Source: a virus. Taken from it: a DNA stretch of 63,756 nucleotides. The position numbers and the translations under genes are program-made. The stretch is from positions 1-63,756 of IMG/VR virus record IMGVR_UViG_3300010391_000044; one strand, 5' to 3'. Under the pieces are notes generated by a model. That model saw only the letters and a program-made list of their open reading frames with translations. It had not been told where the DNA came from and searched no databases. Positions 1 through 63,756 of this stretch are shown here, piece by piece (positions within the stretch are counted from its first letter, which is position 1; the number at the start of each line of letters is the position of its first letter).

Positions 1-77
1 GCGGGCTGCGGTGGGAGGCGGTGAAACCGGTCCTGGCGCCGCTCCTGGTTGACAGATTCGTGGTGGTGCAGCGATGA
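1..77 (+). CDS. 3' end of an unidentified gene (partial)
   Basis: Only about 24 codons are present (frame from base 3, ending VVVQR and a TGA at 75-77). The stop overlaps the next start as ATGA, the coupling arrangement used throughout the window, and this is the main reason to accept the frame. Too little remains to suggest a function. Confidence 0.45.
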   Translation, partial: GLRWEAVKPVLAPLLVDRFVVVQR

Positions 78-640
78 TTCTCGTGGACGATGCTGGGTGG
101 GGATGTGCTGTGGGTGGCACCCTGATCGCGGCCTACCGGGTCGAGACGGGGGAGATCCAGGTGCGCGAGGTCCCCGTCTCCTACTTCCAGGGCGACCTCT
201 TCCGCGCACACGCCTACCTCGGGGCGTCAGCCATTGCTGCGGCAAGCGCCGTCACCACACTCCGGCAGCACGGCGAATCGGTTCAGATCTGCTCGGGCTA
301 CATCCACACGGCGACGCATCGGCAGCACGCGACCTGGAAGATCGTCAAGATCACCGGACCCTTCCAGGCGCGGATCGAGCAGGAGCTGAAGGACTATCTC
401 CACCAGCTCGGCTTTCCCTACCAGGGCTCGACCGAGGCCTACGGGAAGCTCTTCTTCGAGGCCATCCGGTGGCTCAAGGGGGGTAACCCGAACCGGGCCG
501 GGATGGATCCCGAGCGCGTCAAACTGGCCAAGACCGGCTGGGAGACCTTCGAGATCTACCGGAAGCATCCATATAAGCGAGCCGCGGAGATGACGGCAGC
601 GTTCAAGTCGAGACGGCGGTTCAACAGCCGGCGGGAGTAG
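74..640 (+). CDS. Hypothetical protein, possible RNase H-like fold
   Basis: 188 aa, soluble, not firmly recognised. The N-terminus ILVDDAGWG (acidic pair D5 D6), a VGG turn and an AAYR strand resemble the first hairpin of RNase H-like nucleases, and a block ICSGYIH near residue 73 could be a later strand; this is inference from strand pattern, not a family match. The C-terminus is strongly basic (KSRRRFNSRRE), consistent with nucleic-acid binding. The start overlaps the upstream stop, and the next gene follows after 13 bases behind a GAGGAGGGG ribosome-binding site, so it probably belongs to the same operon as the recombination genes that follow. Confidence 0.6.
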   Translation: MILVDDAGWGCAVGGTLIAAYRVETGEIQVREVPVSYFQGDLFRAHAYLGASAIAAASAVTTLRQHGESVQICSGYIHTATHRQHATWKIVKITGPFQARIEQELKDYLHQLGFPYQGSTEAYGKLFFEAIRWLKGGNPNRAGMDPERVKLAKTGWETFEIYRKHPYKRAAEMTAAFKSRRRFNSRRE

Positions 641-653
641 AGGAGGGGTTACT

Positions 654-1718
654 GTGAAACGATCATTGCGGATAGGCGCCATCACAACCGGGATCGGGTT
701 CTTTGTCATTGGGAACTTGGTAGGCCTGGCAGAGGAGTTTCGATTATTCAGCGCGCGGAGTACGGGCTTAAACCTGCTCGGTGTGCTAATCCTCTGCCTG
801 CAGATCGCCGTCCTGGTTATCCTCGGAGAATGGGTCTGGAAGATTATTCAGCGCAAGGCGCATCACCATATCCTGCCTCACCTGGGAGTGGTCATCGCCC
901 TGGCCATTCTGATCGCCGGATGCACGAACGTCCCACCGGGCTACGTGGGCATCCGCGTGAACTACTGGGGCAGCCAGAAGGGTGTGGAGGACTTTCCGGG
1001 CACGACGGGCATCCAGCTCTACAATCCGCTCTCGACCAGCATCTTTGAGTTCCCGACCTTCGTCCGCACGGCGATCTGGACACGCTCTCTGCACGAAGGC
1101 AGAAAGGTGAATGAGGAGATTAGTTACAACTCGGCAGAGGGCCTAGCCTTCACTGCCGACATCAGCTTGTCGTATCGGCTCTTGCCGGAGAAGGTGCCAC
1201 ACTTCTACGTGACGTTCCGATCAGATCACATTGACGATTTCACCCACGGCTTTCTTCGGAACGTCGCGCGGGATGCCTTCAACGAGGTCGCTTCCCAATA
1301 CAATGCAGACGAGTTATATGGGACGAAAAAAGAGAAGGTGCTGGTAGAGGCGAAAGAGCGTATCAATGCCAAAGTCGGCCCCATCGGCGTGGTCATCGAG
1401 CAGTTTGGATATATCGGAGCGCCCCGACCACCGGATAATGTCGTGGATGCAATCAATGGCAAGATCAAGGCGACCCAAGATGCCATCCGCACGGAGAATG
1501 AGGTCCGGGCCGCCAAGGCAGAGGCCCAGAAGTCTATTGCCAAGGCGAACGGGGAAGCTCAAGCGAACCAAATCCTCACGGCGTCCTTGTCGCCGATGTT
1601 AATTCAATGGCGTCAACTGAATTTGACCCAAGAAGCGATCCAGAAGTGGGACGGAAAGAGGCCAATGGTCGAGGGCGGGGCGAGCGGACTACTCCTGAAC
1701 ATCACCCCCCAGCGATAG
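654..1718 (+). CDS. Band 7/SPFH (prohibitin-like) membrane protein
   Basis: 354 aa. Two hydrophobic segments (about residues 8-26 and 41-60) precede a third ending in a lipobox-like LIAGC at residue 90, followed by the band 7 motif VPPGYVGIRV and PTFVRTAIW. A helical Ala/Glu/Lys-rich stretch (residues 275-310) is the usual SPFH coiled coil used for oligomerisation. Family members form ring or cage assemblies on membranes and often control membrane proteases; in phages the role is unknown. The GTG at 654 is chosen because of the GAGGAGG upstream. Oddity: bacterial relatives often start just before the lipobox as lipoproteins, whereas here about 70 residues with two extra membrane segments precede it. 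Confidence 0.82.
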   Translation: MKRSLRIGAITTGIGFFVIGNLVGLAEEFRLFSARSTGLNLLGVLILCLQIAVLVILGEWVWKIIQRKAHHHILPHLGVVIALAILIAGCTNVPPGYVGIRVNYWGSQKGVEDFPGTTGIQLYNPLSTSIFEFPTFVRTAIWTRSLHEGRKVNEEISYNSAEGLAFTADISLSYRLLPEKVPHFYVTFRSDHIDDFTHGFLRNVARDAFNEVASQYNADELYGTKKEKVLVEAKERINAKVGPIGVVIEQFGYIGAPRPPDNVVDAINGKIKATQDAIRTENEVRAAKAEAQKSIAKANGEAQANQILTASLSPMLIQWRQLNLTQEAIQKWDGKRPMVEGGASGLLLNITPQR

Positions 1719-1731
1719 GAGGATCACACCG

Positions 1732-2850
1732 ATGAATCTCCGCTGCTCCGCGTTACCCCTGGCCTTCAAGTGTGCGGGATCTCTGCGCCCCGCCGAGGGC
1801 GAGGTCCTGATCGACCCCGTGGAAGAAGGCGGCCAACTCGGATCAGCCGTCCACGAGGCCCTGGCCCACCTGGTCAGCACGAATACTCTGCTTGATGTCC
1901 GGCCTCTCGCGCTCAAGTATGAGACCGATCCAGACGAGGTGGGGCGTCTGACCTACTATGGGAACATCGCCTGGCAGCAACTGCGCCCAGCCTTTCCTGA
2001 TCCGATGGTGGAGCAGGAGGTCAACGTCGAGGGAGACCAGCCGCTCACCGGGCACATGGACGTCCTTTCCTACACCGCAGAGGTCGCGGCGATCCTGGAT
2101 TGGAAGTCCGGCTATAAGCAGTCGGATTTCTACCATCAGCTCATGGGGTACGCGCAACTCCTGTTTCGAGTGAGCGGCATGCAGACGGTGCGCTGCTCGG
2201 TGGTCTGGCTGCGCGAACAGACCATCGAGACCTTCACCGTCTCGCGGGACGAAGGCGCGGCCTGGGCCGAATCCTTGGACAAGCAGGTCATCGCTTGGGA
2301 CGGCGTCTACCATCCCGGGGAACACTGCACCTTCTGCCGACGCTTCTCCTCCTGTCCCGCCCGCATGGCCATGGCGCGCGCCGCGATCGAGGAGATCGGG
2401 GGACCGCCGCTGACCGATCTTCTGGATGTGCAGGAGATTCGGGCCCACATGCCAGCCGTCGCAACCCTGTACCGGACCGGCAAGATCGCCCTGGCGAATA
2501 AGGTGCTGGATCGTATCAACAACTTGGTCCGGCTATACATCAAAACGGTTGGGCCGATCCCGCTCGATGCGACCACCGAGCTGGCCCTGGTCGAGGAGCC
2601 GCGAGATCAGATTGATCCTCTCAAGGCGTGGCCGATCATCACGAAGTATTTGACCGACGTCGAGTTCGCCCCGGCGGTGAAGATCGGGAAGACCGCGCTG
2701 TTGGATGCGATCGCTCTCAAGGCGGGCAAGGGTAAGGGGGCTGGGGCGAAACGGCAGCTCATGGAGGAGCTGAAAGCCGCCTGGGCGGTGACCAATGTGC
2801 CTGTGTTCAAAATGAAGGAACGACCGATCCAGAAGGAGTTACAGCCATGA
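1732..2850 (+). CDS. PD-(D/E)XK exonuclease with Cas4/AddB-type iron-sulfur cysteines (DUF2800-like)
   Basis: 372 aa. The nuclease core is visible as H41 (SAVHEAL), D110, then ILDWKSG with D123 and K125, and a QLMGYAQLL helix. One cysteine near the N-terminus (C14) and three at the far end in the pattern C199-x2-C202-x5-C208 match the four-cysteine iron-sulfur arrangement of AddB and Cas4 nucleases. The expected role is 5'-3' or 3'-5' resection of DNA ends during phage recombination. It overlaps the next gene, a putative annealing protein, by 4 bases, the usual exonuclease/annealase pairing. ATG at 1732 follows AGGAGGATCAC. Confidence 0.85.
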   Translation: MNLRCSALPLAFKCAGSLRPAEGEVLIDPVEEGGQLGSAVHEALAHLVSTNTLLDVRPLALKYETDPDEVGRLTYYGNIAWQQLRPAFPDPMVEQEVNVEGDQPLTGHMDVLSYTAEVAAILDWKSGYKQSDFYHQLMGYAQLLFRVSGMQTVRCSVVWLREQTIETFTVSRDEGAAWAESLDKQVIAWDGVYHPGEHCTFCRRFSSCPARMAMARAAIEEIGGPPLTDLLDVQEIRAHMPAVATLYRTGKIALANKVLDRINNLVRLYIKTVGPIPLDATTELALVEEPRDQIDPLKAWPIITKYLTDVEFAPAVKIGKTALLDAIALKAGKGKGAGAKRQLMEELKAAWAVTNVPVFKMKERPIQKELQP

Positions 2851-4034
2851 AGATCGAGAACGGTGGAGTGCCGGCCACCCGAGAACCCGGTATGATCGAC
2901 GTTGCACAGACCCGCGCGGCGCAAGAGGTCCAGGCCGCGATGATCATGGCCAAGCGGTTTCCCCGCGACGAGACCGCGGCGATCGCGCGGATCCTCCAGG
3001 CGTGCAAGCGGAAGACGCTGGCGGAGCAAAGCCAGTATGCCTATCCCCGCGGCGGAACGAAGGTGGAAGGCGCGAGTATCCGTCTCGCCGAGGTCCTGGC
3101 CCAGAACTGGGGCAACATCGAGAGCGGCGTCATCGAGCTGGAGCGGAAGGAGCGCGAGTCCATCGCGATGGCCTACTGTTGGGACCTGGAGTCGAACGCC
3201 CGGGACGTCAAGATTTTTACCGTGCCCCATGTCCGCGACCGCAGCGAGGCGAAGGGTGGGAGCGTAGAACTCTCGGATGGCCGGGACATCTACGAGCTGG
3301 TGGCCAATATGGGGGCCCGGCGCAAGCGGGCCTGCATCCTGGCGATCATTCCTGGGGACGTCCTGGATGGCGCCATGGAGCAGTGCGACAAGACCATGGA
3401 GGGAGACGCGAAAGAGCCACTGATCGACCGCGTTCGGAAGATGGCCAGCGCCTTCGCGGACCTGTCCGTGGCGATCCCGCTCCTGGAGCGCCGCCTCGGC
3501 CATGTGCTGGACGCCACCACTGAGGCCGAACTGGCCGGCCTACGGAAAATCTTCGCGAGCCTGCGCGACGGCATGTCGAAACGGGAGGACTGGTTCCAGA
3601 TGCAGCCTGGCGAGGGCGTGCCGGAAGGGAAGCAGGCGTTCGGGTTTAAGGCGAAAGCCGAGGCGTCCGCAGCGGGTCAGACCCCACTGACACCCGCGTC
3701 CAATCCGCAATCCGACTCGCCGCAGACCCCACCGCCCTCTGCGGCCGAGGGGGCACCCTCGGAGGCTCAGGCTCCTCCGGGGGCGTCCGCCCCTGCGCCT
3801 CCGCAGTCTCCCCGGCCGTCTGCCACCCTCCTGCCTGCCAGCGACCAGGAGACCTTGGCGGTCCTGATGAAGGATATCCAGGCCCTGGCCACGACCAAGG
3901 GGGTCAAGCTGCAGGACATCAATGCGTTCGCCAAGAAGCGGTACGGGCGGGAACTCGTCCACTCCAAGATCGTGGATCTGCAGGCGATGAAGGGCAAGCT
4001 GGGACAGCATCCGAAGGGCGAGAAGTTCGAGTAG
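2847..4034 (+). CDS. Putative phage single-strand annealing/recombination protein
   Basis: 395 aa. Residues about 20-260 resemble a widespread phage family I recognise by AKRFPRDE, ILQACKRKTLAEQ, YPRGGTKVEGASIRLAE and ANMGARRKRACILAIIPGDV; members are usually found beside exonucleases and are thought to be annealing (Rad52/RecT-like) proteins. Residues about 270-315 are a low-complexity Pro/Ala/Ser linker, followed by a small C-terminal helical domain. The overlap with the upstream Cas4-like nuclease supports a two-part recombination system. The annealase role is inferred from context; the family membership is the more secure part. Confidence 0.7.
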   Translation: MKIENGGVPATREPGMIDVAQTRAAQEVQAAMIMAKRFPRDETAAIARILQACKRKTLAEQSQYAYPRGGTKVEGASIRLAEVLAQNWGNIESGVIELERKERESIAMAYCWDLESNARDVKIFTVPHVRDRSEAKGGSVELSDGRDIYELVANMGARRKRACILAIIPGDVLDGAMEQCDKTMEGDAKEPLIDRVRKMASAFADLSVAIPLLERRLGHVLDATTEAELAGLRKIFASLRDGMSKREDWFQMQPGEGVPEGKQAFGFKAKAEASAAGQTPLTPASNPQSDSPQTPPPSAAEGAPSEAQAPPGASAPAPPQSPRPSATLLPASDQETLAVLMKDIQALATTKGVKLQDINAFAKKRYGRELVHSKIVDLQAMKGKLGQHPKGEKFE

Positions 4035-4038
4035 GTGT

Positions 4039-4587
4039 ATGCCGGATATCGTCGTGACGGTCCCCAAGGACAAATGGGGGGAGTGGATCGCCGAAGGGGA
4101 TCTCGCAGGGGATTCCTGGTCCGGCACCGCCTATGCGTTCTCCATCGGTCCGAGAAACATCCCACACATTGGCGCGGGTGAGCGCGTGTATGTCGTCGCG
4201 CATGGCCGCCTCCGGGGCTACGCTCTGTTCCGCTCCATCCGGCCAGAAGCGAACGGCTGGGGGATCGTCCGGGGCGGGGAAGCCGTGGCGGTCACCATTC
4301 CGGATCCCATCCGGGGGTTTCAGGGATGGCGCTACCGGTGGTGGAACAGGGACGACGAGGTCCCGTTTCCGGATTGGAAGGAGGCCGGCGTCCGGAAGTT
4401 GCGCTGTCGATTCTGCTCCTTCGAGGTGGCCGTCGTTCGCCGGCTCAAATCCGGCAAGGTCCGGATGGGCCGGGATACGCTGACCTGGCATGTGCGGGAG
4501 AAGCATCCGGCAGAGTACGCGAAGATCCGATCGTTCGTCGGCCGGTCCTCCACGTCCACACGGAGGCCGACCGCAGATGACGAATAA
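4039..4587 (+). CDS. PUA/EVE-like protein with C-terminal zinc finger
   Basis: 182 aa. The first 115 residues (VVTVPKDKWGEWIAEGD, FSIGPRNIPHIGAGERVYVVAHG, LRGYALF) look like a PUA/ASCH/EVE-type beta barrel, a fold used to bind modified bases or RNA. The tail carries a C2H2-like finger: CRFCSF then HVREKH. It begins 5 bases after the annealing protein gene and probably shares its transcript. A role in sensing or handling modified nucleic acid is plausible but not shown by the sequence. Confidence 0.55.
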   Translation: MPDIVVTVPKDKWGEWIAEGDLAGDSWSGTAYAFSIGPRNIPHIGAGERVYVVAHGRLRGYALFRSIRPEANGWGIVRGGEAVAVTIPDPIRGFQGWRYRWWNRDDEVPFPDWKEAGVRKLRCRFCSFEVAVVRRLKSGKVRMGRDTLTWHVREKHPAEYAKIRSFVGRSSTSTRRPTADDE

Positions 4588-4741
4588 CTGTGCTGGCGGG
4601 CGGCGTGTCGCGCACGACCATGAGGGCTAAGGGGACCGTGGCTCGGGCACCGCTATCGAAGCAGGGTAGATGGGAGAGCAGTCCGGCCGGAAATCCGGCC
4701 CCGCTAGCACTTCACGGAGGGCGAAGAGAAGGAGAATACCC
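4588..4741 (+). other. Non-coding gap with a perfect hairpin and repeat motif A
   Basis: About 150 bases without a convincing gene. GGCCGGAAATCCGGCC (4685-4700) is a perfect 7-bp hairpin without a T-run, so it is not a standard terminator. It is followed by AGCACTTCACGGAGGGCG, a variant of a motif repeated near 5193. Confidence 0.5.
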
Positions 4742-4924
4742 GTGGCACAAGGACAGGCAACCAAGGAAGAAGCGGTGAAGGTGAAGGAAGCCTTCGATGA
4801 GGTCTTCAGGGCTCTACCCAAGAGCAAGACGATGGATTTCATCGGCCACGCAAACGACATTTATCTGTTTCTCGAAGCGGCAGCACGGGTGCTTCCAACT
4901 GAGAAAGCGGAGAAGAAGCGGTAG
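4742..4924 (+). CDS. Small helical protein, unknown function
   Basis: 60 aa from a GTG at 4742, preceded by AAGGAGA at good spacing. The product is charged and mostly helical (KEEAVKVKEAFDEVFRAL, then MDFIGHANDIYLFLEAAARVL). No recognisable domain. It opens a series of very small genes separated by repeated intergenic motifs. Confidence 0.6.
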   Translation: MAQGQATKEEAVKVKEAFDEVFRALPKSKTMDFIGHANDIYLFLEAAARVLPTEKAEKKR

Positions 4925-5006
4925 CCCGCACCAGCACTCCGATGTGCGGCTCGGCATGCGCACACGTCCTGGGCAGAAGACCTTACGAGGCAGGCCCGGA
5001 GGTGTC

Positions 5007-5026
5007 GAGCCGCCTTCACGAAGGGG
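5007..5026 (+). repeat. Intergenic repeat B, copy 1
   Basis: GAGCCGCCTTCACGAAGGGG, identical over 20 bases to 5289-5308. Each copy sits just upstream of a tiny gene (start 5035 and 5316) and its AAGGGG end supplies the ribosome-binding site. The core CCTTCACGAAGG is a short inverted repeat. Confidence 0.8.
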
Positions 5027-5034
5027 TGTGAGTG

Positions 5035-5187
5035 ATGGAACCGCCAGAACCTGTATCTGATTGCCGTCAACCATGCGAACCTCCTGGCTGTGACGAATGC
5101 TCGAATTATTGGCAGCGCATGGAACGTGAGGGCTTCTGGAAGAATGGACGATGGACTGATAAGGGCTGGAGAGAGATTACAAAGTAA
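5035..5187 (+). CDS. Tiny Cys-rich protein, unknown function
   Basis: 50 aa (begins MEPPEPVSDC). Four cysteines in CRQPCEPPGCDEC suggest a single metal site, followed by a Trp/Arg-rich tail (YWQRMEREGFW, WTDKGWREITK). The ribosome-binding site is the AAGGGG of repeat B. No family recognised. Confidence 0.6.
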   Translation: MEPPEPVSDCRQPCEPPGCDECSNYWQRMEREGFWKNGRWTDKGWREITK

Positions 5188-5288
5188 TACCGCCAGCACT
5201 TCACGAGGGCGGCTCGGGGAGGGAGGTCAGATGTCAAGGGCGGATGTGGGCCGGGCGTGTATCGTAACGGTTCGCCACATAAGTACCC

Positions 5289-5308
5289 GAGCCGCCTTCA
5301 CGAAGGGG
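5289..5308 (+). repeat. Intergenic repeat B, copy 2
   Basis: Second exact copy of the 20-base element at 5007-5026. About 96 bases upstream lies motif A (near 5193, CCAGCACTTCACGAGGGCGG), mirroring the A-then-B order before the previous small gene (degenerate A near 4931). The pair looks like a duplicated intergenic module. Confidence 0.8.
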
Positions 5309-5315
5309 GTGACAG

Positions 5316-5405
5316 ATGAACCCGATACTCTGGGTGATGGTTGCGTTTACTGGTATTGTCTTGATCGCCGTCTATTTCCTTGCACGTAAAGGCTCTAGAC
5401 AATAA
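5316..5405 (+). CDS. 29-residue single-pass membrane peptide
   Basis: Reads MNPILWVMVAFTGIVLIAVY and then FLARKGSRQ. It is one clean hydrophobic helix (about 20 residues) with a basic end, so it should sit in the inner membrane with the tail in the cytoplasm. The ribosome-binding site is in repeat B. Such phage micro-membrane proteins can be holin-like or inhibitory, but nothing here decides the role. Confidence 0.6.
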   Translation: MNPILWVMVAFTGIVLIAVYFLARKGSRQ

Positions 5406-5439
5406 CCCCGCCCCTCGGCGCGGGGCGAGGAGGGATAGG

Positions 5440-5679
5440 GTGAGCATTCTTTCATGGTTTCTTAGCTTTCGTTTTATGAAACCTGCCGTGAAGTGGGCAT
5501 GGAGTAATCCGGCAGCCAAAACCGCTGCCGCGTTTTACAAGACGGGCAAACTGCCATGCTGTGGATCAACGGAGTTCCTAGAGGGTCCATCAGGAGGATT
5601 AAGCATGAACATCGAGTGTGCCGAATGTAAGCAACGCTGGAACATTACTCCTACGATGGGCTTACTTGATCCAATTTAA
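5440..5679 (+). CDS. Small zinc-ribbon protein
   Basis: 79 aa from GTG at 5440 (GAGGAGG 6 to 10 bases upstream). An aromatic/basic N-terminus is followed by LPCCGS and IECAECKQRW, giving two Cys pairs of a zinc ribbon. The ribosome-binding segment GCGGGGCGAGGAGG recurs exactly before the next gene (5682-5695). Confidence 0.6.
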   Translation: MSILSWFLSFRFMKPAVKWAWSNPAAKTAAAFYKTGKLPCCGSTEFLEGPSGGLSMNIECAECKQRWNITPTMGLLDPI

Positions 5680-5701
5680 CTGCGGGGCGAGGAGGCGGGG
5701 G

Positions 5702-6253
5702 ATGAGTGATCACTGTGAAGGATGTAGTGTCCACAGGAAGGATATCGGCCATATGCACCCCGATCCAGACTGTCCTGGGGTGGACAGTGACCTCCGCACC
5801 CGCCTCGCCGCTGCCGAGGACAAGTTGAAGCGATGTACCTGTGATTATGAGATTGTCACATTACCCACCGGAATCGTAATTCATCGTGGTGAGTTGCGCT
5901 GCGCTATTCAACAAAAGATACAGGTACACAACCAAATCACCGAGGCATTATTGACACAATTAGAGGCTGCTGAGACCGCTCTCGCCGCTGCGGAGGCTGA
6001 GCACACAAGGGCAATGGTGCTTCTCAATCCAGTCTCCAAAGATGAGACATTGCTTGGAGCAATTAAGAATGTTCTTCAAGCAGAAATGTCTGCGGTGGAG
6101 AATGCAACGGAAGCTATAAGACAATGGGAGAACATGCAGGCCGCCCTCGCCGTGGCGGGGAAGATGGCGACAGGACTTGCAAATGGGCGAGATCGCTTCT
6201 ACTTAGAAGTATTGGCCGCCCGCTTCCACGAGGCGATGGGGAAGGTGAAATGA
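5702..6253 (+). CDS. Coiled-coil protein with N-terminal Cys/His cluster
   Basis: 183 aa. CEGCSVHRKDIGHMHPDPDC looks like a metal-binding head; the rest is Ala/Glu-rich helix (TRLAAAEDKLKRC, LTQLEAAETALAAAEAE) typical of coiled coils. Start ATG 5702 follows GAGGAGGCGGGGG. The stop overlaps the next ATG. No function recognised; small phage proteins of this type are common in early regions. Confidence 0.65.
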   Translation: MSDHCEGCSVHRKDIGHMHPDPDCPGVDSDLRTRLAAAEDKLKRCTCDYEIVTLPTGIVIHRGELRCAIQQKIQVHNQITEALLTQLEAAETALAAAEAEHTRAMVLLNPVSKDETLLGAIKNVLQAEMSAVENATEAIRQWENMQAALAVAGKMATGLANGRDRFYLEVLAARFHEAMGKVK

Positions 6254-6741
6254 CGCCAAAACATTTGAATGAATTCGCCGCGCAATATATTCATCCCTAT
6301 ACTTCTGGAATGATAAAGGTTCCTGTCTCGGAGCTACGAGACATAGCCTACAGCCTCACCGCCGCTCTCACGCGAGCGGAGACGGCGGAGCGGGAGCGGG
6401 AAGTAGTTTCTGCACTTGCCCGCGAATTGCAGGACGATCTCGCTGAATTGTTCACGGAGCGTGACGCCGCCCGCGCCGAGCAGCGAGACATCCTGGATCG
6501 ACTTGCGAGACTGTTGGACGCCTGCTCCGAGGAACGCTACCAAGAATTAAAGAGTTGGGAGGCGCAAGCTCGCAGATGGGAGTCTGAAGGAGATATGTAC
6601 GGATGGAACTTCCATCAAGGAATGGCGGCAGGCGCGAATTGGTGCGACATCATCTATCGCCAACTCGGGCGAGAAATCGAGACGATCCGCAAAGAGGCTA
6701 AAGCCATCCTCACCCCCCAGCCCCCGGCGGAGGAGACCTAG
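6250..6741 (+). CDS. Coiled-coil protein ending in PPAEE
   Basis: 163 aa, mostly helical and highly charged (TRAETAEREREVVSALAREL, ERDAARAEQRDILDRLARLL). The last residues QPPAEET are encoded by a repeat (CAGCCCCCGGCGGAGGAG) that also contains the ribosome-binding site of the next gene. Starts by ATGA overlap with the preceding gene. Confidence 0.65.
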   Translation: MTPKHLNEFAAQYIHPYTSGMIKVPVSELRDIAYSLTAALTRAETAEREREVVSALARELQDDLAELFTERDAARAEQRDILDRLARLLDACSEERYQELKSWEAQARRWESEGDMYGWNFHQGMAAGANWCDIIYRQLGREIETIRKEAKAILTPQPPAEET

Positions 6742-6980
6742 TGGAAACCCTGTGGGGGGAGGAGCTTCCCAGCGACCCGCTCATGCGTCGTGTCATACTC
6801 TGGAGGGCTATCGCGCTGCTGGCCGCCTGCGGAAAGGCACCCGTGCAAAAGGTCCTGATGTGCCTTGTGATGGATGTTGTGCGCCCGCCGAGCGACGATG
6901 AATTGCGCTCACTATTGTCTGAGGCCCGTGAGGCGGTCAAGGCCGACCCTGCTTCCCAGCCCCCGGCGGAGGAGCCATGA
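6741..6980 (+). CDS. Small helical protein ending in PPAEE
   Basis: 79 aa from GTG 6741, overlapping the upstream stop by one base. A central helix-rich part (RRVILWRAIALLAACGKAPV) is followed by RPPSDDELRSLLSEA and the tail QPPAEEP. No known domain. Both ends are bounded by the junction cassette. Confidence 0.6.
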   Translation: METLWGEELPSDPLMRRVILWRAIALLAACGKAPVQKVLMCLVMDVVRPPSDDELRSLLSEAREAVKADPASQPPAEEP

Positions 6981-7252
6981 TACCTACAAAGATTCCGCCC
7001 ACGACGGGCGAATGGTGGGATGTCGTGTACGCGAAGAATCAACCGGAGTACATCCCTCTCCCAGCGATCAGAAACGACACAGGGGCCGTCATCACCTGCT
7101 GGCAGATGTCCTGGCGAGAACGACTCGCAGCCCTGCTGTACGGGAAGATATTCCTTACGATGCTCACGTTCAACAAGCCGCTCCAGCCGGTGAGACTGGG
7201 TACGCGCTTGCCGGAATTCGACAGGAAGCCCCCAGTGGAGGAGACGCGGTGA
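6977..7252 (+). CDS. Conserved small phage protein (WRERL family)
   Basis: 91 aa. The block VITCWQMSWRERLAALLYGK followed by IFLTMLTFNKPLQPV is one I recognise as recurring in small uncharacterised proteins of many phages. No catalytic motif. The tail KPPVEETR comes from the third junction cassette. Overlaps its neighbours by 4 bases on both sides. Confidence 0.7.
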   Translation: MIPTKIPPTTGEWWDVVYAKNQPEYIPLPAIRNDTGAVITCWQMSWRERLAALLYGKIFLTMLTFNKPLQPVRLGTRLPEFDRKPPVEETR

Positions 7253-7383
7253 CCAAACGGATCTTGTGTGTAAATGGGGATGGCCGACCTATTCGCCATC
7301 CGTCAAAAGTCCTGTGCGCCGTGTGTTTTGCAAAACTCGATAAGAAATTGAACGATCTTGTCACTATGCTGAAGCGGGCATGA
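7249..7383 (+). CDS. 44-residue basic protein with a Cys pair
   Basis: Starts at GTG 7249 overlapping the upstream TGA (GTGA). Contains C7 and VLCAVCFAKLDKKLNDL, a half zinc-knuckle followed by a helix. The fourth junction cassette begins immediately at its stop. Function unknown. Confidence 0.55.
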   Translation: MTKRILCVNGDGRPIRHPSKVLCAVCFAKLDKKLNDLVTMLKRA

Positions 7384-7405
7384 AGCCCCCGGCGGAGGAG
7401 CGGGA

Positions 7406-7642
7406 ATGAGCGAGCCCTACACCCTGGCCCGAAAAGGCGAAGGCCTCCTCTTCGTCCGCCATCCGCGCTATGGGAAGCAGCTCTGGACGCTCTCCATCCG
7501 CCCAGTCACCAGGAAGTATTGGGACCGCCTCTGCACGATGTGTGGCCAGCGGCTCGGGTATCATCGGGCCTACCGCCCGATCACTAATCTGGGGAACCGG
7601 ATGCACCGGATCTGCAAGGCGTGTGGGGAGAAGGCGACGTGA
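7406..7642 (+). CDS. Small zinc-finger protein
   Basis: 78 aa. CTMCGQRLGYHRAYRPI and RICKACGEKA form a four-cysteine zinc site at residues about 43-76; the N-terminal half is a short beta-rich segment. The ribosome-binding site is GGAGGAG of the junction cassette. Probably nucleic-acid or protein binding; no specific role. Confidence 0.65.
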   Translation: MSEPYTLARKGEGLLFVRHPRYGKQLWTLSIRPVTRKYWDRLCTMCGQRLGYHRAYRPITNLGNRMHRICKACGEKAT

Positions 7643-8145
7643 CTGAGGCACAATTCCATGTGGAACTCTCGGCCGCGTTTAGGATCTGTGGGTATTGGGT
7701 TGCAAAATGGCCCGATCTCCCCGTGAGTTTCCAAAGAAAAGGCGTCCACGGGCAGGACGGGAAGATCCGCTTCACGTTGCCGCGGCCATACGATCTCCAG
7801 TTGTGCAGCCCGGCCGGGATCTTCGGAGCCATCGAGTGTAAGCTCATTCACACCGAGCATTGGAAACTGGACGACCGGGCCATGCGGCAGCTCGACACCT
7901 TGCGGGGGATCGCCAGCCGGCCACCAGCCCTGGCCGCCTTCGCCGTCAACATCCGCTACCGGGGACCCCGCAAGGGCCAGTGCAACCGGGCCTTCCTGCT
8001 CCGGATCGAGCCACGGGAGCTGGCGCAGGACGCAATGGCCGACTGGCGCACCAGTCTCGTCATTGATCTGGAGTGGATGATCGCGTATGGTGCCGAGATC
8101 CCGCGCATCACTGGCGGGTGGAACGTGCGGGGGCTCGTCCCATGA
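7639..8145 (+). CDS. RecU-like PD-(D/E)XK nuclease (Holliday-junction resolvase fold)
   Basis: 168 aa from GTG 7639 (GTGA overlap). Features match RecU/PBP-related-factor-A-like nucleases: an N-terminal helix with aromatic residues, RPYDLQLC with the first Asp, then FGAIECKLI providing the E-x-K pair, and a following MRQLDTL helix. The likely role is resolving recombination or replication branch points. It sits between small genes and an HNH gene, upstream of a HerA-like ATPase. The resolvase function is inferred from the fold. Confidence 0.7.
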   Translation: MTEAQFHVELSAAFRICGYWVAKWPDLPVSFQRKGVHGQDGKIRFTLPRPYDLQLCSPAGIFGAIECKLIHTEHWKLDDRAMRQLDTLRGIASRPPALAAFAVNIRYRGPRKGQCNRAFLLRIEPRELAQDAMADWRTSLVIDLEWMIAYGAEIPRITGGWNVRGLVP

Positions 8146-8702
8146 GAGGGCGAACGGGTAGACACGGGCATCATGCGCGAGGTCCGGAGCATCACCTATG
8201 GAAGGGAGGACAAATTGAGGGCTGTTGTCCGTACTGCGGCGCAACATTTTTTTACTGGCCAAGTGAACGGAAGGAATTCTGTTCCGCCCGGTGCGTCAAC
8301 CGTGGTGGACGAAGGGGCGGCAAAGGAAGACTACTTCTACGGAGCGATCAGGATATAAGAAACAGAATCCTTGCAAGAATCTCGGTGGATAGCACGACTG
8401 GTTGCTGGATTTGGCGCGGAGCCAAAAGCAACTCAGCCCGACCAGGCTGCCCACCCAGATATTACGGGCACATTCGCGCGCGTGGTAAAACGCGCCGTGT
8501 CCATAGACTCGCGTATGAACTGTGGCGAGGACAGATCCCCAAGGGGCTGGAGCCAGATCATACGTGTAGGCAAACGCTCTGCGCCAATCCTTGGCACCTC
8601 GAACCCGTAACTGGAAGCGTGAATGCTCAACGTGGGTTGACGGGGAAGGTACCGAGAAGACCGGCACGCGATGGAGCCGGATTGGCACAAGCCCGAAAGT
8701 GA
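8142..8702 (+). CDS. HNH homing endonuclease (zinc-ribbon N-terminus)
   Basis: 186 aa, ATGA overlap with the upstream nuclease. An N-terminal zinc ribbon (CCPYCGATFFY, FCSARCVN) is followed by TGCWIWRGA, VHRLAYELWRG and the HNH core DHTCRQTLCANPWHLEPVT. This layout is typical of free-standing phage HNH homing enzymes. Its position between two conserved genes fits intronless homing. Confidence 0.85.
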   Translation: MRGRTGRHGHHARGPEHHLWKGGQIEGCCPYCGATFFYWPSERKEFCSARCVNRGGRRGGKGRLLLRSDQDIRNRILARISVDSTTGCWIWRGAKSNSARPGCPPRYYGHIRARGKTRRVHRLAYELWRGQIPKGLEPDHTCRQTLCANPWHLEPVTGSVNAQRGLTGKVPRRPARDGAGLAQARK

Positions 8703-8713
8703 GGTGATACCAC

Positions 8714-8782
8714 GTGGGGAAGAAGAAGCAGAAGAAAGGAAAGAAGAAAGGGAAGGCTGGTACGGTGCCAACTGGCGGGTAG
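8714..8782 (+). CDS. 22-residue lysine-rich peptide
   Basis: GTG at 8714 after GAGGTGATACCAC; product begins VGKKKQKKGKKKGKAG. The composition is like small basic phage peptides, but the length makes this uncertain. A hairpin GCCCCC(GATCCC)GGGGGC follows at 8796-8813, without a T-run. Confidence 0.35.
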   Translation: MGKKKQKKGKKKGKAGTVPTGG

Positions 8783-8833
8783 CTCCTGGTAGCCGGCCCC
8801 CGATCCCGGGGGCTCGCACTCATCGAGGGGGTC

Positions 8834-9613
8834 ATGCGATTGAAGTCCATTAGCAGCCGTGAGCGACTGGCCCGATGGCGGAGAGCGAACCGTGAGCATG
8901 TACGGGCCTACTTTGCTGCCTGGAGGACTCGCCATAGGGAGGAGTTGAAGGCGTACCACGCTAACTGGTACAGAAAGAATCGTGACGAACAACTAGCAAA
9001 GTGCGCCCTTCGTTATACGGCCAGACGCGAGGAGATCCTTGAACAAAAGCGGAAGTATCTGGCCGACAACGGCGATCGCATCAACGCTGTCCGAAGGGCA
9101 AGACGTGCTGGCGAACCTGAGCGTGTGCGAAAGCTGGAGAAGCTGTGGCGAGAGCGAAACCCGGAAAAGAAGCTCGCGAAGGACTCAGCATATCGCCATA
9201 AGTACCCTGATCGTATTAAGGCCAGCACTGAGGCTGCGAAGAAGAAGAAGCCGGAACTTTACCGCCTTCTGAACGTGCAAAGATCCAATCGCAGGCGGTC
9301 CCGTGTGCGCCTTGCACCGACTGAACCAGTTAGTATCAAGGCGATTATCGAGAGAGATCGAAGTATCTGCCATCTCTGCTCGAAGCGTGTGCAGAGCGGA
9401 AACCTCTCGATTGATCACCTGATCCCAGTCATTCGTGGGGGCGCGTTCGCGGTCTGGAATTTATGTGTAGCGCACAGGGCGTGCAATTATCGAAGGGGGA
9501 CAAAGCGGATCCTGACAGAGGAGACAAGGGAGGCGGCGGAAATCTATATCCAGGGGAGACTACATGAGCACGATCGTTCTCGGCAAGAGCGGTCTCAAGC
9601 CAATTACGCTTGA
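8834..9613 (+). CDS. HNH endonuclease with Arg-rich N-terminus
   Basis: 259 aa. Residues 1-150 are Arg/Lys/Glu-rich repeated helices (REHVRAYFAAWRTRHREELK, KAYHANWYRKNRDEQLAKC), the common DNA-gripping region of this HNH subfamily. The catalytic zinc-HNH domain follows: CHLCSKRV, LSIDHLIPVIRGG, NLCVAHRACNYRRG. It overlaps the HerA-like gene by 50 bases. Probably a homing enzyme. Confidence 0.85.
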   Translation: MRLKSISSRERLARWRRANREHVRAYFAAWRTRHREELKAYHANWYRKNRDEQLAKCALRYTARREEILEQKRKYLADNGDRINAVRRARRAGEPERVRKLEKLWRERNPEKKLAKDSAYRHKYPDRIKASTEAAKKKKPELYRLLNVQRSNRRRSRVRLAPTEPVSIKAIIERDRSICHLCSKRVQSGNLSIDHLIPVIRGGAFAVWNLCVAHRACNYRRGTKRILTEETREAAEIYIQGRLHEHDRSRQERSQANYA

Positions 9614-11228
9614 CCTCGACCGACTCATCCGGACGCGCCTGCTGGTCCAGGCGAACTCCGGTGGAGGGAAATCCTACCTCTTGCGTCGGCTGGCAGAACA
9701 GCTCTTCGGGAAGATCCCGGTCCTGCTGATTGATCCCGAGGGTGAATTTGCCACGCTGCGTGAACGCTTCGGCTATGTCCTCGTCGGGAAGGGTGGCGAG
9801 ACGCCCGCAGACCCCCGGTCGGCTGCCTTGGTCGCACACCGATTACTTGAACTGCAGGCGTCAGCAGTGTGCGACCTCTATGAAATGCCTGTTCGAGAGC
9901 GCCACCGATGGATCCGACTCTTCCTAGAGGCGTTAATTGACGCGCCCAAGCGACTTTGGCGTCCCACGATCATTGTGGTGGACGAGGCACATGGCTTCGC
10001 GCCGGAGAAGGGACACGGGGAGTCCGAAGCCTCTGATGCCATGATCGGTTTGGCCACGCGAGGACGCAAGCGCGGCTTCGCCTGTGTCTTTGCCACGCAA
10101 CGATTGGGGAAACTCCGGAAGGACGTCGCAGCCGAACTCCTGAATGTGCTGATCGGCCAGACGTTCGTGGATATTGATCGAAAACGAGCCGCTGAGGCCC
10201 TTGGGATCCCGGCCAAAGAGGAGCGCGCCTTCTTTGACCAGGTGAAGGTGATGGAACCTGGGAGCTTTTGGGGTTTAGGTCGGGCCCTGGCGATGGAGCG
10301 TGTCCTGATCCATATCGGTCCGGTACAGACTACGCATCCCGAGCCGGGCTCGGCGAGACATTCGGCCGCGCCTCCGCCCGCTCCCGATAGGGTCAGAGCC
10401 CTCTTGCCGAGGCTGCAGGACCTGCCAAAGGAGGCTGAGGAGCGGGCGCAGACACTCTCGGATCTGCGGCAAGAAATCCTGCGATTGCGGGCGGAAGTCC
10501 GGCAGGCCAAGCAGGCCGTTCCGCAGACAAAGACAGAGACGAAGGAGATCTCCGTAATCAAGCCGGCAGACCTGGCCCGCCTGGAGCGCCACATCGCCTG
10601 GTTCGATAAGATCCGCGACCGGCTGGCCCAGGCCCAGCAGGTGCTCACGACCGAGTTCGGCATCCTCGCGGATGCGGTCAAGAAGGTCAGCCAAGCTCCC
10701 ATCGCTGTGTCCCCCAGCCGGCCCTTCGGCGAGCTGCCCGTGCCCTCGGCGGTGGCGCGGCCAGTGCACGTGGCGGCCGCAGATGATTCCGGTCCTCTCG
10801 ACCACGGCCAGCGCCGGATCCTGGAGACCGTCAGAATGCTGAACATCCGGCAGGTTCCGGTCACGCGCGAGGCGGTCGCCCGATGGATGGGCATCCACCC
10901 GAATGGCGGCCGCTACAACCATGGGCTGGCAAAGCTGCGCGAGCTGGGGTATCTTAACGGCTGGAGAATCCTCAAACCGATGACCGGATCAGACCCATCG
11001 GAGACGGGTCCGGTGGCCGTCTTGGGCAGCTTCAAGGAACATTCTCAGCGTAAAGTCTTTGCCGCCATTCTGGAGAGTAAGGAGCCGCTGACGCGCGAGG
11101 AACTTGCCAAGAAACTCGGCATCCACCCGAACGGAGGACGCTTTAACAAGACCCTCGCCTGGTTCCGCGACATGGGGATCATCCCCGATCGCGGGCCGAT
11201 TACCCCGACCGAAGGAGTGTTCCGATGA
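9564..11228 (+). CDS. HerA/FtsK-like ATPase with two C-terminal winged helices
   Basis: 554 aa. DUF87/HerA-type core: Walker A ANSGGGKS (residues 30-37), LIDPEGEF, Walker B IIVVDEAHGF near 132-141, and FATQRLGKL, LIGQTF. Residues about 290-330 are coiled coil. The C-terminus holds two related winged-helix units with near-identical MGIHPNGGRYNHGLAKLREL and LGIHPNGGRFNKTLAWFRDM. HerA ATPases form hexamers that pump DNA with a nuclease partner; a RecU-like nuclease lies upstream. Its phage role (recombination, packaging or counter-defence) is not shown. ATG follows CAGGGGAGACTAC. Confidence 0.85.
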   Translation: MSTIVLGKSGLKPITLDLDRLIRTRLLVQANSGGGKSYLLRRLAEQLFGKIPVLLIDPEGEFATLRERFGYVLVGKGGETPADPRSAALVAHRLLELQASAVCDLYEMPVRERHRWIRLFLEALIDAPKRLWRPTIIVVDEAHGFAPEKGHGESEASDAMIGLATRGRKRGFACVFATQRLGKLRKDVAAELLNVLIGQTFVDIDRKRAAEALGIPAKEERAFFDQVKVMEPGSFWGLGRALAMERVLIHIGPVQTTHPEPGSARHSAAPPPAPDRVRALLPRLQDLPKEAEERAQTLSDLRQEILRLRAEVRQAKQAVPQTKTETKEISVIKPADLARLERHIAWFDKIRDRLAQAQQVLTTEFGILADAVKKVSQAPIAVSPSRPFGELPVPSAVARPVHVAAADDSGPLDHGQRRILETVRMLNIRQVPVTREAVARWMGIHPNGGRYNHGLAKLRELGYLNGWRILKPMTGSDPSETGPVAVLGSFKEHSQRKVFAAILESKEPLTREELAKKLGIHPNGGRFNKTLAWFRDMGIIPDRGPITPTEGVFR

Positions 11229-11644
11229 ACAACTTTTGGACTGGTGCCGCGATCGTCGTCGCTGTGGTGGCGATCGTCGAAGCGTTGCGGGTCTTTCGCA
11301 CCAGGAAACCGAAGATCGCAAGGGGTCAGTCCGCGCCCATGAGTCTCCACGACTCCGCCCGGGCACTGATCCTGGCCGGGGAGGCGGCCTTTCGTTCCCC
11401 GCATCGCCAAGCTCTCGTCGAGGAGTTCTGGAAGCTGGCGGATGCCCGCCTGGAGAATCTTCCCATTCGCCTCCACCCGGCCGCCCTTGGACTGCTCACC
11501 TGCCAGATTGACTACCTCCAGCGCAATCCGGAGCGGTCCGCGGTGGCCCTGGCCGGCTTGCGGGGCGGGATCCTCGGCCTAGCGACGGCAGGGCAGGTAT
11601 ACGAGCTGGAGACCCCTGTGCCGCGAGGAGGAGCGCCGTCGTGA
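11225..11644 (+). CDS. Membrane-anchored small protein
   Basis: 139 aa, overlapping the HerA-like gene by 4 bases. One N-terminal transmembrane helix (WTGAAIVVAVVAIVEAL), then a soluble helical domain (DSARALILAGEAAF, LVEEFWKLADARLENL). The coupling suggests co-expression with the ATPase. No family recognised. Confidence 0.6.
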   Translation: MNNFWTGAAIVVAVVAIVEALRVFRTRKPKIARGQSAPMSLHDSARALILAGEAAFRSPHRQALVEEFWKLADARLENLPIRLHPAALGLLTCQIDYLQRNPERSAVALAGLRGGILGLATAGQVYELETPVPRGGAPS

Positions 11645-11808
11645 GCCAGAATGATCCCGTGCGGATTCCGATCGCCTGCATCATCTGCAAGGGCCGTCAG
11701 CCGGGGTTCCTCCTCTTCGGCTATCTCCCGTCTGACAGATCCATCCCGTGTCTCAAGTGCGAGACGTGCGGGACCCGGTACACTGTTGAAGTGGCCATCG
11801 CCACGTAG
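11641..11808 (+). CDS. 55-residue zinc-ribbon protein
   Basis: GTG at 11641 overlapping the upstream TGA. Cys pairs CIICKG and CLKCETCGTRYTVEV form a compact zinc ribbon like those in rubredoxin-type or transcription zinc ribbons. It lies between the membrane protein and the vWA gene in the same operon. Confidence 0.65.
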   Translation: MSQNDPVRIPIACIICKGRQPGFLLFGYLPSDRSIPCLKCETCGTRYTVEVAIAT

Positions 11809-11824
11809 AGAGAGGAACACGCCC

Positions 11825-12478
11825 ATGCGCGAGAACCTGACCGACATCACCCTGTTGCTGGACCGGACCGGCTCGATGCAGGTGGTCCGGGATGAGACGA
11901 TCTCGGCCGTCAATCGGTTCCTGGAGGAGCAGAAGCAGGTGCCGAAAGAGGCCACATTCACCCTGGTTCAATTCGACTCGCAGGATCCCTTCGAGGTGAT
12001 CCAGCGGGCCGTGCCGCTTCGAGAGGCCCGGCCACTCACGGCCGAGACCTACGTGCCACGCGCCTGGACGCCCCTGCTCGACGCGATCGGCCGGACGATC
12101 AATGACGCCGGGGCGCGGCTCGGCGCCCTGCTCGAAGGCGACCGGCCAGGGAAAGTCGTCCTGGCGATCATCACGGACGGTCTGGAGAACGCGAGCAAGG
12201 AGTTCTCCCGGGCGAAGATCCTGGAGATGATCACGCACCAACGGGAGGCCTACCAGTGGCAGATTGTGTTCCTCGGGGCGAACCAGGATGCGATCCAGGA
12301 AGGCGCGGGGCTCGGGGTTCCCAAGAGTGCCTCGCTCACCTACGGTGCCACCCCGGCTGGCGTGCAGGCGGCATACGCCTCCTTGAGCCAGAATGTGGCG
12401 GCGTACCGGGTCGGGGCATCGGTCGCGATGTCTTGGAGCGAGGAGGATCGGAAGAAGCAGGGAACGGCGCGGCAGTAG
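11825..12478 (+). CDS. von Willebrand factor A domain protein
   Basis: 217 aa. A complete MIDAS site is visible: DRTGSM (D13, T15, S17), WTPLLDAIG and IITDGLEN. Phage and bacterial homologues with the same LGANQDAIQEG end segment are common, but their role is not settled; vWA domains bind partner proteins through a metal ion. ATG 11825 lies 14 bases after AGAGAGGAA. It is the last gene of the left operon, followed by a terminator. Confidence 0.85.
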   Translation: MRENLTDITLLLDRTGSMQVVRDETISAVNRFLEEQKQVPKEATFTLVQFDSQDPFEVIQRAVPLREARPLTAETYVPRAWTPLLDAIGRTINDAGARLGALLEGDRPGKVVLAIITDGLENASKEFSRAKILEMITHQREAYQWQIVFLGANQDAIQEGAGLGVPKSASLTYGATPAGVQAAYASLSQNVAAYRVGASVAMSWSEEDRKKQGTARQ

Positions 12479-12496
12479 GCGGAGCAAGAAGATCCT

Positions 12497-12528
12497 GGCC
12501 GGGGGACCTACCCCCGGCCATTCTTTTT
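12497..12528 (+). terminator. Intrinsic terminator of the left operon
   Basis: GGCCGGGGG, loop ACCTA, CCCCCGGCC (9-bp perfect stem) followed by ATTCTTTTT. The stop codon of the convergent minus-strand gene lies in the loop, so plus transcripts are stopped exactly where the minus operon ends. Confidence 0.9.
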
Positions 12529-12711
12529 CACGATGTCCACGAACGTGGTGAGCGCGCCCAGGACGAGTTGCTGCATGCTGACCTGGCGATCGAAGGCCAG
12601 GAGCTTGACCTCCCGATGCAGATCCCGGTGGAACCAGACCGTGTAGGGCACCCAGGACCGGTCCTTGAGCTTTCCCCGGGCCCACGGGCGCGGGGCAGTC
12701 TTCGGCCTCAT
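12508..12711 (-). CDS. Ribbon-helix-helix-like small protein
   Basis: 67 aa. After a basic N-terminus (MRPKTAPRPWARGKLKDR), a beta strand VPYTVWF and two helices (HREVKLLAFDRQ, SMQQLVLGALTTFV) match the ribbon-helix-helix pattern of Arc/CopG repressors. It is the last gene of the minus operon and starts by ATGA overlap. It could be a DNA-binding regulator; that is inference. Confidence 0.6.
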   Translation of the reverse strand: MRPKTAPRPWARGKLKDRSWVPYTVWFHRDLHREVKLLAFDRQVSMQQLVLGALTTFVDIVKKNGRG

Positions 12712-12953
12712 CGGGACCCTCCAAAACGTCTCCCGGCCAGTTCCTTCGCCTTCCGGCCGTGCGACACGGCACAGCCGATCAGATAGAGGAACACCACGAA
12801 CAGAATCAGCTCCGTCAGGACGTCCACGAAAAAGCGCATGCTGAGTCCCCACTGACGGCCCGAGGTGCTGTGGACGAAACCTAAGATGAAGACCCCTATC
12901 CCGAGACAGGCCTGCACCTTCGCAAGCCAGCGGTGGTAGCGTTCATCCGCCAT
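12708..12953 (-). CDS. Small two-helix membrane protein
   Basis: 81 aa. Two hydrophobic segments (VQACLGIGVFILGFVHST; ELILFVVFLYLIGCAV) flank a polar loop; the C-terminus is basic. Start at 12953 is favoured by AAAGGA about 10 bases upstream. Could be a holin-like or superinfection protein; no family motif seen. Confidence 0.6.
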   Translation of the reverse strand: MADERYHRWLAKVQACLGIGVFILGFVHSTSGRQWGLSMRFFVDVLTELILFVVFLYLIGCAVSHGRKAKELAGRRFGGSR

Positions 12954-13107
12954 AGGTATCATCCTTTCCGCCCAGCCATCGGAGCAGCTTCGGCCCGGCC
13001 CAGCAGAGGAAGAGCCAGAACCCTGCGAACGCGACCAGCTCGATGATTGTCCCAAACATCCCGGCCACCAGCAGCATAACCCCGATCACAACGACCCAGG
13101 TTGGCAT
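12943..13107 (-). CDS. 54-residue membrane protein
   Basis: MPTWVVVIGVMLLVAGMFG and IIELVAFAGFWLFLCWAG form two membrane segments, followed by a short Lys/Arg tail. Its start overlaps the upstream stop (TGATG). Together with its neighbour it forms a pair of tiny membrane proteins. Confidence 0.6.
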   Translation of the reverse strand: MPTWVVVIGVMLLVAGMFGTIIELVAFAGFWLFLCWAGPKLLRWLGGKDDTYGG

Positions 13108-13604
13108 CAGGCAGGCTCCTTCTGTGTGAGCCACGGGAGCAGGCGGTGCTCCTCCACCGGCAGCGTGGCCTCCACCAGTGGCAACCGGAGGCGGTACTTC
13201 TCCTTCAATCGCCGCAGGGCGGCTAGGCTCCCAGCCTTGGCCTGGGCGATCAAGTCCGGCCGACTGGCCCGCTCGGCGATCTGTGCACTCCGCAGCCGCA
13301 GCAGCGCCTCTTGTTCGTCCACGGTCCAGTCGCCGAGATGGTCCTCGCGCGCGATGCCCACCCGCTTCGGGATGATGTTCCGCATCGGCGCCGCCTTCTG
13401 ACGCTGCCGTTCTGCATGCAGCCACCGGCGCCGGTCCTCGATCGTGAAGGTCAGACCCAGGATCTTGTAGCGCAGGTAGTGTAGGCGGTTCACGGTCAGG
13501 CCGAACTCAATCGCCAGATGCTTGATCTCGCCGAACCTGGCGACTCGGAGGCGGGCAAGGACCACATCCATCGCTGGGGCTGGTTCCACCGGATTGCTGT
13601 CCAT
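13107..13604 (-). CDS. Hypothetical protein with possible HTH
   Basis: 165 aa. FGEIKHLAIEFGLTVNRLHY near residues 24-43 has helix-turn-helix spacing. The rest is Arg/Leu-rich helix (EALLRLRSAQIAERA, LAALRRLKEKYRLR). Might be a regulator or small terminase-like DNA binder; no clear match. Confidence 0.55.
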   Translation of the reverse strand: MDSNPVEPAPAMDVVLARLRVARFGEIKHLAIEFGLTVNRLHYLRYKILGLTFTIEDRRRWLHAERQRQKAAPMRNIIPKRVGIAREDHLGDWTVDEQEALLRLRSAQIAERASRPDLIAQAKAGSLAALRRLKEKYRLRLPLVEATLPVEEHRLLPWLTQKEPA

Positions 13605-13605
13605 C

Positions 13606-13989
13606 TCAGACTCCCGCTTCGGGTTCCCCTTCGTCCAATACGGGGCACACCCGTTCGCCTACCCTGGACATAAGGTGGAAGCAGTTTGGGTGGAGATTTA
13701 ACCATGAGTCCGGTGCTGACTTGTCGAGCTGAACCCACTGGATGACCTCTCGGCCCGGCAGCAATTTTGCGGCGACCGCCTTCATCTCCTCCCAGGTCGG
13801 ATACCGCTCACTAGACGAGACAGAGATGTGGTCCCACTCCACCCCGCTCGGGAAGAGATCCCTGGAGAACACCACACTGCATGGGCCAAACCGGTAACAT
13901 TCCAGGAAGGCCATCGCTGGCAATTTCGGCAACGGGCAGGGCACTCGCACCAGTTCCCTTTGACCTGGCTCGGACCAGCCCCGCTTCAT
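13606..13989 (-). CDS. DUF7694-like phage protein
   Basis: 127 aa. VEWDHISVSSSERYPTWEEM and the later VIQWVQLDKS and NLHPNCFHLMSR match the small widespread phage family in which WEHVSVS...PTWEEM and HPxCLHLW are conserved. Biochemical role unknown. The ribosome-binding site is GAGAGGAGG. Confidence 0.75.
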   Translation of the reverse strand: MKRGWSEPGQRELVRVPCPLPKLPAMAFLECYRFGPCSVVFSRDLFPSGVEWDHISVSSSERYPTWEEMKAVAAKLLPGREVIQWVQLDKSAPDSWLNLHPNCFHLMSRVGERVCPVLDEGEPEAGV

Positions 13990-14011
13990 CGGATTCCTCC
14001 TCTCGCTCTGC

Positions 14012-14182
14012 TCAGATGCAATAAACGCTGCAACTCCCCGGGTAGCCGTAGCAACACGTGGTGCAAATCATAATCCGGCCGTCAGGCAGAAAGTAGGTTA
14101 CGCTCGTGCAGGCGGCCCACACCGCAGCGGCCATCCCGAGCAGCATCCAGGCCAAAACGAGGGCACACAGCAGGCGTTTCAG
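14012..14182 (-). CDS. Small Cys-rich exported protein with CTG start
   Basis: 56 aa. A signal-peptide-like N-terminus (KRLLCALVLAWMLLGMAAAV, then WAA) precedes a mature part with LPDGRIMICTTCCYGY, a pattern I recognise in tiny phage proteins (LPDGRxxxCTTCC). No ATG/GTG/TTG start fits: the best is CTG at 14182, which overlaps the upstream TGA as CTGA and has AAAGGAG about 8 bases before it. Likely periplasmic or membrane-attached. Confidence 0.6.
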   Translation of the reverse strand: MKRLLCALVLAWMLLGMAAAVWAACTSVTYFLPDGRIMICTTCCYGYPGSCSVYCI

Positions 14183-14346
14183 GGCGCGCTCCTTTCCTCC
14201 TTGGGCACCTGGATCTTCCAGGCGCAGTCCCGACAGCGGATCCAATCGCCATCCGCCTCGCGAGTGAAGCGCATGGCCCCTCCGCACTCCGGGCAGGCGT
14301 CAATGACCTTCGGGTCCCGGCTGAACAGGGCGAGACTTGGCTTCAT
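14179..14346 (-). CDS. 55-residue zinc-ribbon protein
   Basis: CPECGGAMRF and IRCRDCAWKIQV form a typical zinc ribbon. ATG at 14346 follows CAGGAGGACGCCGCT. Overlaps the end of the upstream gene by 47 bases in another frame. Probably a small nucleic-acid or protein adaptor. Confidence 0.65.
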   Translation of the reverse strand: MKPSLALFSRDPKVIDACPECGGAMRFTREADGDWIRCRDCAWKIQVPKEERSAP

Positions 14347-14695
14347 AGCGGCGTCCTCCTGGACCCTCCGAGGGACATTCCGACGGCGAGGTCCGACACA
14401 GCAAGGCCACCAGGTCGTGGCGAATGTCGCGAGCCTCCTGCACGACCTGGTCAATCCGATGGTTTTGCTCCTGCCGATACATACTCGCTGATACCAAAAA
14501 AGTGAGACCCGCCAACCCGCAGGCAATCAGGACCGCCCAGCCACCCCACAGGGTGATGGCCAGCTCCCAGCGGATCCGACGCCACCAGACAGGATGCAGG
14601 CAGTCGGTCCGGCGCCGGCTGACGGCCCCAAGGTGCTGGCCGAACCAGTCCACGGGACGGGCCACGTGCCGCAAGGTCCACCAGGGCCACCGCAT
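14300..14695 (-). CDS. Membrane protein with coiled-coil tail
   Basis: 131 aa. A Trp/Arg-rich N-terminus (MRWPWWTLRHVARPVDWFGQ), one membrane helix (WAVLIACGLAGLTFLVSASM), then a coiled coil (NHRIDQVVQEARDIRHDLVA). The layout resembles spanin- or Rz-like one-pass proteins, but the genomic setting does not show lysis genes, so this is only a possibility. Confidence 0.55.
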   Translation of the reverse strand: MRWPWWTLRHVARPVDWFGQHLGAVSRRRTDCLHPVWWRRIRWELAITLWGGWAVLIACGLAGLTFLVSASMYRQEQNHRIDQVVQEARDIRHDLVALLCRTSPSECPSEGPGGRRYEAKSRPVQPGPEGH

Positions 14696-15042
14696 CAGCG
14701 TTTCCTCCGGCCGGTTCTGGTCGGCTGGATATTCCGTTTCATGTAGCTGATGTAGAAGGCCTCGGCACGCTTCAGGGCGGCTTCCCGCTCCCCAAGTTCC
14801 TCTCTGGAGTGTGCCACCCGATTTTGGCACCCCTTGACATGGGCCGTGACGGCCGCTTCAGGGGAAAAGTAGAAGTGACGGTTGGGCCTATCGAAAATCG
14901 TTCGACTGCCCAGCCAGGAAGGATGCGACGGCACGTAATAGGTGGTCTTGCGCTCGATCGCCTCGCACGACACGAGTTCCAACTTCCCGTTATAGTCCGG
15001 ATCGTACACGGAGTAGATCGTGACGGTCGTTCGCTGCTTCAT
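14695..15042 (-). CDS. Hypothetical protein
   Basis: 115 aa. A beta-rich N-terminal half (TTVTIYSVYDPDYNGKLELV), a central HFYFSPEAAVTAHVKG and a helical basic tail. No family recognised. The start overlaps the upstream gene by 4 bases. Confidence 0.55.
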   Translation of the reverse strand: MKQRTTVTIYSVYDPDYNGKLELVSCEAIERKTTYYVPSHPSWLGSRTIFDRPNRHFYFSPEAAVTAHVKGCQNRVAHSREELGEREAALKRAEAFYISYMKRNIQPTRTGRRKR

Positions 15043-15254
15043 CGGAGCGTCTCCAGTCTGGCACGCAAGCGCCGGATACTCTCCAGCGCATCCGTGTGGT
15101 TATCCACCACCTTCTCGACCGCCGCTGGGCAGATGAGCACTGCCAGCCGGGCCTTATCGAATCCGTACCGCCCGCGGGCGAGGTGGAGCAGATCCACGGC
15201 CGTGTCCACGCTCATCGGGCTTCCAATCCACGTTTTCCGCATCGTCCGTTTCAT
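15039..15254 (-). CDS. Small helical protein
   Basis: 71 aa, helical (VDTAVDLLHLARGRYG, ALESIRRLRARLETL). ATGA overlaps on both sides. It directly follows the Spo11-like gene and might be an accessory, but there is no motif evidence. Confidence 0.55.
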   Translation of the reverse strand: MKRTMRKTWIGSPMSVDTAVDLLHLARGRYGFDKARLAVLICPAAVEKVVDNHTDALESIRRLRARLETLR

Positions 15255-16129
15255 CGCTTCCCCTTCCGCAGGCCCACGACTGCTCGGCGCAGATCCGCTT
15301 TGTCCCGCTCCTCCCGCGCGATGACCTCGTCCATGACGTCCTGATCCACAATCTCGACGAAGGCTTCCCGAATGATATCCGCCAGGACGTTCGGCGGCAG
15401 CGCGTCCACTTCCCAGGACTCGTCTCCATGTCTGGCCACATAGCCTTCCGCCCGGGGATCCGACATCTTGGCCGGGTTCGGGGGAGGGTCGTATTGCTCC
15501 ACCTGGGGCATGGTCAGGGCCAGCTTGATGACTTTGACCTCGGCTCCGAACGTGGTCAGCCGGTCGCCAATATCCCGAACCATATCCTCACCCGACGGGT
15601 CATGGTCCCCCAGGTAGAAGAGGATCCCGGGCTTGCCGGACTTGAGGAACCGCTTCGAGGCCTCGTACATGGCCGACTGCGAGGAGTAGCCGCGATTGAC
15701 CATCAGGGTCACGTGGTACTCGCGGGAGAGCGGTTCCAGGACGCCAGCCAGAGCGTCTTTCTCTACCCACAGCTCGGCGTATTCCTCCTGGTCCTTCCAA
15801 CGAGGCAGCCGATAGGAATACAAGGCGGCTTCCACCAGGTCGGGGAGATCGCGGAACTCCGGATGCTTCCGTGGCACCCGGACACGGTCCTCGATCGCGT
15901 CCCAATCCATGACGCCGGTCAGCCGGGCGTCGCTGATGAGCTTGGAGAGGTTCTTATACTCCCGCTCGGTGTTCAGGATGGCATTCCGCGTCACGAGTTG
16001 GTAGTACAACTGCCGCAAGGTCAGCCGGAGCCCTTGGCCCATATAGTCGGAGATGATCTGGTTACAGAGCTGAATGCGGCCCAGGCTCTTCGGACTGAAC
16101 TGGATTGCCTTGAACTCTTCGCGGCTCAT
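15251..16129 (-). CDS. Spo11/TopoVI-A-like protein (Toprim plus winged helix)
   Basis: 292 aa. Residues 35-48 LRLTLRQLYYQLV carry the R-x-[IL]-Y-Y signature in which type IIB topoisomerases place the DNA-cleaving tyrosine (Y42 or Y43). A Toprim domain follows: WVEKDALAG with E123 and YLGDHDPSGEDM with D175 and D177. This is the full catalytic set of TopoVI-A/Spo11, in a protein shorter than TopoVI-A. No TopoVI-B (GHKL ATPase) gene is in the window. Orphan A-like proteins are known in mobile elements; their activity is unclear. Likely DNA cleavage or replication role. Confidence 0.82.
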   Translation of the reverse strand: MSREEFKAIQFSPKSLGRIQLCNQIISDYMGQGLRLTLRQLYYQLVTRNAILNTEREYKNLSKLISDARLTGVMDWDAIEDRVRVPRKHPEFRDLPDLVEAALYSYRLPRWKDQEEYAELWVEKDALAGVLEPLSREYHVTLMVNRGYSSQSAMYEASKRFLKSGKPGILFYLGDHDPSGEDMVRDIGDRLTTFGAEVKVIKLALTMPQVEQYDPPPNPAKMSDPRAEGYVARHGDESWEVDALPPNVLADIIREAFVEIVDQDVMDEVIAREERDKADLRRAVVGLRKGKR

Positions 16130-16304
16130 CGGGTGGCACCTTTCCTCGGTACCGCTGCAGGGTCCGGCCGAACTCGTCGTCGCTGATCACATCGTGCATA
16201 TAGAGGAAGATCAGCACGCTGCCCATCATGCGTTCGATCCCCTCGACCTGCCGCTCCACGGCGTCAATGCGGGCCTTCAGGCCGGAAAAGTCTGGGCTAC
16301 TCAC
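16062..16304 (-). CDS. Small coiled-coil protein
   Basis: 80 aa from GTG 16304, after GGGCAGGAGGAAATCC. LKARIDAVERQVEGIERMMG is a heptad-like helix, followed by LIFLYMHDVISDDEFGRTLQ. Overlaps the Spo11-like gene start by 68 bases. Unknown role. Confidence 0.55.
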   Translation of the reverse strand: MSSPDFSGLKARIDAVERQVEGIERMMGSVLIFLYMHDVISDDEFGRTLQRYRGKVPPDEPRRVQGNPVQSEEPGPHSAL

Positions 16305-16620
16305 GGATTTCCTCCTGCCCAGCGTCCAGCCAATCCCGAATCCGCTCTTCCGTGATCTGCGCGGTCTCCCCCTCAGCCAGAACGATCGGGGCAATAAAGT
16401 CGGCCTTGAAGCGCTGGTAGAGTCCGCCGTCCTCGGCCTGCTCCTTCCCGATGAGATCGGCCAGGATCGAAAGCGCAAGGTCTGATGGCCCACTCCCGTG
16501 GTAGGAAATCTCGAACCCCGTTGGGGAATGCCGGACGATGTGGACGAGCGGATAGCCGCCACCCTCGCGGGCCACGTTACACTGCACGCCGTTCTGCCGG
16601 CTGATGATGTAGCGTTTCAT
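16297..16620 (-). CDS. DUF6166-like phage protein
   Basis: 107 aa. The central block FEISYHGSGPSDLALSIL followed by LYQRFKADFIAPI matches the small phage/plasmid family with GSGPxxLALxLL and a later YxxFKxxVI segment. Function unknown. Translationally coupled to its neighbours. Confidence 0.7.
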   Translation of the reverse strand: MKRYIISRQNGVQCNVAREGGGYPLVHIVRHSPTGFEISYHGSGPSDLALSILADLIGKEQAEDGGLYQRFKADFIAPIVLAEGETAQITEERIRDWLDAGQEEIRE

Positions 16621-16817
16621 GCCTGCTCCTCCGGGGTGTGCCAGCCAGGGCACCGGCCAGCTTCCCCGCAGATCGTACAGTTTCCGGCTGTATCGAGCCT
16701 TGCCCTAATCGGTTTGATACCAGCCTGACGAAGGACGCGATAATTTCGCTGGTAGTAGGCCTCCATTGAAGGGAATGTGCGCCCGGGGAGCTTCGCGAGA
16801 AGGTCCATTGCCTTCAT
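16617..16817 (-). CDS. 66-residue protein with C-terminal zinc knuckle
   Basis: An N-terminal helix (MKAMDLLAKLPGRTF) is followed by GNCTICGEAGRCPGWH, a compact Cys3-His metal site. ATG 16817 lies after GAGGGAAGAAACA. No family recognised. Confidence 0.55.
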   Translation of the reverse strand: MKAMDLLAKLPGRTFPSMEAYYQRNYRVLRQAGIKPIRARLDTAGNCTICGEAGRCPGWHTPEEQA

Positions 16818-17080
16818 TGTTTCTTCCCTCTGCGCGTCGGCCGTGGCCCGCGTTTCTGTGCGCGTTTCCTCCACCGCAGATCGTCCATGAACCAGAGTGC
16901 CGCCTTTCCCAGCCTCTTGGAAGGACGCAGGGCTTGCAGACACTTTTTCCTGCGGACGAACTCTTCCCAGGTGGGTCCGCCTGACCGCGTGAGCCGCAGG
17001 GCTGTGTCGTAGTGCATCCCGCACAACCCCCGAGACTTCGCATCCTTCCTGCACCAGGGGACCAGGCACCTACGATTCAT
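16814..17080 (-). CDS. Small basic Cys/His protein
   Basis: 88 aa. CLVPWCRKDAKSRGLCGMHY near the N-terminus is a C-x4-C-x8-C-x2-H finger of the type seen at the start of many phage proteins and HNH enzymes, followed by TWEEFVRRK and a Lys/Arg-rich tail. It may bind DNA; there is no HNH core. Confidence 0.6.
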   Translation of the reverse strand: MNRRCLVPWCRKDAKSRGLCGMHYDTALRLTRSGGPTWEEFVRRKKCLQALRPSKRLGKAALWFMDDLRWRKRAQKRGPRPTRRGKKQ

Positions 17081-17405
17081 GGCCGCTCGCTTTCTTCCGA
17101 CGCCGTGGTAACGCCTCGGTCCTGCGCGTCATCCGGGTCCCCGGGGGCCAATCCGCCGGGAGGAAACAGACGGGATAGAGAGGGCGCCAGGTGCGCGTGG
17201 TCTCGACCAGCCCGTGTCCATAGATCTCCCATTGCCCGCGAGGACTGCGCGTGTAGGTCACGCGGTAGGGTAGCCGGGGATGCCGCGGCAGCTCGGCAGT
17301 TAGGAGGCCCCTCGAACCACTCCCGACACTCACGACCACGTACTGCTCCAGATGCTTCGTCGCTTCCGGATCGAAGCGCACGGTCCGGATCACGCGCCTG
17401 GTCAT
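17070..17405 (-). CDS. Hypothetical protein
   Basis: 111 aa, beta-rich and basic (RVIRTVRFDPEATKHLEQYV, PYRVTYTRSPRGQWEIYG). No family recognised. Start ATG 17405 overlaps the upstream stop by 4 bases. Confidence 0.5.
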   Translation of the reverse strand: MTRRVIRTVRFDPEATKHLEQYVVVSVGSGSRGLLTAELPRHPRLPYRVTYTRSPRGQWEIYGHGLVETTRTWRPLYPVCFLPADWPPGTRMTRRTEALPRRRKKASGHES

Positions 17406-17716
17406 GCGGGCACCCTGAACGCTTCCCGCAGAACACTGCGGGTGCCCTCCATCGCGAGGAGCATGGCGTCCCGGTCGGCTGACGTGTTGAATCCATCGTC
17501 CGCCAAGACGTGGAACATGGCCGACTCGGCGTCTCGGAGCGCGTCCACCATTGCCGGTGACGCGGCGAACATTCGGCCCTGCGCTTCGTCCTCTGCCGTC
17601 GGCCCGCCGACTCGGGCGAGGTGGAAACTCCCGACCGTGAGCCCGTGGACTTTGCCACAGTAGCAGCCGGGAATCCCTGGACACCGGTCTTGTTCGAGAT
17701 TCAAGAGGATGTGCAT
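17402..17716 (-). CDS. First gene of the minus operon, unknown function
   Basis: 104 aa. A Cys cluster CPGIPGCYCGKVHG near residue 12, then a helical region (SPAMVDALRDAESAMFHVLA, MLLAMEGTRSVLREAF) shared in style with small phage early proteins. ATG 17716 follows AAAGGAG. It is the promoter-proximal gene of the leftward operon, read from a promoter at about 17858-17886. Confidence 0.55.
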   Translation of the reverse strand: MHILLNLEQDRCPGIPGCYCGKVHGLTVGSFHLARVGGPTAEDEAQGRMFAASPAMVDALRDAESAMFHVLADDGFNTSADRDAMLLAMEGTRSVLREAFRVPA

Positions 17717-17841
17717 GGCGGCTCCTTTCGCTCGATGACTACGATCACACTGATCGTCCAGGAGCAACCCGCGTGCCAGCCGGACCACATTGATTTTGTT
17801 CACACGTTCCGCTCGGGTGTTGTGACATTGCCACACGTCGC

Positions 17842-17869
17842 GTGGCGGATTCGCCACAGACTATCTGTG
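17842..17869. promoter_or_regulatory. Two adjoining inverted repeats, candidate operators
   Basis: GTGGCG-GATT-CGCCAC (17842-17857) and CACAGA-CTA-TCTGTG (17855-17869) share three bases. The second is centred on the -10 box of the leftward promoter, so a bound dimer would block it. Confidence 0.65.
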
Positions 17870-17886
17870 AACATTTCCGGTGTCAA
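17858..17886 (-). promoter_or_regulatory. Leftward promoter
   Basis: On the minus strand TTGACA (17886-17881), a 17-base spacer and TAGTCT (17863-17858). The -35 is perfect and the -10 fair. It would drive the whole minus operon starting at 17716. Confidence 0.6.
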
Positions 17887-17928
17887 GAGAATAGCGCGCG
17901 GCCGTCGGGAGAGACGACAATTTTTCGC

Positions 17929-17957
17929 TTGACTCGGTCTGCCGGGTAGGGTAGCGT
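17929..17957 (+). promoter_or_regulatory. Rightward promoter
   Basis: TTGACT (17929-17934), 17-base spacer, TAGCGT (17952-17957). Predicted start near 17963-17965, exactly where the antiterminator arm begins. A TGTTCACA-like site (17955-17962) overlaps the -10 and start point. Confidence 0.5.
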
Positions 17958-17963
17958 TCACAA

Positions 17964-18067
17964 GGCGACCACGGGAAAAGTCGGCCTCATCCTTGCGATG
18001 TTGGCGGGGAAGCGCCCTGGGTCCTCGTGGTCGCCACTACCTGAGCCCAGGGCGTTTCTTTTTCACC
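17964..18067 (+). promoter_or_regulatory. Leader with mutually exclusive hairpins (attenuator)
   Basis: Arm 1 GGCGACCACG (17964-17973) is a perfect 10-base complement of arm 3 CGTGGTCGCC (18026-18035). Arm 2 CGCCCTGGG (18013-18021) is a perfect 9-base complement of arm 4 CCCAGGGCG (18046-18054), which is followed by TTTCTTTTT. Pairing 1:3 encloses arm 2 and leaves the terminator arm 4 alone, so the two folds compete. This is the geometry of an attenuator upstream of the replication operon. Confidence 0.7.
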
Positions 18068-18092
18068 CTGCCGTCTTCCTGGAGCCCTCCTC

Positions 18093-19001
18093 ATGTCCGA
18101 TCGCCGCGGGACCTACCGTGGAATTTATTCTTCCCTCCTGGACACCCTGGAATTTCAAGCCCTCAGCTCGACCGCGCGCCACATCTTCCTGACCATGCGT
18201 CTCTGTTCACAGAATAATGCTGCCTCGATCTTCCGGTTGTATGAGGGGACCTTGGCCGAGCAGACGGGCTACCCGGTGACCGAGATCCGGTCGGCCTTGG
18301 AGGAATTAGCGGCCGGAGAGGATCCGTGGATCGCCTACCAAACCGGGCTCATTTGGATCAAGAACGGGCTCAGATATGACCCAAGCATGCGGTTGTCTGA
18401 CAAAAAGCACCTCGTCGCAGTCCAACGTGCGCTATCAGCACTTCCAAGATGTGAATTAGTCGTAAAGTTCTGCGACTATTACAAAATAGCAAGGCCCTTC
18501 GATGGCCCTGGCAGGACCCATACCCAGTCTGGCACACCGAGTCCGATTCCGAATCCGATTCCGAATCCGATACCGATACCGATTCCGAGTAATACTCTTC
18601 CTCGAATTCCTCGCCGGTCGGCGAGGGCGAACGGGTTACCTGAAGGCTTTCTGACCTGGTGGGAGCAGTACCCGAAGAAGGTGGGACGGATCCAGGCCGT
18701 GAAAGAGTGGGAGAAACTCACCCCGGATGAATCGCTCCAGGCCGTGATGATCGAAGCGGTCAAGAACCAGCGGCGGACGGTCAAGGCGATGATCGAGGGG
18801 GACCGGCACCACATCCTTGACCCGGAACGATGGATCAAGTATCGTCGCTGGGAGGATGTGCTGACCGCAGAACCAACACAGGCGCTCCAGCCGACCCCGG
18901 TGGATCCAAAAACGCTTTGGAAGAACCGCGAGGAGTACCGGGAGGCGCGCAAGGCCGGCCGGGTTTCTCCCTCGCACCAGGTGCCCGAATGGAACAGTTG
19001 A
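18093..19001 (+). CDS. Replication initiator / helicase-loader-like protein
   Basis: 302 aa. Residues 1-105 look like a winged-helix domain (YRGIYSSLLDTLEFQALSS, LAEQTGYPVTEIRSALEEL) as in phage replication proteins of the lambda O/DnaD type. A Pro/Ile linker (about 151-166, PIPNPIPNPIPIPIP) follows, then a C-terminal module FLTWWEQYPKKVGRIQAVKE that recurs in phage helicase loaders. The linker DNA consists of tandem hexamers, which might be the replication origin as in lambda. It is the first rightward gene after the attenuator. Confidence 0.72.
   Translation: MSDRRGTYRGIYSSLLDTLEFQALSSTARHIFLTMRLCSQNNAASIFRLYEGTLAEQTGYPVTEIRSALEELAAGEDPWIAYQTGLIWIKNGLRYDPSMRLSDKKHLVAVQRALSALPRCELVVKFCDYYKIARPFDGPGRTHTQSGTPSPIPNPIPNPIPIPIPSNTLPRIPRRSARANGLPEGFLTWWEQYPKKVGRIQAVKEWEKLTPDESLQAVMIEAVKNQRRTVKAMIEGDRHHILDPERWIKYRRWEDVLTAEPTQALQPTPVDPKTLWKNREEYREARKAGRVSPSHQVPEWNS
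18543..18589 (+). repeat. Tandem CCGAWW hexamers inside the initiator gene (possible origin iterons)
   Basis: Seven perfect hexamers CCGATT, CCGAAT, CCGATT, CCGAAT, CCGATA, CCGATA, CCGATT and a final CCGAG. They encode the proline-isoleucine linker. Lambda-type phages keep their origin iterons within gene O, so this is a candidate origin; it could equally be a simple linker expansion. Confidence 0.6.
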
Positions 19002-19567
19002 CCAAAATAAAATGCTGCCTGTGCCGCGAGTGCGTCCTGCCCTCGGGATGGTGTCCCAACTGCCAGCGGTGGCCGCTCAACATCACCCCGCGGCGGTGGT
19101 GTGAACGGGCGCACCCCGTGGATGTGGATGGGTTCTGCTCCGCCTGCAACGCGATTCTGCTCAATCGCCTGGAGCCAGGCAACGCGGAGTGGCGGGATAC
19201 TGGCAAGGTGGATACCTTACTGCCCCGGCAAGAGAACCTCCGGCGGTGCAGAGAAATCACGGCCATGCTCGGAAGCCTGGGACCATGGACGCGGACCCGC
19301 CAAGTGCTTGACGTCCCGGAGCCGACGGAGCGCACGTACCGGGACATCGTCGCGGATGAACGCTGGGCGATGGAGGAAAGCCACTGGCGCGCGCGCTGGA
19401 ATCTGGCGCGGCGCGATCCGCAGTACCGAGCGATTGGCGAGGCAATTCCTGAACGCCTCCGCGTCCAATTCGCGGTCGAAGATCAGATGGCCGAGGAAGC
19501 CAAGGCGGATCGAGAGAAACCGGCCGACCCGCACCCAGGCGGGCGCGCCCCAGCGGTGCCCTTCTGA
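18989..19567 (+). CDS. Zinc-binding protein of the replication operon
   Basis: 192 aa, overlapping the initiator gene by 13 bases. Eight cysteines in the first 55 residues (CCLCRECVLPSGWCPNC, WCERAHPVDVDGFCSACN) indicate two zinc sites. The rest is helical and charged. It may be a primase-like or loader accessory zinc domain, but no polymerase or helicase motif is present. Confidence 0.55.
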   Translation: MEQLTKIKCCLCRECVLPSGWCPNCQRWPLNITPRRWCERAHPVDVDGFCSACNAILLNRLEPGNAEWRDTGKVDTLLPRQENLRRCREITAMLGSLGPWTRTRQVLDVPEPTERTYRDIVADERWAMEESHWRARWNLARRDPQYRAIGEAIPERLRVQFAVEDQMAEEAKADREKPADPHPGGRAPAVPF

Positions 19568-19586
19568 GGGCACCAGAGGAGACGCC

Positions 19587-19862
19587 ATGAAAGATCCCGG
19601 ACAGCTTTCTCGCGCACTGACCCGCGGACTCACCAAAAAGCCGGCAACCCCGCTCGGTCGTTCCATGTTGCCGGGGAAGCTCGCGCATCCGATGGACCTG
19701 ACGCCCGGGGGCATGGGGATGGGGAGCGAGGACGCGTTGATGGGCGTCCGGCCCGCGAATCGGCGGCGCATGGTCGGCGGCGCCCTGGGCGGCAAGATGC
19801 CGGTCGGCTCGCCGGGCTCGCGTGGCTTCGGGGGCGGTCGGCTCTTCCGTGGGGGACTGTAG
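19587..19862 (+). CDS. Small Gly/Met/Arg-rich protein
   Basis: 91 aa. A basic N-terminus (LSRALTRGLTKKPATPLGRS) and a glycine-rich tail (GALGGKMPVGSPGSRGFGGG). Looks disordered and nucleic-acid binding. ATG after AGAGGAGACGCC. Confidence 0.55.
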   Translation: MKDPGQLSRALTRGLTKKPATPLGRSMLPGKLAHPMDLTPGGMGMGSEDALMGVRPANRRRMVGGALGGKMPVGSPGSRGFGGGRLFRGGL

Positions 19863-20056
19863 GCGCGACCTGTCGGAAATCCGCTGAGGTAATTCTGCCG
19901 CAGTAGTGTGGCCTTTCCGCTTCTGTATCTCTTTCCTCACAGCCTGAAATGGCCTGAAATGTTCACAGCTTACGGGGCCGCATTCGTGGCACACGCCTTG
20001 CTTTTCTTCGGGGTGTGTGGAATGTTCACAACCCGCAAACTGAGGAGGGCTCACCG
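19863..20056 (+). promoter_or_regulatory. Intergenic gap with two TGTTCACA sites
   Basis: 194 bases without a gene. GCCTGAAATG occurs twice in tandem (near 19942 and 19952), and TGTTCACA occurs at 19960-19967 and 20023-20030, matching sites in the divergent control region. No clear -35/-10 pair was found. GAGGAGG precedes the next ATG. Confidence 0.5.
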
Positions 20057-20941
20057 ATGGAAAAAAAGCTGCTGTTGTCCGAGGTTCCCCCCGTGCCAGA
20101 AGGGGCCGCCTTCAAGCTGGTCAAGCTGGAAAAGGTCCCCATGCCGCACCCGTATTGCGTCACGGGCAAACACGTTGCCATCGCATCCGATGAGTTCAGC
20201 GGGATACTCAGCGAGGCGGCCATCCGCGCGGCCGAGACGCGGGGCGTCTGGTGTGACATCTGCGTGAAGCAGGTTGAGACCGGCAAGCGCCGGCAACCCC
20301 TCTCGCACGCGGAGCATGAAAGCCCGCTGACGCTCTTCGTCGCCGTGCCGCAAAGCGATGACCTGAACGCGGTCCCCGGGCTGGTGACGTATCTGAACGC
20401 GGTCAAGGCGGCCAACCTCGGCGTCGAGGGCTTCGCGTTCCCGCGGCTGGACGCGCCGCCGCCTCCGACAGAGCCGGGGGTTGTCGCTGGCTCGGGGATG
20501 GGCGGCTTTCTGAATCCTCCCGGCCATCCGGAGCATACGCACCACGTGGCAACGGATCTTCAGAAGAGGCCGGAGAACCGGAGCGGGATGTCCCTGTCCG
20601 TGGCGGTCGAGTGTGACTGGCTCTCCCCGACGGCGCGTGCGGACGCCAAGCGGATGCTTGACGAGTGGCAGGCGAACCGACCCGCCCTGGACTCTCCCGA
20701 AGTCAAAGACTGGGTGCATAAAGTCTTGGGCTACTTCCGCGTCTCCTACCGGGGCGAGGGGCCGGAGCCGGAGTGCTGGCACGTGGCCAACCTCATATTC
20801 CTGAAAGCGGGAGACGCGGCGCGCCCGAATGAGGAACACGCGGGCGTGCATCTGATTCGGAAATACTATCCCGAATACAGCCCGACGGCGGAGGACTTCG
20901 CGGGGGCGTACTGGGGCAAGAAGCCGGTCAAGGTGGGATGA
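20057..20941 (+). CDS. Hypothetical protein
   Basis: 294 aa. An N-terminal part with CxxC (WCDICVKQVETGKR) and PYCVTGKH; a central Pro/Gly linker (RLDAPPPPTEPGVVAGSG); and a C-terminal region (SPEVKDWVHKVLGYFRVSYR) ending with a EYSPTAEDFAGAYWG segment. No family recognised. The stop overlaps the SNF2 helicase start, so the two are coupled. Confidence 0.6.
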   Translation: MEKKLLLSEVPPVPEGAAFKLVKLEKVPMPHPYCVTGKHVAIASDEFSGILSEAAIRAAETRGVWCDICVKQVETGKRRQPLSHAEHESPLTLFVAVPQSDDLNAVPGLVTYLNAVKAANLGVEGFAFPRLDAPPPPTEPGVVAGSGMGGFLNPPGHPEHTHHVATDLQKRPENRSGMSLSVAVECDWLSPTARADAKRMLDEWQANRPALDSPEVKDWVHKVLGYFRVSYRGEGPEPECWHVANLIFLKAGDAARPNEEHAGVHLIRKYYPEYSPTAEDFAGAYWGKKPVKVG

Positions 20942-23274
20942 TGCTCTCCCTGTTCCCCCCGGATGCTGGCGGGTCGCTCTCCCTCGGTGCAGCCGTCCGC
21001 GCCTTGCGGTCGGTCTGTGACGGGGCGCATGCCCGGGACGACGTCGGTTTTAATCAGGCTGACGCACCTCTCGGACACCGGCTCGCCAGCATCCCGGAGG
21101 CCCAATGGTCTCCCCGACAACGCTGGTCCCTGTACCGGACGCTGGCGAAGTATCGCGGCCAGCTTGACCGGCTCGGCGTGCCGTATGACCGCCTGGACGT
21201 GCCTCCGCGGCCGGCGCGGGAGGACGTGCCGGATCGCTCCGTGTTCGTGCGTGAGGACGGGGCATTCGGGTTGACGTACGAGTACGGCTTGGACATGGGG
21301 GGCGTCATTGCCTGGGCGGACCTGCGCGCCACGTGGTTGCGCGACGTCCGGCACCATCGCGCCCTAGCCACGCGGGGGGCAGCGAAGGCCATCCGGGTCT
21401 TGATCGAGCGGCTCTCCTTTGAAATCTCCCCGGCGGCCTTGCAGCTCGTCGAACACTTGGAGGCGGAGGCGGACACGGGCGGCGCGGGCAAGATTCAGGT
21501 GCACCCGGCGCACGGGTTCGGGCTGGTCTTCCCGTATGACGTGGCGCTCAATGACGCCGTCAAGCGGATCCCGGGCGCGCGCTTTCGGAAGGAGGAGACC
21601 GGGCCGGGCGGGGTCTGGACCGTGCCGGCTGAGCGGGCCGCGGTCGAGGCCTTGTTGGGTTTTGCCTCGGCGAAGGGGTTCACCTGGGACGATCTCGCCA
21701 TGGCGGCGGCGCGGGCCCTGGTGAAAGCGGCCACGGGGCTCTTGGAGGCGAGCAAGGCGGCGGCGGCGGAGTTGGATATTGCCGGGCTGGGCGGGACGCT
21801 GCGCCCGTTTCAACGGGCCGGGGTCGCCTACGCTCTCAAGGCGCGGCGGCTGTTCTTTGCGGACGAGATGGGGCTCGGGAAGACGATGCAGAGCCTCGCC
21901 ACGATGCAGGCGAGCGGGGCCTTCCCCGCCCTGGTGGTGTGCCCGGCGAGTGCGAAACTCAACTGGGTACGGGAAGGGGTCTTGTGGTTGCCGGGCCGGC
22001 GCTTCTCTTGGCTGCACGGGGGCAGCGGGGATGCGTTCACGGTCCGGCCGCCTGGGCGCCCGATGGTGTATGTTCGGGCCAATGATCTGCTGGCCGACGT
22101 CCTGATACTTAATTATGACCTCTTGAGTAAGTGGAAAGATGCGTTACTTGGGCGGACCTGGGCCACGTTGGTTCTGGACGAGTGCCACTATGTCAAGAAC
22201 CCGAAGGCGCTGCGGTCCCTCGTCTGCAAGGCGATTGTCGCGGGGTCACGCCCGGGGTGGCGGCACCTCCTGAGCGGAACGCCTCTCCTCAATCGCCCGG
22301 AGGAGTTAATCCACCCGCTGACCCTGCTGGATCGCCTGGAGGAGTTGGGCGGCTGGTCGGGCTTCGCCAGAAGGTACTGCCGGGCAACTATGACAAGATT
22401 CGGTTGGGATATGAAAGGCGCGGCCAATCTGGAGGAGCTAAACGAGCGGTTGCGGGCGCTCTGCTATGTGCGGCGGACAAAAGCCGACGTCCTCGGCGAG
22501 CTGCCACCGAAGACGTATGCGGTGGTTCCCGTGGAACTCTCGAACCTGGCAGAGTACCGGAAGGCGGAGGCGGATATTATCGCGTGGATTCGATCCCGGG
22601 CCGCGAAGGACACGGCGTTTCTCGATAGCCTGCGCGGGCTCGGCGAGGAGGCGCGGCGGGCCGCCGTAAAGCAGCGTGGCGAAGACGCGGCGGAACGGGC
22701 CGCCCGGGCTGAAATGTTGGTCCGGATCGGGGCCCTGAAGCGGATCGCGGCCACGGGCAAGCTGGCCGGGGCTGTGGCCTGGGTGCAGGACTTCTTGACC
22801 TCTGACAAGAAACTCGTGGTCTTCGCCTACCATCAGGAGATCCAGCGGGCGCTCTATCAGTCGGTCCCTTCGGCCCGCCCGGCCCACCTGTTCGGGGACG
22901 ATTCCGCCCTGGTCCGGGACACCGAGATCCGGCGCTTTCAGACTGAGCCGGGGTGCCGGGTGTTCGTCGCCAGCTTGCGGGCGGGCCGCGAGGCTATCAC
23001 TCTGCACGCGGCCTCGGATGTGCTTTTCATCGAGCAGGGGTGGACCCCCGCGGAGCATCGGCAAGCAGAGGACCGGCTCCACCGGATCGGCCAGACCGAC
23101 AGCGTCACGTGTTATTACCTGCTGGCCTCGGGGACCATTGACGAGGACATCCGGGAACTGATCGAAGCAAAGCGGCATGTGGTAGATACCGCCACGGAGG
23201 GCGAGGGCGGCGGCGGGGCGGATTCGATCCTCGGCGAGCTGGCGGCGCGACTACTCAAGAAAGGGGGCGGGTGA
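20938..23274 (+). CDS. SNF2-family DEAD/H-box helicase
   Basis: 778 aa (ATG at 20938; the ATG at 20941 is also possible). The N-terminus GVGF-type segment (VGFNQADAPLGHRLAS) is typical of phage SNF2 proteins, and VKRIPGARFRKEETGPGGVW near 200-220 resembles a HARP-like annealing-helicase domain. The motor shows FFADEMGLGKTMQ (about 308), VLDECHYVKNP (about 411), LSGTPLLNRPEEL and QAEDRLHRIGQTDSV (about 707), all SNF2 signatures. Likely remodels or anneals DNA at forks. Confidence 0.9.
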   Translation: MMLSLFPPDAGGSLSLGAAVRALRSVCDGAHARDDVGFNQADAPLGHRLASIPEAQWSPRQRWSLYRTLAKYRGQLDRLGVPYDRLDVPPRPAREDVPDRSVFVREDGAFGLTYEYGLDMGGVIAWADLRATWLRDVRHHRALATRGAAKAIRVLIERLSFEISPAALQLVEHLEAEADTGGAGKIQVHPAHGFGLVFPYDVALNDAVKRIPGARFRKEETGPGGVWTVPAERAAVEALLGFASAKGFTWDDLAMAAARALVKAATGLLEASKAAAAELDIAGLGGTLRPFQRAGVAYALKARRLFFADEMGLGKTMQSLATMQASGAFPALVVCPASAKLNWVREGVLWLPGRRFSWLHGGSGDAFTVRPPGRPMVYVRANDLLADVLILNYDLLSKWKDALLGRTWATLVLDECHYVKNPKALRSLVCKAIVAGSRPGWRHLLSGTPLLNRPEELIHPLTLLDRLEELGGWSGFARRYCRATMTRFGWDMKGAANLEELNERLRALCYVRRTKADVLGELPPKTYAVVPVELSNLAEYRKAEADIIAWIRSRAAKDTAFLDSLRGLGEEARRAAVKQRGEDAAERAARAEMLVRIGALKRIAATGKLAGAVAWVQDFLTSDKKLVVFAYHQEIQRALYQSVPSARPAHLFGDDSALVRDTEIRRFQTEPGCRVFVASLRAGREAITLHAASDVLFIEQGWTPAEHRQAEDRLHRIGQTDSVTCYYLLASGTIDEDIRELIEAKRHVVDTATEGEGGGGADSILGELAARLLKKGGG

Positions 23275-23444
23275 TGACGGATCGGTGCGGGTGGTGTGAC
23301 CAGGTGGCGGAGCTGTGCGCCCGGTGCGGGCTCTGCGAGGACTGCCACGATCACCCGATGGAAACCGAGCGGCGGCTTGTGCCGTTTCCGCGTCTCGCGG
23401 AGATTATGCGGGACACGCTGGACCGGATGAAAGGGGGCGGGTGA
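23274..23444 (+). CDS. 56-residue zinc-finger protein
   Basis: Cysteines C5, C8, C15, C18, C21, C24 and H25, H27 (CGWC, CARCGLCEDCHDH) indicate one or two zinc sites, followed by a helical tail. Start ATG overlaps the helicase stop. It ends DRMKGGG, encoded by the AAAGGGGGCGGGTGATG repeat that also starts the next gene. Confidence 0.65.
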   Translation: MTDRCGWCDQVAELCARCGLCEDCHDHPMETERRLVPFPRLAEIMRDTLDRMKGGG

Positions 23445-23944
23445 TGGGCCATACAGTGTGCGGGCGACATAATCGGCGGACTTGTGACGCTTGCGGGGCG
23501 TGCCCGACGTGCCATGGCTCCAGGGGGCTGCGGCGGTTCGTCTGCCCCTTCGGGTGGTGCCAAGCGGATTCCCTCTGCGCGGCGTGTGCGGAAAAGAACC
23601 GGGACGCCCTGAGCAAGGCGGGACACCGGGAGCGGGGGTGTGAGCGGCAACATGCGCGCTTTGCCGCGCTGACCGCTGAGCGGGTGAGGTTGCAGGCGGA
23701 GGGTCTCCCGGTTCGCTGTTCGGCGCTCGGGGGGCGGGAAGCGGTCCATGTCCTCTTTGCCTTTGGGGACGGGCGCACGGTTGGCTTTTCGATGAGCGGG
23801 GCGACGTATGACGCCATCCACTGGCAGACCCCGGCGACTCCGGACGATTACCGGAAGCACGGGGAGCTGACCGAAGCGGCGGCGACGTTCGCGGGCGGTG
23901 TCGTGTCGAAGGAGGTTCGGGCGCGCTCGGTCGAGCAGGGATAG
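23444..23944 (+). CDS. Multi-zinc-finger protein
   Basis: 166 aa. C6 with HNRRTCDACGACPTCHG, VCPFGWCQADSLCAACAEK and GCERQH give at least two zinc sites in the first 70 residues; the C-terminal half is beta-rich (VHVLFAFGDGRTVGFSMSG). Start codon overlaps the upstream stop by one base. Role unknown; zinc-site style is shared with the preceding small protein. Confidence 0.6.
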   Translation: MGHTVCGRHNRRTCDACGACPTCHGSRGLRRFVCPFGWCQADSLCAACAEKNRDALSKAGHRERGCERQHARFAALTAERVRLQAEGLPVRCSALGGREAVHVLFAFGDGRTVGFSMSGATYDAIHWQTPATPDDYRKHGELTEAAATFAGGVVSKEVRARSVEQG

Positions 23945-24200
23945 GGCCTGACGCTGCGCAGGCGGTCCGGGAAGCAGGGGAAAATCGGATGCGGCTGTCC
24001 CTCTACACGGTGACGCCTCAAGCTACAGCTTTAGGGGGTAATTCCTGCCATACTTCGCGGCATTCCTGCCTCACGTATCTAGCTAGATACAGCAATCAAA
24101 ATGCAGAGTTGCATAGACTCACATGGGCACAAGTCTTGCTCCACATAGGGGCTCGGTCTCCTCGGATGGGCTGGGGACACCTGGGCAGGAGGTTTGGACC
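23945..24200 (+). promoter_or_regulatory. Non-coding gap with a perfect 16-bp palindrome
   Basis: 256 bases. Contains ATTCCTGCC twice (near 24040 and 24062) and GTATCTAGCTAGATAC at 24075-24090. No obvious promoter boxes. AGGAGG precedes the next start at 24201. Confidence 0.55.
24075..24090. promoter_or_regulatory. Palindrome site, copy 1
   Basis: GTATCTAGCTAGATAC is a perfect 16-bp palindrome. The core TATCYAGCTAGATA recurs in a longer palindrome at 28055-28078. Probably bound by a dimeric DNA-binding protein. Confidence 0.7.
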
Positions 24201-24770
24201 ATGAGCGAACGACCGGAACGGGTGACGGAACTGGGGTGTGGGTGTGCGCTTCACGTCTGCCTGTGCGGGTGTGACGAAAGCGACTATTTGACGGAATGCC
24301 GGATGCACGCGGACGCGGCCACGGTGGCGGGGGTCCTCGGGGACCTGGTCGGCGCGGCGAGCTTGGTAGAATCGAATTGGGAAGGGGGCGGACTGGCGGA
24401 AGCGGTGCGCTTCCTCCTGGCGCGACGGGATGAGGCGCGGGCCTTCGTGCCTGTCGTGAGTGCAAAAGGGGCCGTGCAAAGGACGCGGGACAGCATGTGT
24501 GCGCATGTGAGGGAAGGGCCGAACGGCTGCGCGCTCTTGTCCTGGGAGTTCACGGAGGAAGGGGACTTGACCCCCGTGGACCGGGCGGAGTATATCCGGC
24601 GACTCCTCGCGCACACGAGTTACGGCGAGGCGGGGGACGGGCAGGACAGCTTGACGGACCTGCTGACGGACTGTCTCCACTGGGCCCTTGAGGAAGGGCT
24701 GGACTTTGACACGTCGCTGGATCGGGCGCGGGCGCATTGTATCGAGGAACGCCGGGAAAGGGGGGCATGA
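24201..24770 (+). CDS. Hypothetical protein with Cys cluster
   Basis: 189 aa. LGCGCALHVCLCGCDESDY followed by C and H (TECRMHAD) indicates a metal-binding N-terminus. The rest is helical and acidic (SLTDLLTDCLHWALEEGLDF). ATG after CAGGAGGTTTGGACC. Confidence 0.6.
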   Translation: MSERPERVTELGCGCALHVCLCGCDESDYLTECRMHADAATVAGVLGDLVGAASLVESNWEGGGLAEAVRFLLARRDEARAFVPVVSAKGAVQRTRDSMCAHVREGPNGCALLSWEFTEEGDLTPVDRAEYIRRLLAHTSYGEAGDGQDSLTDLLTDCLHWALEEGLDFDTSLDRARAHCIEERRERGA

Positions 24771-25093
24771 TGGCAAAGGCTGAGAAGCGGTTTTACTTCC
24801 TGATCGGGCGGGACCACCTGTCGAAAGCCTGCCGGGGCTGCGGAGTCGAGGGGGTCTTAGACATGCTGCGGCATGACGGGGCCACGGTCCACGGGAACGC
24901 GCCGGGCGGCTGCTGGCTGTTCACCAGCCTGGGGGAGCCGACGCGGGCGCGCTGGGCGTCCTTTGGTATTCGGATCGCTGCCGTTACCATGAAGGCTCAT
25001 GAGTTTTTCCCTGGCTTTGACGGAGACTGGGCCCGTGGGACGTTCTGGAACATCCTGACGCCGCTTGATTGTGAGGGGACACGTAATGACTGA
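24767..25093 (+). CDS. Hypothetical protein
   Basis: 108 aa (start at 24767 or 24770; ATGATG). CRGCGVEGVLDMLRHDG, GGCWLFTSLGEPTRARWASF and aromatic C-terminal strands suggest a small alpha/beta fold. No family recognised. Confidence 0.55.
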   Translation: MMAKAEKRFYFLIGRDHLSKACRGCGVEGVLDMLRHDGATVHGNAPGGCWLFTSLGEPTRARWASFGIRIAAVTMKAHEFFPGFDGDWARGTFWNILTPLDCEGTRND

Positions 25094-25316
25094 CCTGCGG
25101 AAGCCGTTGAAACGCCGGGTCCATCCCCGGGCCATGCCGCACGGGTTCCGGCCCGCCCTGATCGTGACGCTGCATCCCGGGGGCGTGCTTGAGCTGCGCG
25201 AGGTCCGGAGCCGGAGTGCGCCGGTCACGCTGGACCTGGGCTTGCTGTACGTCAAGGCGAGGATACACGAGGCCATGAGTCGCCGGCCGCGGGGCCGGGG
25301 GAAGGGGAAGCGGTGA
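25086..25316 (+). CDS. Small basic protein
   Basis: 76 aa. LIVTLHPGGVLELREV is a beta hairpin; both ends are Arg/Lys-rich (LRKPLKRRVHPRAM, SRRPRGRGKGKR). Likely nucleic-acid binding. Overlaps the upstream gene by 8 bases. Confidence 0.55.
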   Translation: MTDLRKPLKRRVHPRAMPHGFRPALIVTLHPGGVLELREVRSRSAPVTLDLGLLYVKARIHEAMSRRPRGRGKGKR

Positions 25317-25486
25317 AACGGAAGAGCCTGGCGGGCTTCATCAAGGAACACCGGGCCGAGATTGACGCGGCAATCCGTCGCGCCTGTGCGAATCTCGGGA
25401 CCCTGAACGACGAGGAGCGGCGGGAGTGGATCTTAAACGAGGAAGGGCTTTACAACTGGGCGCGGCGGGAAGGCGTGCGCCTGTAA
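25313..25486 (+). CDS. 57-residue helical protein
   Basis: GTG at 25313 (GTGA overlap). Helical: LAGFIKEHRAEIDAAIRRAC, then LNDEERREWILNEEGLYNWA. The pattern of helices with conserved-looking EGLYNWARREGV is seen in small phage proteins; no function assigned. Confidence 0.6.
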   Translation: MKRKSLAGFIKEHRAEIDAAIRRACANLGTLNDEERREWILNEEGLYNWARREGVRL

Positions 25487-25497
25487 GGGGGTAAGCG

Positions 25498-25725
25498 ATG
25501 AAAGAGAAGGTCAGTCTGTACGACGCGTGGCGGGCCTCGGGCGGCGTGTTCATCTCGGCGAAGGTCGGGGATGGATACGGGGTCTATCGCTTGGAGCTGG
25601 TGGACCCGTCCCTTCCAGAAAACTGCGCGCATGAGAAGTGGCGGCACGCGGGCGAGATCCCGTGCACGGGGCCTCGGGTCTGTTTCGGGTGCGGCACGCA
25701 CCTGGAGGAGGGCGAAGGTGAATAG
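25498..25725 (+). CDS. Small protein with C-terminal Cys pair
   Basis: 75 aa. A beta-strand region (YGVYRLELVDPSLPENC) is followed by CTGPRVCFGCGTHLEE, giving a possible zinc site with the upstream Cys/His. ATG after AAGGGGGTAAGCG. Confidence 0.55.
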   Translation: MKEKVSLYDAWRASGGVFISAKVGDGYGVYRLELVDPSLPENCAHEKWRHAGEIPCTGPRVCFGCGTHLEEGEGE

Positions 25726-25948
25726 ACGAGACTTGGACCTGGTGAGTGACGCGCTCGGGCAGGCGTTAGCCTCGGCCCGGCGGCTGGACACCGTGGACCC
25801 CCCGGCCCATACGGCGGGGGTCCTCCTGGCGGTCGAGGAGGTGCAACGCGCCCTCAGCCGGGGCAACCCGTCCTTCCCGGCGGGGAAGTTTCGGGACGCG
25901 GTGCGCAAGGCGGCGGGTGACGCCCTCCCGCGGAACGGGGGTGCGTGA
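25718..25948 (+). CDS. Small helical protein
   Basis: 76 aa from GTG 25718 (overlap with the upstream stop). Helices LDLVSDALGQALASARRLDT and TAGVLLAVEEVQRALSRG with a basic tail. This helix-turn-helix-length pattern is common in small phage early proteins; function unknown. Confidence 0.55.
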   Translation: MNRRDLDLVSDALGQALASARRLDTVDPPAHTAGVLLAVEEVQRALSRGNPSFPAGKFRDAVRKAAGDALPRNGGA

Positions 25949-26187
25949 TGGAACTGCGCTTGACCCTGCGGATGGACAACCAGGCGTTTGAGGAGGAGCC
26001 GGGCCCGGAGGTGGCGAGAATCCTGGTCGAGCTGGCGGACCGGATCGGCACGAGCACCATGATTGCTCCAGGGTGGGTCGCTCACCTGTTCGACGTGAAC
26101 GGGAACCGGGTTGGCAAGGCGGAGGTGGCTTTGTCGGTGCGGGCTGGCGGGGCGAGGTGGGAGCCCTGGCAAGAGGAGGTCCGGTAG
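25945..26187 (+). CDS. Small beta-rich protein
   Basis: 80 aa. MELRLTLRMDNQAF and WVAHLFDVNGNRVGKAEVAL are strands around a helix (EVARILVELADRIG). ATGATG start overlapping the upstream stop. The fold resembles small dsDNA-mimic or antirestriction-like proteins only in size; no match claimed. Confidence 0.55.
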   Translation: MMELRLTLRMDNQAFEEEPGPEVARILVELADRIGTSTMIAPGWVAHLFDVNGNRVGKAEVALSVRAGGARWEPWQEEVR

Positions 26188-26222
26188 GGGAGCCCGGACT
26201 CTGGAGAGGAAAGGGGGACACC

Positions 26223-26435
26223 ATGCGGACGGTCTTTCAGGCGTACGTGATTCAGCGGGTCGAGGACGGGGCCTTCGTGGCCCCTCGGGGACAGGCGAAG
26301 AGCTATGTCAAGGGGCTGCAGGATGCCCGCGTCTTCCAATCATTCGAGGCGGCTGAGCGGGAGCGGTGCATCGAAAACGAGCGCCTCCTGTCGGTCCTTG
26401 AAGCGTTCACGCATCCCCACGGGGAAGGGAATTAA
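26223..26435 (+). CDS. 70-residue protein
   Basis: MRTVFQAYVIQRVEDGAFVA then SYVKGLQDARVFQSFEAAE and a helical end. Small alpha/beta protein, not recognised. The ribosome-binding site GAAAGGGGGACACC is a variant of the repeated start-site motif of this region. Confidence 0.55.
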   Translation: MRTVFQAYVIQRVEDGAFVAPRGQAKSYVKGLQDARVFQSFEAAERERCIENERLLSVLEAFTHPHGEGN

Positions 26436-26642
26436 CTGAACAAAATGGCGAAAGTGTGTTGACAAGAAGTGAACACAGATTGCCTGAAAGTGTGTTGACA
26501 AATTATCCTATAAGCGTGTGTGTCGGATGTAGTATCTGAGCAGACGGAGGGAAGTAAGAGTCTGTTCTCTATCCGAATACAAGATCAAGAACCGTGCCAA
26601 GTGACTTGGTGATAGACTCACTCAGAGCGAAAGGGGGCGAAG
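26436..26642 (+). promoter_or_regulatory. AT-rich regulatory gap with duplicated TTGACA element
   Basis: 207 bases with no gene. GAAAGTGTGTTGACAA occurs exactly at 26450-26465 and 26486-26501, 36 bp apart. Between them lies GTGAACAC (26469-26476), which with the first GTGTTGAC forms an imperfect palindrome. TATAAG at 26509 is too close to TTGACA for a normal promoter, so the repeats may be operator sites. CCAAGTGACTTGG (26597-26609) is a perfect short inverted repeat. Confidence 0.6.
26524..26575 (+). other. Predicted stem-loop leader RNA
   Basis: CGGAT (26524-26528) pairs with ATCCG (26571-26575) around an inner stem GAGCAGAC with GTCTG-TT-CTC (26538-26569, two-base bulge). The element lies in the 5' leader of the gene at 26643. 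Its fold is by eye only. Confidence 0.4.
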
Positions 26643-26939
26643 ATGCGAGGTCGAGAGGTCATGGAACGGGCGCGGCTGCATCGGATGAGCTTCCTGACCG
26701 CTGAGGAGGTCGCCGAGATCGCCGGGGACCCGGAGACTCGCCTGGAGCTGCTCCTGGTGCGCTGTGGGGGCGGGCGGTTCCTGGCCCCGGCTCAGGACGT
26801 CGCCCACTTCATCGGGATAATCGAGCGGGAAGCGACCTATCGGGCTGGCGAGGGAGGGGAGGGGTCAGACTACATCCGAGACGTGTCCATCCCCGCTGGC
26901 TGGTCTCCGGTCGGCGCGGCGGCCAGGGGTGGGCGCTGA
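26643..26939 (+). CDS. Hypothetical protein
   Basis: 98 aa. LTAEEVAEIAGDPETRLELL suggests an HTH-like or helical domain; the C-terminal part is glycine-rich. First gene behind the structured leader; ribosome-binding site GAAAGGGGGCGAAG is a copy of the repeated motif. Confidence 0.55.
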   Translation: MRGREVMERARLHRMSFLTAEEVAEIAGDPETRLELLLVRCGGGRFLAPAQDVAHFIGIIEREATYRAGEGGEGSDYIRDVSIPAGWSPVGAAARGGR

Positions 26940-26947
26940 GGTGAACC

Positions 26948-27418
26948 ATGCGACAAGCTGAGTTGGACTCGCTGCCGCTGCTCGGGCCTTCGGTTGAGAT
27001 AAGCGGAGACACGCTTCGGCTCCTGTGCGGTCCTGGGGTGTACGTTCTGTCGGCCGGCGATGTCACGCTGTACGTGGGGGCTAGCGGGTCGCTCCTGGGA
27101 CGTGTGGCGAGCCCTCGGCACGAGAAGCGACAGGCCCACCTTCAGGCGGATAGGCTGCTATTGCTTCCGTGTGCCTCTCGCCGGGATGCTCAGGCCCTTG
27201 AAGAGGTCTTGATTGAGGTCTTGCAGCCAATCTATAACGAGGGAAGCCGGATCGTCCTCACGACCGAAGAGCGGCAACGCATGCGGCAACGGTTGCGATG
27301 GACAAAGCCGAACGAAATCAGCCTTGTGAAACCGGAGACTTCTGATAATTGGCAGACCGTAAAGTTCGAGGATTCGCAAGTACCTGAAAAGGCTGACGGT
27401 CAGTCTGGCGATGACTGA
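26948..27418 (+). CDS. GIY-YIG nuclease-like protein
   Basis: 156 aa. GPGVYVLSAGDVTLYVGAS is the GIY-x9-11-YIG motif in the variants GVY and YVG, followed by an Arg-containing helix (LLGRVASPRHEK) and the catalytic-Glu region EEVLIEVLQPIYN. This matches the core of GIY-YIG nucleases, often homing enzymes in phages, though a separate DNA-binding domain is not evident (only a charged C-terminal tail). Confidence 0.75.
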   Translation: MRQAELDSLPLLGPSVEISGDTLRLLCGPGVYVLSAGDVTLYVGASGSLLGRVASPRHEKRQAHLQADRLLLLPCASRRDAQALEEVLIEVLQPIYNEGSRIVLTTEERQRMRQRLRWTKPNEISLVKPETSDNWQTVKFEDSQVPEKADGQSGDD

Positions 27419-27420
27419 CG

Positions 27421-27509
27421 AGCTTGTGAAGCACAAGCTGTAGTGGTTTCCAGTGGGTCGGTGAGGGGGTTCGGGTGCATTTCACAAAGGCACAAGCTGG
27501 CTTGTGAAA
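27421..27509 (+). repeat. Competing inverted repeats ahead of a start codon
   Basis: AGCTTGTGAAGCACAAGCT (27421-27439) is a perfect 8-bp inverted repeat. CACAAGC-TG-GCTTGTG (27491-27506) is built from the same half-sites, and its right arm TTGTGAAA (27502-27509) can instead pair with TTTCACAA (27480-27487). The second set ends at the AAAGGGGGCGG ribosome-binding site of the gene at 27520. Confidence 0.6.
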
Positions 27510-27519
27510 GGGGGCGGAC

Positions 27520-27876
27520 ATGAGCAGGGTTGTTGTTGAGGTCAAGGGCGGGCTGGTAACGTCGGTCGTGACTGACCTGCCCTGGGTCGAGGTGTACGTG
27601 GTGGATCGGGACATAGACGAGCGGTCCGAGCCCGGGGACTGGCCGGGCGGGGCTGAGGTCAAGGCGGTTGGGGGCCTGATGGATGCGCCCTCTGACCCGG
27701 TCCAGGTGGCCGCCCTCCTGGGGGAGATCGCGGCGGAGTGCGAGTATTGCCAGGGGGCAGGCTATGATGCCGAGACCTTGCTTGAGACTTGTCAGGAGTG
27801 CGAGGGGCGGGGCTGGTGGTTGCCCTACGCGGAGCCGGAGATTGCCCGGGAGGAGACACCGCAACCCACACCCTGA
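27520..27876 (+). CDS. Small protein with DnaJ-type zinc motif
   Basis: 118 aa. A beta-rich N-terminal half (RVVVEVKGGLVTSVVTDLPW, VEVYVVDRD) and CEYCQGAGYD...CQECEGRGWW, two CxxCxGxG repeats as in DnaJ zinc domains. Role could be protein or nucleic-acid contact. Last gene of the rightward early operon; a terminator follows. Confidence 0.65.
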   Translation: MSRVVVEVKGGLVTSVVTDLPWVEVYVVDRDIDERSEPGDWPGGAEVKAVGGLMDAPSDPVQVAALLGEIAAECEYCQGAGYDAETLLETCQECEGRGWWLPYAEPEIAREETPQPTP

Positions 27877-27900
27877 AAAGCAACGCTGCTCTCCTCCCTG

Positions 27901-27940
27901 ACGCCCTCGGGCCTGACCTGGTCCGGGGGCGTTTCTCTTT
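27901..27940 (+). terminator. Intrinsic terminator of the rightward early operon
   Basis: ACGCCCTCGGGCC, loop TGACCT, GGTCCGGGGGCGT form a 13-bp stem (two G-U pairs) followed by TTCTCTTT. Stops transcription after the DnaJ-zinc gene. Confidence 0.85.
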
Positions 27941-28295
27941 CCGCCTGCAGGTCGGCGAGGCGGGCGGACAACGGGACCGCACGCGCTGAGCCGTCCGAGC
28001 CGGTCTCCGCCCTCTGGGCAGGAGGACACCCGGCCAGACTTTGTCAGACCATAGGGGTGTATCCAGCTAGATACACCCGGCGAGGGTTTCACGTGGCACG
28101 CGGGGGCCTGCCTCGCGGCGCTGGGGTGGCGTGGCGCGGCGGGGCCTCCGAGGTCGCGGCGCGAACCCGGCGCGGGCGCTCTTCTCCGGGTCTCTGAAAT
28201 CTCAGGTCTCCCCCCGCATGCCAACGTCCCCCGGAAACTTAATTTCTCCTAATTTTTTTCTTCCCCCCGAGATTGCTCACTGATAAAATTCCTCT
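27941..28295 (+). promoter_or_regulatory. Non-coding gap with palindrome and a possible -10 box
   Basis: 355 bases with no gene. It holds the second palindrome (28055-28078), a very GC-rich stretch, then a T-rich stretch (CTAATTTTTTTCTTCC). TAAAAT at 28284-28289 lies 6 bases before the ATG at 28296; no ribosome-binding site precedes that ATG. Confidence 0.5.
28055..28078. promoter_or_regulatory. Palindrome site, copy 2
   Basis: Nine-base arms GGGTGTATC and GATACACCC flank CAGCTA; only the C/A pair within the centre breaks perfect symmetry. The core TATCYAGCTAGATA is shared with 24075-24090. Confidence 0.7.
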
Positions 28296-28877
28296 ATGCA
28301 GCCCCACTGTCCAAAATGTAATCGCTCACGAACACCCGAACACTTCTACCCCTATGCCTCCGAGTGCAAATCCTGTCGCAGCCAACGATCGAAACAATGG
28401 GCTCAAACCCATCCCATTCGAGTCAAGGAACTCCGGCAGGCCTGGCACCACAAACATCCAACATATCGGCGAGACCGCTATCACCGGGTCGGCCGGGACC
28501 GGGAATATGAAAAACAGTATTACGCCGCCAATCGCGAAAAGATAATCCTACGCAGCACCACCCGTCTCAAAGCCAACCCTCTCCTCGTCTCTCTCTATAA
28601 TCGCACCGCCAGAACAAAGATGTCCCCCGAGGAGAAACGCGCACGCTACCTCTTGAACAAAGCCGTCCAACAAGGGATCATCGACCGACCAACCCACTGC
28701 AGCCGATGTCCACGCAGCGGCAGGATCCATGCGCATCATGCACGAGGCTACACGGACCCCTACGACGTAGACTGGCTCTGCGCCCGCTGTCACAAAGCCG
28801 CCCATGGCTATGGCCCCGAGGTTCGGCCAGTGGTCGGAACCCTCCTGACCGGTGAACTTTCCTCTTGCCTCCCGTGA
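28296..28877 (+). CDS. HNH endonuclease
   Basis: 193 aa. An N-terminal zinc ribbon (CPKCNRSRTPEHFYPY, CKSCRSQRSK), Arg/Tyr-rich repeats (YRRDRYHRVGRDREYEKQYY), then the HNH core HCSRCPRSGRIHAHHARGYT, with DVDWLCARCHKAAHG. Free-standing homing-type HNH. No ribosome-binding site is seen before the ATG; translation may be leaderless. Confidence 0.85.
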   Translation: MQPHCPKCNRSRTPEHFYPYASECKSCRSQRSKQWAQTHPIRVKELRQAWHHKHPTYRRDRYHRVGRDREYEKQYYAANREKIILRSTTRLKANPLLVSLYNRTARTKMSPEEKRARYLLNKAVQQGIIDRPTHCSRCPRSGRIHAHHARGYTDPYDVDWLCARCHKAAHGYGPEVRPVVGTLLTGELSSCLP

Positions 28878-28900
28878 ACATCTCACGTAAGCTCCCCACC

Positions 28901-29053
28901 ATGAGCCTCACCCTCGCCCGCCGGATCCTCCACGCCCTCGGGCACGATCTCCGGTGTCCGTTTCGGGGCTGCACCTGTACCGCGGGCCCGGCGGCGGCAC
29001 GACTGTATGCCGAGGCGGCGAAGGTGCTGCGGGAGGACCGAACGGGTCATTGA
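28901..29053 (+). CDS. 50-residue protein with Cys cluster
   Basis: MSLTLARRILHALGHDLRCP then FRGCTCTAGPAAARLYAEAA. Three cysteines between two helices; small metal site possible. Weak ribosome-binding signal. Unknown function. Confidence 0.5.
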   Translation: MSLTLARRILHALGHDLRCPFRGCTCTAGPAAARLYAEAAKVLREDRTGH

Positions 29054-29070
29054 CCCCAAGAAGGAGTCTC

Positions 29071-29304
29071 ATGGCGACGGATCATTCAGGCTTCCTACAC
29101 CATCTCCAACAGGTGCTCGATCAGACCGCCCACGATCTCGCGGTCCCGATCATCGAGCGCGCCACGCAGGAGTTTCGGGACCAGATGAAGCGGAAGGTCG
29201 CCGAACTCGCGATCTCCCTGGCCGAAGTCGCGGACATCGAGCACTACGGCTCGAAGCTAGTGATCACGGTGCGGTTCGCGCCAGATCCTCCGGTACGCCC
29301 ATGA
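29071..29304 (+). CDS. Small helical protein
   Basis: 77 aa. FLHHLQQVLDQTAHDLAVP and FRDQMKRKVAELAISLAEV helices followed by a strand (KLVITVRF). ATG after AGAAGGAGTCTC. No family recognised. Confidence 0.55.
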   Translation: MATDHSGFLHHLQQVLDQTAHDLAVPIIERATQEFRDQMKRKVAELAISLAEVADIEHYGSKLVITVRFAPDPPVRP

Positions 29305-29513
29305 GCACCAGCGGCAGCTTTCTCCTCGGTCCCCACACGGTCACCTGGGAATTCCTCCCGCAGGAATGGAAGCAGCGTCCGAACAAGCGCGGCCTGGTCA
29401 ACCAGGTGGTCTGCGTCCTCCGCTGCCCCGAAGTCGGGTTCGCGCATGTGCTCTACGCCGATGTCCAGATCCCCGAGGAGTGTGCACCCTATCTCCATGA
29501 CCAACCTCACTGA
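29301..29513 (+). CDS. 70-residue protein
   Basis: Beta-rich (GSFLLGPHTVTWEFLPQEW, VNQVVCVLRCPEVGFAHVLY). Contains two Cys. Coupled (ATGA) to the preceding gene. Unknown. Confidence 0.5.
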   Translation: MSTSGSFLLGPHTVTWEFLPQEWKQRPNKRGLVNQVVCVLRCPEVGFAHVLYADVQIPEECAPYLHDQPH

Positions 29514-29877
29514 GGAACAGCTCTGGTTCGTCCGCCACGCCATCGCGGAATGGCTGCGGATCTGTGAGCAGCACAGCTATGTAGTTCGCCCGCCAGATGC
29601 CAGCCATTCCACCCTGCTCGGGCGACTGCTCAGCGGCAAGGCGGCGCTGCCTGAGCCACCACCCCGGCGTTTCTCATATCCTGATTATGATCTCGCGGAA
29701 GGCAAGCCGGTGCAGGTGATAGACGTCCATGAAGCGCTGTCCATGTTTCCTGGCCGAGTGAGCATTGACCAGTGCCCGGATTGGGAACGGGTCAGTTCTG
29801 CGGTCATGCGGCATGTCCCGACCGGGCATCTGTACTCCCTCACGGGAGCTACCCTCCAAAGGATTGCTGAGCCATGA
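29497..29877 (+). CDS. Hypothetical protein
   Basis: 126 aa. An N-terminal helix (EEQLWFVRHAIAEWLRICEQ), a linker, and a C-terminal helix (DWERVSSAVMRHVPTGHLY). Overlaps the upstream gene by 17 bases and the next by 4. Unknown. Confidence 0.5.
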   Translation: MTNLTEEQLWFVRHAIAEWLRICEQHSYVVRPPDASHSTLLGRLLSGKAALPEPPPRRFSYPDYDLAEGKPVQVIDVHEALSMFPGRVSIDQCPDWERVSSAVMRHVPTGHLYSLTGATLQRIAEP

Positions 29878-30038
29878 AGTGTCTGAGCTGCGGCCACACC
29901 CTGTGTGCGCTCGCCTCGTTCCGGTTCGCGGTCTCCTTCACCGAGTGCGAGGAGTTCTGCTACTCATGCGGCAATGGGATCCTGCGACTCTTTCGGCAGC
30001 ACGGACTGTCCCCAGTCACGGACCACTACTATCGCTGA
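29874..30038 (+). CDS. 54-residue zinc-ribbon protein
   Basis: MKCLSCGHTLCALASFRFAV and ECEEFCYSCGNGILRLFRQ form a zinc ribbon with extra Cys. Same small-ribbon style as other proteins in the window. Confidence 0.6.
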   Translation: MKCLSCGHTLCALASFRFAVSFTECEEFCYSCGNGILRLFRQHGLSPVTDHYYR

Positions 30039-30056
30039 GGTTGAATGGAGGGTGTA

Positions 30057-30827
30057 ATGCTGAATAGCGTATTCTACCTAAAGCACCGCGACGATGAGTT
30101 CTTCGACCGGGCCGAGGTCGTGGTCGTACCGCGCTATAAGACCAGCGGGCTCTCGGGCGATGAGTGGCGGGTCTCCGCCACGCTGCGCCTCTATCGGAAA
30201 GGGGTCGTGGTCCATGAACGCAGTTTCGGGGACTTCGAGACGGCCTGTACGTTCCTGCCGAGCGAGATCATTCGAGCCCGAGAGAACGGATTGCCGGACG
30301 GCTTCGATCACAAGTTGGATGAACTCAAATGCTTCCAGCCATCGTGTCCCGCTCCGGGGACCACGGAGGTACGGCTCAAGCAGCGATTCTCGGCACAGGG
30401 CGAGCGCCTCGATCCGAGCGAACTCCAGTTGTTTGAACACCGCCGCCGCTTCTGTCCGGAGCACGCCGAACGTGGGGATTGTGGGCGGGAAGATTCCGAC
30501 GCGAACTATGAGGTAGTGGCGCCGTCGGTGCAGCCAGCATCGCCCTTCCCGAAGCCGCGGACGAAGGACCGTCTAGCTGAAGTCCTCCGTGCCGAGGGTC
30601 TTCCCGAGATGGAACGAGCCGCGCGCGCTGGCCACTACGACGATTATGAAAGTGACATCGCCACGCCGATCATCCAACTCGTGGCCGACCTCCGAAGCGC
30701 TGGCCGGGAGGATCTGGCGAAGCGCGCCATGGAGGGCGAATGGGACGGCACGAAGCAGGAAGGCGAGGCCTGGTTCAATCGGGAGGGCAAGGATCTGCTG
30801 CGGAGCCCGTTACGCCCAGGCCAATGA
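30057..30827 (+). CDS. Hypothetical protein
   Basis: 256 aa. A beta-rich N-terminal domain (FFDRAEVVVVPRYKTSG, LRLYRKGVVVHERSFG), a Cys/His-containing middle (CFQPSCPAPGTTE, FCPEHAERGDC) and a helical C-terminal domain ending KDLLRSPLRPG. ATG 30057 is chosen over 30045 because GGAGGG lies just before it. No family recognised. Confidence 0.55.
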   Translation: MLNSVFYLKHRDDEFFDRAEVVVVPRYKTSGLSGDEWRVSATLRLYRKGVVVHERSFGDFETACTFLPSEIIRARENGLPDGFDHKLDELKCFQPSCPAPGTTEVRLKQRFSAQGERLDPSELQLFEHRRRFCPEHAERGDCGREDSDANYEVVAPSVQPASPFPKPRTKDRLAEVLRAEGLPEMERAARAGHYDDYESDIATPIIQLVADLRSAGREDLAKRAMEGEWDGTKQEGEAWFNREGKDLLRSPLRPGQ

Positions 30828-31003
30828 GCGAACCACACGTCGGGCTCCACGGGCTAGTTTTCAAGAAGTGGTGCGCGTTCTGCCGTCAGACCTATGAGAC
30901 GACACGGCGGCATGCACCGGACTGCGGAAAGCCGGAGTGTCAGCGCAAGCGGATCAACTCCACCCGGAAGTATCGCGTGAGGAAATCGAATGGAAACTCC
31001 TGA
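30824..31003 (+). CDS. 59-residue zinc-finger protein
   Basis: WCAFCRQTYETTRRHAPDCG and KPECQRKRINSTRKYRVRK: CxxC, then C-x4-C followed by a strongly basic helix. Resembles the N-terminal DNA-contact domain of HNH enzymes without the nuclease part. Confidence 0.6.
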   Translation: MSEPHVGLHGLVFKKWCAFCRQTYETTRRHAPDCGKPECQRKRINSTRKYRVRKSNGNS

Positions 31004-31316
31004 TCCCGTGCGGCAATGCGAGACCCATGAGGAATGTCTGGCGCTCTACCGGACAATCCCGGACGAGCAGAAACAGCCAGCACTGGCTTTCCTCCGCGAG
31101 CGACTTTCCGCAGAGGCCGAGGAGATCCGTCGGATCCACAGGGCCAATCCCGAGAGCTGGTGGGCGGTCGGGCATTTCGGACCAGGCATGGCGATCCGGA
31201 ATGCGTTACGGTCCGCGGGGTTCGGCGAGACGTACTTTCACATTGCGAATATGGACGATATTTATATCCAGCTCATCGAAGACTCCCTGGGACTCGTTGC
31301 AGAGCCAGAGGGATAA
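30990..31316 (+). CDS. Conserved-type small phage protein
   Basis: 108 aa. ESWWAVGHFGPGMAIRNALR and MDDIYIQLIEDSLG form a pattern I have seen in uncharacterised phage proteins (WW-x-GxFxxGMxIRNxLR ... DDxYxxLIExAL). Function unknown. Overlaps the preceding gene by 14 bases. Confidence 0.6.
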   Translation: METPDPVRQCETHEECLALYRTIPDEQKQPALAFLRERLSAEAEEIRRIHRANPESWWAVGHFGPGMAIRNALRSAGFGETYFHIANMDDIYIQLIEDSLGLVAEPEG

Positions 31317-31317
31317 C

Positions 31318-31512
31318 ATGGGCGCCTTCGGTCGGTACCGGCGGAAGATTCTGAAGGCTCGTGGGGAATTGGCGAAGGCGCCGCGCACCAAAGGGCCCCG
31401 GCTCACCGTCTCCCCTTACCGGGTGCAGCAGCACGATTCCCTGATGCTCGGGATGGTCCGGCAAATGGTCGCGCTGTTCCGCCGCACGCCCCAGCCGAAG
31501 CGCACGCCGTGA
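31318..31512 (+). CDS. 64-residue basic protein
   Basis: Arg/Lys-rich throughout (FGRYRRKILKARGELAKAPR, MVALFRRTPQPKRTP). Likely nucleic-acid binding. It starts one base after the previous stop; no recognised family. Confidence 0.5.
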   Translation: MGAFGRYRRKILKARGELAKAPRTKGPRLTVSPYRVQQHDSLMLGMVRQMVALFRRTPQPKRTP

Positions 31513-31529
31513 TCACCGGAGGCAAGGGG

Positions 31530-31997
31530 ATGACTGGGCATCATCCAGTGAATCATCTGGGAGACTTCCTTGGGTGGGAAACTCCGCCCGACATCCTGAA
31601 GGCTCTCGGGCGCTTCGACTTCGACCCCCGCGTGACCGGGCTGAATAGTCTCAGCCGCCCCTGGTCCGGCCGCGTCTTCCTTAACCCACCCTACGATAGG
31701 AACATCCACCTCTGGCTCTCGCGTCTCTATAATCACGGTGATGGCATTGCGTTAATTTTCGCACGCACGGAGACCAGGCACTTCCATGATTGGGTCTGGC
31801 GGCGAGCCGATGGTGTATTTTTCTTCAAGGGACGCCTTCATTTCTATCGCCATGGATTGCGTGCCAAAGACAACGCCGGAGCACCGAGTTGTCTCGTCGC
31901 GTATGGTGAGCGGAACGACGAGAGTTTGCGCACCTGCTCACTCGCAGGATATTACGTTGCACTCCCGTCAGACCGTGTTACCAGCAATTCTCCTTGA
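31530..31997 (+). CDS. Phage N6-adenine DNA methyltransferase (Dam family)
   Basis: 155 aa from ATG 31530, behind GGAGG; a GTG at 31509 in the same frame overlaps the upstream stop and is the alternative. GWETPPDILKAL, FDFDPRVTG and the catalytic RVFLNPPYDRNIHLWLSRL (NPPY) followed by ALIFARTETRHFHDWVW and DGVFFFKGRLHF match the phage Dam-type family (PF05869-like). Expected to methylate adenine in phage DNA, protecting it from host restriction. Confidence 0.85.
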   Translation: MTGHHPVNHLGDFLGWETPPDILKALGRFDFDPRVTGLNSLSRPWSGRVFLNPPYDRNIHLWLSRLYNHGDGIALIFARTETRHFHDWVWRRADGVFFFKGRLHFYRHGLRAKDNAGAPSCLVAYGERNDESLRTCSLAGYYVALPSDRVTSNSP

Positions 31998-32067
31998 CAA
32001 ATCCTGAACGCTTGGCTAACAATCCCTGAAATTCCACACGGTTACCCTTCCCCTCCCTGGAGTCTGC

Positions 32068-32349
32068 ATGAACGACGATATCGTCTCCGCCGTTCGCACG
32101 CTCCTCACGGAGCGGTTCAAGGTTGCCCGTGGTCTCTGGGCGGATTGCGCAGGCATTCGGGCCTTGGCCAGGGAGCACGGACTTTCCGAGCGCGACTACT
32201 GCCAGGCCTTTATCAACTCCAACTTCGCCGGCTTCCAGATCAACTTCCCTCGCCCCGTGGACATGGAGCAGCTACATAGCCGCTTTCGCCTCGCGGCGGA
32301 TGAGGCCTTTGCGGCGGCCGGCGCGACGCATCCGGAGAACCGGGGATGA
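32068..32349 (+). CDS. Hypothetical protein
   Basis: 93 aa, helical (DDIVSAVRTLLTERFKVARG, ERDYCQAFINSNFAGFQIN). No family recognised. A short gap of 70 bases precedes it with CCCTGGAGTCTGC as ribosome-binding region. Confidence 0.5.
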   Translation: MNDDIVSAVRTLLTERFKVARGLWADCAGIRALAREHGLSERDYCQAFINSNFAGFQINFPRPVDMEQLHSRFRLAADEAFAAAGATHPENRG

Positions 32350-32642
32350 TCGAGACCAAGGATGCCGTCATTTTCGCGCGGCCGGACGGGGCGCTGGTGC
32401 TATTTCTTCGGGCGGTCCGGCCGGTCTTAGCGAAACCGCCCTTCCGGTATTGGCTCAGCGGGGAGACGCCAGAAACAAGTCCAGTCGAACGTCGCCTCTG
32501 CTACACCGCGGCCATCACCGGTGAGCGGATCCAGTGCCAGGCATGCGGCGTCTCGGTTCGGGTTGTGGCGGAATCGCGCGTACCTCTTCGATTCGTCTGT
32601 CTCGATTGCGAGGACAAGGAACTCGCGGAAACCGTTCGGTGA
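32346..32642 (+). CDS. Small zinc-ribbon protein
   Basis: 98 aa. Beta-rich N-terminus, then IQCQACGVSVRVVAESRVP and FVCLDCEDKE: a C-terminal four-Cys zinc ribbon. ATGA overlaps with both neighbours. Confidence 0.6.
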   Translation: MIETKDAVIFARPDGALVLFLRAVRPVLAKPPFRYWLSGETPETSPVERRLCYTAAITGERIQCQACGVSVRVVAESRVPLRFVCLDCEDKELAETVR

Positions 32643-33460
32643 AACGGAAGCGGCTCAAGGATTGGCACGACGTCGGCAAGAAGGCGGCGGAGATTCTCAA
32701 CGAAGTGGATCAAATGGAACTGCGCAAACGCAACAAAGAGCGGCAGGCAGATGCGGCCGCCACGGAGCGGGGCGAATGGCCGCCGAGTCAATCTGTGCCC
32801 GTCCCGATCAATCCGCGCGATCTCATTCTCCCGGGCCTGGACCCGCTGACCCCGCCTACCGTCAAGGATCTCCCCTCCGAGCCCACGAATGCCCGCGACA
32901 TCCTGTTCGCCCACATGGTCGGCGGGTTGGAGATGCTGCGGGCCATGGCGCTGTCCTGTGAAGTCCCGCTGGGGATCCGGAAGGACGCTGCCGCGCTCCT
33001 GGCCAAACTCGGGGCTGCGGCGATGCCGAAGCGGAGCGAGCACGTCTCGGCCAGCCTGAGCCGCGTCCAGATCGAGAAGATCTCCGGGTCCCTCGACCAT
33101 CTGACGCCGGAATCCCTGGCCGAGCTGCTGGGCAGCGCCCCCTTGGACGCCCCGGCCCTCCCCGCGGCGCCACCGATCGACGTGACCCCGGTGGAGCCCG
33201 ACGTGCAGCGGCGGCTGATCGTGGAGGAACGGATCCGCCGCGTGCTCAAGAAGCATGGCGACCTTACGCTCGCGCGCATCCAGGACGGGATCTCTGATTC
33301 TGGGTGGAAGGCCCCCGAGGAATGGACCGAGGTCCTGGAGGACATGATCAAGCGCGGGATCGTCACGCTCCTCAAACCGACCGGCATGGGTCGGCGGGAG
33401 CGGTACGCCTTGGCGAAGAAGATCAAGAAGAGCAACGGCAATGGCAAAGTGCCGCGATAA
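32639..33460 (+). CDS. DNA-binding protein, candidate small terminase subunit
   Basis: 273 aa from GTG 32639. A helical N-terminus (KRLKDWHDVGKKAAEILNEV), a central region (ARDILFAHMVGGLEMLRAMA, GIRKDAAALLAKLGAAAMP) and a C-terminal winged helix (RVLKKHGDLTLARIQDGIS, EVLEDMIKRGIVTLLK). It lies about 2.7 kb upstream of the large terminase with no better small-subunit candidate in between. The role is inferred from position and DNA-binding form. Confidence 0.5.
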   Translation: MKRKRLKDWHDVGKKAAEILNEVDQMELRKRNKERQADAAATERGEWPPSQSVPVPINPRDLILPGLDPLTPPTVKDLPSEPTNARDILFAHMVGGLEMLRAMALSCEVPLGIRKDAAALLAKLGAAAMPKRSEHVSASLSRVQIEKISGSLDHLTPESLAELLGSAPLDAPALPAAPPIDVTPVEPDVQRRLIVEERIRRVLKKHGDLTLARIQDGISDSGWKAPEEWTEVLEDMIKRGIVTLLKPTGMGRRERYALAKKIKKSNGNGKVPR

Positions 33461-34118
33461 AGTGTTCTTCGTGAGCAAGACGCGTCTCCTGTATGACGGG
33501 TGCACACGGCGTCTCCAGCCGCGTGATCGAATCTACTTAGTCTCTCTCCCGAAGCGGCGCTGGATCGTCGTCGAGCAGCCCATGAATATGGACGGGTTCC
33601 TGGTGGTGGAGGAAACGTCTCAAGGGGAGTGGATCGCGGCGACGATCGCGTTCCTGCGGTGGCTGATTCGGGTCTATGAGTGGATCGTTTTCCGAGGCTT
33701 CCGGACCTACTGTTGGATGTACGGAAAGATCCCGAAGCCGGATCCATTCGGCATATTCCGTCTGCCCTTCACACCGTTCTGGACCGCTGGAGCCGGTGAG
33801 CATCCGTGGCTCGATCATGTGCCGCCGCCCAATATTGTGGATAACGTCTTCACTGCAACGCCGTTATTCCCTACGCTGATTGGTGGAGAAATGGCAGAGC
33901 AGCGGCAACCGGCGGCGCCTACCGGGGCCATACTCAACGGTGGAGATCAGATTCGATGGCCTTGGATTTACGGTGATCCCCGTCTGGTCGCTGAATGGGA
34001 TCCGGCTGCCGCGCAACTCGGGTGTGCCGCTCCCGGCTCCATCGTGCGAATGCGAGCAGATAATGCAATCGAGTATATCCCGGCGCCGCCGAGCGCCGCG
34101 CATCGCGATCCCGCGTGA
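33441..34118 (+). CDS. Hypothetical protein
   Basis: 225 aa. An N-terminal beta domain (KTRLLYDGCTRRLQPRDRIY, RRWIVVEQPMNMDGFLVVEE), an aromatic middle (WLIRVYEWIVFRGFRTYCWM) and a Pro-rich C-terminus. Overlaps the preceding gene by 20 bases and the HNH gene by 56. No family recognised. Confidence 0.55.
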   Translation: MAKCRDKVFFVSKTRLLYDGCTRRLQPRDRIYLVSLPKRRWIVVEQPMNMDGFLVVEETSQGEWIAATIAFLRWLIRVYEWIVFRGFRTYCWMYGKIPKPDPFGIFRLPFTPFWTAGAGEHPWLDHVPPPNIVDNVFTATPLFPTLIGGEMAEQRQPAAPTGAILNGGDQIRWPWIYGDPRLVAEWDPAAAQLGCAAPGSIVRMRADNAIEYIPAPPSAAHRDPA

Positions 34119-34572
34119 CGCGAACGGGCGACCGATCTGCCGGCAGTGCGGGGCAGTGATCCCGCGCGGGCGGTATGCCTACTGCTCCGAGCTGTGCGCG
34201 CGCGAGTACCTCATCCGTGCTGATCCGGATTTCGCGGGCCTGGAGTTCCGACGGCGGTACGGGACGCACTGCACCGGGTGTGGCCTCGATGAAGAGGTGG
34301 CGTTGCGCGCCTATCGGGCGGCCATCGCTCTCCTGCAAGGGACCGCGGCCGAGGGACTGCTTCTGCCCTGGGAGCCCTTCGCGCTGGATCACATCCGACC
34401 CGTGGCGGACGGGGGCGGGGAATGCGACCTGGAGAATTACCGGCTCCTCTGTCGTAAGTGCCATGGCGGCGTGACCGGTAAATGGCTGCGGGAGCGGGCG
34501 GCGCGCCGGAAAGCGGGCGGACCGTGGGCGGCGAGTGCCCGGCAGAAGGTTGGCTACCGTGTGCCCGTATGA
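34063..34572 (+). CDS. HNH endonuclease near the packaging genes
   Basis: 169 aa from ATG 34063. An N-terminal zinc ribbon (ICRQCGAVIPRGRYAYCSEL, CAREYL), TGCGLDEEVALRAYR, then ALDHIRPVADGGGECDLENY and LCRKCHGGVTGKW: the full HNH core. HNH proteins next to terminase genes can assist packaging in some phages (HK97-type), so this one may be functional rather than a homing element. Confidence 0.78.
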   Translation: MQSSISRRRRAPRIAIPRDANGRPICRQCGAVIPRGRYAYCSELCAREYLIRADPDFAGLEFRRRYGTHCTGCGLDEEVALRAYRAAIALLQGTAAEGLLLPWEPFALDHIRPVADGGGECDLENYRLLCRKCHGGVTGKWLRERAARRKAGGPWAASARQKVGYRVPV

Positions 34573-34751
34573 GCCGGCATGTTCGATGCCCCGGATGCCA
34601 TCGGACGTTGTTCAAGGTGACGGAGGAATCCTCGATTGATTTGGGCATCGAGCCCACGGAAGGCTGGATCTACTGTCGATCCTGCAAATGTGTACACAGC
34701 TTCGGCAGGAAGAATCAGCCGTCCGATGAAATAAAAGCCAAGGTCCCGTGA
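34569..34751 (+). CDS. Com-like zinc-ribbon protein
   Basis: 60 aa. VRCPGCHRTLFKV and IYCRSCKCVHSF match the Mu Com layout (CxxC-x3-LFK, then CxxC). Mu Com is an mRNA-binding translational activator of the mom modification gene. The match rests on two short blocks, so homology is likely but function is not shown. A GNRA-capped terminator follows. Confidence 0.6.
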   Translation: MSRHVRCPGCHRTLFKVTEESSIDLGIEPTEGWIYCRSCKCVHSFGRKNQPSDEIKAKVP

Positions 34752-34780
34752 GGCCGTAGGACCAAGCAGAGCCCCTTGAG

Positions 34781-34822
34781 GCCGAGTTGCGCGAGCAATC
34801 GCGTGGCTCGGCTTTTTGTTTT
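34781..34822 (+). terminator. GNRA-capped intrinsic terminator
   Basis: GCCGAGTTGCGCGA, tetraloop GCAA, TCGCGTGGCTCGGC form a 14-bp stem (three wobble pairs), followed by TTTTTGTTTT. It separates the Com-like gene from the next gene; the ribosome-binding site of that gene (GGGGGAT) starts right after the T-run. Confidence 0.85.
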
Positions 34823-34833
34823 GGGGGATCGCG

Positions 34834-35145
34834 ATGGCGAAGTCGAAAGCGCTGGTGAAGGCGACGACCGAATGGGCCGAGCCCGAGGCCGACGAGGTCA
34901 AAGGGGAGGTGATCGGCAAGGCGGGGCGGCATCATGGGGCGGAGTATGTCCAACGCAGCAAGGAACAGAACAAGGAGGATCGGGCGCGATACCTGCGCAA
35001 CTATGGCGGTCGGGAAAAAGATCGGCGGAGGATCCCGCCGCCTGAAGCGCAAATCAGCGGTAGGACCCATAAGTCGAGTTCCAGAATCCGATTTGGGACC
35101 ACACTCTTCCGGAAGAACTACGATCTGATCCGGTGGGACCGGTAG
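34834..35145 (+). CDS. Basic hypothetical protein abutting an HNH insertion
   Basis: 103 aa, strongly charged (LVKATTEWAEPEADEVKGEV, NKEDRARYLRNYGGREKDRR). The last 9 codons overlap the convergent minus-strand HNH gene, so the natural C-terminus may have been altered by that insertion. No family recognised. Confidence 0.5.
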   Translation: MAKSKALVKATTEWAEPEADEVKGEVIGKAGRHHGAEYVQRSKEQNKEDRARYLRNYGGREKDRRRIPPPEAQISGRTHKSSSRIRFGTTLFRKNYDLIRWDR

Positions 35146-35789
35146 TAGCGCGTACTACTTAGGCGTCGGCAAGTCTTGCAGTAACGAATGGGCCATCCGC
35201 GCTTTAGGTATGTGCCGTCGTATGGGAGACCGCAAGTGTGGACCGGACGATTCCGTAGAGCGGCGCGACGGATATTTTCTCTCTGCGTTGATTCTATAAC
35301 GTGTTCCGTCGAAGTGACATTCACGCAACTGGGATTATTGCACACATGTTCGAGGATTTCGCCTTGAGGCCATCTTCCATGGATAAGGCGCCAGGCGACC
35401 CGATGGGCGCGCCGTTTCTTACGGACGCCGTCAAGGGTCACGTAAAACCTACCGTAGCCGTCTTTGTCCTTTTGGCCAATCCATTCCCAGCATCTCTTTG
35501 CCTTGCGAACCTTCTCCCAAAACCGATCAGCGATGGGTCGCATGCCAGGTCCAATCCCTCGCCGATTGTGCCCGCGAAGGTAGCGGCGATGCCTGCCCCA
35601 CCGGCTTGGACCTTTCGGGGTAATCATCGCGCCGCATCCACAGGCACATGGCGCGCGCGGACCCTGACGATCCCACCAATCCGGACCTCTGCTACCATGG
35701 TGATTCACAAAGCGGCACCGTCTACCGTACCGATTATGCCGGTTGATGAACGTCCCGCATCCGCATGCGCAGGGGATCTTCTTAGCCAC
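35118..35789 (-). CDS. HNH homing endonuclease on the opposite strand
   Basis: 223 aa from GTG 35789 (GAGGTAATCC upstream). Two N-terminal zinc knuckles (CACGCGTFINRHN and CACGCGAMITPKG), CWEWIGQKDKDGYGRFYV, RAHRVAWRLIHGRWP, then the HNH core EHVCNNPSCVNVTSTEHVIE. It is the only minus-strand gene between 17.7 and 51.6 kb, which supports recent invasion. Confidence 0.88.
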   Translation of the reverse strand: MAKKIPCACGCGTFINRHNRYGRRCRFVNHHGSRGPDWWDRQGPRAPCACGCGAMITPKGPSRWGRHRRYLRGHNRRGIGPGMRPIADRFWEKVRKAKRCWEWIGQKDKDGYGRFYVTLDGVRKKRRAHRVAWRLIHGRWPQGEILEHVCNNPSCVNVTSTEHVIESTQRENIRRAALRNRPVHTCGLPYDGTYLKRGWPIRYCKTCRRLSSTRYYRSHRIRS

Positions 35790-35812
35790 GGATTACCTCA
35801 CGGAGATATTCG

Positions 35813-36136
35813 ATGACACAAGACACAATCATGATTCTGGTGACCATTCTTAGCGCGGCGATCTTAGTGAACATTTTACCTCTTTTGCTCCTGATCCGCC
35901 AGCAGGAATTACGGAAAGCGCTCGCGCAGTCTCTTCAGTCGATCCAGATTCAATTAGCTTTTGTGTCGGGAAGAATAGGCCTCCGCAACCGCGACCTGGA
36001 GGCCCAGGTTCCACTGACAAAGGAGCCAGAAGGCAACACGGATGCCGAGGGCTTTACCGAATGGAACGAGGCGGCGTGGATGCTGGCACGGGCGGAGGAA
36101 GAAGCCGGGGTAGCGGAGGGCGCTGGTGAACGATAG
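35813..36136 (+). CDS. Small membrane protein before the terminase
   Basis: 107 aa. One hydrophobic helix (MILVTILSAAILVNILPLLL), then a helical polar part (RKALAQSLQSIQIQLAFVSG) and an acidic tail. The stop overlaps the terminase start by 11 bases. Role unknown. Confidence 0.6.
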   Translation: MTQDTIMILVTILSAAILVNILPLLLLIRQQELRKALAQSLQSIQIQLAFVSGRIGLRNRDLEAQVPLTKEPEGNTDAEGFTEWNEAAWMLARAEEEAGVAEGAGER

Positions 36137-37997
36137 CGGCGGGATGGACTCCACGGCGCTCCGGCGATTCCTTGGGACACCCGAGGGACGGGCCGCGGCG
36201 CAGCTCTCCCTGTACCGCCGGGATTTTCGTCGGCTCGCCTCCGATCAGTTGCGGGTCAAGACCAAGCCGCCGAATCCACGGATCGTCCCCATGAGTCCGC
36301 TCCTCGCCCCGCAAGAGGACTTCCTGCGATCCGTTGAGCGCCAAAAAGAGGAACTCGGCGATATCGTCCGCCAGGTCTGGCTGAAATCGCGGCAGCAAGG
36401 GGGGTCTACTCTCGCCTCCGCGCTCTCGTTTCAGCGGGCCGGCCTCAGCCCGAATATCAATGCGCTCACCGTCGCGAACGATAAGCCGACCTCGGAAAAC
36501 CTGTTCCGCATCATCAAGCTCTTCCACGAATCCCTCGATCCCGGCATTCGACCCAAGACGAAGTACAACACAAAAAGAGATCTCACGTTTGAGGATGAGG
36601 CTGACCCCGATGCGGGCCTGCGATCCTCCTACATGGTGGATACGGCGAACAACGTGGACGTCGGCGTGTCGCGTACGATCACCATGCTGCACCTCAGCGA
36701 AGTGGCCCGGTATGGGAAGGCGGAGAAGGCGATCTCCACCGTGCTGGGATCCATCCCGCTGGTGCCTGGCACGTCCATCATCATGGAATCGACCGCCTAC
36801 ATCATGGGCGCCTACTTTAAGTCCATGGTCGAGCGGGCCCGACGCCAGGAGGGGGCGTGGCGGTTCTGCTTCGTGCCCTGGACGCGGTCCCCGGAATACA
36901 GCATGCCGCTGGCACCGCGCGAGCACCTGGCCCTCACCCGAGATGAGCAGCGGCTGGTCAGAGATTTCAGCCTGACGCTGGAACAGATCAAATGGCGCCG
37001 CTTCAAGATCGCGGAGATGAAGGGCGACGAGATCGCCTTTATGATGGATTTCCCCCTCACCGTCGAGGAAGCCTTTGTGACGCTCGGCTACTCGATCTTC
37101 CGGCCCACGCTGATCCGGAAACTCGCCCTGCACCTGAAGCCGCCTGTCCGCCGCTGCGAGATCTTTCCGGAACGGAACGCGATCCTGGACATCCCGGAAG
37201 GCAATCTGTGGATCTGGGAGTCGCCGCAGCCGACTGCGGACTATGACATCGCGGCCGACGTCTCCCTGGAGGACGAAGGGGACGAGATCGACCCGGATGA
37301 CCCCGAGGCCCGCCAGCGGACAGACGACGCGAAGGCGCACGATTTCTCGACCATCGAAGTGGTGCGGCGGGGCAGCTTGGAGCAGGTCGCCGAATGGAAA
37401 GGGCGCGTCGCGCCCATCCGCCTGGCCGAGATGCTCGCGTGCCTCGGGTACTACTACAACACGGCGCAGCTCGCACCCGAGGTCCGGGGAATCGGCGTGG
37501 CCACCAGCGGGCATCTGTCCACGGTCCTCCGGTATCCGAACATCCATCGCTGGCGGTACCGCGATCGTGTGCAGCTCAAACTCTCCCCGTATGCCGGATG
37601 GGATACGGGGTGGAAAGCCAAACAGTACCTGATTGCCTTCGCGCTCAGCGTCGTCGCCTCCCGGGCGGATACGGAGCCGTTGGTCCACTCGGAGCGTCTG
37701 CTCGATGAGATCAAAACCTTCATCCGCTCCGGCTACGCGTCCTACGAGGCGGCCTCGGGGTATCACGATGACCTCGTCATGGCCTGGCTCATTGCGCTCG
37801 TGACCTCGAACGACGAAGACTTCAGCAAGTTCGTCGATGAAGAGGAATCCAAGAGCGCTCAAACAGGCGAGCGGTTCTACGAACCAGGGAAAGCCCCGAA
37901 ACGGCTCGATGTCGATCCCGCCTACACGGATGCGGACGCGGAGGCCGATGACTTTCGGCTGATCGGCAGCGGGACGGAGGTGGACGGATGGTCTTAG
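36126..37997 (+). CDS. terL: Terminase large subunit
   Basis: 623 aa from GTG 36126 (ATG 36144 possible). ATPase domain: VWLKSRQQGGSTLAS (about 85-98, the arginine-rich Walker A form), MLHLSEVARYG (Walker B, about 188-198), STAYIMG. C-terminal nuclease: ADVSLEDEGDE and YHDDLVMAWLI provide the Asp residues of the RNase H-like fold. It powers DNA packaging into the procapsid and cuts concatemers. Followed directly by a zinc protein and the portal gene. Confidence 0.92.
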   Translation: MNDSGGMDSTALRRFLGTPEGRAAAQLSLYRRDFRRLASDQLRVKTKPPNPRIVPMSPLLAPQEDFLRSVERQKEELGDIVRQVWLKSRQQGGSTLASALSFQRAGLSPNINALTVANDKPTSENLFRIIKLFHESLDPGIRPKTKYNTKRDLTFEDEADPDAGLRSSYMVDTANNVDVGVSRTITMLHLSEVARYGKAEKAISTVLGSIPLVPGTSIIMESTAYIMGAYFKSMVERARRQEGAWRFCFVPWTRSPEYSMPLAPREHLALTRDEQRLVRDFSLTLEQIKWRRFKIAEMKGDEIAFMMDFPLTVEEAFVTLGYSIFRPTLIRKLALHLKPPVRRCEIFPERNAILDIPEGNLWIWESPQPTADYDIAADVSLEDEGDEIDPDDPEARQRTDDAKAHDFSTIEVVRRGSLEQVAEWKGRVAPIRLAEMLACLGYYYNTAQLAPEVRGIGVATSGHLSTVLRYPNIHRWRYRDRVQLKLSPYAGWDTGWKAKQYLIAFALSVVASRADTEPLVHSERLLDEIKTFIRSGYASYEAASGYHDDLVMAWLIALVTSNDEDFSKFVDEEESKSAQTGERFYEPGKAPKRLDVDPAYTDADAEADDFRLIGSGTEVDGWS

Positions 37998-38359
37998 GGA
38001 TCGTCCAAATCGCCGCCGCTGAGTGTTCCCGATGTGGGGTGCGCGTAGAGCGCTCGGTCCTGAAGGAGAGCCTGCCCTTCCGGGCGATTTGCGGCGCCTG
38101 CGGGAACCATGTGACCCTGCCGCATCCCCGAGAACGGAACGGCGCGGGCACGCGAACTCGGGTCTGCCTCGATTGTGGGAGGCGGCTCGCTTCAATCACC
38201 GCAGCGGACACCGCGCGCGGGACCACCCGGGGGGTCCGCCTCTGGGTCTGCCGCGCCTGCCGGGTGCATCACCGGCAGGATGAACCGGGGCAGGATGACT
38301 CGCGATTCTTCTACCTGTGGAGCCGAAGCCGGGACACCAATGGCGAAGGTGAACCCTGA
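37988..38359 (+). CDS. Double zinc-ribbon protein
   Basis: 123 aa. CSRCGVRVERSVLKESL and CGACGNHVTL form one ribbon; CLDCGRRLASI and VCRACRVHH the second. The tail is acidic. It overlaps the terminase by 10 bases and lies among packaging genes; role unknown. Confidence 0.6.
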   Translation: MVLGIVQIAAAECSRCGVRVERSVLKESLPFRAICGACGNHVTLPHPRERNGAGTRTRVCLDCGRRLASITAADTARGTTRGVRLWVCRACRVHHRQDEPGQDDSRFFYLWSRSRDTNGEGEP

Positions 38360-38423
38360 CGATACAATAAGCACCGCGGATTTCCACCGTATCCTCGTCA
38401 CACTAGCGAAGGAGGTCGTATGA
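38340..38423 (+). CDS. 27-residue peptide MAKVNPDDTIS...
   Basis: ATG 38340 begins MAKVNPDDTISTADFHRILV then TLAKEVV. The first codons resemble a 36-codon frame at 60326 (MAKRSPDDTIS), and the DNA CCTGACGATACAATA is shared exactly. Either a mini-gene family or a shared regulatory sequence. Confidence 0.45.
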   Translation: MAKVNPDDTISTADFHRILVTLAKEVV

Positions 38424-39043
38424 GTGCCCCAGGGCAGCAAGCGCAAGGAGCCGTGCTCGAACCCCAGACCCTGCATGAGCATCTGAACCAGTGCGCCGAG
38501 GCGATCCTCCGCGCCCTGCCGCCCCCCTTGGGGCAGAAAGCGCTGGAAGATGCGAAGAGCCAGGGCATCCAGCCCTGGCAGTTGATCGCCGGTCATCTGG
38601 TCAAGGCGGATCAGCGCGCCGAGCTGCATGCTCCGCTGCTCTTGCCAGAGTGGACGCTGGCTTCCGTGACGCCCGGTGTTTCTTGGCAGAAAGTGTGCCC
38701 AGGCTGTCAGCGAGTCTTTGTAGGAGCGCCGGAGCGTCCCGAGGCCCGCTTTTGCTGCAACGCCTGCGGCTCCGGCACCTTCTCGCGCACGCATCTGCAC
38801 CACGAGCGCTGCGAATTCTTCGTGCGGGCGGTCCCGGTCCTCAACCTGGGCCAACCGATGGTCGAGATTCCGCCCGATCCGAAGGTGGATCCTGCTGGCC
38901 GCCTGAAGTACGAGCAGACCAAGTTCGCCCAGCATCTGGAGGAGGTCAAGATGGCCGAGGCGACGCCCGGTGGGTTGCCGCCGGCCCCTGACCCCGAGTC
39001 GGGCCTGGAAACCCTCGAAGTCTGGCGGGGCGGGAAGAGATAG
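38420..39043 (+). CDS. Hypothetical zinc-finger protein upstream of portal
   Basis: 207 aa. Helical N-terminus (TLHEHLNQCAEAILRALPPP), then KVCPGCQRVFVGAPERPEAR and FCCNACGSGT form a zinc finger, followed by THLHHERCEFF. A glycine/proline C-terminal tail. The stop is 42 bases before the portal start. Unknown function. Confidence 0.6.
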   Translation: MSAPGQQAQGAVLEPQTLHEHLNQCAEAILRALPPPLGQKALEDAKSQGIQPWQLIAGHLVKADQRAELHAPLLLPEWTLASVTPGVSWQKVCPGCQRVFVGAPERPEARFCCNACGSGTFSRTHLHHERCEFFVRAVPVLNLGQPMVEIPPDPKVDPAGRLKYEQTKFAQHLEEVKMAEATPGGLPPAPDPESGLETLEVWRGGKR

Positions 39044-39085
39044 TAGAACACTCACCAACCCAATCCCGGTGATGAGTTAGGGTTC

Positions 39086-40792
39086 ATGGCCGACGACGCT
39101 CAGATCGAACAACGGGAGGCGCAAGACAAGGCCGAGGGGTCCCTCCTCGGCCTGCTCGACCGCATTGACGGAGAGGCCGAGGCGAGCAAGAAGACCGTCT
39201 CGAAGAACTGGACGGAGAACCTCCGCCTCTCCCGTGGCGACGGGCAGTGGAAAGCCAGCCGCCCGCCGCTGTTCCTGATGAACATCATCGGGAACCAGGT
39301 CGAGCGCAAGGTCGCCCAAGTGAGCGAGTCCAAGCCGACGTTCTCCGTCGTCTCACGGCTCGGGCATCTCGCGAGCATGGCCAAGGTCCTGGACAAAACC
39401 GCCCGGTCCAAACTGGAGGACGAGGAGTTCCCGCTCATCACCGAGCGGCTCGGCCGGTTCGGCATGCACATGGGCTGCGGGTTTGTCTCCACGGTCTGGG
39501 ATGTTGACGGCGCCGAGGGCATGGGCGATATCGCCTTGCTCACCCCGGATCCTCGGTCCGTCTATCTGGACCCGTCCGTGACCGAGGCGGCGAAGGTCTC
39601 GCGACAGGCCCGGTACATCCGGCTCGATCATGTCGTGAGCGTGGACGAGCTGCGGGAACGCTATCCGGGCCGCGCGACCCTGGTCAAGCCGGACGAGCGC
39701 TATTCGCGCTACGCCGAATTGGGCAGCAAGTCGAAATTGGGCGTCGTCTCGGCGGCCTTCAATCTCCTGCCGCGCGTCTTCCGTCCGATGGAGCCGACCG
39801 TCCAGGGGCCGGTACCGCGCACGATGCTTCGGGAATACTGGCTCCGGGATGCCGACCGGGTCACGTGGCCAGGGGGCCGCCATATCATTCGGGCAGGCGA
39901 TATCATCCTGAAGGACGAGAAGAATCCCTACTGGGACGGCCAGTTTCCGATCGACATGATCGACTGGCGGATGGACCTCGATAGCCCCTGGGGCGTGGAC
40001 GACATCCAGGACCTCAAGAAACTGAACGAGGCGCTCAACCGGCTCGGCGACGCCGTGATGCGCAACGCCCTCTTCAACAGCCAGGCCTGGGTCATCGCCG
40101 ATCACGATGCTTTGGATCCCGAGGCCTGGAAGAAAGTGACGAGCGAGGGGGGCCTGATCGTCAAGAAGCGTCCGACCCGCGAGTTCCACCGGGAGCCGCC
40201 GCACGCGCTCCCCGCGTACCTGTTCCAGCTCCTCCAGGCGATCCCCGGCATGGCCGATCTTCTGACCGGCAATGCCGAGGTCCCCCGGGGCCGATCGGCT
40301 CGCTCCTCGATCGAAGCCGTGGTGGATGGCCTCCAGACCGCGGGATCTGCCCTGGCGCGGGTCATCGCCCGCCGGTATGAATCGCTCGTCGCGCGCGTCG
40401 GGGCGAAAATCATCAGCCGGATCATCCAGTGTTACGGGAGCGATCGTCTCCTGCAGTATTACGATCCATCCGGCGAGCTGGTGAGCTATCTCTTCGAGCG
40501 GCAGAAGCTCCTCATGGACGATGAGGGGAACTTGACGCCGGCCGAGGACATTCCGCTACTCTACAAGCGGTTTCGCTTCCTGGTCCAGCCCTATAGCAGC
40601 ATGGCGATGACCAAGATGCAGCGTGCGCAGGTCGGGATCGGGCTGTGGCAGGCAAGCGCTGGTCGGGGATATCCCTTCAGACGAGTCTTGGAAATGGCAG
40701 ACATCGGGGATGCGGATCGGCTGATGGAAGAGGCCCGGCATGAACAGGAAACTGGACTCGTTCCGATGCCGGCTCCGCCGACGAAGCGATGA
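39086..40792 (+). CDS. Portal protein
   Basis: 568 aa. N-terminal helix with WTENLRLSRGDGQW, then FLMNIIGNQVERKVAQVSES, LTPDPRSVYLDPSVTEAAKV and RYIRLDHVVSVDELRERYPG, blocks typical of P22/T7-type portal proteins, and a long C-terminal crown helix region (SSIEAVVDGLQTAGSALARV). It forms the 12-mer ring through which DNA is packaged by the terminase. Length and position (terminase, portal, scaffold, capsid) agree. Confidence 0.9.
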   Translation: MADDAQIEQREAQDKAEGSLLGLLDRIDGEAEASKKTVSKNWTENLRLSRGDGQWKASRPPLFLMNIIGNQVERKVAQVSESKPTFSVVSRLGHLASMAKVLDKTARSKLEDEEFPLITERLGRFGMHMGCGFVSTVWDVDGAEGMGDIALLTPDPRSVYLDPSVTEAAKVSRQARYIRLDHVVSVDELRERYPGRATLVKPDERYSRYAELGSKSKLGVVSAAFNLLPRVFRPMEPTVQGPVPRTMLREYWLRDADRVTWPGGRHIIRAGDIILKDEKNPYWDGQFPIDMIDWRMDLDSPWGVDDIQDLKKLNEALNRLGDAVMRNALFNSQAWVIADHDALDPEAWKKVTSEGGLIVKKRPTREFHREPPHALPAYLFQLLQAIPGMADLLTGNAEVPRGRSARSSIEAVVDGLQTAGSALARVIARRYESLVARVGAKIISRIIQCYGSDRLLQYYDPSGELVSYLFERQKLLMDDEGNLTPAEDIPLLYKRFRFLVQPYSSMAMTKMQRAQVGIGLWQASAGRGYPFRRVLEMADIGDADRLMEEARHEQETGLVPMPAPPTKR

Positions 40793-41073
40793 ACGGAAAC
40801 GGTGGGAACGATCAGACACCTCCAGGTCCTGACCTGGGTCAGCTACTCATGCTGGCGCAACTGCTGGCGAAGTCGAAACCGGCAGCATCTGGCGAACTGC
40901 CGGATCCGCTTGGGGAATTCTCTGGGCCCCAGCGTGGACTCCTGGGGGGCAGTCCTCAACTGATGGCGCCACAAGGCCAGACCGGCCAGCAACCGGGCGG
41001 AAGCGATCAGTCGATGCAATCTATGGCAGGCATCGCCAGTGCGATCCTCCCGCTGGTCCTGGCCCTCATCTGA
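40789..41073 (+). CDS. Small Gln/Pro/Gly-rich virion-module protein
   Basis: 94 aa. Low complexity (GNDQTPPGPDLGQLLMLAQL, QGQTGQQPGGSDQSMQSM) with a hydrophobic C-terminus (GIASAILPLVLALI). ATGA overlap with the portal gene. Role unknown. Confidence 0.55.
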   Translation: MNGNGGNDQTPPGPDLGQLLMLAQLLAKSKPAASGELPDPLGEFSGPQRGLLGGSPQLMAPQGQTGQQPGGSDQSMQSMAGIASAILPLVLALI

Positions 41074-41082
41074 GGTGCGACA

Positions 41083-41511
41083 ATGCCCGACCCCGTAGAT
41101 TTGTACGAATATGCGCGTTTAGCGAACATCCCCGAGATGCTTCGCCAGTCCGGCGTCAACTACCCTGGGCTCAAGCAGGCGCCTCCGCCGCAGGCTCTCC
41201 AGGATCTCTTGCGATCGGCTCCTATCGGGACGGCCGCAGCCAGCGGTGGCGGCCTCGGCTTGCTCGGCATGCTGGCGGCACTCCTTGCGCAGGGGGGCGA
41301 CACAGATCCGAACGTGGCGAAATTCTACGCGGAGAAGCAGCGACAACAGCAACTCGGGCAAATACTGCAGGGGCAACCGAAGTTTGGCGGGATAGGTACG
41401 CGGACGGGGCAGCCGCTGCGTAATCTCGAAGAGGAATTGCCGTATGGTAGGCCGCCGACGTCAGAGATTATGTGGCCCCCGGATATTCCTCCGGCGCGCC
41501 GGAGGCAGTGA
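41083..41511 (+). CDS. Hypothetical virion-module protein
   Basis: 142 aa. Helical N-terminus (DLYEYARLANIPEMLRQSG), a hydrophobic Gly/Leu segment (ASGGGLGLLGMLAALLAQGG) and a polar C-terminal part. Short gap before, good ribosome-binding site absent (TGAGGTGCGACA). No match recognised. Confidence 0.5.
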   Translation: MPDPVDLYEYARLANIPEMLRQSGVNYPGLKQAPPPQALQDLLRSAPIGTAAASGGGLGLLGMLAALLAQGGDTDPNVAKFYAEKQRQQQLGQILQGQPKFGGIGTRTGQPLRNLEEELPYGRPPTSEIMWPPDIPPARRRQ

Positions 41512-41555
41512 CCTGTGTCGTCTGGCGGGGAAAACCGAAAGAAAAGGAGGACGCC

Positions 41556-41654
41556 GTGGCCACCAAAACTTGCGGGATGAAGATGAGCGGCAAGATGAAG
41601 AGCCCGATGATCTCGCCGAAAATCGCGACCAGCCGGAAGCTCGGCGGGAAGTAG
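41556..41654 (+). CDS. 32-residue Met/Lys-rich peptide
   Basis: GTG 41556 after AAGGAGGACGCC. VATKTCGMKMSGKMKSPM and ISPKIATSRKLGGK. Small basic peptides of this kind occur beside portal genes in many podophage-like genomes. Confidence 0.55.
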   Translation: MATKTCGMKMSGKMKSPMISPKIATSRKLGGK

Positions 41655-41666
41655 GAGGAGAGGACG

Positions 41667-41849
41667 ATGGCAGAAAAGTGGATTGCCGGCGCGATTCGCC
41701 GGCCGGGGGCCTTCACGAAAAAGGCCAAGAGCGCTGGAATGGGCGTGCAGGCCTATGCCAGGAAGGTCACTGGTAAGGGGTCTAGCGCGGATACGCGGAC
41801 GAAGCGGCAAGCCAATCTCGCGAAGACCCTTTCAGGATTCAGGAAGTAG
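41667..41849 (+). CDS. 60-residue basic virion-module protein
   Basis: KWIAGAIRRPGAFTKKAKSA and a second helix (ADTRTKRQANLAKTLSGFRK). I recognise this type of sequence (KWIxxAIKKPGALxxKAK ... KRQANLAxTL) from small phage genes near the portal. ATG after GAGGAGAGGACG. Function unknown. Confidence 0.72.
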   Translation: MAEKWIAGAIRRPGAFTKKAKSAGMGVQAYARKVTGKGSSADTRTKRQANLAKTLSGFRK

Positions 41850-41851
41850 CC

Positions 41852-42316
41852 ATGGCCGATCTCAATCCGATGCTCCTGCAGTATCTGGCTAGGACGCTGG
41901 GTAATCGTTTGACACCGGACCACGTGCAAGGCGCCCTCTTGGCCAAGGGTGCCGAAGCCTACTCGAAGGCGCTGACGCCGAAGCAGCCGCAGGCCGGACA
42001 GCCGGGCGCGCCAGGACAACCTGGTGCTCCCGGACAACCAGGACAGGTGGGGCCGCCCGGTCAGCCAGGAGCGCCGCAGCAACCCCAGCGTCCGCCGCAG
42101 CCGCAGGCTGGTGGCCAGGTGCAGATCAATAAGCAGGTCCCAGGAGCCGGACCGCTGCGGAGCGGCACGACCCAGGAACAACTGATGGCGCTCGCGTCAC
42201 TCCTCTCCTCCCCGGCCATCATGCAACAGCTCGCCCGTCTGCCTTTCGTCCGACCGAATCAGCCCTCGGCACCGGCAGGGATTCCGGGAGTGCCGGGGCC
42301 GATGATGCAGGTCTGA
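41852..42316 (+). CDS. Collagen-like small virion-module protein
   Basis: 154 aa. A helical N-terminus (LNPMLLQYLARTLGNRL) and a central collagen-type G-x-y tract (about 50-75, GQPGAPGQPGAPGQPGQVGP) rich in Gln/Pro, then TTQEQLMALASLLSSPAIMQ and a Pro-rich end. Collagen-like tracts in phages may form trimeric fibres. It starts two bases after the upstream stop. Confidence 0.6.
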   Translation: MADLNPMLLQYLARTLGNRLTPDHVQGALLAKGAEAYSKALTPKQPQAGQPGAPGQPGAPGQPGQVGPPGQPGAPQQPQRPPQPQAGGQVQINKQVPGAGPLRSGTTQEQLMALASLLSSPAIMQQLARLPFVRPNQPSAPAGIPGVPGPMMQV

Positions 42317-42324
42317 GGGAATTC

Positions 42325-42576
42325 ATGGACAGAACATGGACTGGGCCGACGCCAATCACGTATGAAAAGTTTGAGCGCCTGATGGCGTTCCCAGTCACCA
42401 TCCAAGACGAGGAACTCCGCAGGGACATCCAGCAATTCGAGTTAGTGGAGCAGATCACAGAAGCGCATATTGCGCGCTTGCTCGAACTTGCCTGCGACGC
42501 TGTGAAAGGCAGGAAGGCAGATGGCGGCACGCACGGGACAATTCCGACGCACGATGCGGAATCGGTTCGGCTCTGA
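42325..42576 (+). CDS. Small helical protein
   Basis: 83 aa. ITYEKFERLMAFPVTIQDEE and VEQITEAHIARLLELACDAV. Acidic to neutral and helical. Unknown function. Confidence 0.5.
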   Translation: MDRTWTGPTPITYEKFERLMAFPVTIQDEELRRDIQQFELVEQITEAHIARLLELACDAVKGRKADGGTHGTIPTHDAESVRL

Positions 42577-42700
42577 GAAGGCTGCGAAGGCGGAGCGTTG
42601 CGTGACGGATCTCAAGGCTAAAGGCGGCAGCGCGAATCCATTTGCGGTCTGCACGGCCTCAATGGCGGGGACCACGCGGCATCGGAGCGGAAGGCGGTAG
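42521..42700 (+). CDS. 59-residue basic small phage protein
   Basis: Start ATG 42521 after AGGAAGGC, overlapping the upstream gene in another frame. Contains SEKAAKAERCVTDLKAKGGS followed by ANPFAVCTAS; the NPxAVC pattern recurs in small phage proteins. Role unknown. Confidence 0.6.
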   Translation: MAARTGQFRRTMRNRFGSEKAAKAERCVTDLKAKGGSANPFAVCTASMAGTTRHRSGRR

Positions 42701-42749
42701 GCGGAGGGCTTGCGAAGATAGAATCTGACGATACCCTGAGAGACAGCTT

Positions 42750-42935
42750 GTGGCAGACACGATTTTCATCTTGCGGCAGATCCACTCCGATCGCTCGGTC
42801 GTCGATCGGAAGTTCAAAGTTCCCGAAGGCCAGTCGTGCCAGATTCGCATCAATGTCCATCGGGGACGGATCGGCAAGCTGAGTGTCTTGAAGGTCCTCG
42901 ACATCCCGTCTACGCCAGCCAAGGGATCGTCCTAA
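42750..42935 (+). CDS. 61-residue beta-rich protein
   Basis: GTG 42750 (TTG 42749 cannot be excluded). TIFILRQIHSDRSVVDRKFK and CQIRINVHRGRIGKLSVLKV are beta-strands, as in small head-tail accessory domains. No match claimed. Confidence 0.5.
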   Translation: MADTIFILRQIHSDRSVVDRKFKVPEGQSCQIRINVHRGRIGKLSVLKVLDIPSTPAKGSS

Positions 42936-42994
42936 AGACGTCACCCCACATGGGTGGTCAGTAGGACGGGAGAATCCTCAGAAAGGAGCGCGCG

Positions 42995-43156
42995 ATGTAC
43001 GGATCCACGAAGAAGTCGGCCAACCCCATCGGCAAGAAGATCACGCTCGGCGGGGGCAGCATCAAGGGTCCAGTGAGCCAGGAGTTCTCCGGCGGGTTCA
43101 AAGCCGCGACGCATTCCGTCGGTGGAGGCCGCAAGAGCAGCCGGCCCGGGCGCTGA
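42995..43156 (+). CDS. 53-residue Gly/Lys/Ser-rich protein
   Basis: ATG 42995 after AAAGGAGCGCGCG. MYGSTKKSANPIGKKITLGG, then GSIKGPVSQEFSGGFKAATH. Basic and probably disordered; sits just before the scaffold region. Unknown function. Confidence 0.6.
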   Translation: MYGSTKKSANPIGKKITLGGGSIKGPVSQEFSGGFKAATHSVGGGRKSSRPGR

Positions 43157-43158
43157 CC

Positions 43159-43512
43159 ATGGCCCAGATGCCTGCTCCGAATATCCCGAGCGCTCCCCCA
43201 ATCCCCGGGGTCTCGCAGCCGGACCAAGGCTCGCCCGATCAGCTCGGGAACCTGGCCCGGATGATCGGCGGGATCCGCGGGAACGACTCGGCCACGGCCA
43301 TGCAGCACATGCAGAACGCGCTCAACGAGCTGCGTCAAGCCGCGTCCAAGGACCCGAAGATCGCCGAACTGGTCCAGGCGATGATGGCGCCGCTCCTTCA
43401 GGGCGGTCCACCGGGCCAGCCGCCCGGCGGCGGGATCCAGGGACCGATGCAACCCGGGATGGGGATGCCGCCAATGGGCGGACCGCCCGGGCCGCCGGGA
43501 ATGGGCGGATAA
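43159..43512 (+). CDS. Gly/Pro/Met-rich virion-module protein
   Basis: 117 aa. A helical core (QHMQNALNELRQAASKDPKI) followed by a Gly/Pro/Met tail (GPPGQPPGGGIQGPMQPGMG). Sits directly before the scaffold. Could be a head-assembly or fibre-like accessory; unproven. Confidence 0.5.
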   Translation: MAQMPAPNIPSAPPIPGVSQPDQGSPDQLGNLARMIGGIRGNDSATAMQHMQNALNELRQAASKDPKIAELVQAMMAPLLQGGPPGQPPGGGIQGPMQPGMGMPPMGGPPGPPGMGG

Positions 43513-43592
43513 CCCGAGAGCCCGACAGGGTGAACTCTCGGTAGCCTCTGAGGGCCCCAGACTTGGGTGAACCCGGAGAGGGAGGTAGGACA

Positions 43593-44555
43593 ATGCTTCA
43601 TCGACTTGGAATCTACATGGCCCCGGAAGGTGTCGGAGGTGGTGGCGGGACTGGAGGCGCAGCGGCCGGTGCGTGGACGGCTCCCCAGGGTGAGGAATGG
43701 CGGGGCGAACTTCCCGAATCGCTCCGGGACAAGCCGCTCCCCGAGATCGTGAAGTGGGGCCGCAGCGCCCACGATCAGATGGGCTCGCTGAACAACGACC
43801 TCGGCCGGTACAAGCAGGACCTCACGAAGCATCAACAAGATCTCCAGCGGTGGCAACAGGCGGCCGGTCAGTATCAGGGGGGCGTGAACGAGTGGGCCAA
43901 GTGGTACGGCGAGCACATCAAGCCCCACTGGAACGAATTCGAGGCGTGGCGCGCCGGGCAGGGAAAGCCTGGACAGCCCGGGACGCCTGCCGCAGCCGTC
44001 GGGCAGCCCGCCGGAACGGATCCCTTCAAGGACTGGGGCACCCTGGAGCCGCAGGCGCAGGCCCAGGCTATGGCGCAGTATCTCGCCCAGCAATCGCAGC
44101 AATCCTACCAGGGCTTCGAGAAAAAGTTCGGCGAGACATGGCAAGGGTACCAGAAGCAGCTCCAGGATTACGTGGGAGAGCGCGAGCGGTACCTGACCAC
44201 GTATCTCCGCCTCTGGCAGCAAGCCTGGGAGGCGAAGCAGAAGGATCCCAACCTGGACATCGACAAGGCGGTGCAGCAGGCCATCCAGGTCATGTCCGGA
44301 CAGGTCGATCCCTTCGCCCTTGGGGTCCAGCTCTCCACGGCCGATCGCTCCAAAGAGACCTATCTCGCGGAGGCGAAAAAGCAGTGGGAAGCCGAAGCGG
44401 CCACGAAGGCACAGAATCTCCAGATCACCCCGCCGGCCAGTTCGGGCACGCCGCCCATCTACAGGGCGAAGCCCGCCGGGCCTGGCGGAACGGCCTCGCT
44501 GCGCGAGCGCGCCGCGGAGGCCTTGGCAGCGAAGTACGGCGCGGGGATCTTCTAG
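43593..44555 (+). CDS. Scaffold-like protein
   Basis: 320 aa, long helical and Gln/Lys/Glu-rich (DLGRYKQDLTKHQQDLQRWQ, QYLAQQSQQSYQGFEKKFGE), typical of phage scaffolding proteins, immediately before the major capsid gene. ATG 43593 after GGGAGGTAGGACA. The assignment depends on composition and position. Confidence 0.7.
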   Translation: MLHRLGIYMAPEGVGGGGGTGGAAAGAWTAPQGEEWRGELPESLRDKPLPEIVKWGRSAHDQMGSLNNDLGRYKQDLTKHQQDLQRWQQAAGQYQGGVNEWAKWYGEHIKPHWNEFEAWRAGQGKPGQPGTPAAAVGQPAGTDPFKDWGTLEPQAQAQAMAQYLAQQSQQSYQGFEKKFGETWQGYQKQLQDYVGERERYLTTYLRLWQQAWEAKQKDPNLDIDKAVQQAIQVMSGQVDPFALGVQLSTADRSKETYLAEAKKQWEAEAATKAQNLQITPPASSGTPPIYRAKPAGPGGTASLRERAAEALAAKYGAGIF

Positions 44556-44740
44556 CCGCCCGAGAGGCGAACGGCTCGAAGTCCGCACTCCAGTTACCCG
44601 GAGCGAAGGCCCCTCACGGGCGAACCCTCCACTCCCGGGGAGAACGCAGGCTGGCCGGCCCTTGACAGGCGAACCGGGAAGCAGGCGCGGCGTCACGGAT
44701 CCAGCGACACTCCTTTCACCTTTTACGGGGAGGATAGGCG
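44556..44740 (+). other. Leader of the major capsid gene
   Basis: 185 bases with no gene. GGCGAAC occurs three times (near 44571, 44619 and 44671). TTGACA near 44663 has no -10 partner at the right distance. GGGGAGGAT is the capsid ribosome-binding site. Confidence 0.5.
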
Positions 44741-45715
44741 ATGCCTCTGTCGAACGACACCAGACAGTTGGCCGACGTCGCCGCCACCACGCTGGACACG
44801 TACCTCGGGGACACCGTCGATAACGTCTTCAAGTCGAATCCGCTCACGATTCGGCTGACCACCCGGGAACGCGTCCTCCTGGACGGCGGCGAGAAGATTC
44901 GGCAACCCATCATCTACGACAAGATGAACTCCGACTGGTACGCGGGGCTCGACACCTTCGATATCAGCCGGAAGCAGACCAAGCTGCCGCTGATCTTCGA
45001 CTGGAAGCAGCTCTGGACGAACATCAGCGTGGACGGGTTGACCATGCTGCAGAACGCGGGCGCGGCCAAAGTCATCGACCTGGTCGAGGTCGAGATGGAC
45101 ACGGCCCGCCTGACCCTGGCCGATACCCTCGGATTGGGGATCATGGGGGACGGCACCGGGGTGGTCACCGCGGTCAAGGCGCCAGACGGCCTGCTCCGCG
45201 CGATCGACGACAACACGAACTACGCGACCTACGGCGGCGTCTCCCGTGCCGGCGCGGATGTGGTGGCGACGGCCATCAAGGGCACCTACGACGCCACGGG
45301 CGGGCCGATCAGCTTCTCGGCCGTCAACGCGCAGTTCGGGACGGCGACCATCCAGCCGGAGAAGCCGGACCTGATGGTCACGACCCAGACGCTCTGGAAC
45401 AAGCTGTGGGATCGTGCCCAGCCACAACAGCGCACCCCGTCGGGGCCCGGCTTCGACGATCTCGCGCGCGTCGGCTTCGATGCGATCAACTTCAACGGAG
45501 CGGCCGTGGTCGTGGACTCGCACGTGCAGGCCGGGTACCTCTTCGGTCTGAACACGAAGTACATCGCGTTGGTCATGCACAGTCAGCGCGATTTCCACTT
45601 CACGGGCTTCAAGATCCCGATCAACCAGGATGCCATCGTGGGCCAGATCCTCTGGGCCGGCAACCTGGTGGTGAAGTCGCCGCGGCTGTCGTTCCAGATG
45701 CGGGGGCTGACCTAA
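44741..45715 (+). CDS. Major capsid protein (HK97-fold type)
   Basis: 324 aa. No signal or membrane segments. N-terminus PLSNDTRQLADVAATTLDTY then PIIYDKMNSDWYAGLDTFD and LPLIFDWKQLWTNISVDGLT, with C-terminal VKSPRLSFQMRGL. The pattern of an extended N-arm, E-loop and central helix (VIDLVEVEMDTARLTLADTL) matches this class of phage capsid proteins, and it follows the scaffold. Assignment is by context and composition; no motif is decisive. Confidence 0.8.
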   Translation: MPLSNDTRQLADVAATTLDTYLGDTVDNVFKSNPLTIRLTTRERVLLDGGEKIRQPIIYDKMNSDWYAGLDTFDISRKQTKLPLIFDWKQLWTNISVDGLTMLQNAGAAKVIDLVEVEMDTARLTLADTLGLGIMGDGTGVVTAVKAPDGLLRAIDDNTNYATYGGVSRAGADVVATAIKGTYDATGGPISFSAVNAQFGTATIQPEKPDLMVTTQTLWNKLWDRAQPQQRTPSGPGFDDLARVGFDAINFNGAAVVVDSHVQAGYLFGLNTKYIALVMHSQRDFHFTGFKIPINQDAIVGQILWAGNLVVKSPRLSFQMRGLT

Positions 45716-45822
45716 ACCGCTAGCACCCCGCAGTGGTACTGATCTCGCGAGGGCGGGGTTGGCTCCTGGGGTATTCGGGCAACCGGGGCTTCCCAGGGGA
45801 ACCGGCGGGGTAGGAGAGCGCA

Positions 45823-46287
45823 ATGTCCGGACCATTTCTGAGCGCGGGGATTTTCTCAGGCCCCGTCACCAACATCGACACCGTCCAGCAAAACGAGCTG
45901 GGGATGATGCGGTGGGACGCTGGCCGCATCTTGCAGTACGTGAAGTTCGGCGGCAACCCGGCCGCCTACGAGTGGATCCAGACCGACACCGCGCAGTTCA
46001 CGCAGCCGTACCAGGTCATCCAGTTGGCCGCCTCCGTCACCCAGGTGCCTCTCGGGGTCGCGGAGTTCGGCGGGTCCAACGGGAGTTTCGGATGGATCAC
46101 TCGGCTGGGCCCGGCAACGGCCAAGACCGCCACGACCGCATTCGCCGGATCGGAACTCCGACCGGGCGGCACGGCGGGGACCCTGGGGCCGATCTGGACC
46201 ACCGCGCCCACCTCGATGGGTGGCTTCGGCATTGCCGTCGCGACCGGTGTGGCGGCTGGCTCGCTCGTCAACGTCCGCTGCCTGTAA
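45823..46287 (+). CDS. Head decoration-like protein
   Basis: 154 aa, Gly/Ala/Thr-rich with beta strands (AAYEWIQTDTAQFTQPYQVI, GFGIAVATGVAAGSLVNVRC). ATG after GGTAGGAGAGCGCA. Position after the capsid gene fits a decoration or head-completion protein; unproven. Confidence 0.6.
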   Translation: MSGPFLSAGIFSGPVTNIDTVQQNELGMMRWDAGRILQYVKFGGNPAAYEWIQTDTAQFTQPYQVIQLAASVTQVPLGVAEFGGSNGSFGWITRLGPATAKTATTAFAGSELRPGGTAGTLGPIWTTAPTSMGGFGIAVATGVAAGSLVNVRCL

Positions 46288-46320
46288 GCGGTGCTCTGAC
46301 CAAGCGGGAAGGAGAAGGCT

Positions 46321-46575
46321 ATGGCCGCACTCACGGAAACTAGCCGTGTGGACGGGGTCAATGGCAACCAGCGGTTTGTATCCGGGACGGTCGTGATCGC
46401 GGCGGATGGGGATACCTGGACGCCGGGCCTGGGCCTCGTGGACCAGGTGCTGATCACGCCAACGACCGCGACCGCGGGGCAGTTCGTTGGGGCCACGCGC
46501 TCCGGCGGCGTCGTCACCTTCAAGGTTGAGGGTGGCACGCCGACGCTCCGAGTGACCGCGTTCGGGTACGGTTGA
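46321..46575 (+). CDS. Small beta-rich virion protein
   Basis: 84 aa. SGTVVIAADGDTWTPGLGLV and GGVVTFKVEGGTPTLRVTAF. Glycine-rich beta protein, like decoration or adaptor proteins after the capsid gene. ATG after GGAAGGAGAAGGCT. Confidence 0.6.
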   Translation: MAALTETSRVDGVNGNQRFVSGTVVIAADGDTWTPGLGLVDQVLITPTTATAGQFVGATRSGGVVTFKVEGGTPTLRVTAFGYG

Positions 46576-46644
46576 CAGATCGTCTCGAAAATCGCATACT
46601 CTGCGGAACCACCCCTGAAGGGACCCCGCATGCACATCACCGAT

Positions 46645-46690
46645 CGGCCCACCGAGTCGCTTCGCGCCCGTGTGGGCCGGTCTCTTTTCT
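46645..46690 (+). terminator. Terminator after the head genes
   Basis: CGGCCCAC (46645-46652) pairs with GTGGGCCG (46672-46679), 8 bp perfect, then TCTCTTTTCT. Closes the head operon before the glycan island. Confidence 0.8.
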
Positions 46691-46695
46691 AGGCC

Positions 46696-46920
46696 ATGGA
46701 CACTCAAGGACCAAGTTGCGCCCATCATCATTGGGAGATTCGCCTCACTGACGGCGTCGGATGCGGCACCTGTCTGGACTGCGAGCATGAACTCTCGCTC
46801 ATCCACCTGTTCAACGGATTGCGCCAACGCCTCGAAGCCGCTGTTGAACGTGCCGAACGTCTCGAAGGCAGGGTTGAATCCGCGCTCTGGCAACTTGAGC
46901 AACATTTGAAAAGCGGGTGA
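46696..46920 (+). CDS. Small zinc and coiled-coil protein
   Basis: 74 aa. C8, H10 and H11 (CAHHHWE) with GCGTCLDCEHE make a zinc site; the C-terminal half is coiled coil (LRQRLEAAVERAERLEGRVE). First gene of the island; role unknown. Confidence 0.55.
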   Translation: MDTQGPSCAHHHWEIRLTDGVGCGTCLDCEHELSLIHLFNGLRQRLEAAVERAERLEGRVESALWQLEQHLKSG

Positions 46921-46927
46921 TGATTCA

Positions 46928-47158
46928 GTGGAAACCGCCACGCGGATCGCCCAGGACCTCGCCGCCGGAAACTCCGAGACGCTGCTCAGCGCCGTCCACT
47001 TTCTCACGCATTGTCATGCCTGCGGGGAGAAGCTGAGTGAGAAGCGCGAGGAAAATCTCGCCGTGGGCTGCAAAGCAGGCCCGCTGATCTTTCACCTGCA
47101 CTGTGCCGATCAACTCCGGCTTACGTTGACCGGTATCATCTTGTACCCGAAAGCATGA
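46928..47158 (+). CDS. Small zinc protein
   Basis: 76 aa from GTG 46928. LTHCHACGEKLSEKREENL, C near 48 and FHLHCADQLRL suggest a Cys/His metal site. The stop overlaps the start of the large glycosyltransferase by 4 bases. Confidence 0.55.
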   Translation: METATRIAQDLAAGNSETLLSAVHFLTHCHACGEKLSEKREENLAVGCKAGPLIFHLHCADQLRLTLTGIILYPKA

Positions 47159-50061
47159 TCTCTTTCTGCTTAATTTCCCGCGATTCGGAGGATACCCTCC
47201 CAGTCTGTCTCCGCTCCATCAAGACAGTTGCCGACGAGATTATCCTGGTGGATACCGGCTCCTCGGACGGAACAGTCGCCATCGCCGAGTCCTTCGGCGC
47301 CAAGATTGGCCGCTACCTGCCGCAGGATCATCCGGACGATTTCCTGCTCATTCCCGACGAGAAAGGCGGCAAGGAACTCTCACTGGCGAACTTCGCCGCG
47401 GCGCGGAATCTTAGCTTCGCCATGGCCAAGTATCCCTGGATCTTTTGGCTGGATGCCGATGACTCACTGGGCGGCCTCGATCATTGGTGGGAGATGCTGC
47501 GGCAGTTCGAGGCGGAACGGATGGACGCTCTCGTCCTTCCTTATGAGTATGCCCGCGATGAACGCGGAAAAGTGATTACGCTCCTCTGGCGGGAGCGCCT
47601 GATCCGGTGGAACCCCGGCTGGCAGTGGGAAGGGCCCGTGCACGAAACGCTCCCCCCGACTGCCAGGCGACTCGCGGCGTTCGAGGGTGTGCGAGTTCTC
47701 CACCATAAGGACAAACGTCGCCGGCCGATCCTGCGGCGCCGCAATCTGGAGATCCTGAAAGCCAAGGCACCGCCGGATGATCCCCGAACGCTCTTCTATC
47801 TCGGCACCGAGTACACGTTCGTCGGGGAGTATAAGGAAGCGGTCACGGCCTTCAAGCGGTACCTGAGCCTGGCCAAGGATGAAGAGGAGACGTACCAGGC
47901 CCTCTTCTACCTTGGGGACCTCTTCCGCGTCGCGGGCCAGTGGAAGGAGGCCATCGAGTATTACCAGCGGGCGATCCTCGTCCGGCCCACGTGGCGAGTG
48001 GCCTATTTCGGGCTCGCGGCGGCGTTCGGACACATCCAGGACTGGGACCGCTGTCTCTACTATCTCGATCAGGGACGCAAGCAACCCGAGCATTCCGGGA
48101 CGCTCCTTGCGCATAATCCGAAGCACGAAGAACTCGGGTGGGCCGAATGGGCCGTGAACGCCTATCGGGCCAAGGGCAACTTACGCGAGGCGCTCCAGGC
48201 ATGTCGGGAAGGCTTGCGGGAGGACCCATTCAACCCGACGCTCAAGGCGGCTCAGGCCGAACTCTCCGCGAAATGGAATGACGCGGAGGGCGCCCGGGCG
48301 GTCACCGAGGCGGCCGAGTTTCTGGTGCGAAAGGATCGGGGGGCGGATGCGGGGCGGCTACTCCGGCTCGTTGGGAAGAGCCATGCGCCAATCACGCGTC
48401 TCATTGAGGAAACGAATACGCTGGCGTCTCTCGATCTTCTGCCCGGAAGGCCGCTGAACTTTGAGTCCCTCGAAAAGGTCCAGTTGGACGCGCGTCTCGT
48501 GTGGATCATGGACATCCTCCGCGGCAACCCTCAATGGTATCGTCTGGCCTTCCCTGGGACAGGGGACTCCGTCTTTGCCCGCGTGTTTTTCTATAACTTC
48601 AAGCATCACATTCAGGCCTGGGATCCGGACGCCGGCGTGGTCTCCGAGATCTCCAAGATACGCGAATGGTCCCATTGGCCTGGGACGTTCTCGGCAGAAA
48701 GCCGCCCGCTTCTCTCCGGGCCATCTGCGCCCGTCCATGTCGTCGTTCTGGCCGGCGTCCTCGAATACTCGCGCGATCCTGCGGCCGTGATGGAGGCCGC
48801 GCGCCGATGGCTGCTGCCTGGCGGATGCGTGATCGTCGCCGTTCCCAACGGTTCGACCTCGTATGCCGGCAAGGAGCCTGACCGAAAGAACTTTCGGCTG
48901 CACCGATTCGTGCCGGACGGGTTGCGAAAACTCTGTAGGACGGATCGGCTTCCCTCCCTTGCCCCGCAACAGGACGCGCCGGGATGGCTCTGCCTGACAT
49001 CGGAGGTGCCGGACGATCGGGCCATTGCCCCGCGGACGATCGGCATCGTCTGCCCGCCGGCCCTGGAGATCTGGGGGCCACACAGCCTGGAGAGCGGAAT
49101 CGGCGGATCCGAAGAATCGGTGATCCAACTTTCCCGGGCACTGGCCCGCCGTGGGCATCGGCTGCTGGTGTACGGTTCATGGCAAGGGATAGACGAGGGG
49201 CCGGACTACCGGGTAGAGTATCGCGATCTGAAGGCGCTCGAAGCACACCATGACGTCTTGGTGGCCTGGAGAGTCCCAGAAGTATTCTCGGGTCGGCGAC
49301 TGCCGAACGCCGAGTGGCTCTGGCTGTGGTTGCACGATACGATCGACGAGGCACGCCTCCTCCCCCTTGCCGATCACTTCGACGTCATCCTTGTTGGGAG
49401 TCACTTTCACGCCTCCCTATACCCCAAACTCTCGGAGTTGACCCGTGTCCAGCGCTACGGCGTTGATCCTGGGCAGTTCACGAACGGCCACATCCACCGG
49501 GATCCCCACAAATTTATCTGGACGAGCTGTCCAACCCGTGGGCTAGAGACTCTGCTCGACATCTGGCCGCGCATCCGAGAGAGTCTGCCAGACGCGACGC
49601 TCCATGTGTTCTATGACTTCGGCAACTTCGACATCCTGCGGATGCGGGCCCAGGGAGAGGAAGCGGAGCGCCTCCAGGCGCTGCGGACTCGCATCCGATC
49701 GAAGGCGGAGCAGCCGGGCGTGATTTGGCCAGGACGGGTGGGCCAACCACTGATCGCGCAGGAGATGCTGTCCGCCGGTATCTTCGCCTACCCGACGAAC
49801 TTTCCCGAAATCATGTGTATCAGTGCCGTCAAGGCGCAGGCCGCCGGCTGCTGGCCGGTCTTCTTTCCTGTCGCCGCCCTCTCCGAGACCATCGGATGGG
49901 GCTGGCAGAGTAGGGCAGAGAATTTCGTCGAGCACTGCGTTGCCGCTGCGACAGGCGCGAAATCTGAGAGTGAGCGAGAAGCCATGCAGGCCTGGGCCAA
50001 GGAGGTGTATAGTTGGGACCGCGTCGCGCTCGGGTGGGAAAAGTTGATGCGCGGGATGTAG
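47155..50061 (+). CDS. GT2-TPR-methyltransferase-GT4 multidomain glycosyltransferase
   Basis: 968 aa. Residues 1-200: GT2 fold (EIILVDTGSSDGTVAIA, WIFWLDADDSLGG). About 205-370: TPR helical repeats (RTLFYLGTEYTFVGEYKEAV, YQALFYLGDLFRVAGQWKEA). About 470-600: a methyltransferase-like region (HVVVLAGVLEYSRDPAAVME, LLPGGCVIVAVPNG). About 630-968: GT4 fold (GIGGSEESVIQLSRALARRG, NFPEIMCISAVKAQAAGCWP). The GT4 acid pair normally written E-x7-E reads E-x7-K, so this half may be weak or inactive. Likely adds sugars to the virion or host surface. Confidence 0.82.
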   Translation: MISFCLISRDSEDTLPVCLRSIKTVADEIILVDTGSSDGTVAIAESFGAKIGRYLPQDHPDDFLLIPDEKGGKELSLANFAAARNLSFAMAKYPWIFWLDADDSLGGLDHWWEMLRQFEAERMDALVLPYEYARDERGKVITLLWRERLIRWNPGWQWEGPVHETLPPTARRLAAFEGVRVLHHKDKRRRPILRRRNLEILKAKAPPDDPRTLFYLGTEYTFVGEYKEAVTAFKRYLSLAKDEEETYQALFYLGDLFRVAGQWKEAIEYYQRAILVRPTWRVAYFGLAAAFGHIQDWDRCLYYLDQGRKQPEHSGTLLAHNPKHEELGWAEWAVNAYRAKGNLREALQACREGLREDPFNPTLKAAQAELSAKWNDAEGARAVTEAAEFLVRKDRGADAGRLLRLVGKSHAPITRLIEETNTLASLDLLPGRPLNFESLEKVQLDARLVWIMDILRGNPQWYRLAFPGTGDSVFARVFFYNFKHHIQAWDPDAGVVSEISKIREWSHWPGTFSAESRPLLSGPSAPVHVVVLAGVLEYSRDPAAVMEAARRWLLPGGCVIVAVPNGSTSYAGKEPDRKNFRLHRFVPDGLRKLCRTDRLPSLAPQQDAPGWLCLTSEVPDDRAIAPRTIGIVCPPALEIWGPHSLESGIGGSEESVIQLSRALARRGHRLLVYGSWQGIDEGPDYRVEYRDLKALEAHHDVLVAWRVPEVFSGRRLPNAEWLWLWLHDTIDEARLLPLADHFDVILVGSHFHASLYPKLSELTRVQRYGVDPGQFTNGHIHRDPHKFIWTSCPTRGLETLLDIWPRIRESLPDATLHVFYDFGNFDILRMRAQGEEAERLQALRTRIRSKAEQPGVIWPGRVGQPLIAQEMLSAGIFAYPTNFPEIMCISAVKAQAAGCWPVFFPVAALSETIGWGWQSRAENFVEHCVAAATGAKSESEREAMQAWAKEVYSWDRVALGWEKLMRGM

Positions 50062-50462
50062 TCTCGCTCTCGGCAAGAGAAGTCACCCGGTGGCTCGCTC
50101 CGTGGCCGATTCAGTTGCGCGGGGGCCGGTTCCACCTGGAGATCCTGCCCATCTCGCGGTGTGAGCGATTCTACGCATTCTGGAAGACGGGGCCGCGAGC
50201 CGTCTACCGCAGCATCGCGTGGTGGGCGAAGATGGCGGCCAACTACAAGGCACCGGGAGAACAACATTACCTTCACCAAATTGCTCGGGACCGGATTCCC
50301 GTCCTGCGCTCGCTGAGTATTGTCGTGATTCACCGAGACCGTAAATGGATCGTGGTGGACGGGAATCATCACCTGATCGCCCTGGCCATGGTGCGGCGGC
50401 ATCGGTTCGCGGGGAAATCGGCCTTAATCAAATACCTTGGAGTAGTCAGGAGGAAGCCTTGA
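50013..50462 (+). CDS. ParB/Srx-like small protein with TTG start
   Basis: 149 aa. IVVIHRDRKWIVVDGNHHLI followed by ALAMVRRHRF is a ParB/sulfiredoxin-like DGxHxxxA motif, found also in small kinases and DNA-binding proteins. TTG 50013 is chosen because AAGGAGG lies 7 bases before it, overlapping the GT gene. Next gene follows by TTGA overlap. The link to glycan genes is by position only. Confidence 0.6.
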   Translation: MGPRRARVGKVDARDVVSLSAREVTRWLAPWPIQLRGGRFHLEILPISRCERFYAFWKTGPRAVYRSIAWWAKMAANYKAPGEQHYLHQIARDRIPVLRSLSIVVIHRDRKWIVVDGNHHLIALAMVRRHRFAGKSALIKYLGVVRRKP

Positions 50463-51583
50463 AACTTATTCACGTGTTGGGCAGCACGGCCCACGGCACG
50501 CTCGGTCCGGCAGACATCCTCACCGGCAATCGCGGCGTGACGGGGAGCGAGCAAGCGCTCCTCTTCCTGGCCCGCGAATCTGCCCGCCGGAATCATCGTG
50601 TCGTCGTCTATCTGCCGACCGAGAGGGAGACGATCGACGGCAACGTCTGCTATTTAGATTACCGGAAGGAGTACCCGCGGTTTCGCGAGATGGACACCGC
50701 CGATGTCGTGATCTCCTGGCTTTCCGCGGATAATCTGCTCCGCTGCCGACCCGATCAACTCCGCATCCATTCCATCCAGATCAACGATTGGTTGCTGAAC
50801 TCGAACCGAGATCGGACCTATCCGCATGTGGATGTGTTCGTCTGCGTGAGCCAAGCGCAATCTGAGTGGCTCTGGAAGGCCCACGACGCGCCTTATGCCC
50901 GCGACCGGATCGAGATCGTCCCGAACGGGGTGGACAGTGCCCGCTTCGCCCGAGAGGTCAGCCGCACCCCTCGCCGATGCATCTACAGCTCGTCGCCGGA
51001 TCGCGGGCTCCATTGGCTCCTCTACTTCTGGCCCGAGATTCGCCTACGCTATCCCGACGCCACGCTCCACGTCTACTACGAGGTCGAGCAATGGGTGGCG
51101 GCGACCCAGGGACTGGCCACGGAGATCGGCCAGCGGGCGCGATTCATCCAGCGACGCCTGGCCGCGCTCCAGGGGCACGGCGTGATCCTCTCCGGCGCGG
51201 TGAGCCCGATGGCCGTGGCGGACGCGCTGCTCCAAAGCGATCTCTTCCTCTATCCTTGTGATCCAGTCTCCTCGACCGAGGGCTTTTCCGTGAGCACTAT
51301 GGAGGCCTGCGCGGCTGGTTGTCTGCCGATCCTCACGGATGCGGACGCGCTCGGGGAAATCTACAAGGAGAGTGGCGGGTTTCTGGTGACCCGGGGCGAG
51401 GGCCGAGAGTGGATCGACGAATATCTCGCGACCGTTCTGCAGGCGATGGACCAGCCAGCGAGCGCATTCGTGGAACGGCGGCGGGCCTGCCGGCGATTCG
51501 CCGAGCGGTACGATTGGACCTATGTCGCGGATCAGTTCCATGCCATGCTAAACAGGAGATTGGCAAAGAAGAACAACACTTAG
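50459..51583 (+). CDS. GT4-family glycosyltransferase with TTG start
   Basis: 374 aa from TTG 50459, overlapping the preceding TGA, with CAGGAGG upstream. GVTGSEQALLFLARESARRN (donor-binding), IEIVPNGVDSARFAREVSR, YSSSPDRGLHWLLYFWPEIR and EGFSVSTMEACAAGCLPILT, which holds the E-x7-E pair of GT4 enzymes. It transfers a sugar from a nucleotide-sugar donor. It is the single-domain counterpart of the C-terminal half of the preceding fusion and keeps the canonical glutamates. Confidence 0.85.
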   Translation: MKLIHVLGSTAHGTLGPADILTGNRGVTGSEQALLFLARESARRNHRVVVYLPTERETIDGNVCYLDYRKEYPRFREMDTADVVISWLSADNLLRCRPDQLRIHSIQINDWLLNSNRDRTYPHVDVFVCVSQAQSEWLWKAHDAPYARDRIEIVPNGVDSARFAREVSRTPRRCIYSSSPDRGLHWLLYFWPEIRLRYPDATLHVYYEVEQWVAATQGLATEIGQRARFIQRRLAALQGHGVILSGAVSPMAVADALLQSDLFLYPCDPVSSTEGFSVSTMEACAAGCLPILTDADALGEIYKESGGFLVTRGEGREWIDEYLATVLQAMDQPASAFVERRRACRRFAERYDWTYVADQFHAMLNRRLAKKNNT

Positions 51584-52134
51584 GAGTAAGTTGACTTCTT
51601 CATAAGCAGAAGTGGTGTAGACTTATGGTTCCCTTGCTTTCCGTATCTCTTATTAAGTCTAGTCAGTTCCCCCTTGATGCGCCTCCAGTCATGGATGGGA
51701 ATCCCGCCTCCCAAGCAATTTCCTGGTCCCTTGACGAGCTGTCTCGCCTGAAGGCACAGTTCAGCCTGTCTCTTCTTAAGTTTCAGGTAAGGCAAAATGA
51801 GCCGCAGGACTATCTCGCCTTCCAAGCTCCAGACTCTCCAGGCGTATTGCGTTCGTTCCCTGTCCCAATGACCGGGTTTGGGTCTTGCACGTCTGATCGT
51901 TCCAAGCCCTCCAAGGGCTTTCCATATCCATACGAGTGCCTCACGTGCCACCTGTGTCACCTCAACTCGAATATACATACCAGCGACCTCAACTTGATTT
52001 CCCCTCCTAGCGTAGGCGACAATACTTCCATCACCGTCGATCATACCTGCAACCCAGGCAAGATCACCGACAGATCCGTGCCTGCCAGGCTTCCTCTTTA
52101 TGTATCTCTTGAAGTACCGACGCATGTTGATCAT
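51580..52134 (-). CDS. LAGLIDADG homing endonuclease
   Basis: 184 aa. LAWVAGMIDGDGSIVAYARR is the LAGLIDADG helix with catalytic Asp; one motif, so it would act as a homodimer. Remaining blocks (WIWKALGGLGTIRRARPKPG, WRVWSLEGEIVLRLILPYLK) are typical. Minus strand, convergent with the glycosyltransferase, AT-richer than its neighbours. TTGACT and TATCAT (18-base spacer) lie so close upstream that the mRNA may be leaderless at the second ATG (52125). Confidence 0.88.
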   Translation of the reverse strand: MINMRRYFKRYIKRKPGRHGSVGDLAWVAGMIDGDGSIVAYARRGNQVEVAGMYIRVEVTQVAREALVWIWKALGGLGTIRRARPKPGHWDRERTQYAWRVWSLEGEIVLRLILPYLKLKKRQAELCLQARQLVKGPGNCLGGGIPIHDWRRIKGELTRLNKRYGKQGNHKSTPLLLMKKSTYS

Positions 52135-52183
52135 GATACTATATTACGTCGTATGAAGTCAATCATGATGAAAGGTCAAGCGG

Positions 52184-52609
52184 ATGCCACGCCGCATCCT
52201 GCTCCTGGAAGATAGCCGGAGTCTCGCCGCTCCGGTGATCCGGGCGTGTGTCGGCCTGGGCTGGGAGATCGTTCATGTGGAGAATAGCGTGGAAGCCCTC
52301 CGGGCGCTGGCGGGCCAGAGTGCGTTCGATGCCCTGGTGGTGGATTATAACCTACCCGCATTCCGCGAGGAGGGGCATATCCTCAGCAATCTGGAACGGA
52401 TCCCCCGGAAGTATCCCTTCGAGGGGGACGCCTTCCTCGCCATAGCCAAGTGTATGACCGACCGCTGCCCGAAGATCATCATCGCGTTCTCGGGGATCCC
52501 GGGGAATAACGACTGGCTGATGAAGGCGGGGGCTATCGGGCGGATTGAGGGGAAGGATGCGGATGGATTAACGCGGATGCTGGCGACGCTCTTCTCGGAG
52601 GCCTCGTGA
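52184..52609 (+). CDS. Stand-alone response-regulator receiver domain
   Basis: 141 aa, only a receiver fold: acidic pair E9 D10 (LLLEDS), phospho-acceptor D54 (LVVDYNLP), S103 (IIAFSGIP), and K124. All residues needed for phosphorylation are present. No output domain. Its stop overlaps the start of the radical SAM gene (GTGA), so the two are coupled; a regulatory or chaperone role for that enzyme is inference. Confidence 0.8.
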   Translation: MPRRILLLEDSRSLAAPVIRACVGLGWEIVHVENSVEALRALAGQSAFDALVVDYNLPAFREEGHILSNLERIPRKYPFEGDAFLAIAKCMTDRCPKIIIAFSGIPGNNDWLMKAGAIGRIEGKDADGLTRMLATLFSEAS

Positions 52610-54435
52610 AGCGCCAGGTGCTGCTCGCCCAGGTCAACCAGCGCTTCGGGCGGAATACCTTTCTGCCCTTCAGCGTCGGGTGCCTGCAGGCCTATGCGCA
52701 AGCGCAGTCGGATCTCACCGAGGCGTACGAGTTCCTCCCGCTGCTATATCTCCGTGAGGATCCCGAGGCCATCGTGAACCGGTCTCCCCGAGTGGACGTG
52801 CTGGGGCTCTCCAGCTATATCTGGAACGAACAGTGGAATCTGGCCCTGGCAAGGGCGGCTCGTGAAGCCTGGACGGATTGCCTGGTTGTCCTGGGCGGCC
52901 CGCAAGTGCCTGAGCGAGACGCTGAACAGTTTCTCCTCCGCCATCCAGAGGTGGACATACTGGTCCACCATGAGGGCGAACAGAGTTTCTCAGCCATCTT
53001 GCACGAAGGGCTCAAGGAACGCCCGCATTACGGTATCATCCCAGGCCTGAGTTACCATGGGCGCATCGACAGCCTCGTCCCTCCGGAAGGGACAACGATC
53101 TTCAGCGGGGCTGCACGCCGGATCGAGAACGTCTCCGAGTTACCTTCGCCCTACCTTGCCGGCGTGTTCGACCAGATGCCCTGGGCCGACTACGACTTCC
53201 ATGCGACACAGGAGACCCACCGGGGCTGTCCCTACGCGTGCACTTTCTGCGACTGGGGCTCGGCGATATTCACGAAGGCCCGGGCCTTCGACGATGATCG
53301 CCTCCAGCGGGAACTGCATTGGATCGGGCACCATGACATCGAACTTCTTTACAACGCCGATGCGAACTACGGCCTCCTGCCTCGGGATACCGCCCTGACG
53401 CAGTATCTCACCGATGTCAAGAAGCTCTACGGATTCCCCAAGCAATTCCGCGCCGCCTACGCCAAGAACGCGAATGAGAAAATCTTTGAGATCGCCAGCA
53501 TCCTGAACGAGGCGGGGATGAGTAAGGGGATCACGCTGAGCCTCCAGAGTACGGATCCGCACACGCTGGAAATCATCAAGCGCAAAAACATCGCCATGGA
53601 GGACTTCGAGAGTTGGGTGAAGCGGTACGAGGCGTCCGGGATCGGAACGTACACCGAGTTAATCCTTGGGCTGCCCGGAGAGACCTACGAGAGCTTCGCC
53701 GACGGCATCAACCGCGTTCTCTCGGCCGGACAGCACCATGGGCTTCACGTGTATCTGTGCATGGCCCTGCCGAACTCCGAACTGTCCGACCCCGCTTACA
53801 TCGCCGAGCACGGGATCCGGACGGTACGTGGACCACTCCTGCAACAGCATGCCCCACCCGATCCGACGGCCGAGGAAATGGCGGATATCGTTATCGCCAC
53901 CAAGACGATGCCGGAAGCGGACTGGCTGCGAGCCTTCCTCTTTGCGTGGGCGGTCCAGACGTTCCATTGCCTCGGGCTCACGACGCAGGCCGCGATCGCT
54001 GCGGTGCAATCGGGATCGTCCTATCGTCGGTTCTACGAGGGGCTGCTCGACTTCTTTAATGAACGCCTCTTCGGGAATAGGATCGGAGATGAGTTACTTC
54101 GGACAACGGCGCTCGCCGCAGGCGGGATGGCTGGAGGCCCGTGGGGAACAGTGATTCGCGGGTATGGAGATGTCGTATGGCCGACCGAAGAGGCGACATT
54201 TCTGTGGCTGGTGAACGATATCGAGACAGTCTTTGTCGAACTCGCGTTCTTTCTTCGTTCGAGATATGGAGAGGACTCATGGCTACCGCTCAAAGAGGCC
54301 TTGGACTGTGACAGGCTGCATCTGATCACGCCAACCGATCCGCCGTTCAACGGGGACCGGGAACGGTACGCCCGCGAAACGCTCTGGTATTCAAGGAAAA
54401 GCCAGGGCAAGCGTAAAGCAGCAGTACATGACTAA
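52606..54435 (+). CDS. B12-binding-type radical SAM enzyme
   Basis: 609 aa from GTG 52606. The N-terminal Rossmann-like region (FLPFSVGCLQAYAQ, VLGLSSYIWNEQW, LVVLGGPQVPER) matches the cobalamin-binding-like domain of radical SAM methyltransferases, although the DxHxxG base-off motif is not seen. The radical SAM core has THRGCPYACTFCDWG (C-x3-C-x2-C), plus LSLQSTDPHTLEIIKRKN and LILGLPGETYESF. The C-terminal about 200 residues are an unassigned extension. Likely modifies a sugar, lipid or peptide. Confidence 0.85.
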   Translation: MKRQVLLAQVNQRFGRNTFLPFSVGCLQAYAQAQSDLTEAYEFLPLLYLREDPEAIVNRSPRVDVLGLSSYIWNEQWNLALARAAREAWTDCLVVLGGPQVPERDAEQFLLRHPEVDILVHHEGEQSFSAILHEGLKERPHYGIIPGLSYHGRIDSLVPPEGTTIFSGAARRIENVSELPSPYLAGVFDQMPWADYDFHATQETHRGCPYACTFCDWGSAIFTKARAFDDDRLQRELHWIGHHDIELLYNADANYGLLPRDTALTQYLTDVKKLYGFPKQFRAAYAKNANEKIFEIASILNEAGMSKGITLSLQSTDPHTLEIIKRKNIAMEDFESWVKRYEASGIGTYTELILGLPGETYESFADGINRVLSAGQHHGLHVYLCMALPNSELSDPAYIAEHGIRTVRGPLLQQHAPPDPTAEEMADIVIATKTMPEADWLRAFLFAWAVQTFHCLGLTTQAAIAAVQSGSSYRRFYEGLLDFFNERLFGNRIGDELLRTTALAAGGMAGGPWGTVIRGYGDVVWPTEEATFLWLVNDIETVFVELAFFLRSRYGEDSWLPLKEALDCDRLHLITPTDPPFNGDRERYARETLWYSRKSQGKRKAAVHD

Positions 54436-55156
54436 GATAATCCGCTGTTCGCGATGTGATCGGCGCGGGCACCATGCAGCACGTGGCCTGTGCACTACGT
54501 GCTATTCGGTCGATTGGCGAACCGCTCACGGACATCCACCTCATCCAAGGAAACCTCGCGTAAGGGCGTGTGCCGGTTGCAATGATGTATCCTTTATCAA
54601 CGCTTTGGACCTATGCCGCCGATGCTATTCAACTAAGCGAAGAAAAGGGAATCCGGAAGTCAGCCGGGCCTATTGCCGGAAGTGGAACGCTCGAAACAAG
54701 AAGTACAATCGAATGAGGAATGCTCGACCAGATCGCAGAGAATTACGGGCCCAGTATGAAAGATCCCATAGACCAGAACGGAATGGTCAAAAAAGATCAA
54801 GGTATGTAGCAGATAGAAAAAGGCAGATCGCACGAGTGCGCCAATGGCAGAAGACTCATCCCGAGCAGGTACGTGCGCTTTGCCGAGAGCGATATAAGCG
54901 TCGCCGATTTGTCATGCTCGGATTGCCAACAACGCTGACCCGCAGCGAATGGGAGAAACTAAAGATCGCCTATGGGCATCGCTGTCGATACTGCGGCAGA
55001 AAGCCGAAGCGGCTGGATCAGGATCATGTAATACCAGTCACCAAAGGTGGGGGGCACACGGCGCAAAATATTGTTCCTGCTTGCCGATCATGTAATAGCT
55101 CCAAGGGGAATCGTCACTCTTGGCCGCCAATACTGTTGGCGCAGAAACCCGCATGA
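54428..55156 (+). CDS. HNH endonuclease inside the glycan island
   Basis: 242 aa. Two N-terminal zinc knuckles (CSRCDRRGHHAARGLCTTCY and CAGCNDVSFINALDLCRRCY), Arg-rich middle, then the HNH core CRYCGRKPKRLDQDHVIPVT, with NIVPACRSCNSSKGNR. Overlaps both neighbours by a few bases. Homing-type. Confidence 0.88.
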   Translation: MTKIIRCSRCDRRGHHAARGLCTTCYSVDWRTAHGHPPHPRKPRVRACAGCNDVSFINALDLCRRCYSTKRRKGNPEVSRAYCRKWNARNKKYNRMRNARPDRRELRAQYERSHRPERNGQKRSRYVADRKRQIARVRQWQKTHPEQVRALCRERYKRRRFVMLGLPTTLTRSEWEKLKIAYGHRCRYCGRKPKRLDQDHVIPVTKGGGHTAQNIVPACRSCNSSKGNRHSWPPILLAQKPA

Positions 55157-55803
55157 CCCACATCACGATCCACGAGCGCGAATTTCGCGGGGCGAAGTTC
55201 CGGTTCTACGAGACCGAGCATGGGGCCTCCTTCGATACCTTCAACGATGAGCAGGAGATCCGGGATGCGTGGTGGCACATCGAACCCGGGCAGGTGGTGA
55301 TCGACGTCGGGGCGGGGATGGGCTCCTACAGCCTGCCGGCCTGTGCGCTCGGCGCGGAACGGGTGATCGCCTTTTGCCCGCAGCAACCCGATCTGAATCT
55401 GCTTCGCGCCAATGTGAAGCTGAATGAATTTCAGCAGTGCGACATCCTGGAGACGGGGCTTGCCGATCAGCCAGGGTATATCGCCGTCGCCGGCAACGCG
55501 ATGCGGTTCTCTCTGAACCCGCTGCCCGGAGCTTTCCCAGTCTCCTCCTTGGACGCTCACATGCTAATCCTCGACCGGCTCGACTGGCTGAAGATCGACG
55601 TCGAGGGATTCGAGCGGGAGGTCCTCCAGGGAGCCGAGTCCACGATCCGACAGTACCGTCCTACACTCTTAGTTGAGTATCACCTCTTCATGGATCCGTC
55701 GATCGAACTCCAATGTCGGCCGATCTTGAAGGCGCTCGGCTACACCGGGACCCTCCGGCGCTACCACGCGATCGCCCACGGGCTGTACCGGCCGGAGGCC
55801 TAA
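55153..55803 (+). CDS. FkbM-family methyltransferase
   Basis: 216 aa. VVIDVGAGMGSYSLPACALG is SAM motif I; RVIAFCPQQPDLNLLRANVK and LDWLKIDVEGFEREVLQGAE (LKIDVEGFE) are FkbM signatures. These enzymes O-methylate sugars or related hydroxyls. Coupled (ATGA) to the HNH gene. Confidence 0.85.
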   Translation: MTHITIHEREFRGAKFRFYETEHGASFDTFNDEQEIRDAWWHIEPGQVVIDVGAGMGSYSLPACALGAERVIAFCPQQPDLNLLRANVKLNEFQQCDILETGLADQPGYIAVAGNAMRFSLNPLPGAFPVSSLDAHMLILDRLDWLKIDVEGFEREVLQGAESTIRQYRPTLLVEYHLFMDPSIELQCRPILKALGYTGTLRRYHAIAHGLYRPEA

Positions 55804-56411
55804 TGGTCGCCGGCTACGTGGCCTTCCAACTCAAGCACGTCGAGCTGCCCGCCCTTAACGTGGGCGTTGGGGCGAATCCATCCAATCTCAACGGTCCCGG
55901 CGTTGTGCACCTGGATCTGGATGTGTGGAATGTCCCACGGTTTGTCCAGGGCGACGCGCACGCTCTCCCCTTTCGATCCGGCAGCTTCCGATCCTGTCTG
56001 CTCGGCGATGTCCTGGAGCATGTCCTCGATCCTGTCCAGGTCCTCCGAGAATGCGGCCGTGTAGCAAGGAAAGTCGTCTGCACCGTGTTCGAGGAGTGGC
56101 GGATCGGGCCTCCTGGGCGCCATCTCGAAGCCGGGCACGCCCTCTACGCGCCAGTGGAATCACACTATCAGCCCTTCCGGGACTCGGGTCAGTGCCAGGT
56201 GCGCTATTCGGAGGAGCAGCTCTCACACTCCCCGCACATCTGGGCTTTCACCCTGCCGATGTTGCAGGACATGATCTCGCAGGCCGGATTGCGTATCCTC
56301 GCGCTAGAGACCGATTGCCCGGGTGTGCACGAGGGACATCCGATGAATAACTGGCTCTTTGTCCTCACGAGGGATCCATGGGCTCACCGACCCCAACCGT
56401 CAGCGTCCTGA
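55803..56411 (+). CDS. Class I SAM methyltransferase
   Basis: 202 aa. ALNVGVGANPSNLNGPG (motif I), VHLDLDVWNVPRFVQGDAHA, LPFRSGSF, CLLGDVLEHVLDPVQVLREC (post-motif), as in Methyltransf_11. Substrate unknown; a sugar methyl or carboxyl is plausible by context. Confidence 0.8.
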   Translation: MVAGYVAFQLKHVELPALNVGVGANPSNLNGPGVVHLDLDVWNVPRFVQGDAHALPFRSGSFRSCLLGDVLEHVLDPVQVLRECGRVARKVVCTVFEEWRIGPPGRHLEAGHALYAPVESHYQPFRDSGQCQVRYSEEQLSHSPHIWAFTLPMLQDMISQAGLRILALETDCPGVHEGHPMNNWLFVLTRDPWAHRPQPSAS

Positions 56412-58063
56412 CCTGCGCCTTCAGACCGGGAGGTTTGGACATCACCCTGGCCGGCATGCGGGACCAGACCTTCGCCGAGCCGTTCGAGCTGATCATCGTG
56501 GACCGGCGCTACGAGTTTCGCCACACGCGCGTCCTAGCCGTGGCCAATCAGTACGACGTGCCATGCATCCACGTGCCGGAGTACCGCCGCAACGGCAAAT
56601 GGGCCTGTATCGGCAGTGCCTGGAACACAGCCATGGCACTTGCGCGGGGCGAGGTACTGATCTTTTTGCAGGACTACGCCTACGCGCCGCCGGGGTGGAT
56701 CGAGGCTCACGTACACTGGCACACACAGCACTCCTGGCGCTACATCGTGGGGCCGTACACCTACCTCGGGCTCCCGCCCCTGGCCCTCAAGCCTCCGTAC
56801 ACGACCGAAGGGTTCGACTTCTCCGGGGATCGGCTCCATTGCACCGAGCAGGGCCTCGTCCTCCAAGGCAAGGTCCTCGACGAAATGTATGCGTTCCAAG
56901 CGGGTCCTTTCCAGCCGGCGTGGCTGCCGGATCTGCCCCGGCTCGATGCCCCGCAGGATCCCCGGAGCCATGCCGACGGGGCGGAGATTCCGGATACCCA
57001 CATCCACATCAAAAATGAATCTATTCGCCGTGAGGTCGCCTACCGGCTGAACGGACTCGACGAGCGGCTCGACCGCGGCAAGGGGCCGTTGGACCTCGAC
57101 TGGGGCCTGCGTCTCAGCTCCATCGGCGCGAAGATCCTCTGGGACCCTGCGACGCACACGCCGGTCATCAATAGCCGTATGATTGTTCCGACCATGCCCT
57201 GGGGGACCATGGACGAGCGTCTGGAGGGTCGGTGGTCCTGGCAAGACGGACTTGCCTACAATGCCCGCCGCCGCGCCGAATGCGCCCACGAGGCGCCCGA
57301 AGCGAAGAATCCGGCCCGGCTGCGCACGCTTTCCCTGGCCTTGGAGGAATGGCGGAACGACCCGCCGATTAACGTCGCTCACCTGGAGGTCCCGGATGCC
57401 CTCTACTGGGGACCGACCGTGATCTGGCCGGATACGCCATACCATCCTGCGCGACAGGCAAGCATTCCAGCACCGGCGCCTGGTCCGCCGGCAGACGAGA
57501 CAGCCCGGATCCTGGCCCCGTGGCAATCGAAGGGAGATCCGCCTCCACCGGGAGGATTCGGGCCTATGTGCCGCGTCTGTGGAATATCCAGTTGGGTGGA
57601 AATCGCTGGGGGCCGTGCCGCCGACACGTATCACCCGAACGTAGACCAAATCGCCGACCCGAATGTGGATATCGTCGTGGATCTGGAAGGCGGCAAACTC
57701 CCACTCCACGATGGACACGCGGAGCGGGTGAAAGCGATACATGCCCTTCAGCATCTCAGTCGGGATGGCGCCCGGGCGATCCTGCGAGAGGCCTACCGCG
57801 TCCTCATCCCTGGTGGCAGCCTCTACATTATGATCGGTGACGGGGACTTTCTGATCGAGCGGCTGAAGGAGGACGGGTTCGTGGAGGCGTGGATCAGTTG
57901 CCTCTATCACGGACCAGACGTATCCGATCAAGGTCATCATCGGTGGATATACACTTTCGACACCATGAAGGCGGAGCTGGAGGTCGCAGGTTTCACGGAC
58001 GTGGAGCACAGGGGCTGGTACAATAATTGGGAAATCAAGATGGAATGCCGAAAGCCATTCTAG
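56378..58063 (+). CDS. GT2 glycosyltransferase fused to a methyltransferase
   Basis: 561 aa. Residues 1-260: GT2 (VSVLTCAFRPGGLDITLAGM, FELIIVDRRY, VLIFLQDYAYAPPGWIEAHV). About 400-560: methyltransferase-like with zinc-type CRVCG, then DIVVDLEGGKLPLHDGHAER, HALQHLSRDGARAILREAYR, VLIPGGSLYIMIGD. The middle is linker-rich (PAPAPGPPADE). Second transferase-plus-methyltransferase fusion in this island, suggesting addition of a methylated sugar. Confidence 0.82.
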   Translation: MGSPTPTVSVLTCAFRPGGLDITLAGMRDQTFAEPFELIIVDRRYEFRHTRVLAVANQYDVPCIHVPEYRRNGKWACIGSAWNTAMALARGEVLIFLQDYAYAPPGWIEAHVHWHTQHSWRYIVGPYTYLGLPPLALKPPYTTEGFDFSGDRLHCTEQGLVLQGKVLDEMYAFQAGPFQPAWLPDLPRLDAPQDPRSHADGAEIPDTHIHIKNESIRREVAYRLNGLDERLDRGKGPLDLDWGLRLSSIGAKILWDPATHTPVINSRMIVPTMPWGTMDERLEGRWSWQDGLAYNARRRAECAHEAPEAKNPARLRTLSLALEEWRNDPPINVAHLEVPDALYWGPTVIWPDTPYHPARQASIPAPAPGPPADETARILAPWQSKGDPPPPGGFGPMCRVCGISSWVEIAGGRAADTYHPNVDQIADPNVDIVVDLEGGKLPLHDGHAERVKAIHALQHLSRDGARAILREAYRVLIPGGSLYIMIGDGDFLIERLKEDGFVEAWISCLYHGPDVSDQGHHRWIYTFDTMKAELEVAGFTDVEHRGWYNNWEIKMECRKPF

Positions 58064-58083
58064 TACAAGTCTGAGGAGCCATC

Positions 58084-59277
58084 ATGGCCAATCTCGCCGT
58101 CTTGGGAATTGGGAAGGTTGGGCTTCCTCTCGCCTGCCATTTTGCGTCCATCGGCCACACCATCGTCGGGGTGGATACCAATCCTAAAGTCATCGAGCTG
58201 CTCCACGCCGGAGGAGAGCCACTCCCCTGGGAGCCAGGGACGAGTCAAGCTGACCGGCTGGGTATCGTCTTCACCACGGAGTTACGCCTCGCCCTCGATG
58301 GCGCCGATGCCGCGGTCATCATCGTCCCGACGCCACAGATGGGGGACCGGCTCGACGATAGCGTGGTGGAGAAAGCGGTGCGGGAGGTCTGGACGCATGA
58401 TCGGGATCTCCGCATCTGCGTGGCGTCCACCTTGGATCCTCGAAGTCGGTGGCTCCTGCACAACCTTCGGGCCGTCTATACCCCCGTGATGATTCGCCTG
58501 GGCCATGTCCGCGAGGACCTGCGAGACGCGAGACTCTTCCTGCTCGGCGTGTACGGCGGACGGGACCTGGTCCAATGGGCACGCGATCTGTGGTATCCGT
58601 CCGGACTTCCTGAGAGCGTGCACGAGGTGAACTCTGGTCCAACGACGATTGCCGTGGCCAAGCTGGCTATCAACGCCACCTTGTCCTCGCGCATCGCCTG
58701 GGCGAATGATGTGGCGGAGCGGGCGAGGAGTTTCGGGGCGGACCCCGCAGTCGTCCTGGAGACAGTCGGACTTGATCCCCGGATTGGCAACGCCTATCTG
58801 CGCGCCGGCTGGGGACCGGCCGGCCCCTGCATCCCGAGAGATATGGACATCTGGTGCTCGGTCAAGGGCCTCGGGCTGGCCGAGATCATGCTGGCCACGC
58901 ACCGCGTCTCGAATCGGCAGATCCTCGACCGCGTCGAGCAGTTCGTGCGCGCCCTGGCCATTGGCGCGCCCAAGGTCCTCATCCTCGGCGCGACCTACAA
59001 CCCGGGGGCGATGGATGTGACCGAGTCGCTCGGGCTGGCGGTCTTTCGCGTCGCAATCGCCAGGGGATGGCAGCCGCACCTCATGGACCCAGCCCTCCTG
59101 CACTTCGGGGAAAGCCTGCTCCAGGAAATTGGGGCCATGCGCTCCGATCACCGCTACGCCCAAGAGTACGTGACCGAATGGGCCGATGCAGTTATCCTGG
59201 CCACCCACTGGCCGGAGTTCCGCGCCCTCGATTTCGGCTCGAAACCCTTCCTCGATCTCACCTGGGAGCAGGGATAG
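58084..59277 (+). CDS. UDP-glucose/GDP-mannose 6-dehydrogenase family protein
   Basis: 397 aa. N-terminal NAD fold (LAVLGIGKVGLPLACHFASI, GVDTNPKVIELL), central VAKLAINATLSSRIAWANDV (catalytic Lys region), GPAGPCIPRDMDIW (catalytic Cys) and C-terminal LILGATYNPGAMDVTESLGL. It oxidises the C6 of a nucleotide sugar to a uronic acid, a donor for the neighbouring glycosyltransferases. Active residues are kept. ATG after GAGGAGCCATC. Confidence 0.88.
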   Translation: MANLAVLGIGKVGLPLACHFASIGHTIVGVDTNPKVIELLHAGGEPLPWEPGTSQADRLGIVFTTELRLALDGADAAVIIVPTPQMGDRLDDSVVEKAVREVWTHDRDLRICVASTLDPRSRWLLHNLRAVYTPVMIRLGHVREDLRDARLFLLGVYGGRDLVQWARDLWYPSGLPESVHEVNSGPTTIAVAKLAINATLSSRIAWANDVAERARSFGADPAVVLETVGLDPRIGNAYLRAGWGPAGPCIPRDMDIWCSVKGLGLAEIMLATHRVSNRQILDRVEQFVRALAIGAPKVLILGATYNPGAMDVTESLGLAVFRVAIARGWQPHLMDPALLHFGESLLQEIGAMRSDHRYAQEYVTEWADAVILATHWPEFRALDFGSKPFLDLTWEQG

Positions 59278-59279
59278 CC

Positions 59280-60296
59280 ATGTGGAAAAACATGAAGGTA
59301 TGCGTTACCGGGGGTGCGAGTTTTATCGGATCCCACCTGGTGGAGGCACTTGTCCAGCGTGGGGCGCAGGTCTTCGTGGCTGACGATCTGAGCAGCGGAA
59401 AGTTCGCCTATATCGAGCCGCTTCTCGCGCAAGGCCTGATCAAGTTCTACCGGGAGGATCTTCGGTGGAAGAAGTTCGCCCAGCATGCCGTGAAGCACCG
59501 GGACATCGTCTTCCATCTTGCCGCCGATCACGGGGGCCGGGGCTACGTGGATCTGCACCAGGCGGCGTGCGCGACCAACCTTGGGCTCGACTCGGCTGTG
59601 CTGCGGGCCTGTCTGGAATCGCATGGGCCGGGGAAGGTCATCTTTGCCAGCAGCGGCTGTGTCTACCCGAATCACCTCCAGACCGATCCGACGAAGGAGC
59701 TGTACCTCACCGAGGACATGGTCGGTCCGCCTTATGACCCAGACGGCGCCTACGGGTGGGCGAAGCTCACGGCCGAGCGAACGCTCCGGTGGTTCCACCA
59801 GGACCACAAGCTGCGCTCGGCCTCCTGCCGGATCTTCACATGCTACGGGCCTCGCGGGAAGGAAGACCACGCCATCATGGCGATGATCGCCCGGGCGTTT
59901 ATCCGTCAGATCCCCTTCGAGATCTGGGGGGACGGAAGCCAGATCCGCAACTGGACCTATGTTTCCGATATCGTGAATGGACTGCTCCTGGCGGCGGAGA
60001 AGATCGACGACGGCACGGCGGTAAATCTCGGGACGATGGAACGGACGACGGTCCTCCAAGCCGCGGCACGGGTCTGCACCCTCCTCGGCCACCAGACCGG
60101 GATCTACGCCCGCCCCGACATGCCGACGGGCCCGCTGAACCGCGTGGCGGATAACACCCTGGCCTCCCGGCTCCTCGACTGGAGGCCCGCTGTGGCCTTC
60201 CAGGATGGCCTCCGGACGACGATTGAGTGGTACGTCGAGCATCATCGGCAAGACGACGTCCGGCAGCGTCTGGACCGTGCCCTAACCGAGCGGTAA
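59280..60296 (+). CDS. NAD-dependent epimerase/dehydratase (extended SDR)
   Basis: 338 aa from ATG 59280. CVTGGASFIGSHLVEALVQR (Rossmann), FHLAADHGGRGYVDL, FASSGCVYPNHLQ and the catalytic YGWAK (Tyr and Lys); IWGDGSQIRNWTYVSDIVNG and VNLGTMERTTVLQAA are typical of sugar epimerases and dehydratases. It acts on a nucleotide sugar, probably after the dehydrogenase. Confidence 0.88.
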   Translation: MWKNMKVCVTGGASFIGSHLVEALVQRGAQVFVADDLSSGKFAYIEPLLAQGLIKFYREDLRWKKFAQHAVKHRDIVFHLAADHGGRGYVDLHQAACATNLGLDSAVLRACLESHGPGKVIFASSGCVYPNHLQTDPTKELYLTEDMVGPPYDPDGAYGWAKLTAERTLRWFHQDHKLRSASCRIFTCYGPRGKEDHAIMAMIARAFIRQIPFEIWGDGSQIRNWTYVSDIVNGLLLAAEKIDDGTAVNLGTMERTTVLQAAARVCTLLGHQTGIYARPDMPTGPLNRVADNTLASRLLDWRPAVAFQDGLRTTIEWYVEHHRQDDVRQRLDRALTER

Positions 60297-60325
60297 GCCT
60301 CGAATTCCTCTGCCATCCTCCCTCT

Positions 60326-60436
60326 ATGGCGAAGCGGAGCCCTGACGATACAATATCCCCCAAACGTCTGATACCAGTGGGGGACTTGTATGCGCGTCTG
60401 CTTCATCATTCCACCAAGTCCTTTTCTGCTCAATGA
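60326..60436 (+). CDS. Possible 36-residue peptide MAKRSPDDTIS...
   Basis: ATG 60326, sharing MAK-x2-PDDTIS and DNA CCTGACGATACAATA with 38340. Overlaps the next gene by 47 bases. May be a mini-gene or a regulatory relic. Confidence 0.35.
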   Translation: MAKRSPDDTISPKRLIPVGDLYARLLHHSTKSFSAQ

Positions 60437-61721
60437 CAAGAGTCTTCCCTGGCTTGGCCCCCTCTGGGTCGCCGCCTGCCTGCGCCAGCGCGGGCATACG
60501 GTCAGCGTCCTCGATCTCGCTGGCAATCCCGACTACCTCCAATTCGCCGCCATGCACGCCGAATCCGTGGGTGCCGACGTGTACGGGCTCACGGCCACGG
60601 CCCCAGACTACCCTTTGGCGAGGAAAATCCTCCGGTCGATCCGGCTGATGCGGCCCAAGGCCCGCGTCATCCTCGGGGGTGCCCACGCCACAACCAGCCC
60701 AGCGTCCTGCCTCCAAGACGAGTGGGACGCGGTGGTCGCCGGGGACGGGTTCTTCGCCGGGGAACGGGCACTGACGGAGAACGGCCTCATCTCGGCCTCG
60801 AAGCGGGGCGAGATCGTCGAGGACATTGATTCACTCCCGTTCCCGGCTCGTGACCTCGTCGATCTCGACTCCTATCACTTCCAGATCTGCGGGGAACGCT
60901 TCACCTCGGTGATGACCGCCTTCGGCTGCCCCATGGGGTGCACCTTCTGTTGCGGCCGGGACTTGTACGTGTACCGGAAGCTCCGGGCCATGACCCCGAA
61001 GCGGGTCCTGGCGGAGTGGGACACCATTCGGGCCGATTACCCGCAGTTCCGGGGGATCATGGACTACTCGGACGAGTGGAATATCCCGGCAGCCCGGGCG
61101 ATCGAGCTGGCCGAGGCGATCGCTGCACACCCCACGAAGTGGATGATCCGCTGCTTCATCAAGGCGGAGCACTTCACGCCTGACGTGGCCTCCGCCATGG
61201 CCCGGGCGGGGGTCGTCGAGGTCCTCACCGGGGTCGAGAGCGGTTCCGATCGGATCCTCAAGGTGATCAAGAAGAATACCTCCTGGGAGATCAATGGGCG
61301 GGCCCGGCTCCTGGCGAAGGCCCACGGGATCCGGTTCAAAGCTGCGACGATGGTCGGGCACCCGACCGAAACGCGGGAAGATGCGCTCCTGACGAAGGAC
61401 TGGTTGCTGACCTTCCAGCCAGACGAATTCGACGTGACCGTGTTCCAGCCGATGCTGGGCAGTCCGATTGCCGATCGGCCGGATCGGGAAGGGCGGGGAC
61501 TCTTCTTCGACACGCCCGACGGGAATGTGCGGCCCTATAAGACCATCCCCGGGCAGTACGAGGCGAGCGTCCGCACCGAGACGCTGAGCGGCGCCGATTT
61601 GCTGGCCCTCAGGGACGAGATCGACCGCGACGTGCGGGAGGCCTTGGGGCTTGCCCCGTTGGTCGGTCCGAATCTCTACGAGGCCTCCATGGGCCAGCGG
61701 CCCGTGCTGTCCAGCCTCTAA
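60390..61721 (+). CDS. B12-binding-type radical SAM enzyme
   Basis: 443 aa. N-terminal cobalamin-type domain (RVCFIIPPSPFLLNDKSL, VYGLTATAPDYPLARKILRS, RVILGGAHATTSP) followed by the radical SAM core FGCPMGCTFCCGRDLYVYRK (C-x3-C-x2-C), LTGVESGSDRILKVIKKNT and MVGHPTETREDALLTKDW. C-terminal tail ends LYEASMGQRPVLSSL. Second such enzyme in the island; about 170 residues shorter than the other. Confidence 0.86.
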   Translation: MRVCFIIPPSPFLLNDKSLPWLGPLWVAACLRQRGHTVSVLDLAGNPDYLQFAAMHAESVGADVYGLTATAPDYPLARKILRSIRLMRPKARVILGGAHATTSPASCLQDEWDAVVAGDGFFAGERALTENGLISASKRGEIVEDIDSLPFPARDLVDLDSYHFQICGERFTSVMTAFGCPMGCTFCCGRDLYVYRKLRAMTPKRVLAEWDTIRADYPQFRGIMDYSDEWNIPAARAIELAEAIAAHPTKWMIRCFIKAEHFTPDVASAMARAGVVEVLTGVESGSDRILKVIKKNTSWEINGRARLLAKAHGIRFKAATMVGHPTETREDALLTKDWLLTFQPDEFDVTVFQPMLGSPIADRPDREGRGLFFDTPDGNVRPYKTIPGQYEASVRTETLSGADLLALRDEIDRDVREALGLAPLVGPNLYEASMGQRPVLSSL

Positions 61722-61737
61722 CTGACAGGAGTCACCG

Positions 61738-62052
61738 ATGTCTATGCAGATCAGTGTCGCCGGCAACTTCGCGATCTTCGACCACGAGACGATCACGGTG
61801 AGCAGCACCTCGATTGGCGCCACGGCCTCGAAGATCAATCCCGGTGGTGGTGGCAATGCTTATTACGCGCTCTTCACCGTGGAGACCGTCGATGTCCGCT
61901 TCTGGCTGGATGGGACCGCGCCGACATCGACCGTGGGAACCAAACTGTCCGTCGGGCAGAACCTGGAGATCCACGGGAAGGAAAACATCGCGAACGTCCG
62001 GTTCATCTCCACGGGGGCGGACGCGACGCTGCAGGCGAACTACGGGCGGTAG
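61738..62052 (+). CDS. Small virion-type beta protein
   Basis: 104 aa. Ser/Thr/Gly-rich strands (SVAGNFAIFDHETITVSSTS, GKENIANVRFISTGADATLQ). Typical of tail-tip or fibre-module small proteins. ATG after GACAGGAGTCACCG. Confidence 0.6.
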   Translation: MSMQISVAGNFAIFDHETITVSSTSIGATASKINPGGGGNAYYALFTVETVDVRFWLDGTAPTSTVGTKLSVGQNLEIHGKENIANVRFISTGADATLQANYGR

Positions 62053-62060
62053 GAGTCTAC

Positions 62061-62219
62061 ATGGCAGCACTCGGCTGGCAGCTCAATCTGGGATTCGCAG
62101 CATCTGACGCGGGAGGGCCGGCGACGCGGTTTGGTGACCTGCTCCTGCTGGGCGTCGGCCGATGTTGGTGGTGGCTGGCCCCTCTGGCCTGGTTGATGAC
62201 GGGAAGCTGTCGATTCTAG
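62061..62219 (+). CDS. 52-residue hydrophobic protein
   Basis: ATG 62061 (GTAGGAGTCTAC upstream). LGWQLNLGFAASDAGGPATR, then LLLLGVGRCWWWLAPLAWLM. Possibly membrane-associated. No family recognised. Confidence 0.5.
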   Translation: MAALGWQLNLGFAASDAGGPATRFGDLLLLGVGRCWWWLAPLAWLMTGSCRF

Positions 62220-62230
62220 GAGGACGGAAG

Positions 62231-63756
62231 ATGATGCTTGCGCCATGGAATAGGCCAGGCCTGACCAACGTCCAGCGATATCTCCTGCTGCGATCCTTCG
62301 GGCTGTCCTTCGCCGGGGGCGTGGACAATATCACCCTAAATGCTGGCGCGGGGGGGAGCACGCTCGGTACCGATGACATTGGGGGTACCCATTATCAACT
62401 GATTAAGCTCGGCTACGGCGCCCTCGATACCTTCACCATTGTCACCGGCTCCGTTGGCCTCCCCACCGATCCGCTCGATCGGGCCGCCCGGGACATGGGC
62501 AAGATCGACATCGCGTCCCTCGATCAGTACACGCCGGTCGATATCGATTCAGGTGGCGGGACGGTCAATGCGATTCCCGTGACCCTTGGTGTCTCGGCGG
62601 CTGGCGGTGCGTTCATTGGCGGGGACGTTACCAATGGCCTCGATGTCGATGTCACCCGGGTCCCGACCGACCCCTTTGGAGCGAATGCCGATGCGGCCGC
62701 GATCGCCGGAAGCATTTCGGCGAAGCTCCGATACCTTGCCGGTTCGGGGATCGCTGGGGCGACGATGCTACCCGCTGGCACGAATAATATCGGTGATGTG
62801 GATGTCCTCACGGTGCCCACTGATCCTTTTGGTGCCAATGCCGATGCCGCAGCCGTCGCGGGCAGCATCTCTGCGAAGTTACGCTGGCTTACGGCGATCG
62901 GAATCGCCGTCGCGACACAACTGCCTGCGGGGACGAATAATATCGGCGATGTGGACGTGCTGACCGTCCCGGCGGACCCGTTTGGCGCGAACGCAGATGC
63001 TCAAGCTGTGGCCGGAAGCATCTCGGCCAAACTCCGCTGGCTCGCCAGTACCGGCGTCGCCGTGGCCACGTCACTGCCAGCCGGCGTGAACAACATTGGG
63101 GACGTGGACGTGCTGACTGTGCCATCGGATCCCTTCGGGGCGAATGCCGATGCGGCCAGTCCGACAGGCAGCCTCTCCGCGAAGCTGCGATGGATCGCCG
63201 GCACCGGCATCGGTGGGGCGACGATGCTACCGACGGGGACGAATAGTATCGGCATCGTGGACACCGAGTTGCCGGCCGCAGGAGCCCTCGCCGACAACAT
63301 GGCGAATCCGACCACCCCGTTGGTTGGTGCCTGCCTGATGCAGTTCGACGGAACGACCTGGGATCGGGTGCGCGCGGCTCCAGCGGATGATTCGGCCTTC
63401 ACGGTGGCCACCGATCTGGTCAGCCCCGTCGGTTTCCTAGTCGATGAAGTCTCCCCCGACAGCGCCGATGAAGGCGATGTTGGCTTGCCCCGCATGACTG
63501 CGGATCGCAAACTCCTTGTCCGAATTGTCGGAGCGACCGACGGGAATCGGCTGCAAATCACTGCCACGGGTGACGCACTGGTCAGTGTCGCGACCTCCCT
63601 GCCCGCCGGGACGAACAACATCGGGGACGTGGATGTTTTGACCGTGCCGGCCGATCCGTTCGGGGCCAATGCGGACGCTGCGAACCCCTTGGGGAGCATC
63701 TCCGCGAAGCTCAGGCATCTCGCCGCCGTAGGCATCGCCATCGCGACCCAGCTCCC
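62231..63756 (+). CDS. Virion protein with 51-residue tandem repeats (runs off the window)
   Basis: At least 508 aa from ATG 62231 (AGGAGGACGGAAG). The N-terminal about 130 residues start MMLAPWNRPGLTNVQRYLLL. Then repeats of NNIGDVDVLTVPxDPFGANA...AGSISAKLR begin at residues about 185, 236, 287 (exact 51-residue spacing), a degenerate start near 134 and half-repeat near 338, and another at 462 after a different domain (FLVDEVSPDSADEGDVGLPR, NRLQITATGD). That domain is common in phage tail/fibre proteins. The gene continues beyond the end of the window with no stop in frame. Confidence 0.8.
   Translation, partial: MMLAPWNRPGLTNVQRYLLLRSFGLSFAGGVDNITLNAGAGGSTLGTDDIGGTHYQLIKLGYGALDTFTIVTGSVGLPTDPLDRAARDMGKIDIASLDQYTPVDIDSGGGTVNAIPVTLGVSAAGGAFIGGDVTNGLDVDVTRVPTDPFGANADAAAIAGSISAKLRYLAGSGIAGATMLPAGTNNIGDVDVLTVPTDPFGANADAAAVAGSISAKLRWLTAIGIAVATQLPAGTNNIGDVDVLTVPADPFGANADAQAVAGSISAKLRWLASTGVAVATSLPAGVNNIGDVDVLTVPSDPFGANADAASPTGSLSAKLRWIAGTGIGGATMLPTGTNSIGIVDTELPAAGALADNMANPTTPLVGACLMQFDGTTWDRVRAAPADDSAFTVATDLVSPVGFLVDEVSPDSADEGDVGLPRMTADRKLLVRIVGATDGNRLQITATGDALVSVATSLPAGTNNIGDVDVLTVPADPFGANADAANPLGSISAKLRHLAAVGIAIATQL
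62783..63756 (+). repeat. 153-bp tandem repeats inside the virion gene
   Basis: Units begin at 62783, 62936 and 63089, with a degenerate unit before (about 62630), a partial one at 63242, and a later unit at 63614. Each encodes a 51-residue module. Copies differ mainly at third codon positions, so they are not a recent duplication. Confidence 0.8.

Follow-up and report, generated by a model that had tools for sequence, protein, structure and literature searches.

It is chiefly from antibiotic pathways that TokK-type cobalamin-dependent radical SAM C-methylases are known. Among phages, the closest described systems are the host-recognition cluster of pelagimyophages, a variable island of the structural region carrying glycosyltransferases, a UDP-glucose 6-dehydrogenase and radical SAM cassettes (PMC7029224), and the glycosylated capsids and tails of mycobacteriophages, for which phage-encoded glycosyltransferases and a demonstrated virion glycan are described (Freeman et al., 2023, as cited in PMC12619734). 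Cassettes of glycosyltransferases and radical SAM enzymes in phage structural regions, as well as virion glycans, are therefore already known. The mycobacteriophage system is not known to include sugar-nucleotide or radical SAM genes.

The locus analysed here differs from the pelagimyophage cluster, which in these T4-like myophages lies with tail fibres between VrlC and gp14, in having a P22/Mx8-type head and an island placed after the capsid gene. As far as the citing account describes them, the mycobacteriophages have in common with it the phage-encoded glycosyltransferases and, as a proposal for the present locus, the virion as acceptor. The apparent novelty lies in recognising a TokK-fold enzyme, in its recurrence among unrelated phages, either where portal and protease genes meet or behind the capsid gene, and in the fuller sugar pathway of a P22/Mx8-type phage. 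A search of mostly open-access literature on phage radical SAM or B12 enzymes with glycosylation found no paper making this link.

Head module and layout of the enzyme block

The window, meaning the whole stretch of DNA analysed, is a linear IMG/VR record of 63,756 bp. It is probably incomplete, later tail genes being cut off because the record is a linear contig, and neither an integrase nor a tRNA gene nor a DNA polymerase was recognised in it. Its early region encodes an SPFH/Band 7 protein, a HerA/DUF87 ATPase, a VWA-domain protein and an SNF2 helicase (654-1718, 9564-11228, 11825-12478, 20938-23274). The head module comprises the following features:

36126-37997, plus strand: terminase large subunit (phrog_2, E 1e-12; 65% to contig L002 over the last 218 residues)
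39086-40792, plus strand: P22-type portal protein (PF16510, E 6e-15; phrog_156, E 1e-28)
44741-45715, plus strand: major head protein, Mx8/BUCT555 type (phrog_9953, E 1.7e-57; 16 phage records)
46642-46692, plus strand: hairpin terminator closing the head module (-28.3 kcal/mol; z -3.3; U-rich tail; UCUCUUUU)

The same terminase-portal-capsid module is found in contig L002, with main proteins 60-74% identical, and that contig stops just past the capsid gene. A wide version of the window capsid alignment was too divergent for use as a search query. A consensus scan of the window for promoters and terminators performed at chance level, and the terminator is supported by folding instead, since only 1 of 200 shuffles was equally stable.

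Past the terminator, two ORFs of 74-76 aa come first, followed by the enzyme block (47155-61721) and by a repeat-rich virion-type gene:

47155-50061, plus strand: GT2-TPR-(methyltransferase-like)-GT4 fusion, 968 aa (PF00535, TPR, weak PF08242/PF13489, PF13692)
50459-51583, plus strand: GT4 glycosyltransferase (PF13692, E 2e-10; phrog_2170)
51580-52134, minus strand: intruding endonuclease-type gene (phrog_5046, E 1.7e-16; LAGLIDADG-like motif AGMIDGDGS, by eye)
52184-52609, plus strand: receiver-like (REC-like) protein (weak response-regulator matches, E ~1e-4)
52606-54435, plus strand: rSAM1, predicted TokK-type cobalamin-dependent radical SAM methylase (TokK 368 bits, E 4.9e-109; model TM 0.87)
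54428-55156, plus strand: intruding HNH endonuclease (PF01844, E 3.5e-12; phrog_1035; GC3 0.49 vs ~0.77 in neighbours)
55153-55803, plus strand: FkbM-family methyltransferase (PF05050, E 3e-13; TIGR01444)
55803-56411, plus strand: class I SAM methyltransferase (PF08241, E 8e-9, over cutoff)
56378-58063, plus strand: GT2 and class I methyltransferase fusion, 561 aa (PF00535 at cutoff; PF08241 over cutoff)
58084-59277, plus strand: UDP-glucose/GDP-mannose-type dehydrogenase (PF03721, PF00984 and PF03720 over cutoffs; UDP-glucose dehydrogenase 3vtf, E 6e-35)
59280-60296, plus strand: extended SDR, GDP-mannose-3,5-epimerase/GDP-fucose-synthase-like (PF01370, E 1e-44; GME 125 bits)
60390-61721, plus strand: rSAM2, B12-binding radical SAM enzyme (PF04055 and PF02310 over cutoffs; nearest solved relative AprD4)
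62231-63754, plus strand: repeat-rich virion-type protein, open at the contig end (repeats match a MW202601 protein)

A sequence-only reading of this DNA had placed nine enzyme genes between the capsid-gene terminator and the next virion gene; all nine were found at or very near the positions it gave, and both the hairpin and the flanks were confirmed. The enzyme genes, namely those for two multidomain glycosyltransferases, a GT4, a sugar dehydrogenase, an SDR, FkbM and class I methyltransferases and two radical SAM enzymes, all lie on the plus strand in one closely packed block, with intergenic gaps of -34 to +93 bp except for a single 600-bp gap holding the opposite-strand endonuclease gene. 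The first of them overlaps the preceding ORF by 4 bp (ATGA), while the GT4 gene has a TTG start with a strong RBS, a longer start at 50345 being possible. The REC-like gene shares 4 bp with the rSAM1 gene, and the two are likely translationally coupled through this overlap. A small ParB-like ORF was also noticed by eye inside the block. Downstream, 61744-62052 had no match among 50,697 phage records and is a candidate virion gene by position. The sole phage match of the repeat protein beyond it was a MW202601 protein encoded between capsid and gp10-like genes, to which its repeats are 45% identical over 43% of the protein.

In GC content and codon usage the block equals the rest of the window, the codon-usage distance between island and virion genes (0.129) being close to that between virion and early genes (0.132). 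GC3 ranges from 0.72 to 0.85 in the enzyme genes, from which the HNH gene deviates. This match indicates that the block is resident and no fresh bacterial insert.

Predicted chemistry of the encoded enzymes

The strongest assignment in the block is that of rSAM1, predicted from sequence and from its modelled fold to be a B12-dependent C-methylase of the TokK type. In a phmmer search of the PDB, the match to TokK (34% identity) was followed by one to CysS (168 bits), with no further match at E 0.01. The AlphaFold model (pLDDT 88.5) superposes on TokK over its full length (599 columns) and on CysS with a TM of 0.78, the next structures reaching at most 0.50. The CxxxCxxC motif for the [4Fe-4S] cluster is present (C208/C212/C215), and W73 and W217 align with W76 and W215 of TokK, of which the former lies below the cobalt and the latter bridges SAM and cobalamin (PMC9692996). 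The cobalamin-binding domain scores just under its cutoff (PF02310, 31.5 vs 32.1 bits), with the overall TokK fold retained, and membership in the KedN5 subfamily was not indicated (NF033712, 252 bits against a cutoff of 700). With TokK, CysS and KedN5, the class B cobalamin-dependent radical SAM methylases, rSAM1 thus has in common the CxxxCxxC motif, the cobalamin-binding fold, the C-terminal domain and the equivalents of W76 and W215, whereas that group belongs to antibiotic gene clusters and rSAM1 to a sugar and virion context. Given the TokK-type assignment, methylation would probably take place on carbon as well as on oxygen. BFVD already contains viral proteins with this fold, deposited under generic names (TM 0.77).

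The second radical SAM enzyme has as its nearest solved relative, in both sequence (73 bits) and fold (TM 0.66, top match), the radical SAM diol dehydratase AprD4. The distance is considerable, however, as rSAM2 scores 85.5 bits on the AprD4 family model NF033070 against a curated cutoff of 500, and its own model is of medium quality (pLDDT 73). Diol dehydration was accordingly set aside as a function to be named, and AprD4 is kept as the nearest resemblance.

Among the transferases, clear assignments are the FkbM domain (77.9 bits on TIGR01444, cutoff 37.7) and the two class I methyltransferase domains. In the middle of the 968-aa glycosyltransferase, the stretch resembling a methyltransferase is weak and by eye is without the glycine-rich motif I, so that it may be degenerate.

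The dehydrogenase possesses the three domains of its family and keeps the catalytic Cys in GPAGPCIPRD. It scores 169.5 bits on the NDP-sugar dehydrogenase subfamily TIGR03026, under the cutoff of 189.8, and for this reason no substrate sugar was assigned. The SDR is about equally similar to UDP-glucose 4-epimerase (131 bits) and to plant GDP-mannose 3,5-epimerase (125 bits). It retains the YxxxK pair and, in SSGCVYP, the Cys that is catalytic in GME, but of the C145/K217 pair that together with YxxxK marks GDP-mannose 3,5-epimerases, His replaces Lys217. GDP-fucose synthase uses a Cys/His pair. Such a pair is present in the SDR, although its score on the GDP-fucose synthase model NF047922 is 73 bits against a cutoff of 500. 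The pair makes C3/C5 epimerisation a reasonable guess, and the SDR appears to resemble GDP-mannose 3,5-epimerase and GDP-fucose synthase more than a uronic-acid 4-epimerase.

Judged by profiles, by catalytic residues and by the genes around cellular relatives, the sugar-nucleotide, glycosyl-transfer and methyl-transfer chemistry predicted for the block is well founded, which bears out the enzyme families named in the sequence-only reading. That reading had further proposed a methylated uronic-acid-type sugar, with radical SAM chemistry on the sugar or on a carrier. Methylated sugar chemistry stands; the uronic-acid type becomes one option only, the SDR being nearer to the GME/GFS group, and the radical SAM step is narrowed for rSAM1, by sequence and fold, to a TokK-type cobalamin C-methylase.

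Related loci in phages and cellular genomes

Searches for the gene order in related phages, as had been suggested from the sequence, found glycosyltransferase and radical SAM cassettes in the head modules of a Mu-type phage (L029) and of marine T4-like phages, and a block of glycosyltransferases and methyltransferases in the podovirus ctxSa4. Against 50,697 sequenced phage records, rSAM1 gave two partial matches of ~25%, while two scans of IMG/VR yielded 80 and 42 further loci; neither rSAM2 nor the 968-aa glycosyltransferase found a relative in IMG/VR as a single query. The cluster is not confined to bacterial genomes, and its phage setting is certain.

The genes of L029 run in the order portal, UDP-sugar dehydrogenase, phrog_8198 protein, radical SAM enzyme, GT2, head protease, scaffold and capsid, and its radical SAM enzyme is the sister of rSAM1 in the tree (support 98/92), the pair standing apart from a large aquatic clade. 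By eye, the phrog_8198 protein looks virion-like. In marine T4-like contigs, all 17 loci that show both portal gp20 and the prohead protease have one or two radical SAM genes between the two, and 16 of them also hold the glycosyltransferase phrog_2835; these loci represent one lineage with one inherited arrangement, not 17 events. A T4 portal was found in 30 of 39 parent records. The cassette of L175, L166, L188 and other such loci also includes a 220-aa protein beside the glycosyltransferase and TokK-like enzymes. Sugar-nucleotide genes are absent from most marine T4-like loci within 10 kb of the radical SAM gene (1 locus each), which suggests that the substrates there may not be sugars. Several genes of L111 (DIJY01000041, 'Bacillales bacterium UBA5632') are 77-90% identical to T4-like loci, and this MAG contig is phage sequence placed in a reference genome by a binning error.

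Larger aquatic phages, of whose parent records 11 of 50 carry a T4 gp23 capsid gene, concentrate sugar genes near the radical SAM gene: per 100 kb, epimerase families number 6.9 within 5 kb vs 1.4 at 5-10 kb, and dehydrogenase families 4.7 vs 0.6. Radical SAM proteins are numerous around these genes in the large aquatic phages L030-L108 (169 in 62 loci), where SGNH-like, carbamoyltransferase-like and amidinotransferase-like proteins recur by eye; the families resemble natural-product gene sets, and some loci lie downstream of tail-fibre genes. Another viral contig, L161 (IMGVR_UViG_3300021197_002023, 860-18058), contains an O-antigen-like cluster of glycosyltransferases, WecB-like and GT11-like proteins (by eye), a TokK-like radical SAM enzyme, a UDP-sugar dehydrogenase, several SDRs and DegT-like aminotransferases.

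The podovirus ctxSa4 (MW202718) carries a GT2-TPR-GT4 fusion, more glycosyltransferases and methyltransferases directly after its capsid gene and ahead of a gp10-like gene. It differs from the window in its capsid family (16% identity), in a fusion without the methyltransferase-like middle domain, and in having no radical SAM, dehydrogenase or epimerase gene annotated. In L004 (MW202497, 35151-39470) a fusion of this kind is apparently split by a gene annotated groEL (35734-37302) into an N-terminal part at 37767-39470 and a C-terminal part at 35151-35741. None of 12 published phages of the window's own capsid family has an annotated glycan block after the capsid gene. The block is therefore not essential to that head, and the notion of an island tied to the capsid family as a whole was dropped.

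Relatives of rSAM1 also occur in cellular genomes (13/399, 5/292 and 3/287 in whole-genome searches), some of them 41-42% identical and hence as near as the closest phage. A count of 217 viral vs 5 cellular stretches had pointed to a phage-specific radical SAM family; this reading was given up in view of the whole-genome matches, the probe letters having been biased. The closest cellular relative of rSAM1 (L156, 42%) has as neighbours RfbF-, RfbG- and RfbH-like genes, epimerases, a GT2 and a flippase-like gene, in what, judged from these genes, is a surface-polysaccharide cluster. That of rSAM2 (L215, 34%), the closest found, adjoins RfbF-, RfbG- and FkbM-like genes. The Rfb and CDP-sugar labels in both were read from the sequences, in L156 by eye except where there are blast matches.

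Proposed virion decoration and its alternatives

Glycosyltransferase genes within the virion gene block, taken as one mark of a virion glycosylation system, were found in the window, L029, ctxSa4 and the marine T4-like loci. The proposal that the block decorates the virion with a C- and O-methylated glycan, to which we give about an even chance, draws mainly on location, namely on the joint recurrence of glycosyltransferases and radical SAM enzymes in unrelated head modules. From the genes we infer the virion as acceptor, the substrate, the sugar and the order of steps as follows. Transcription of the block would accompany or directly follow that of the head genes. The dehydrogenase and the GME/GFS-like SDR would supply an oxidised and/or C3/C5-epimerised nucleotide sugar, from which the GT4 and the two multidomain GT2 proteins would assemble a short glycan. 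One or more methyl groups could then be put on an unactivated sugar carbon by rSAM1, with methylcobalamin that must come from the host, while the FkbM and class I methyltransferases would supply O-methyls, and rSAM2 may dehydrate, epimerise or methylate the sugar in a further radical reaction. The glycan would be accepted by a nearby virion surface protein, for which the head protein, the products of the small ORFs behind it and the downstream repeat protein are candidates.

The main rival to virion decoration is that the block alters the host surface (O-antigen or capsule) against other phages or against re-adsorption of progeny to debris, its position reflecting late transcription only. We regard this as possible rather than probable. 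It is the published reading of the glycosyltransferase and UDP-glucose dehydrogenase genes in the pelagimyophage structural-region island (PMC7029224), and it gains from the likeness of the block enzymes to those of polysaccharide clusters, in which the cellular radical SAM relatives sit, and from the combination of a radical SAM enzyme, a dehydrogenase and SDRs in the O-antigen-like cluster of L161. Nevertheless, no flippase, polymerase or O-acetylase was recognised in the window, and timing on its own hardly accounts for the recurrence of such insertions at the portal-protease boundary of two unrelated head types.

That the radical SAM enzymes have as substrate the side chain of a protein or a metabolite bound to a carrier, and not a sugar, with the glycosyltransferases working separately, seems unlikely. 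The substrates of TokK and CysS are pantetheine-bound, as the structure titles state, the structural neighbour MgmA methylates glutamine, and the marine T4-like loci mostly have no sugar-nucleotide genes near their radical SAM genes; against this, both the window and its sister L029 combine a radical SAM enzyme with a UDP-sugar dehydrogenase and a glycosyltransferase, and no carrier protein or NRPS/PKS gene was recognised in the window.

Hypermodification of the phage DNA with a methylated sugar is very improbable. DNA glycosylation by phage glycosyltransferases is given as possible in work cited in PMC12619734, but the glycosyltransferase profiles matched by the block are of the LPS or protein type, and no hydroxymethylase, thymidylate-synthase-like or base-kinase gene was recognised in the window, whose annotation and genome are incomplete. 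Equally hard to credit is a bacterial polysaccharide cluster that was captured recently, or joined by misassembly, and does nothing for the phage, for although all the families are common in bacteria and the record is a metagenomic contig, GC and codon usage fit the phage genes, endonuclease genes interrupt the block, and comparable blocks occupy comparable sites in other phages.

Beyond virion decoration in this one phage, we suggest tentatively, and with some doubt, that unrelated head architectures may have independently placed TokK-like radical SAM methylases and glycosyltransferases in their head modules for a B12-dependent, C-methylated virion modification, the window being the complete form, which would supply its own sugar nucleotide as well. 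If functional, TokK-fold enzymes and glycosyltransferases of head modules would imply that the particles of some phages are chemically elaborated by the phages themselves, which would affect recognition and adsorption as well as host dependence on B12; were the B12-dependent reading true, virion modification would depend on the vitamin B12 of the host. Metagenomic phages often carry this enzyme set, sequenced isolates hardly ever, and it offers a handle for finding C-methylated glycans.
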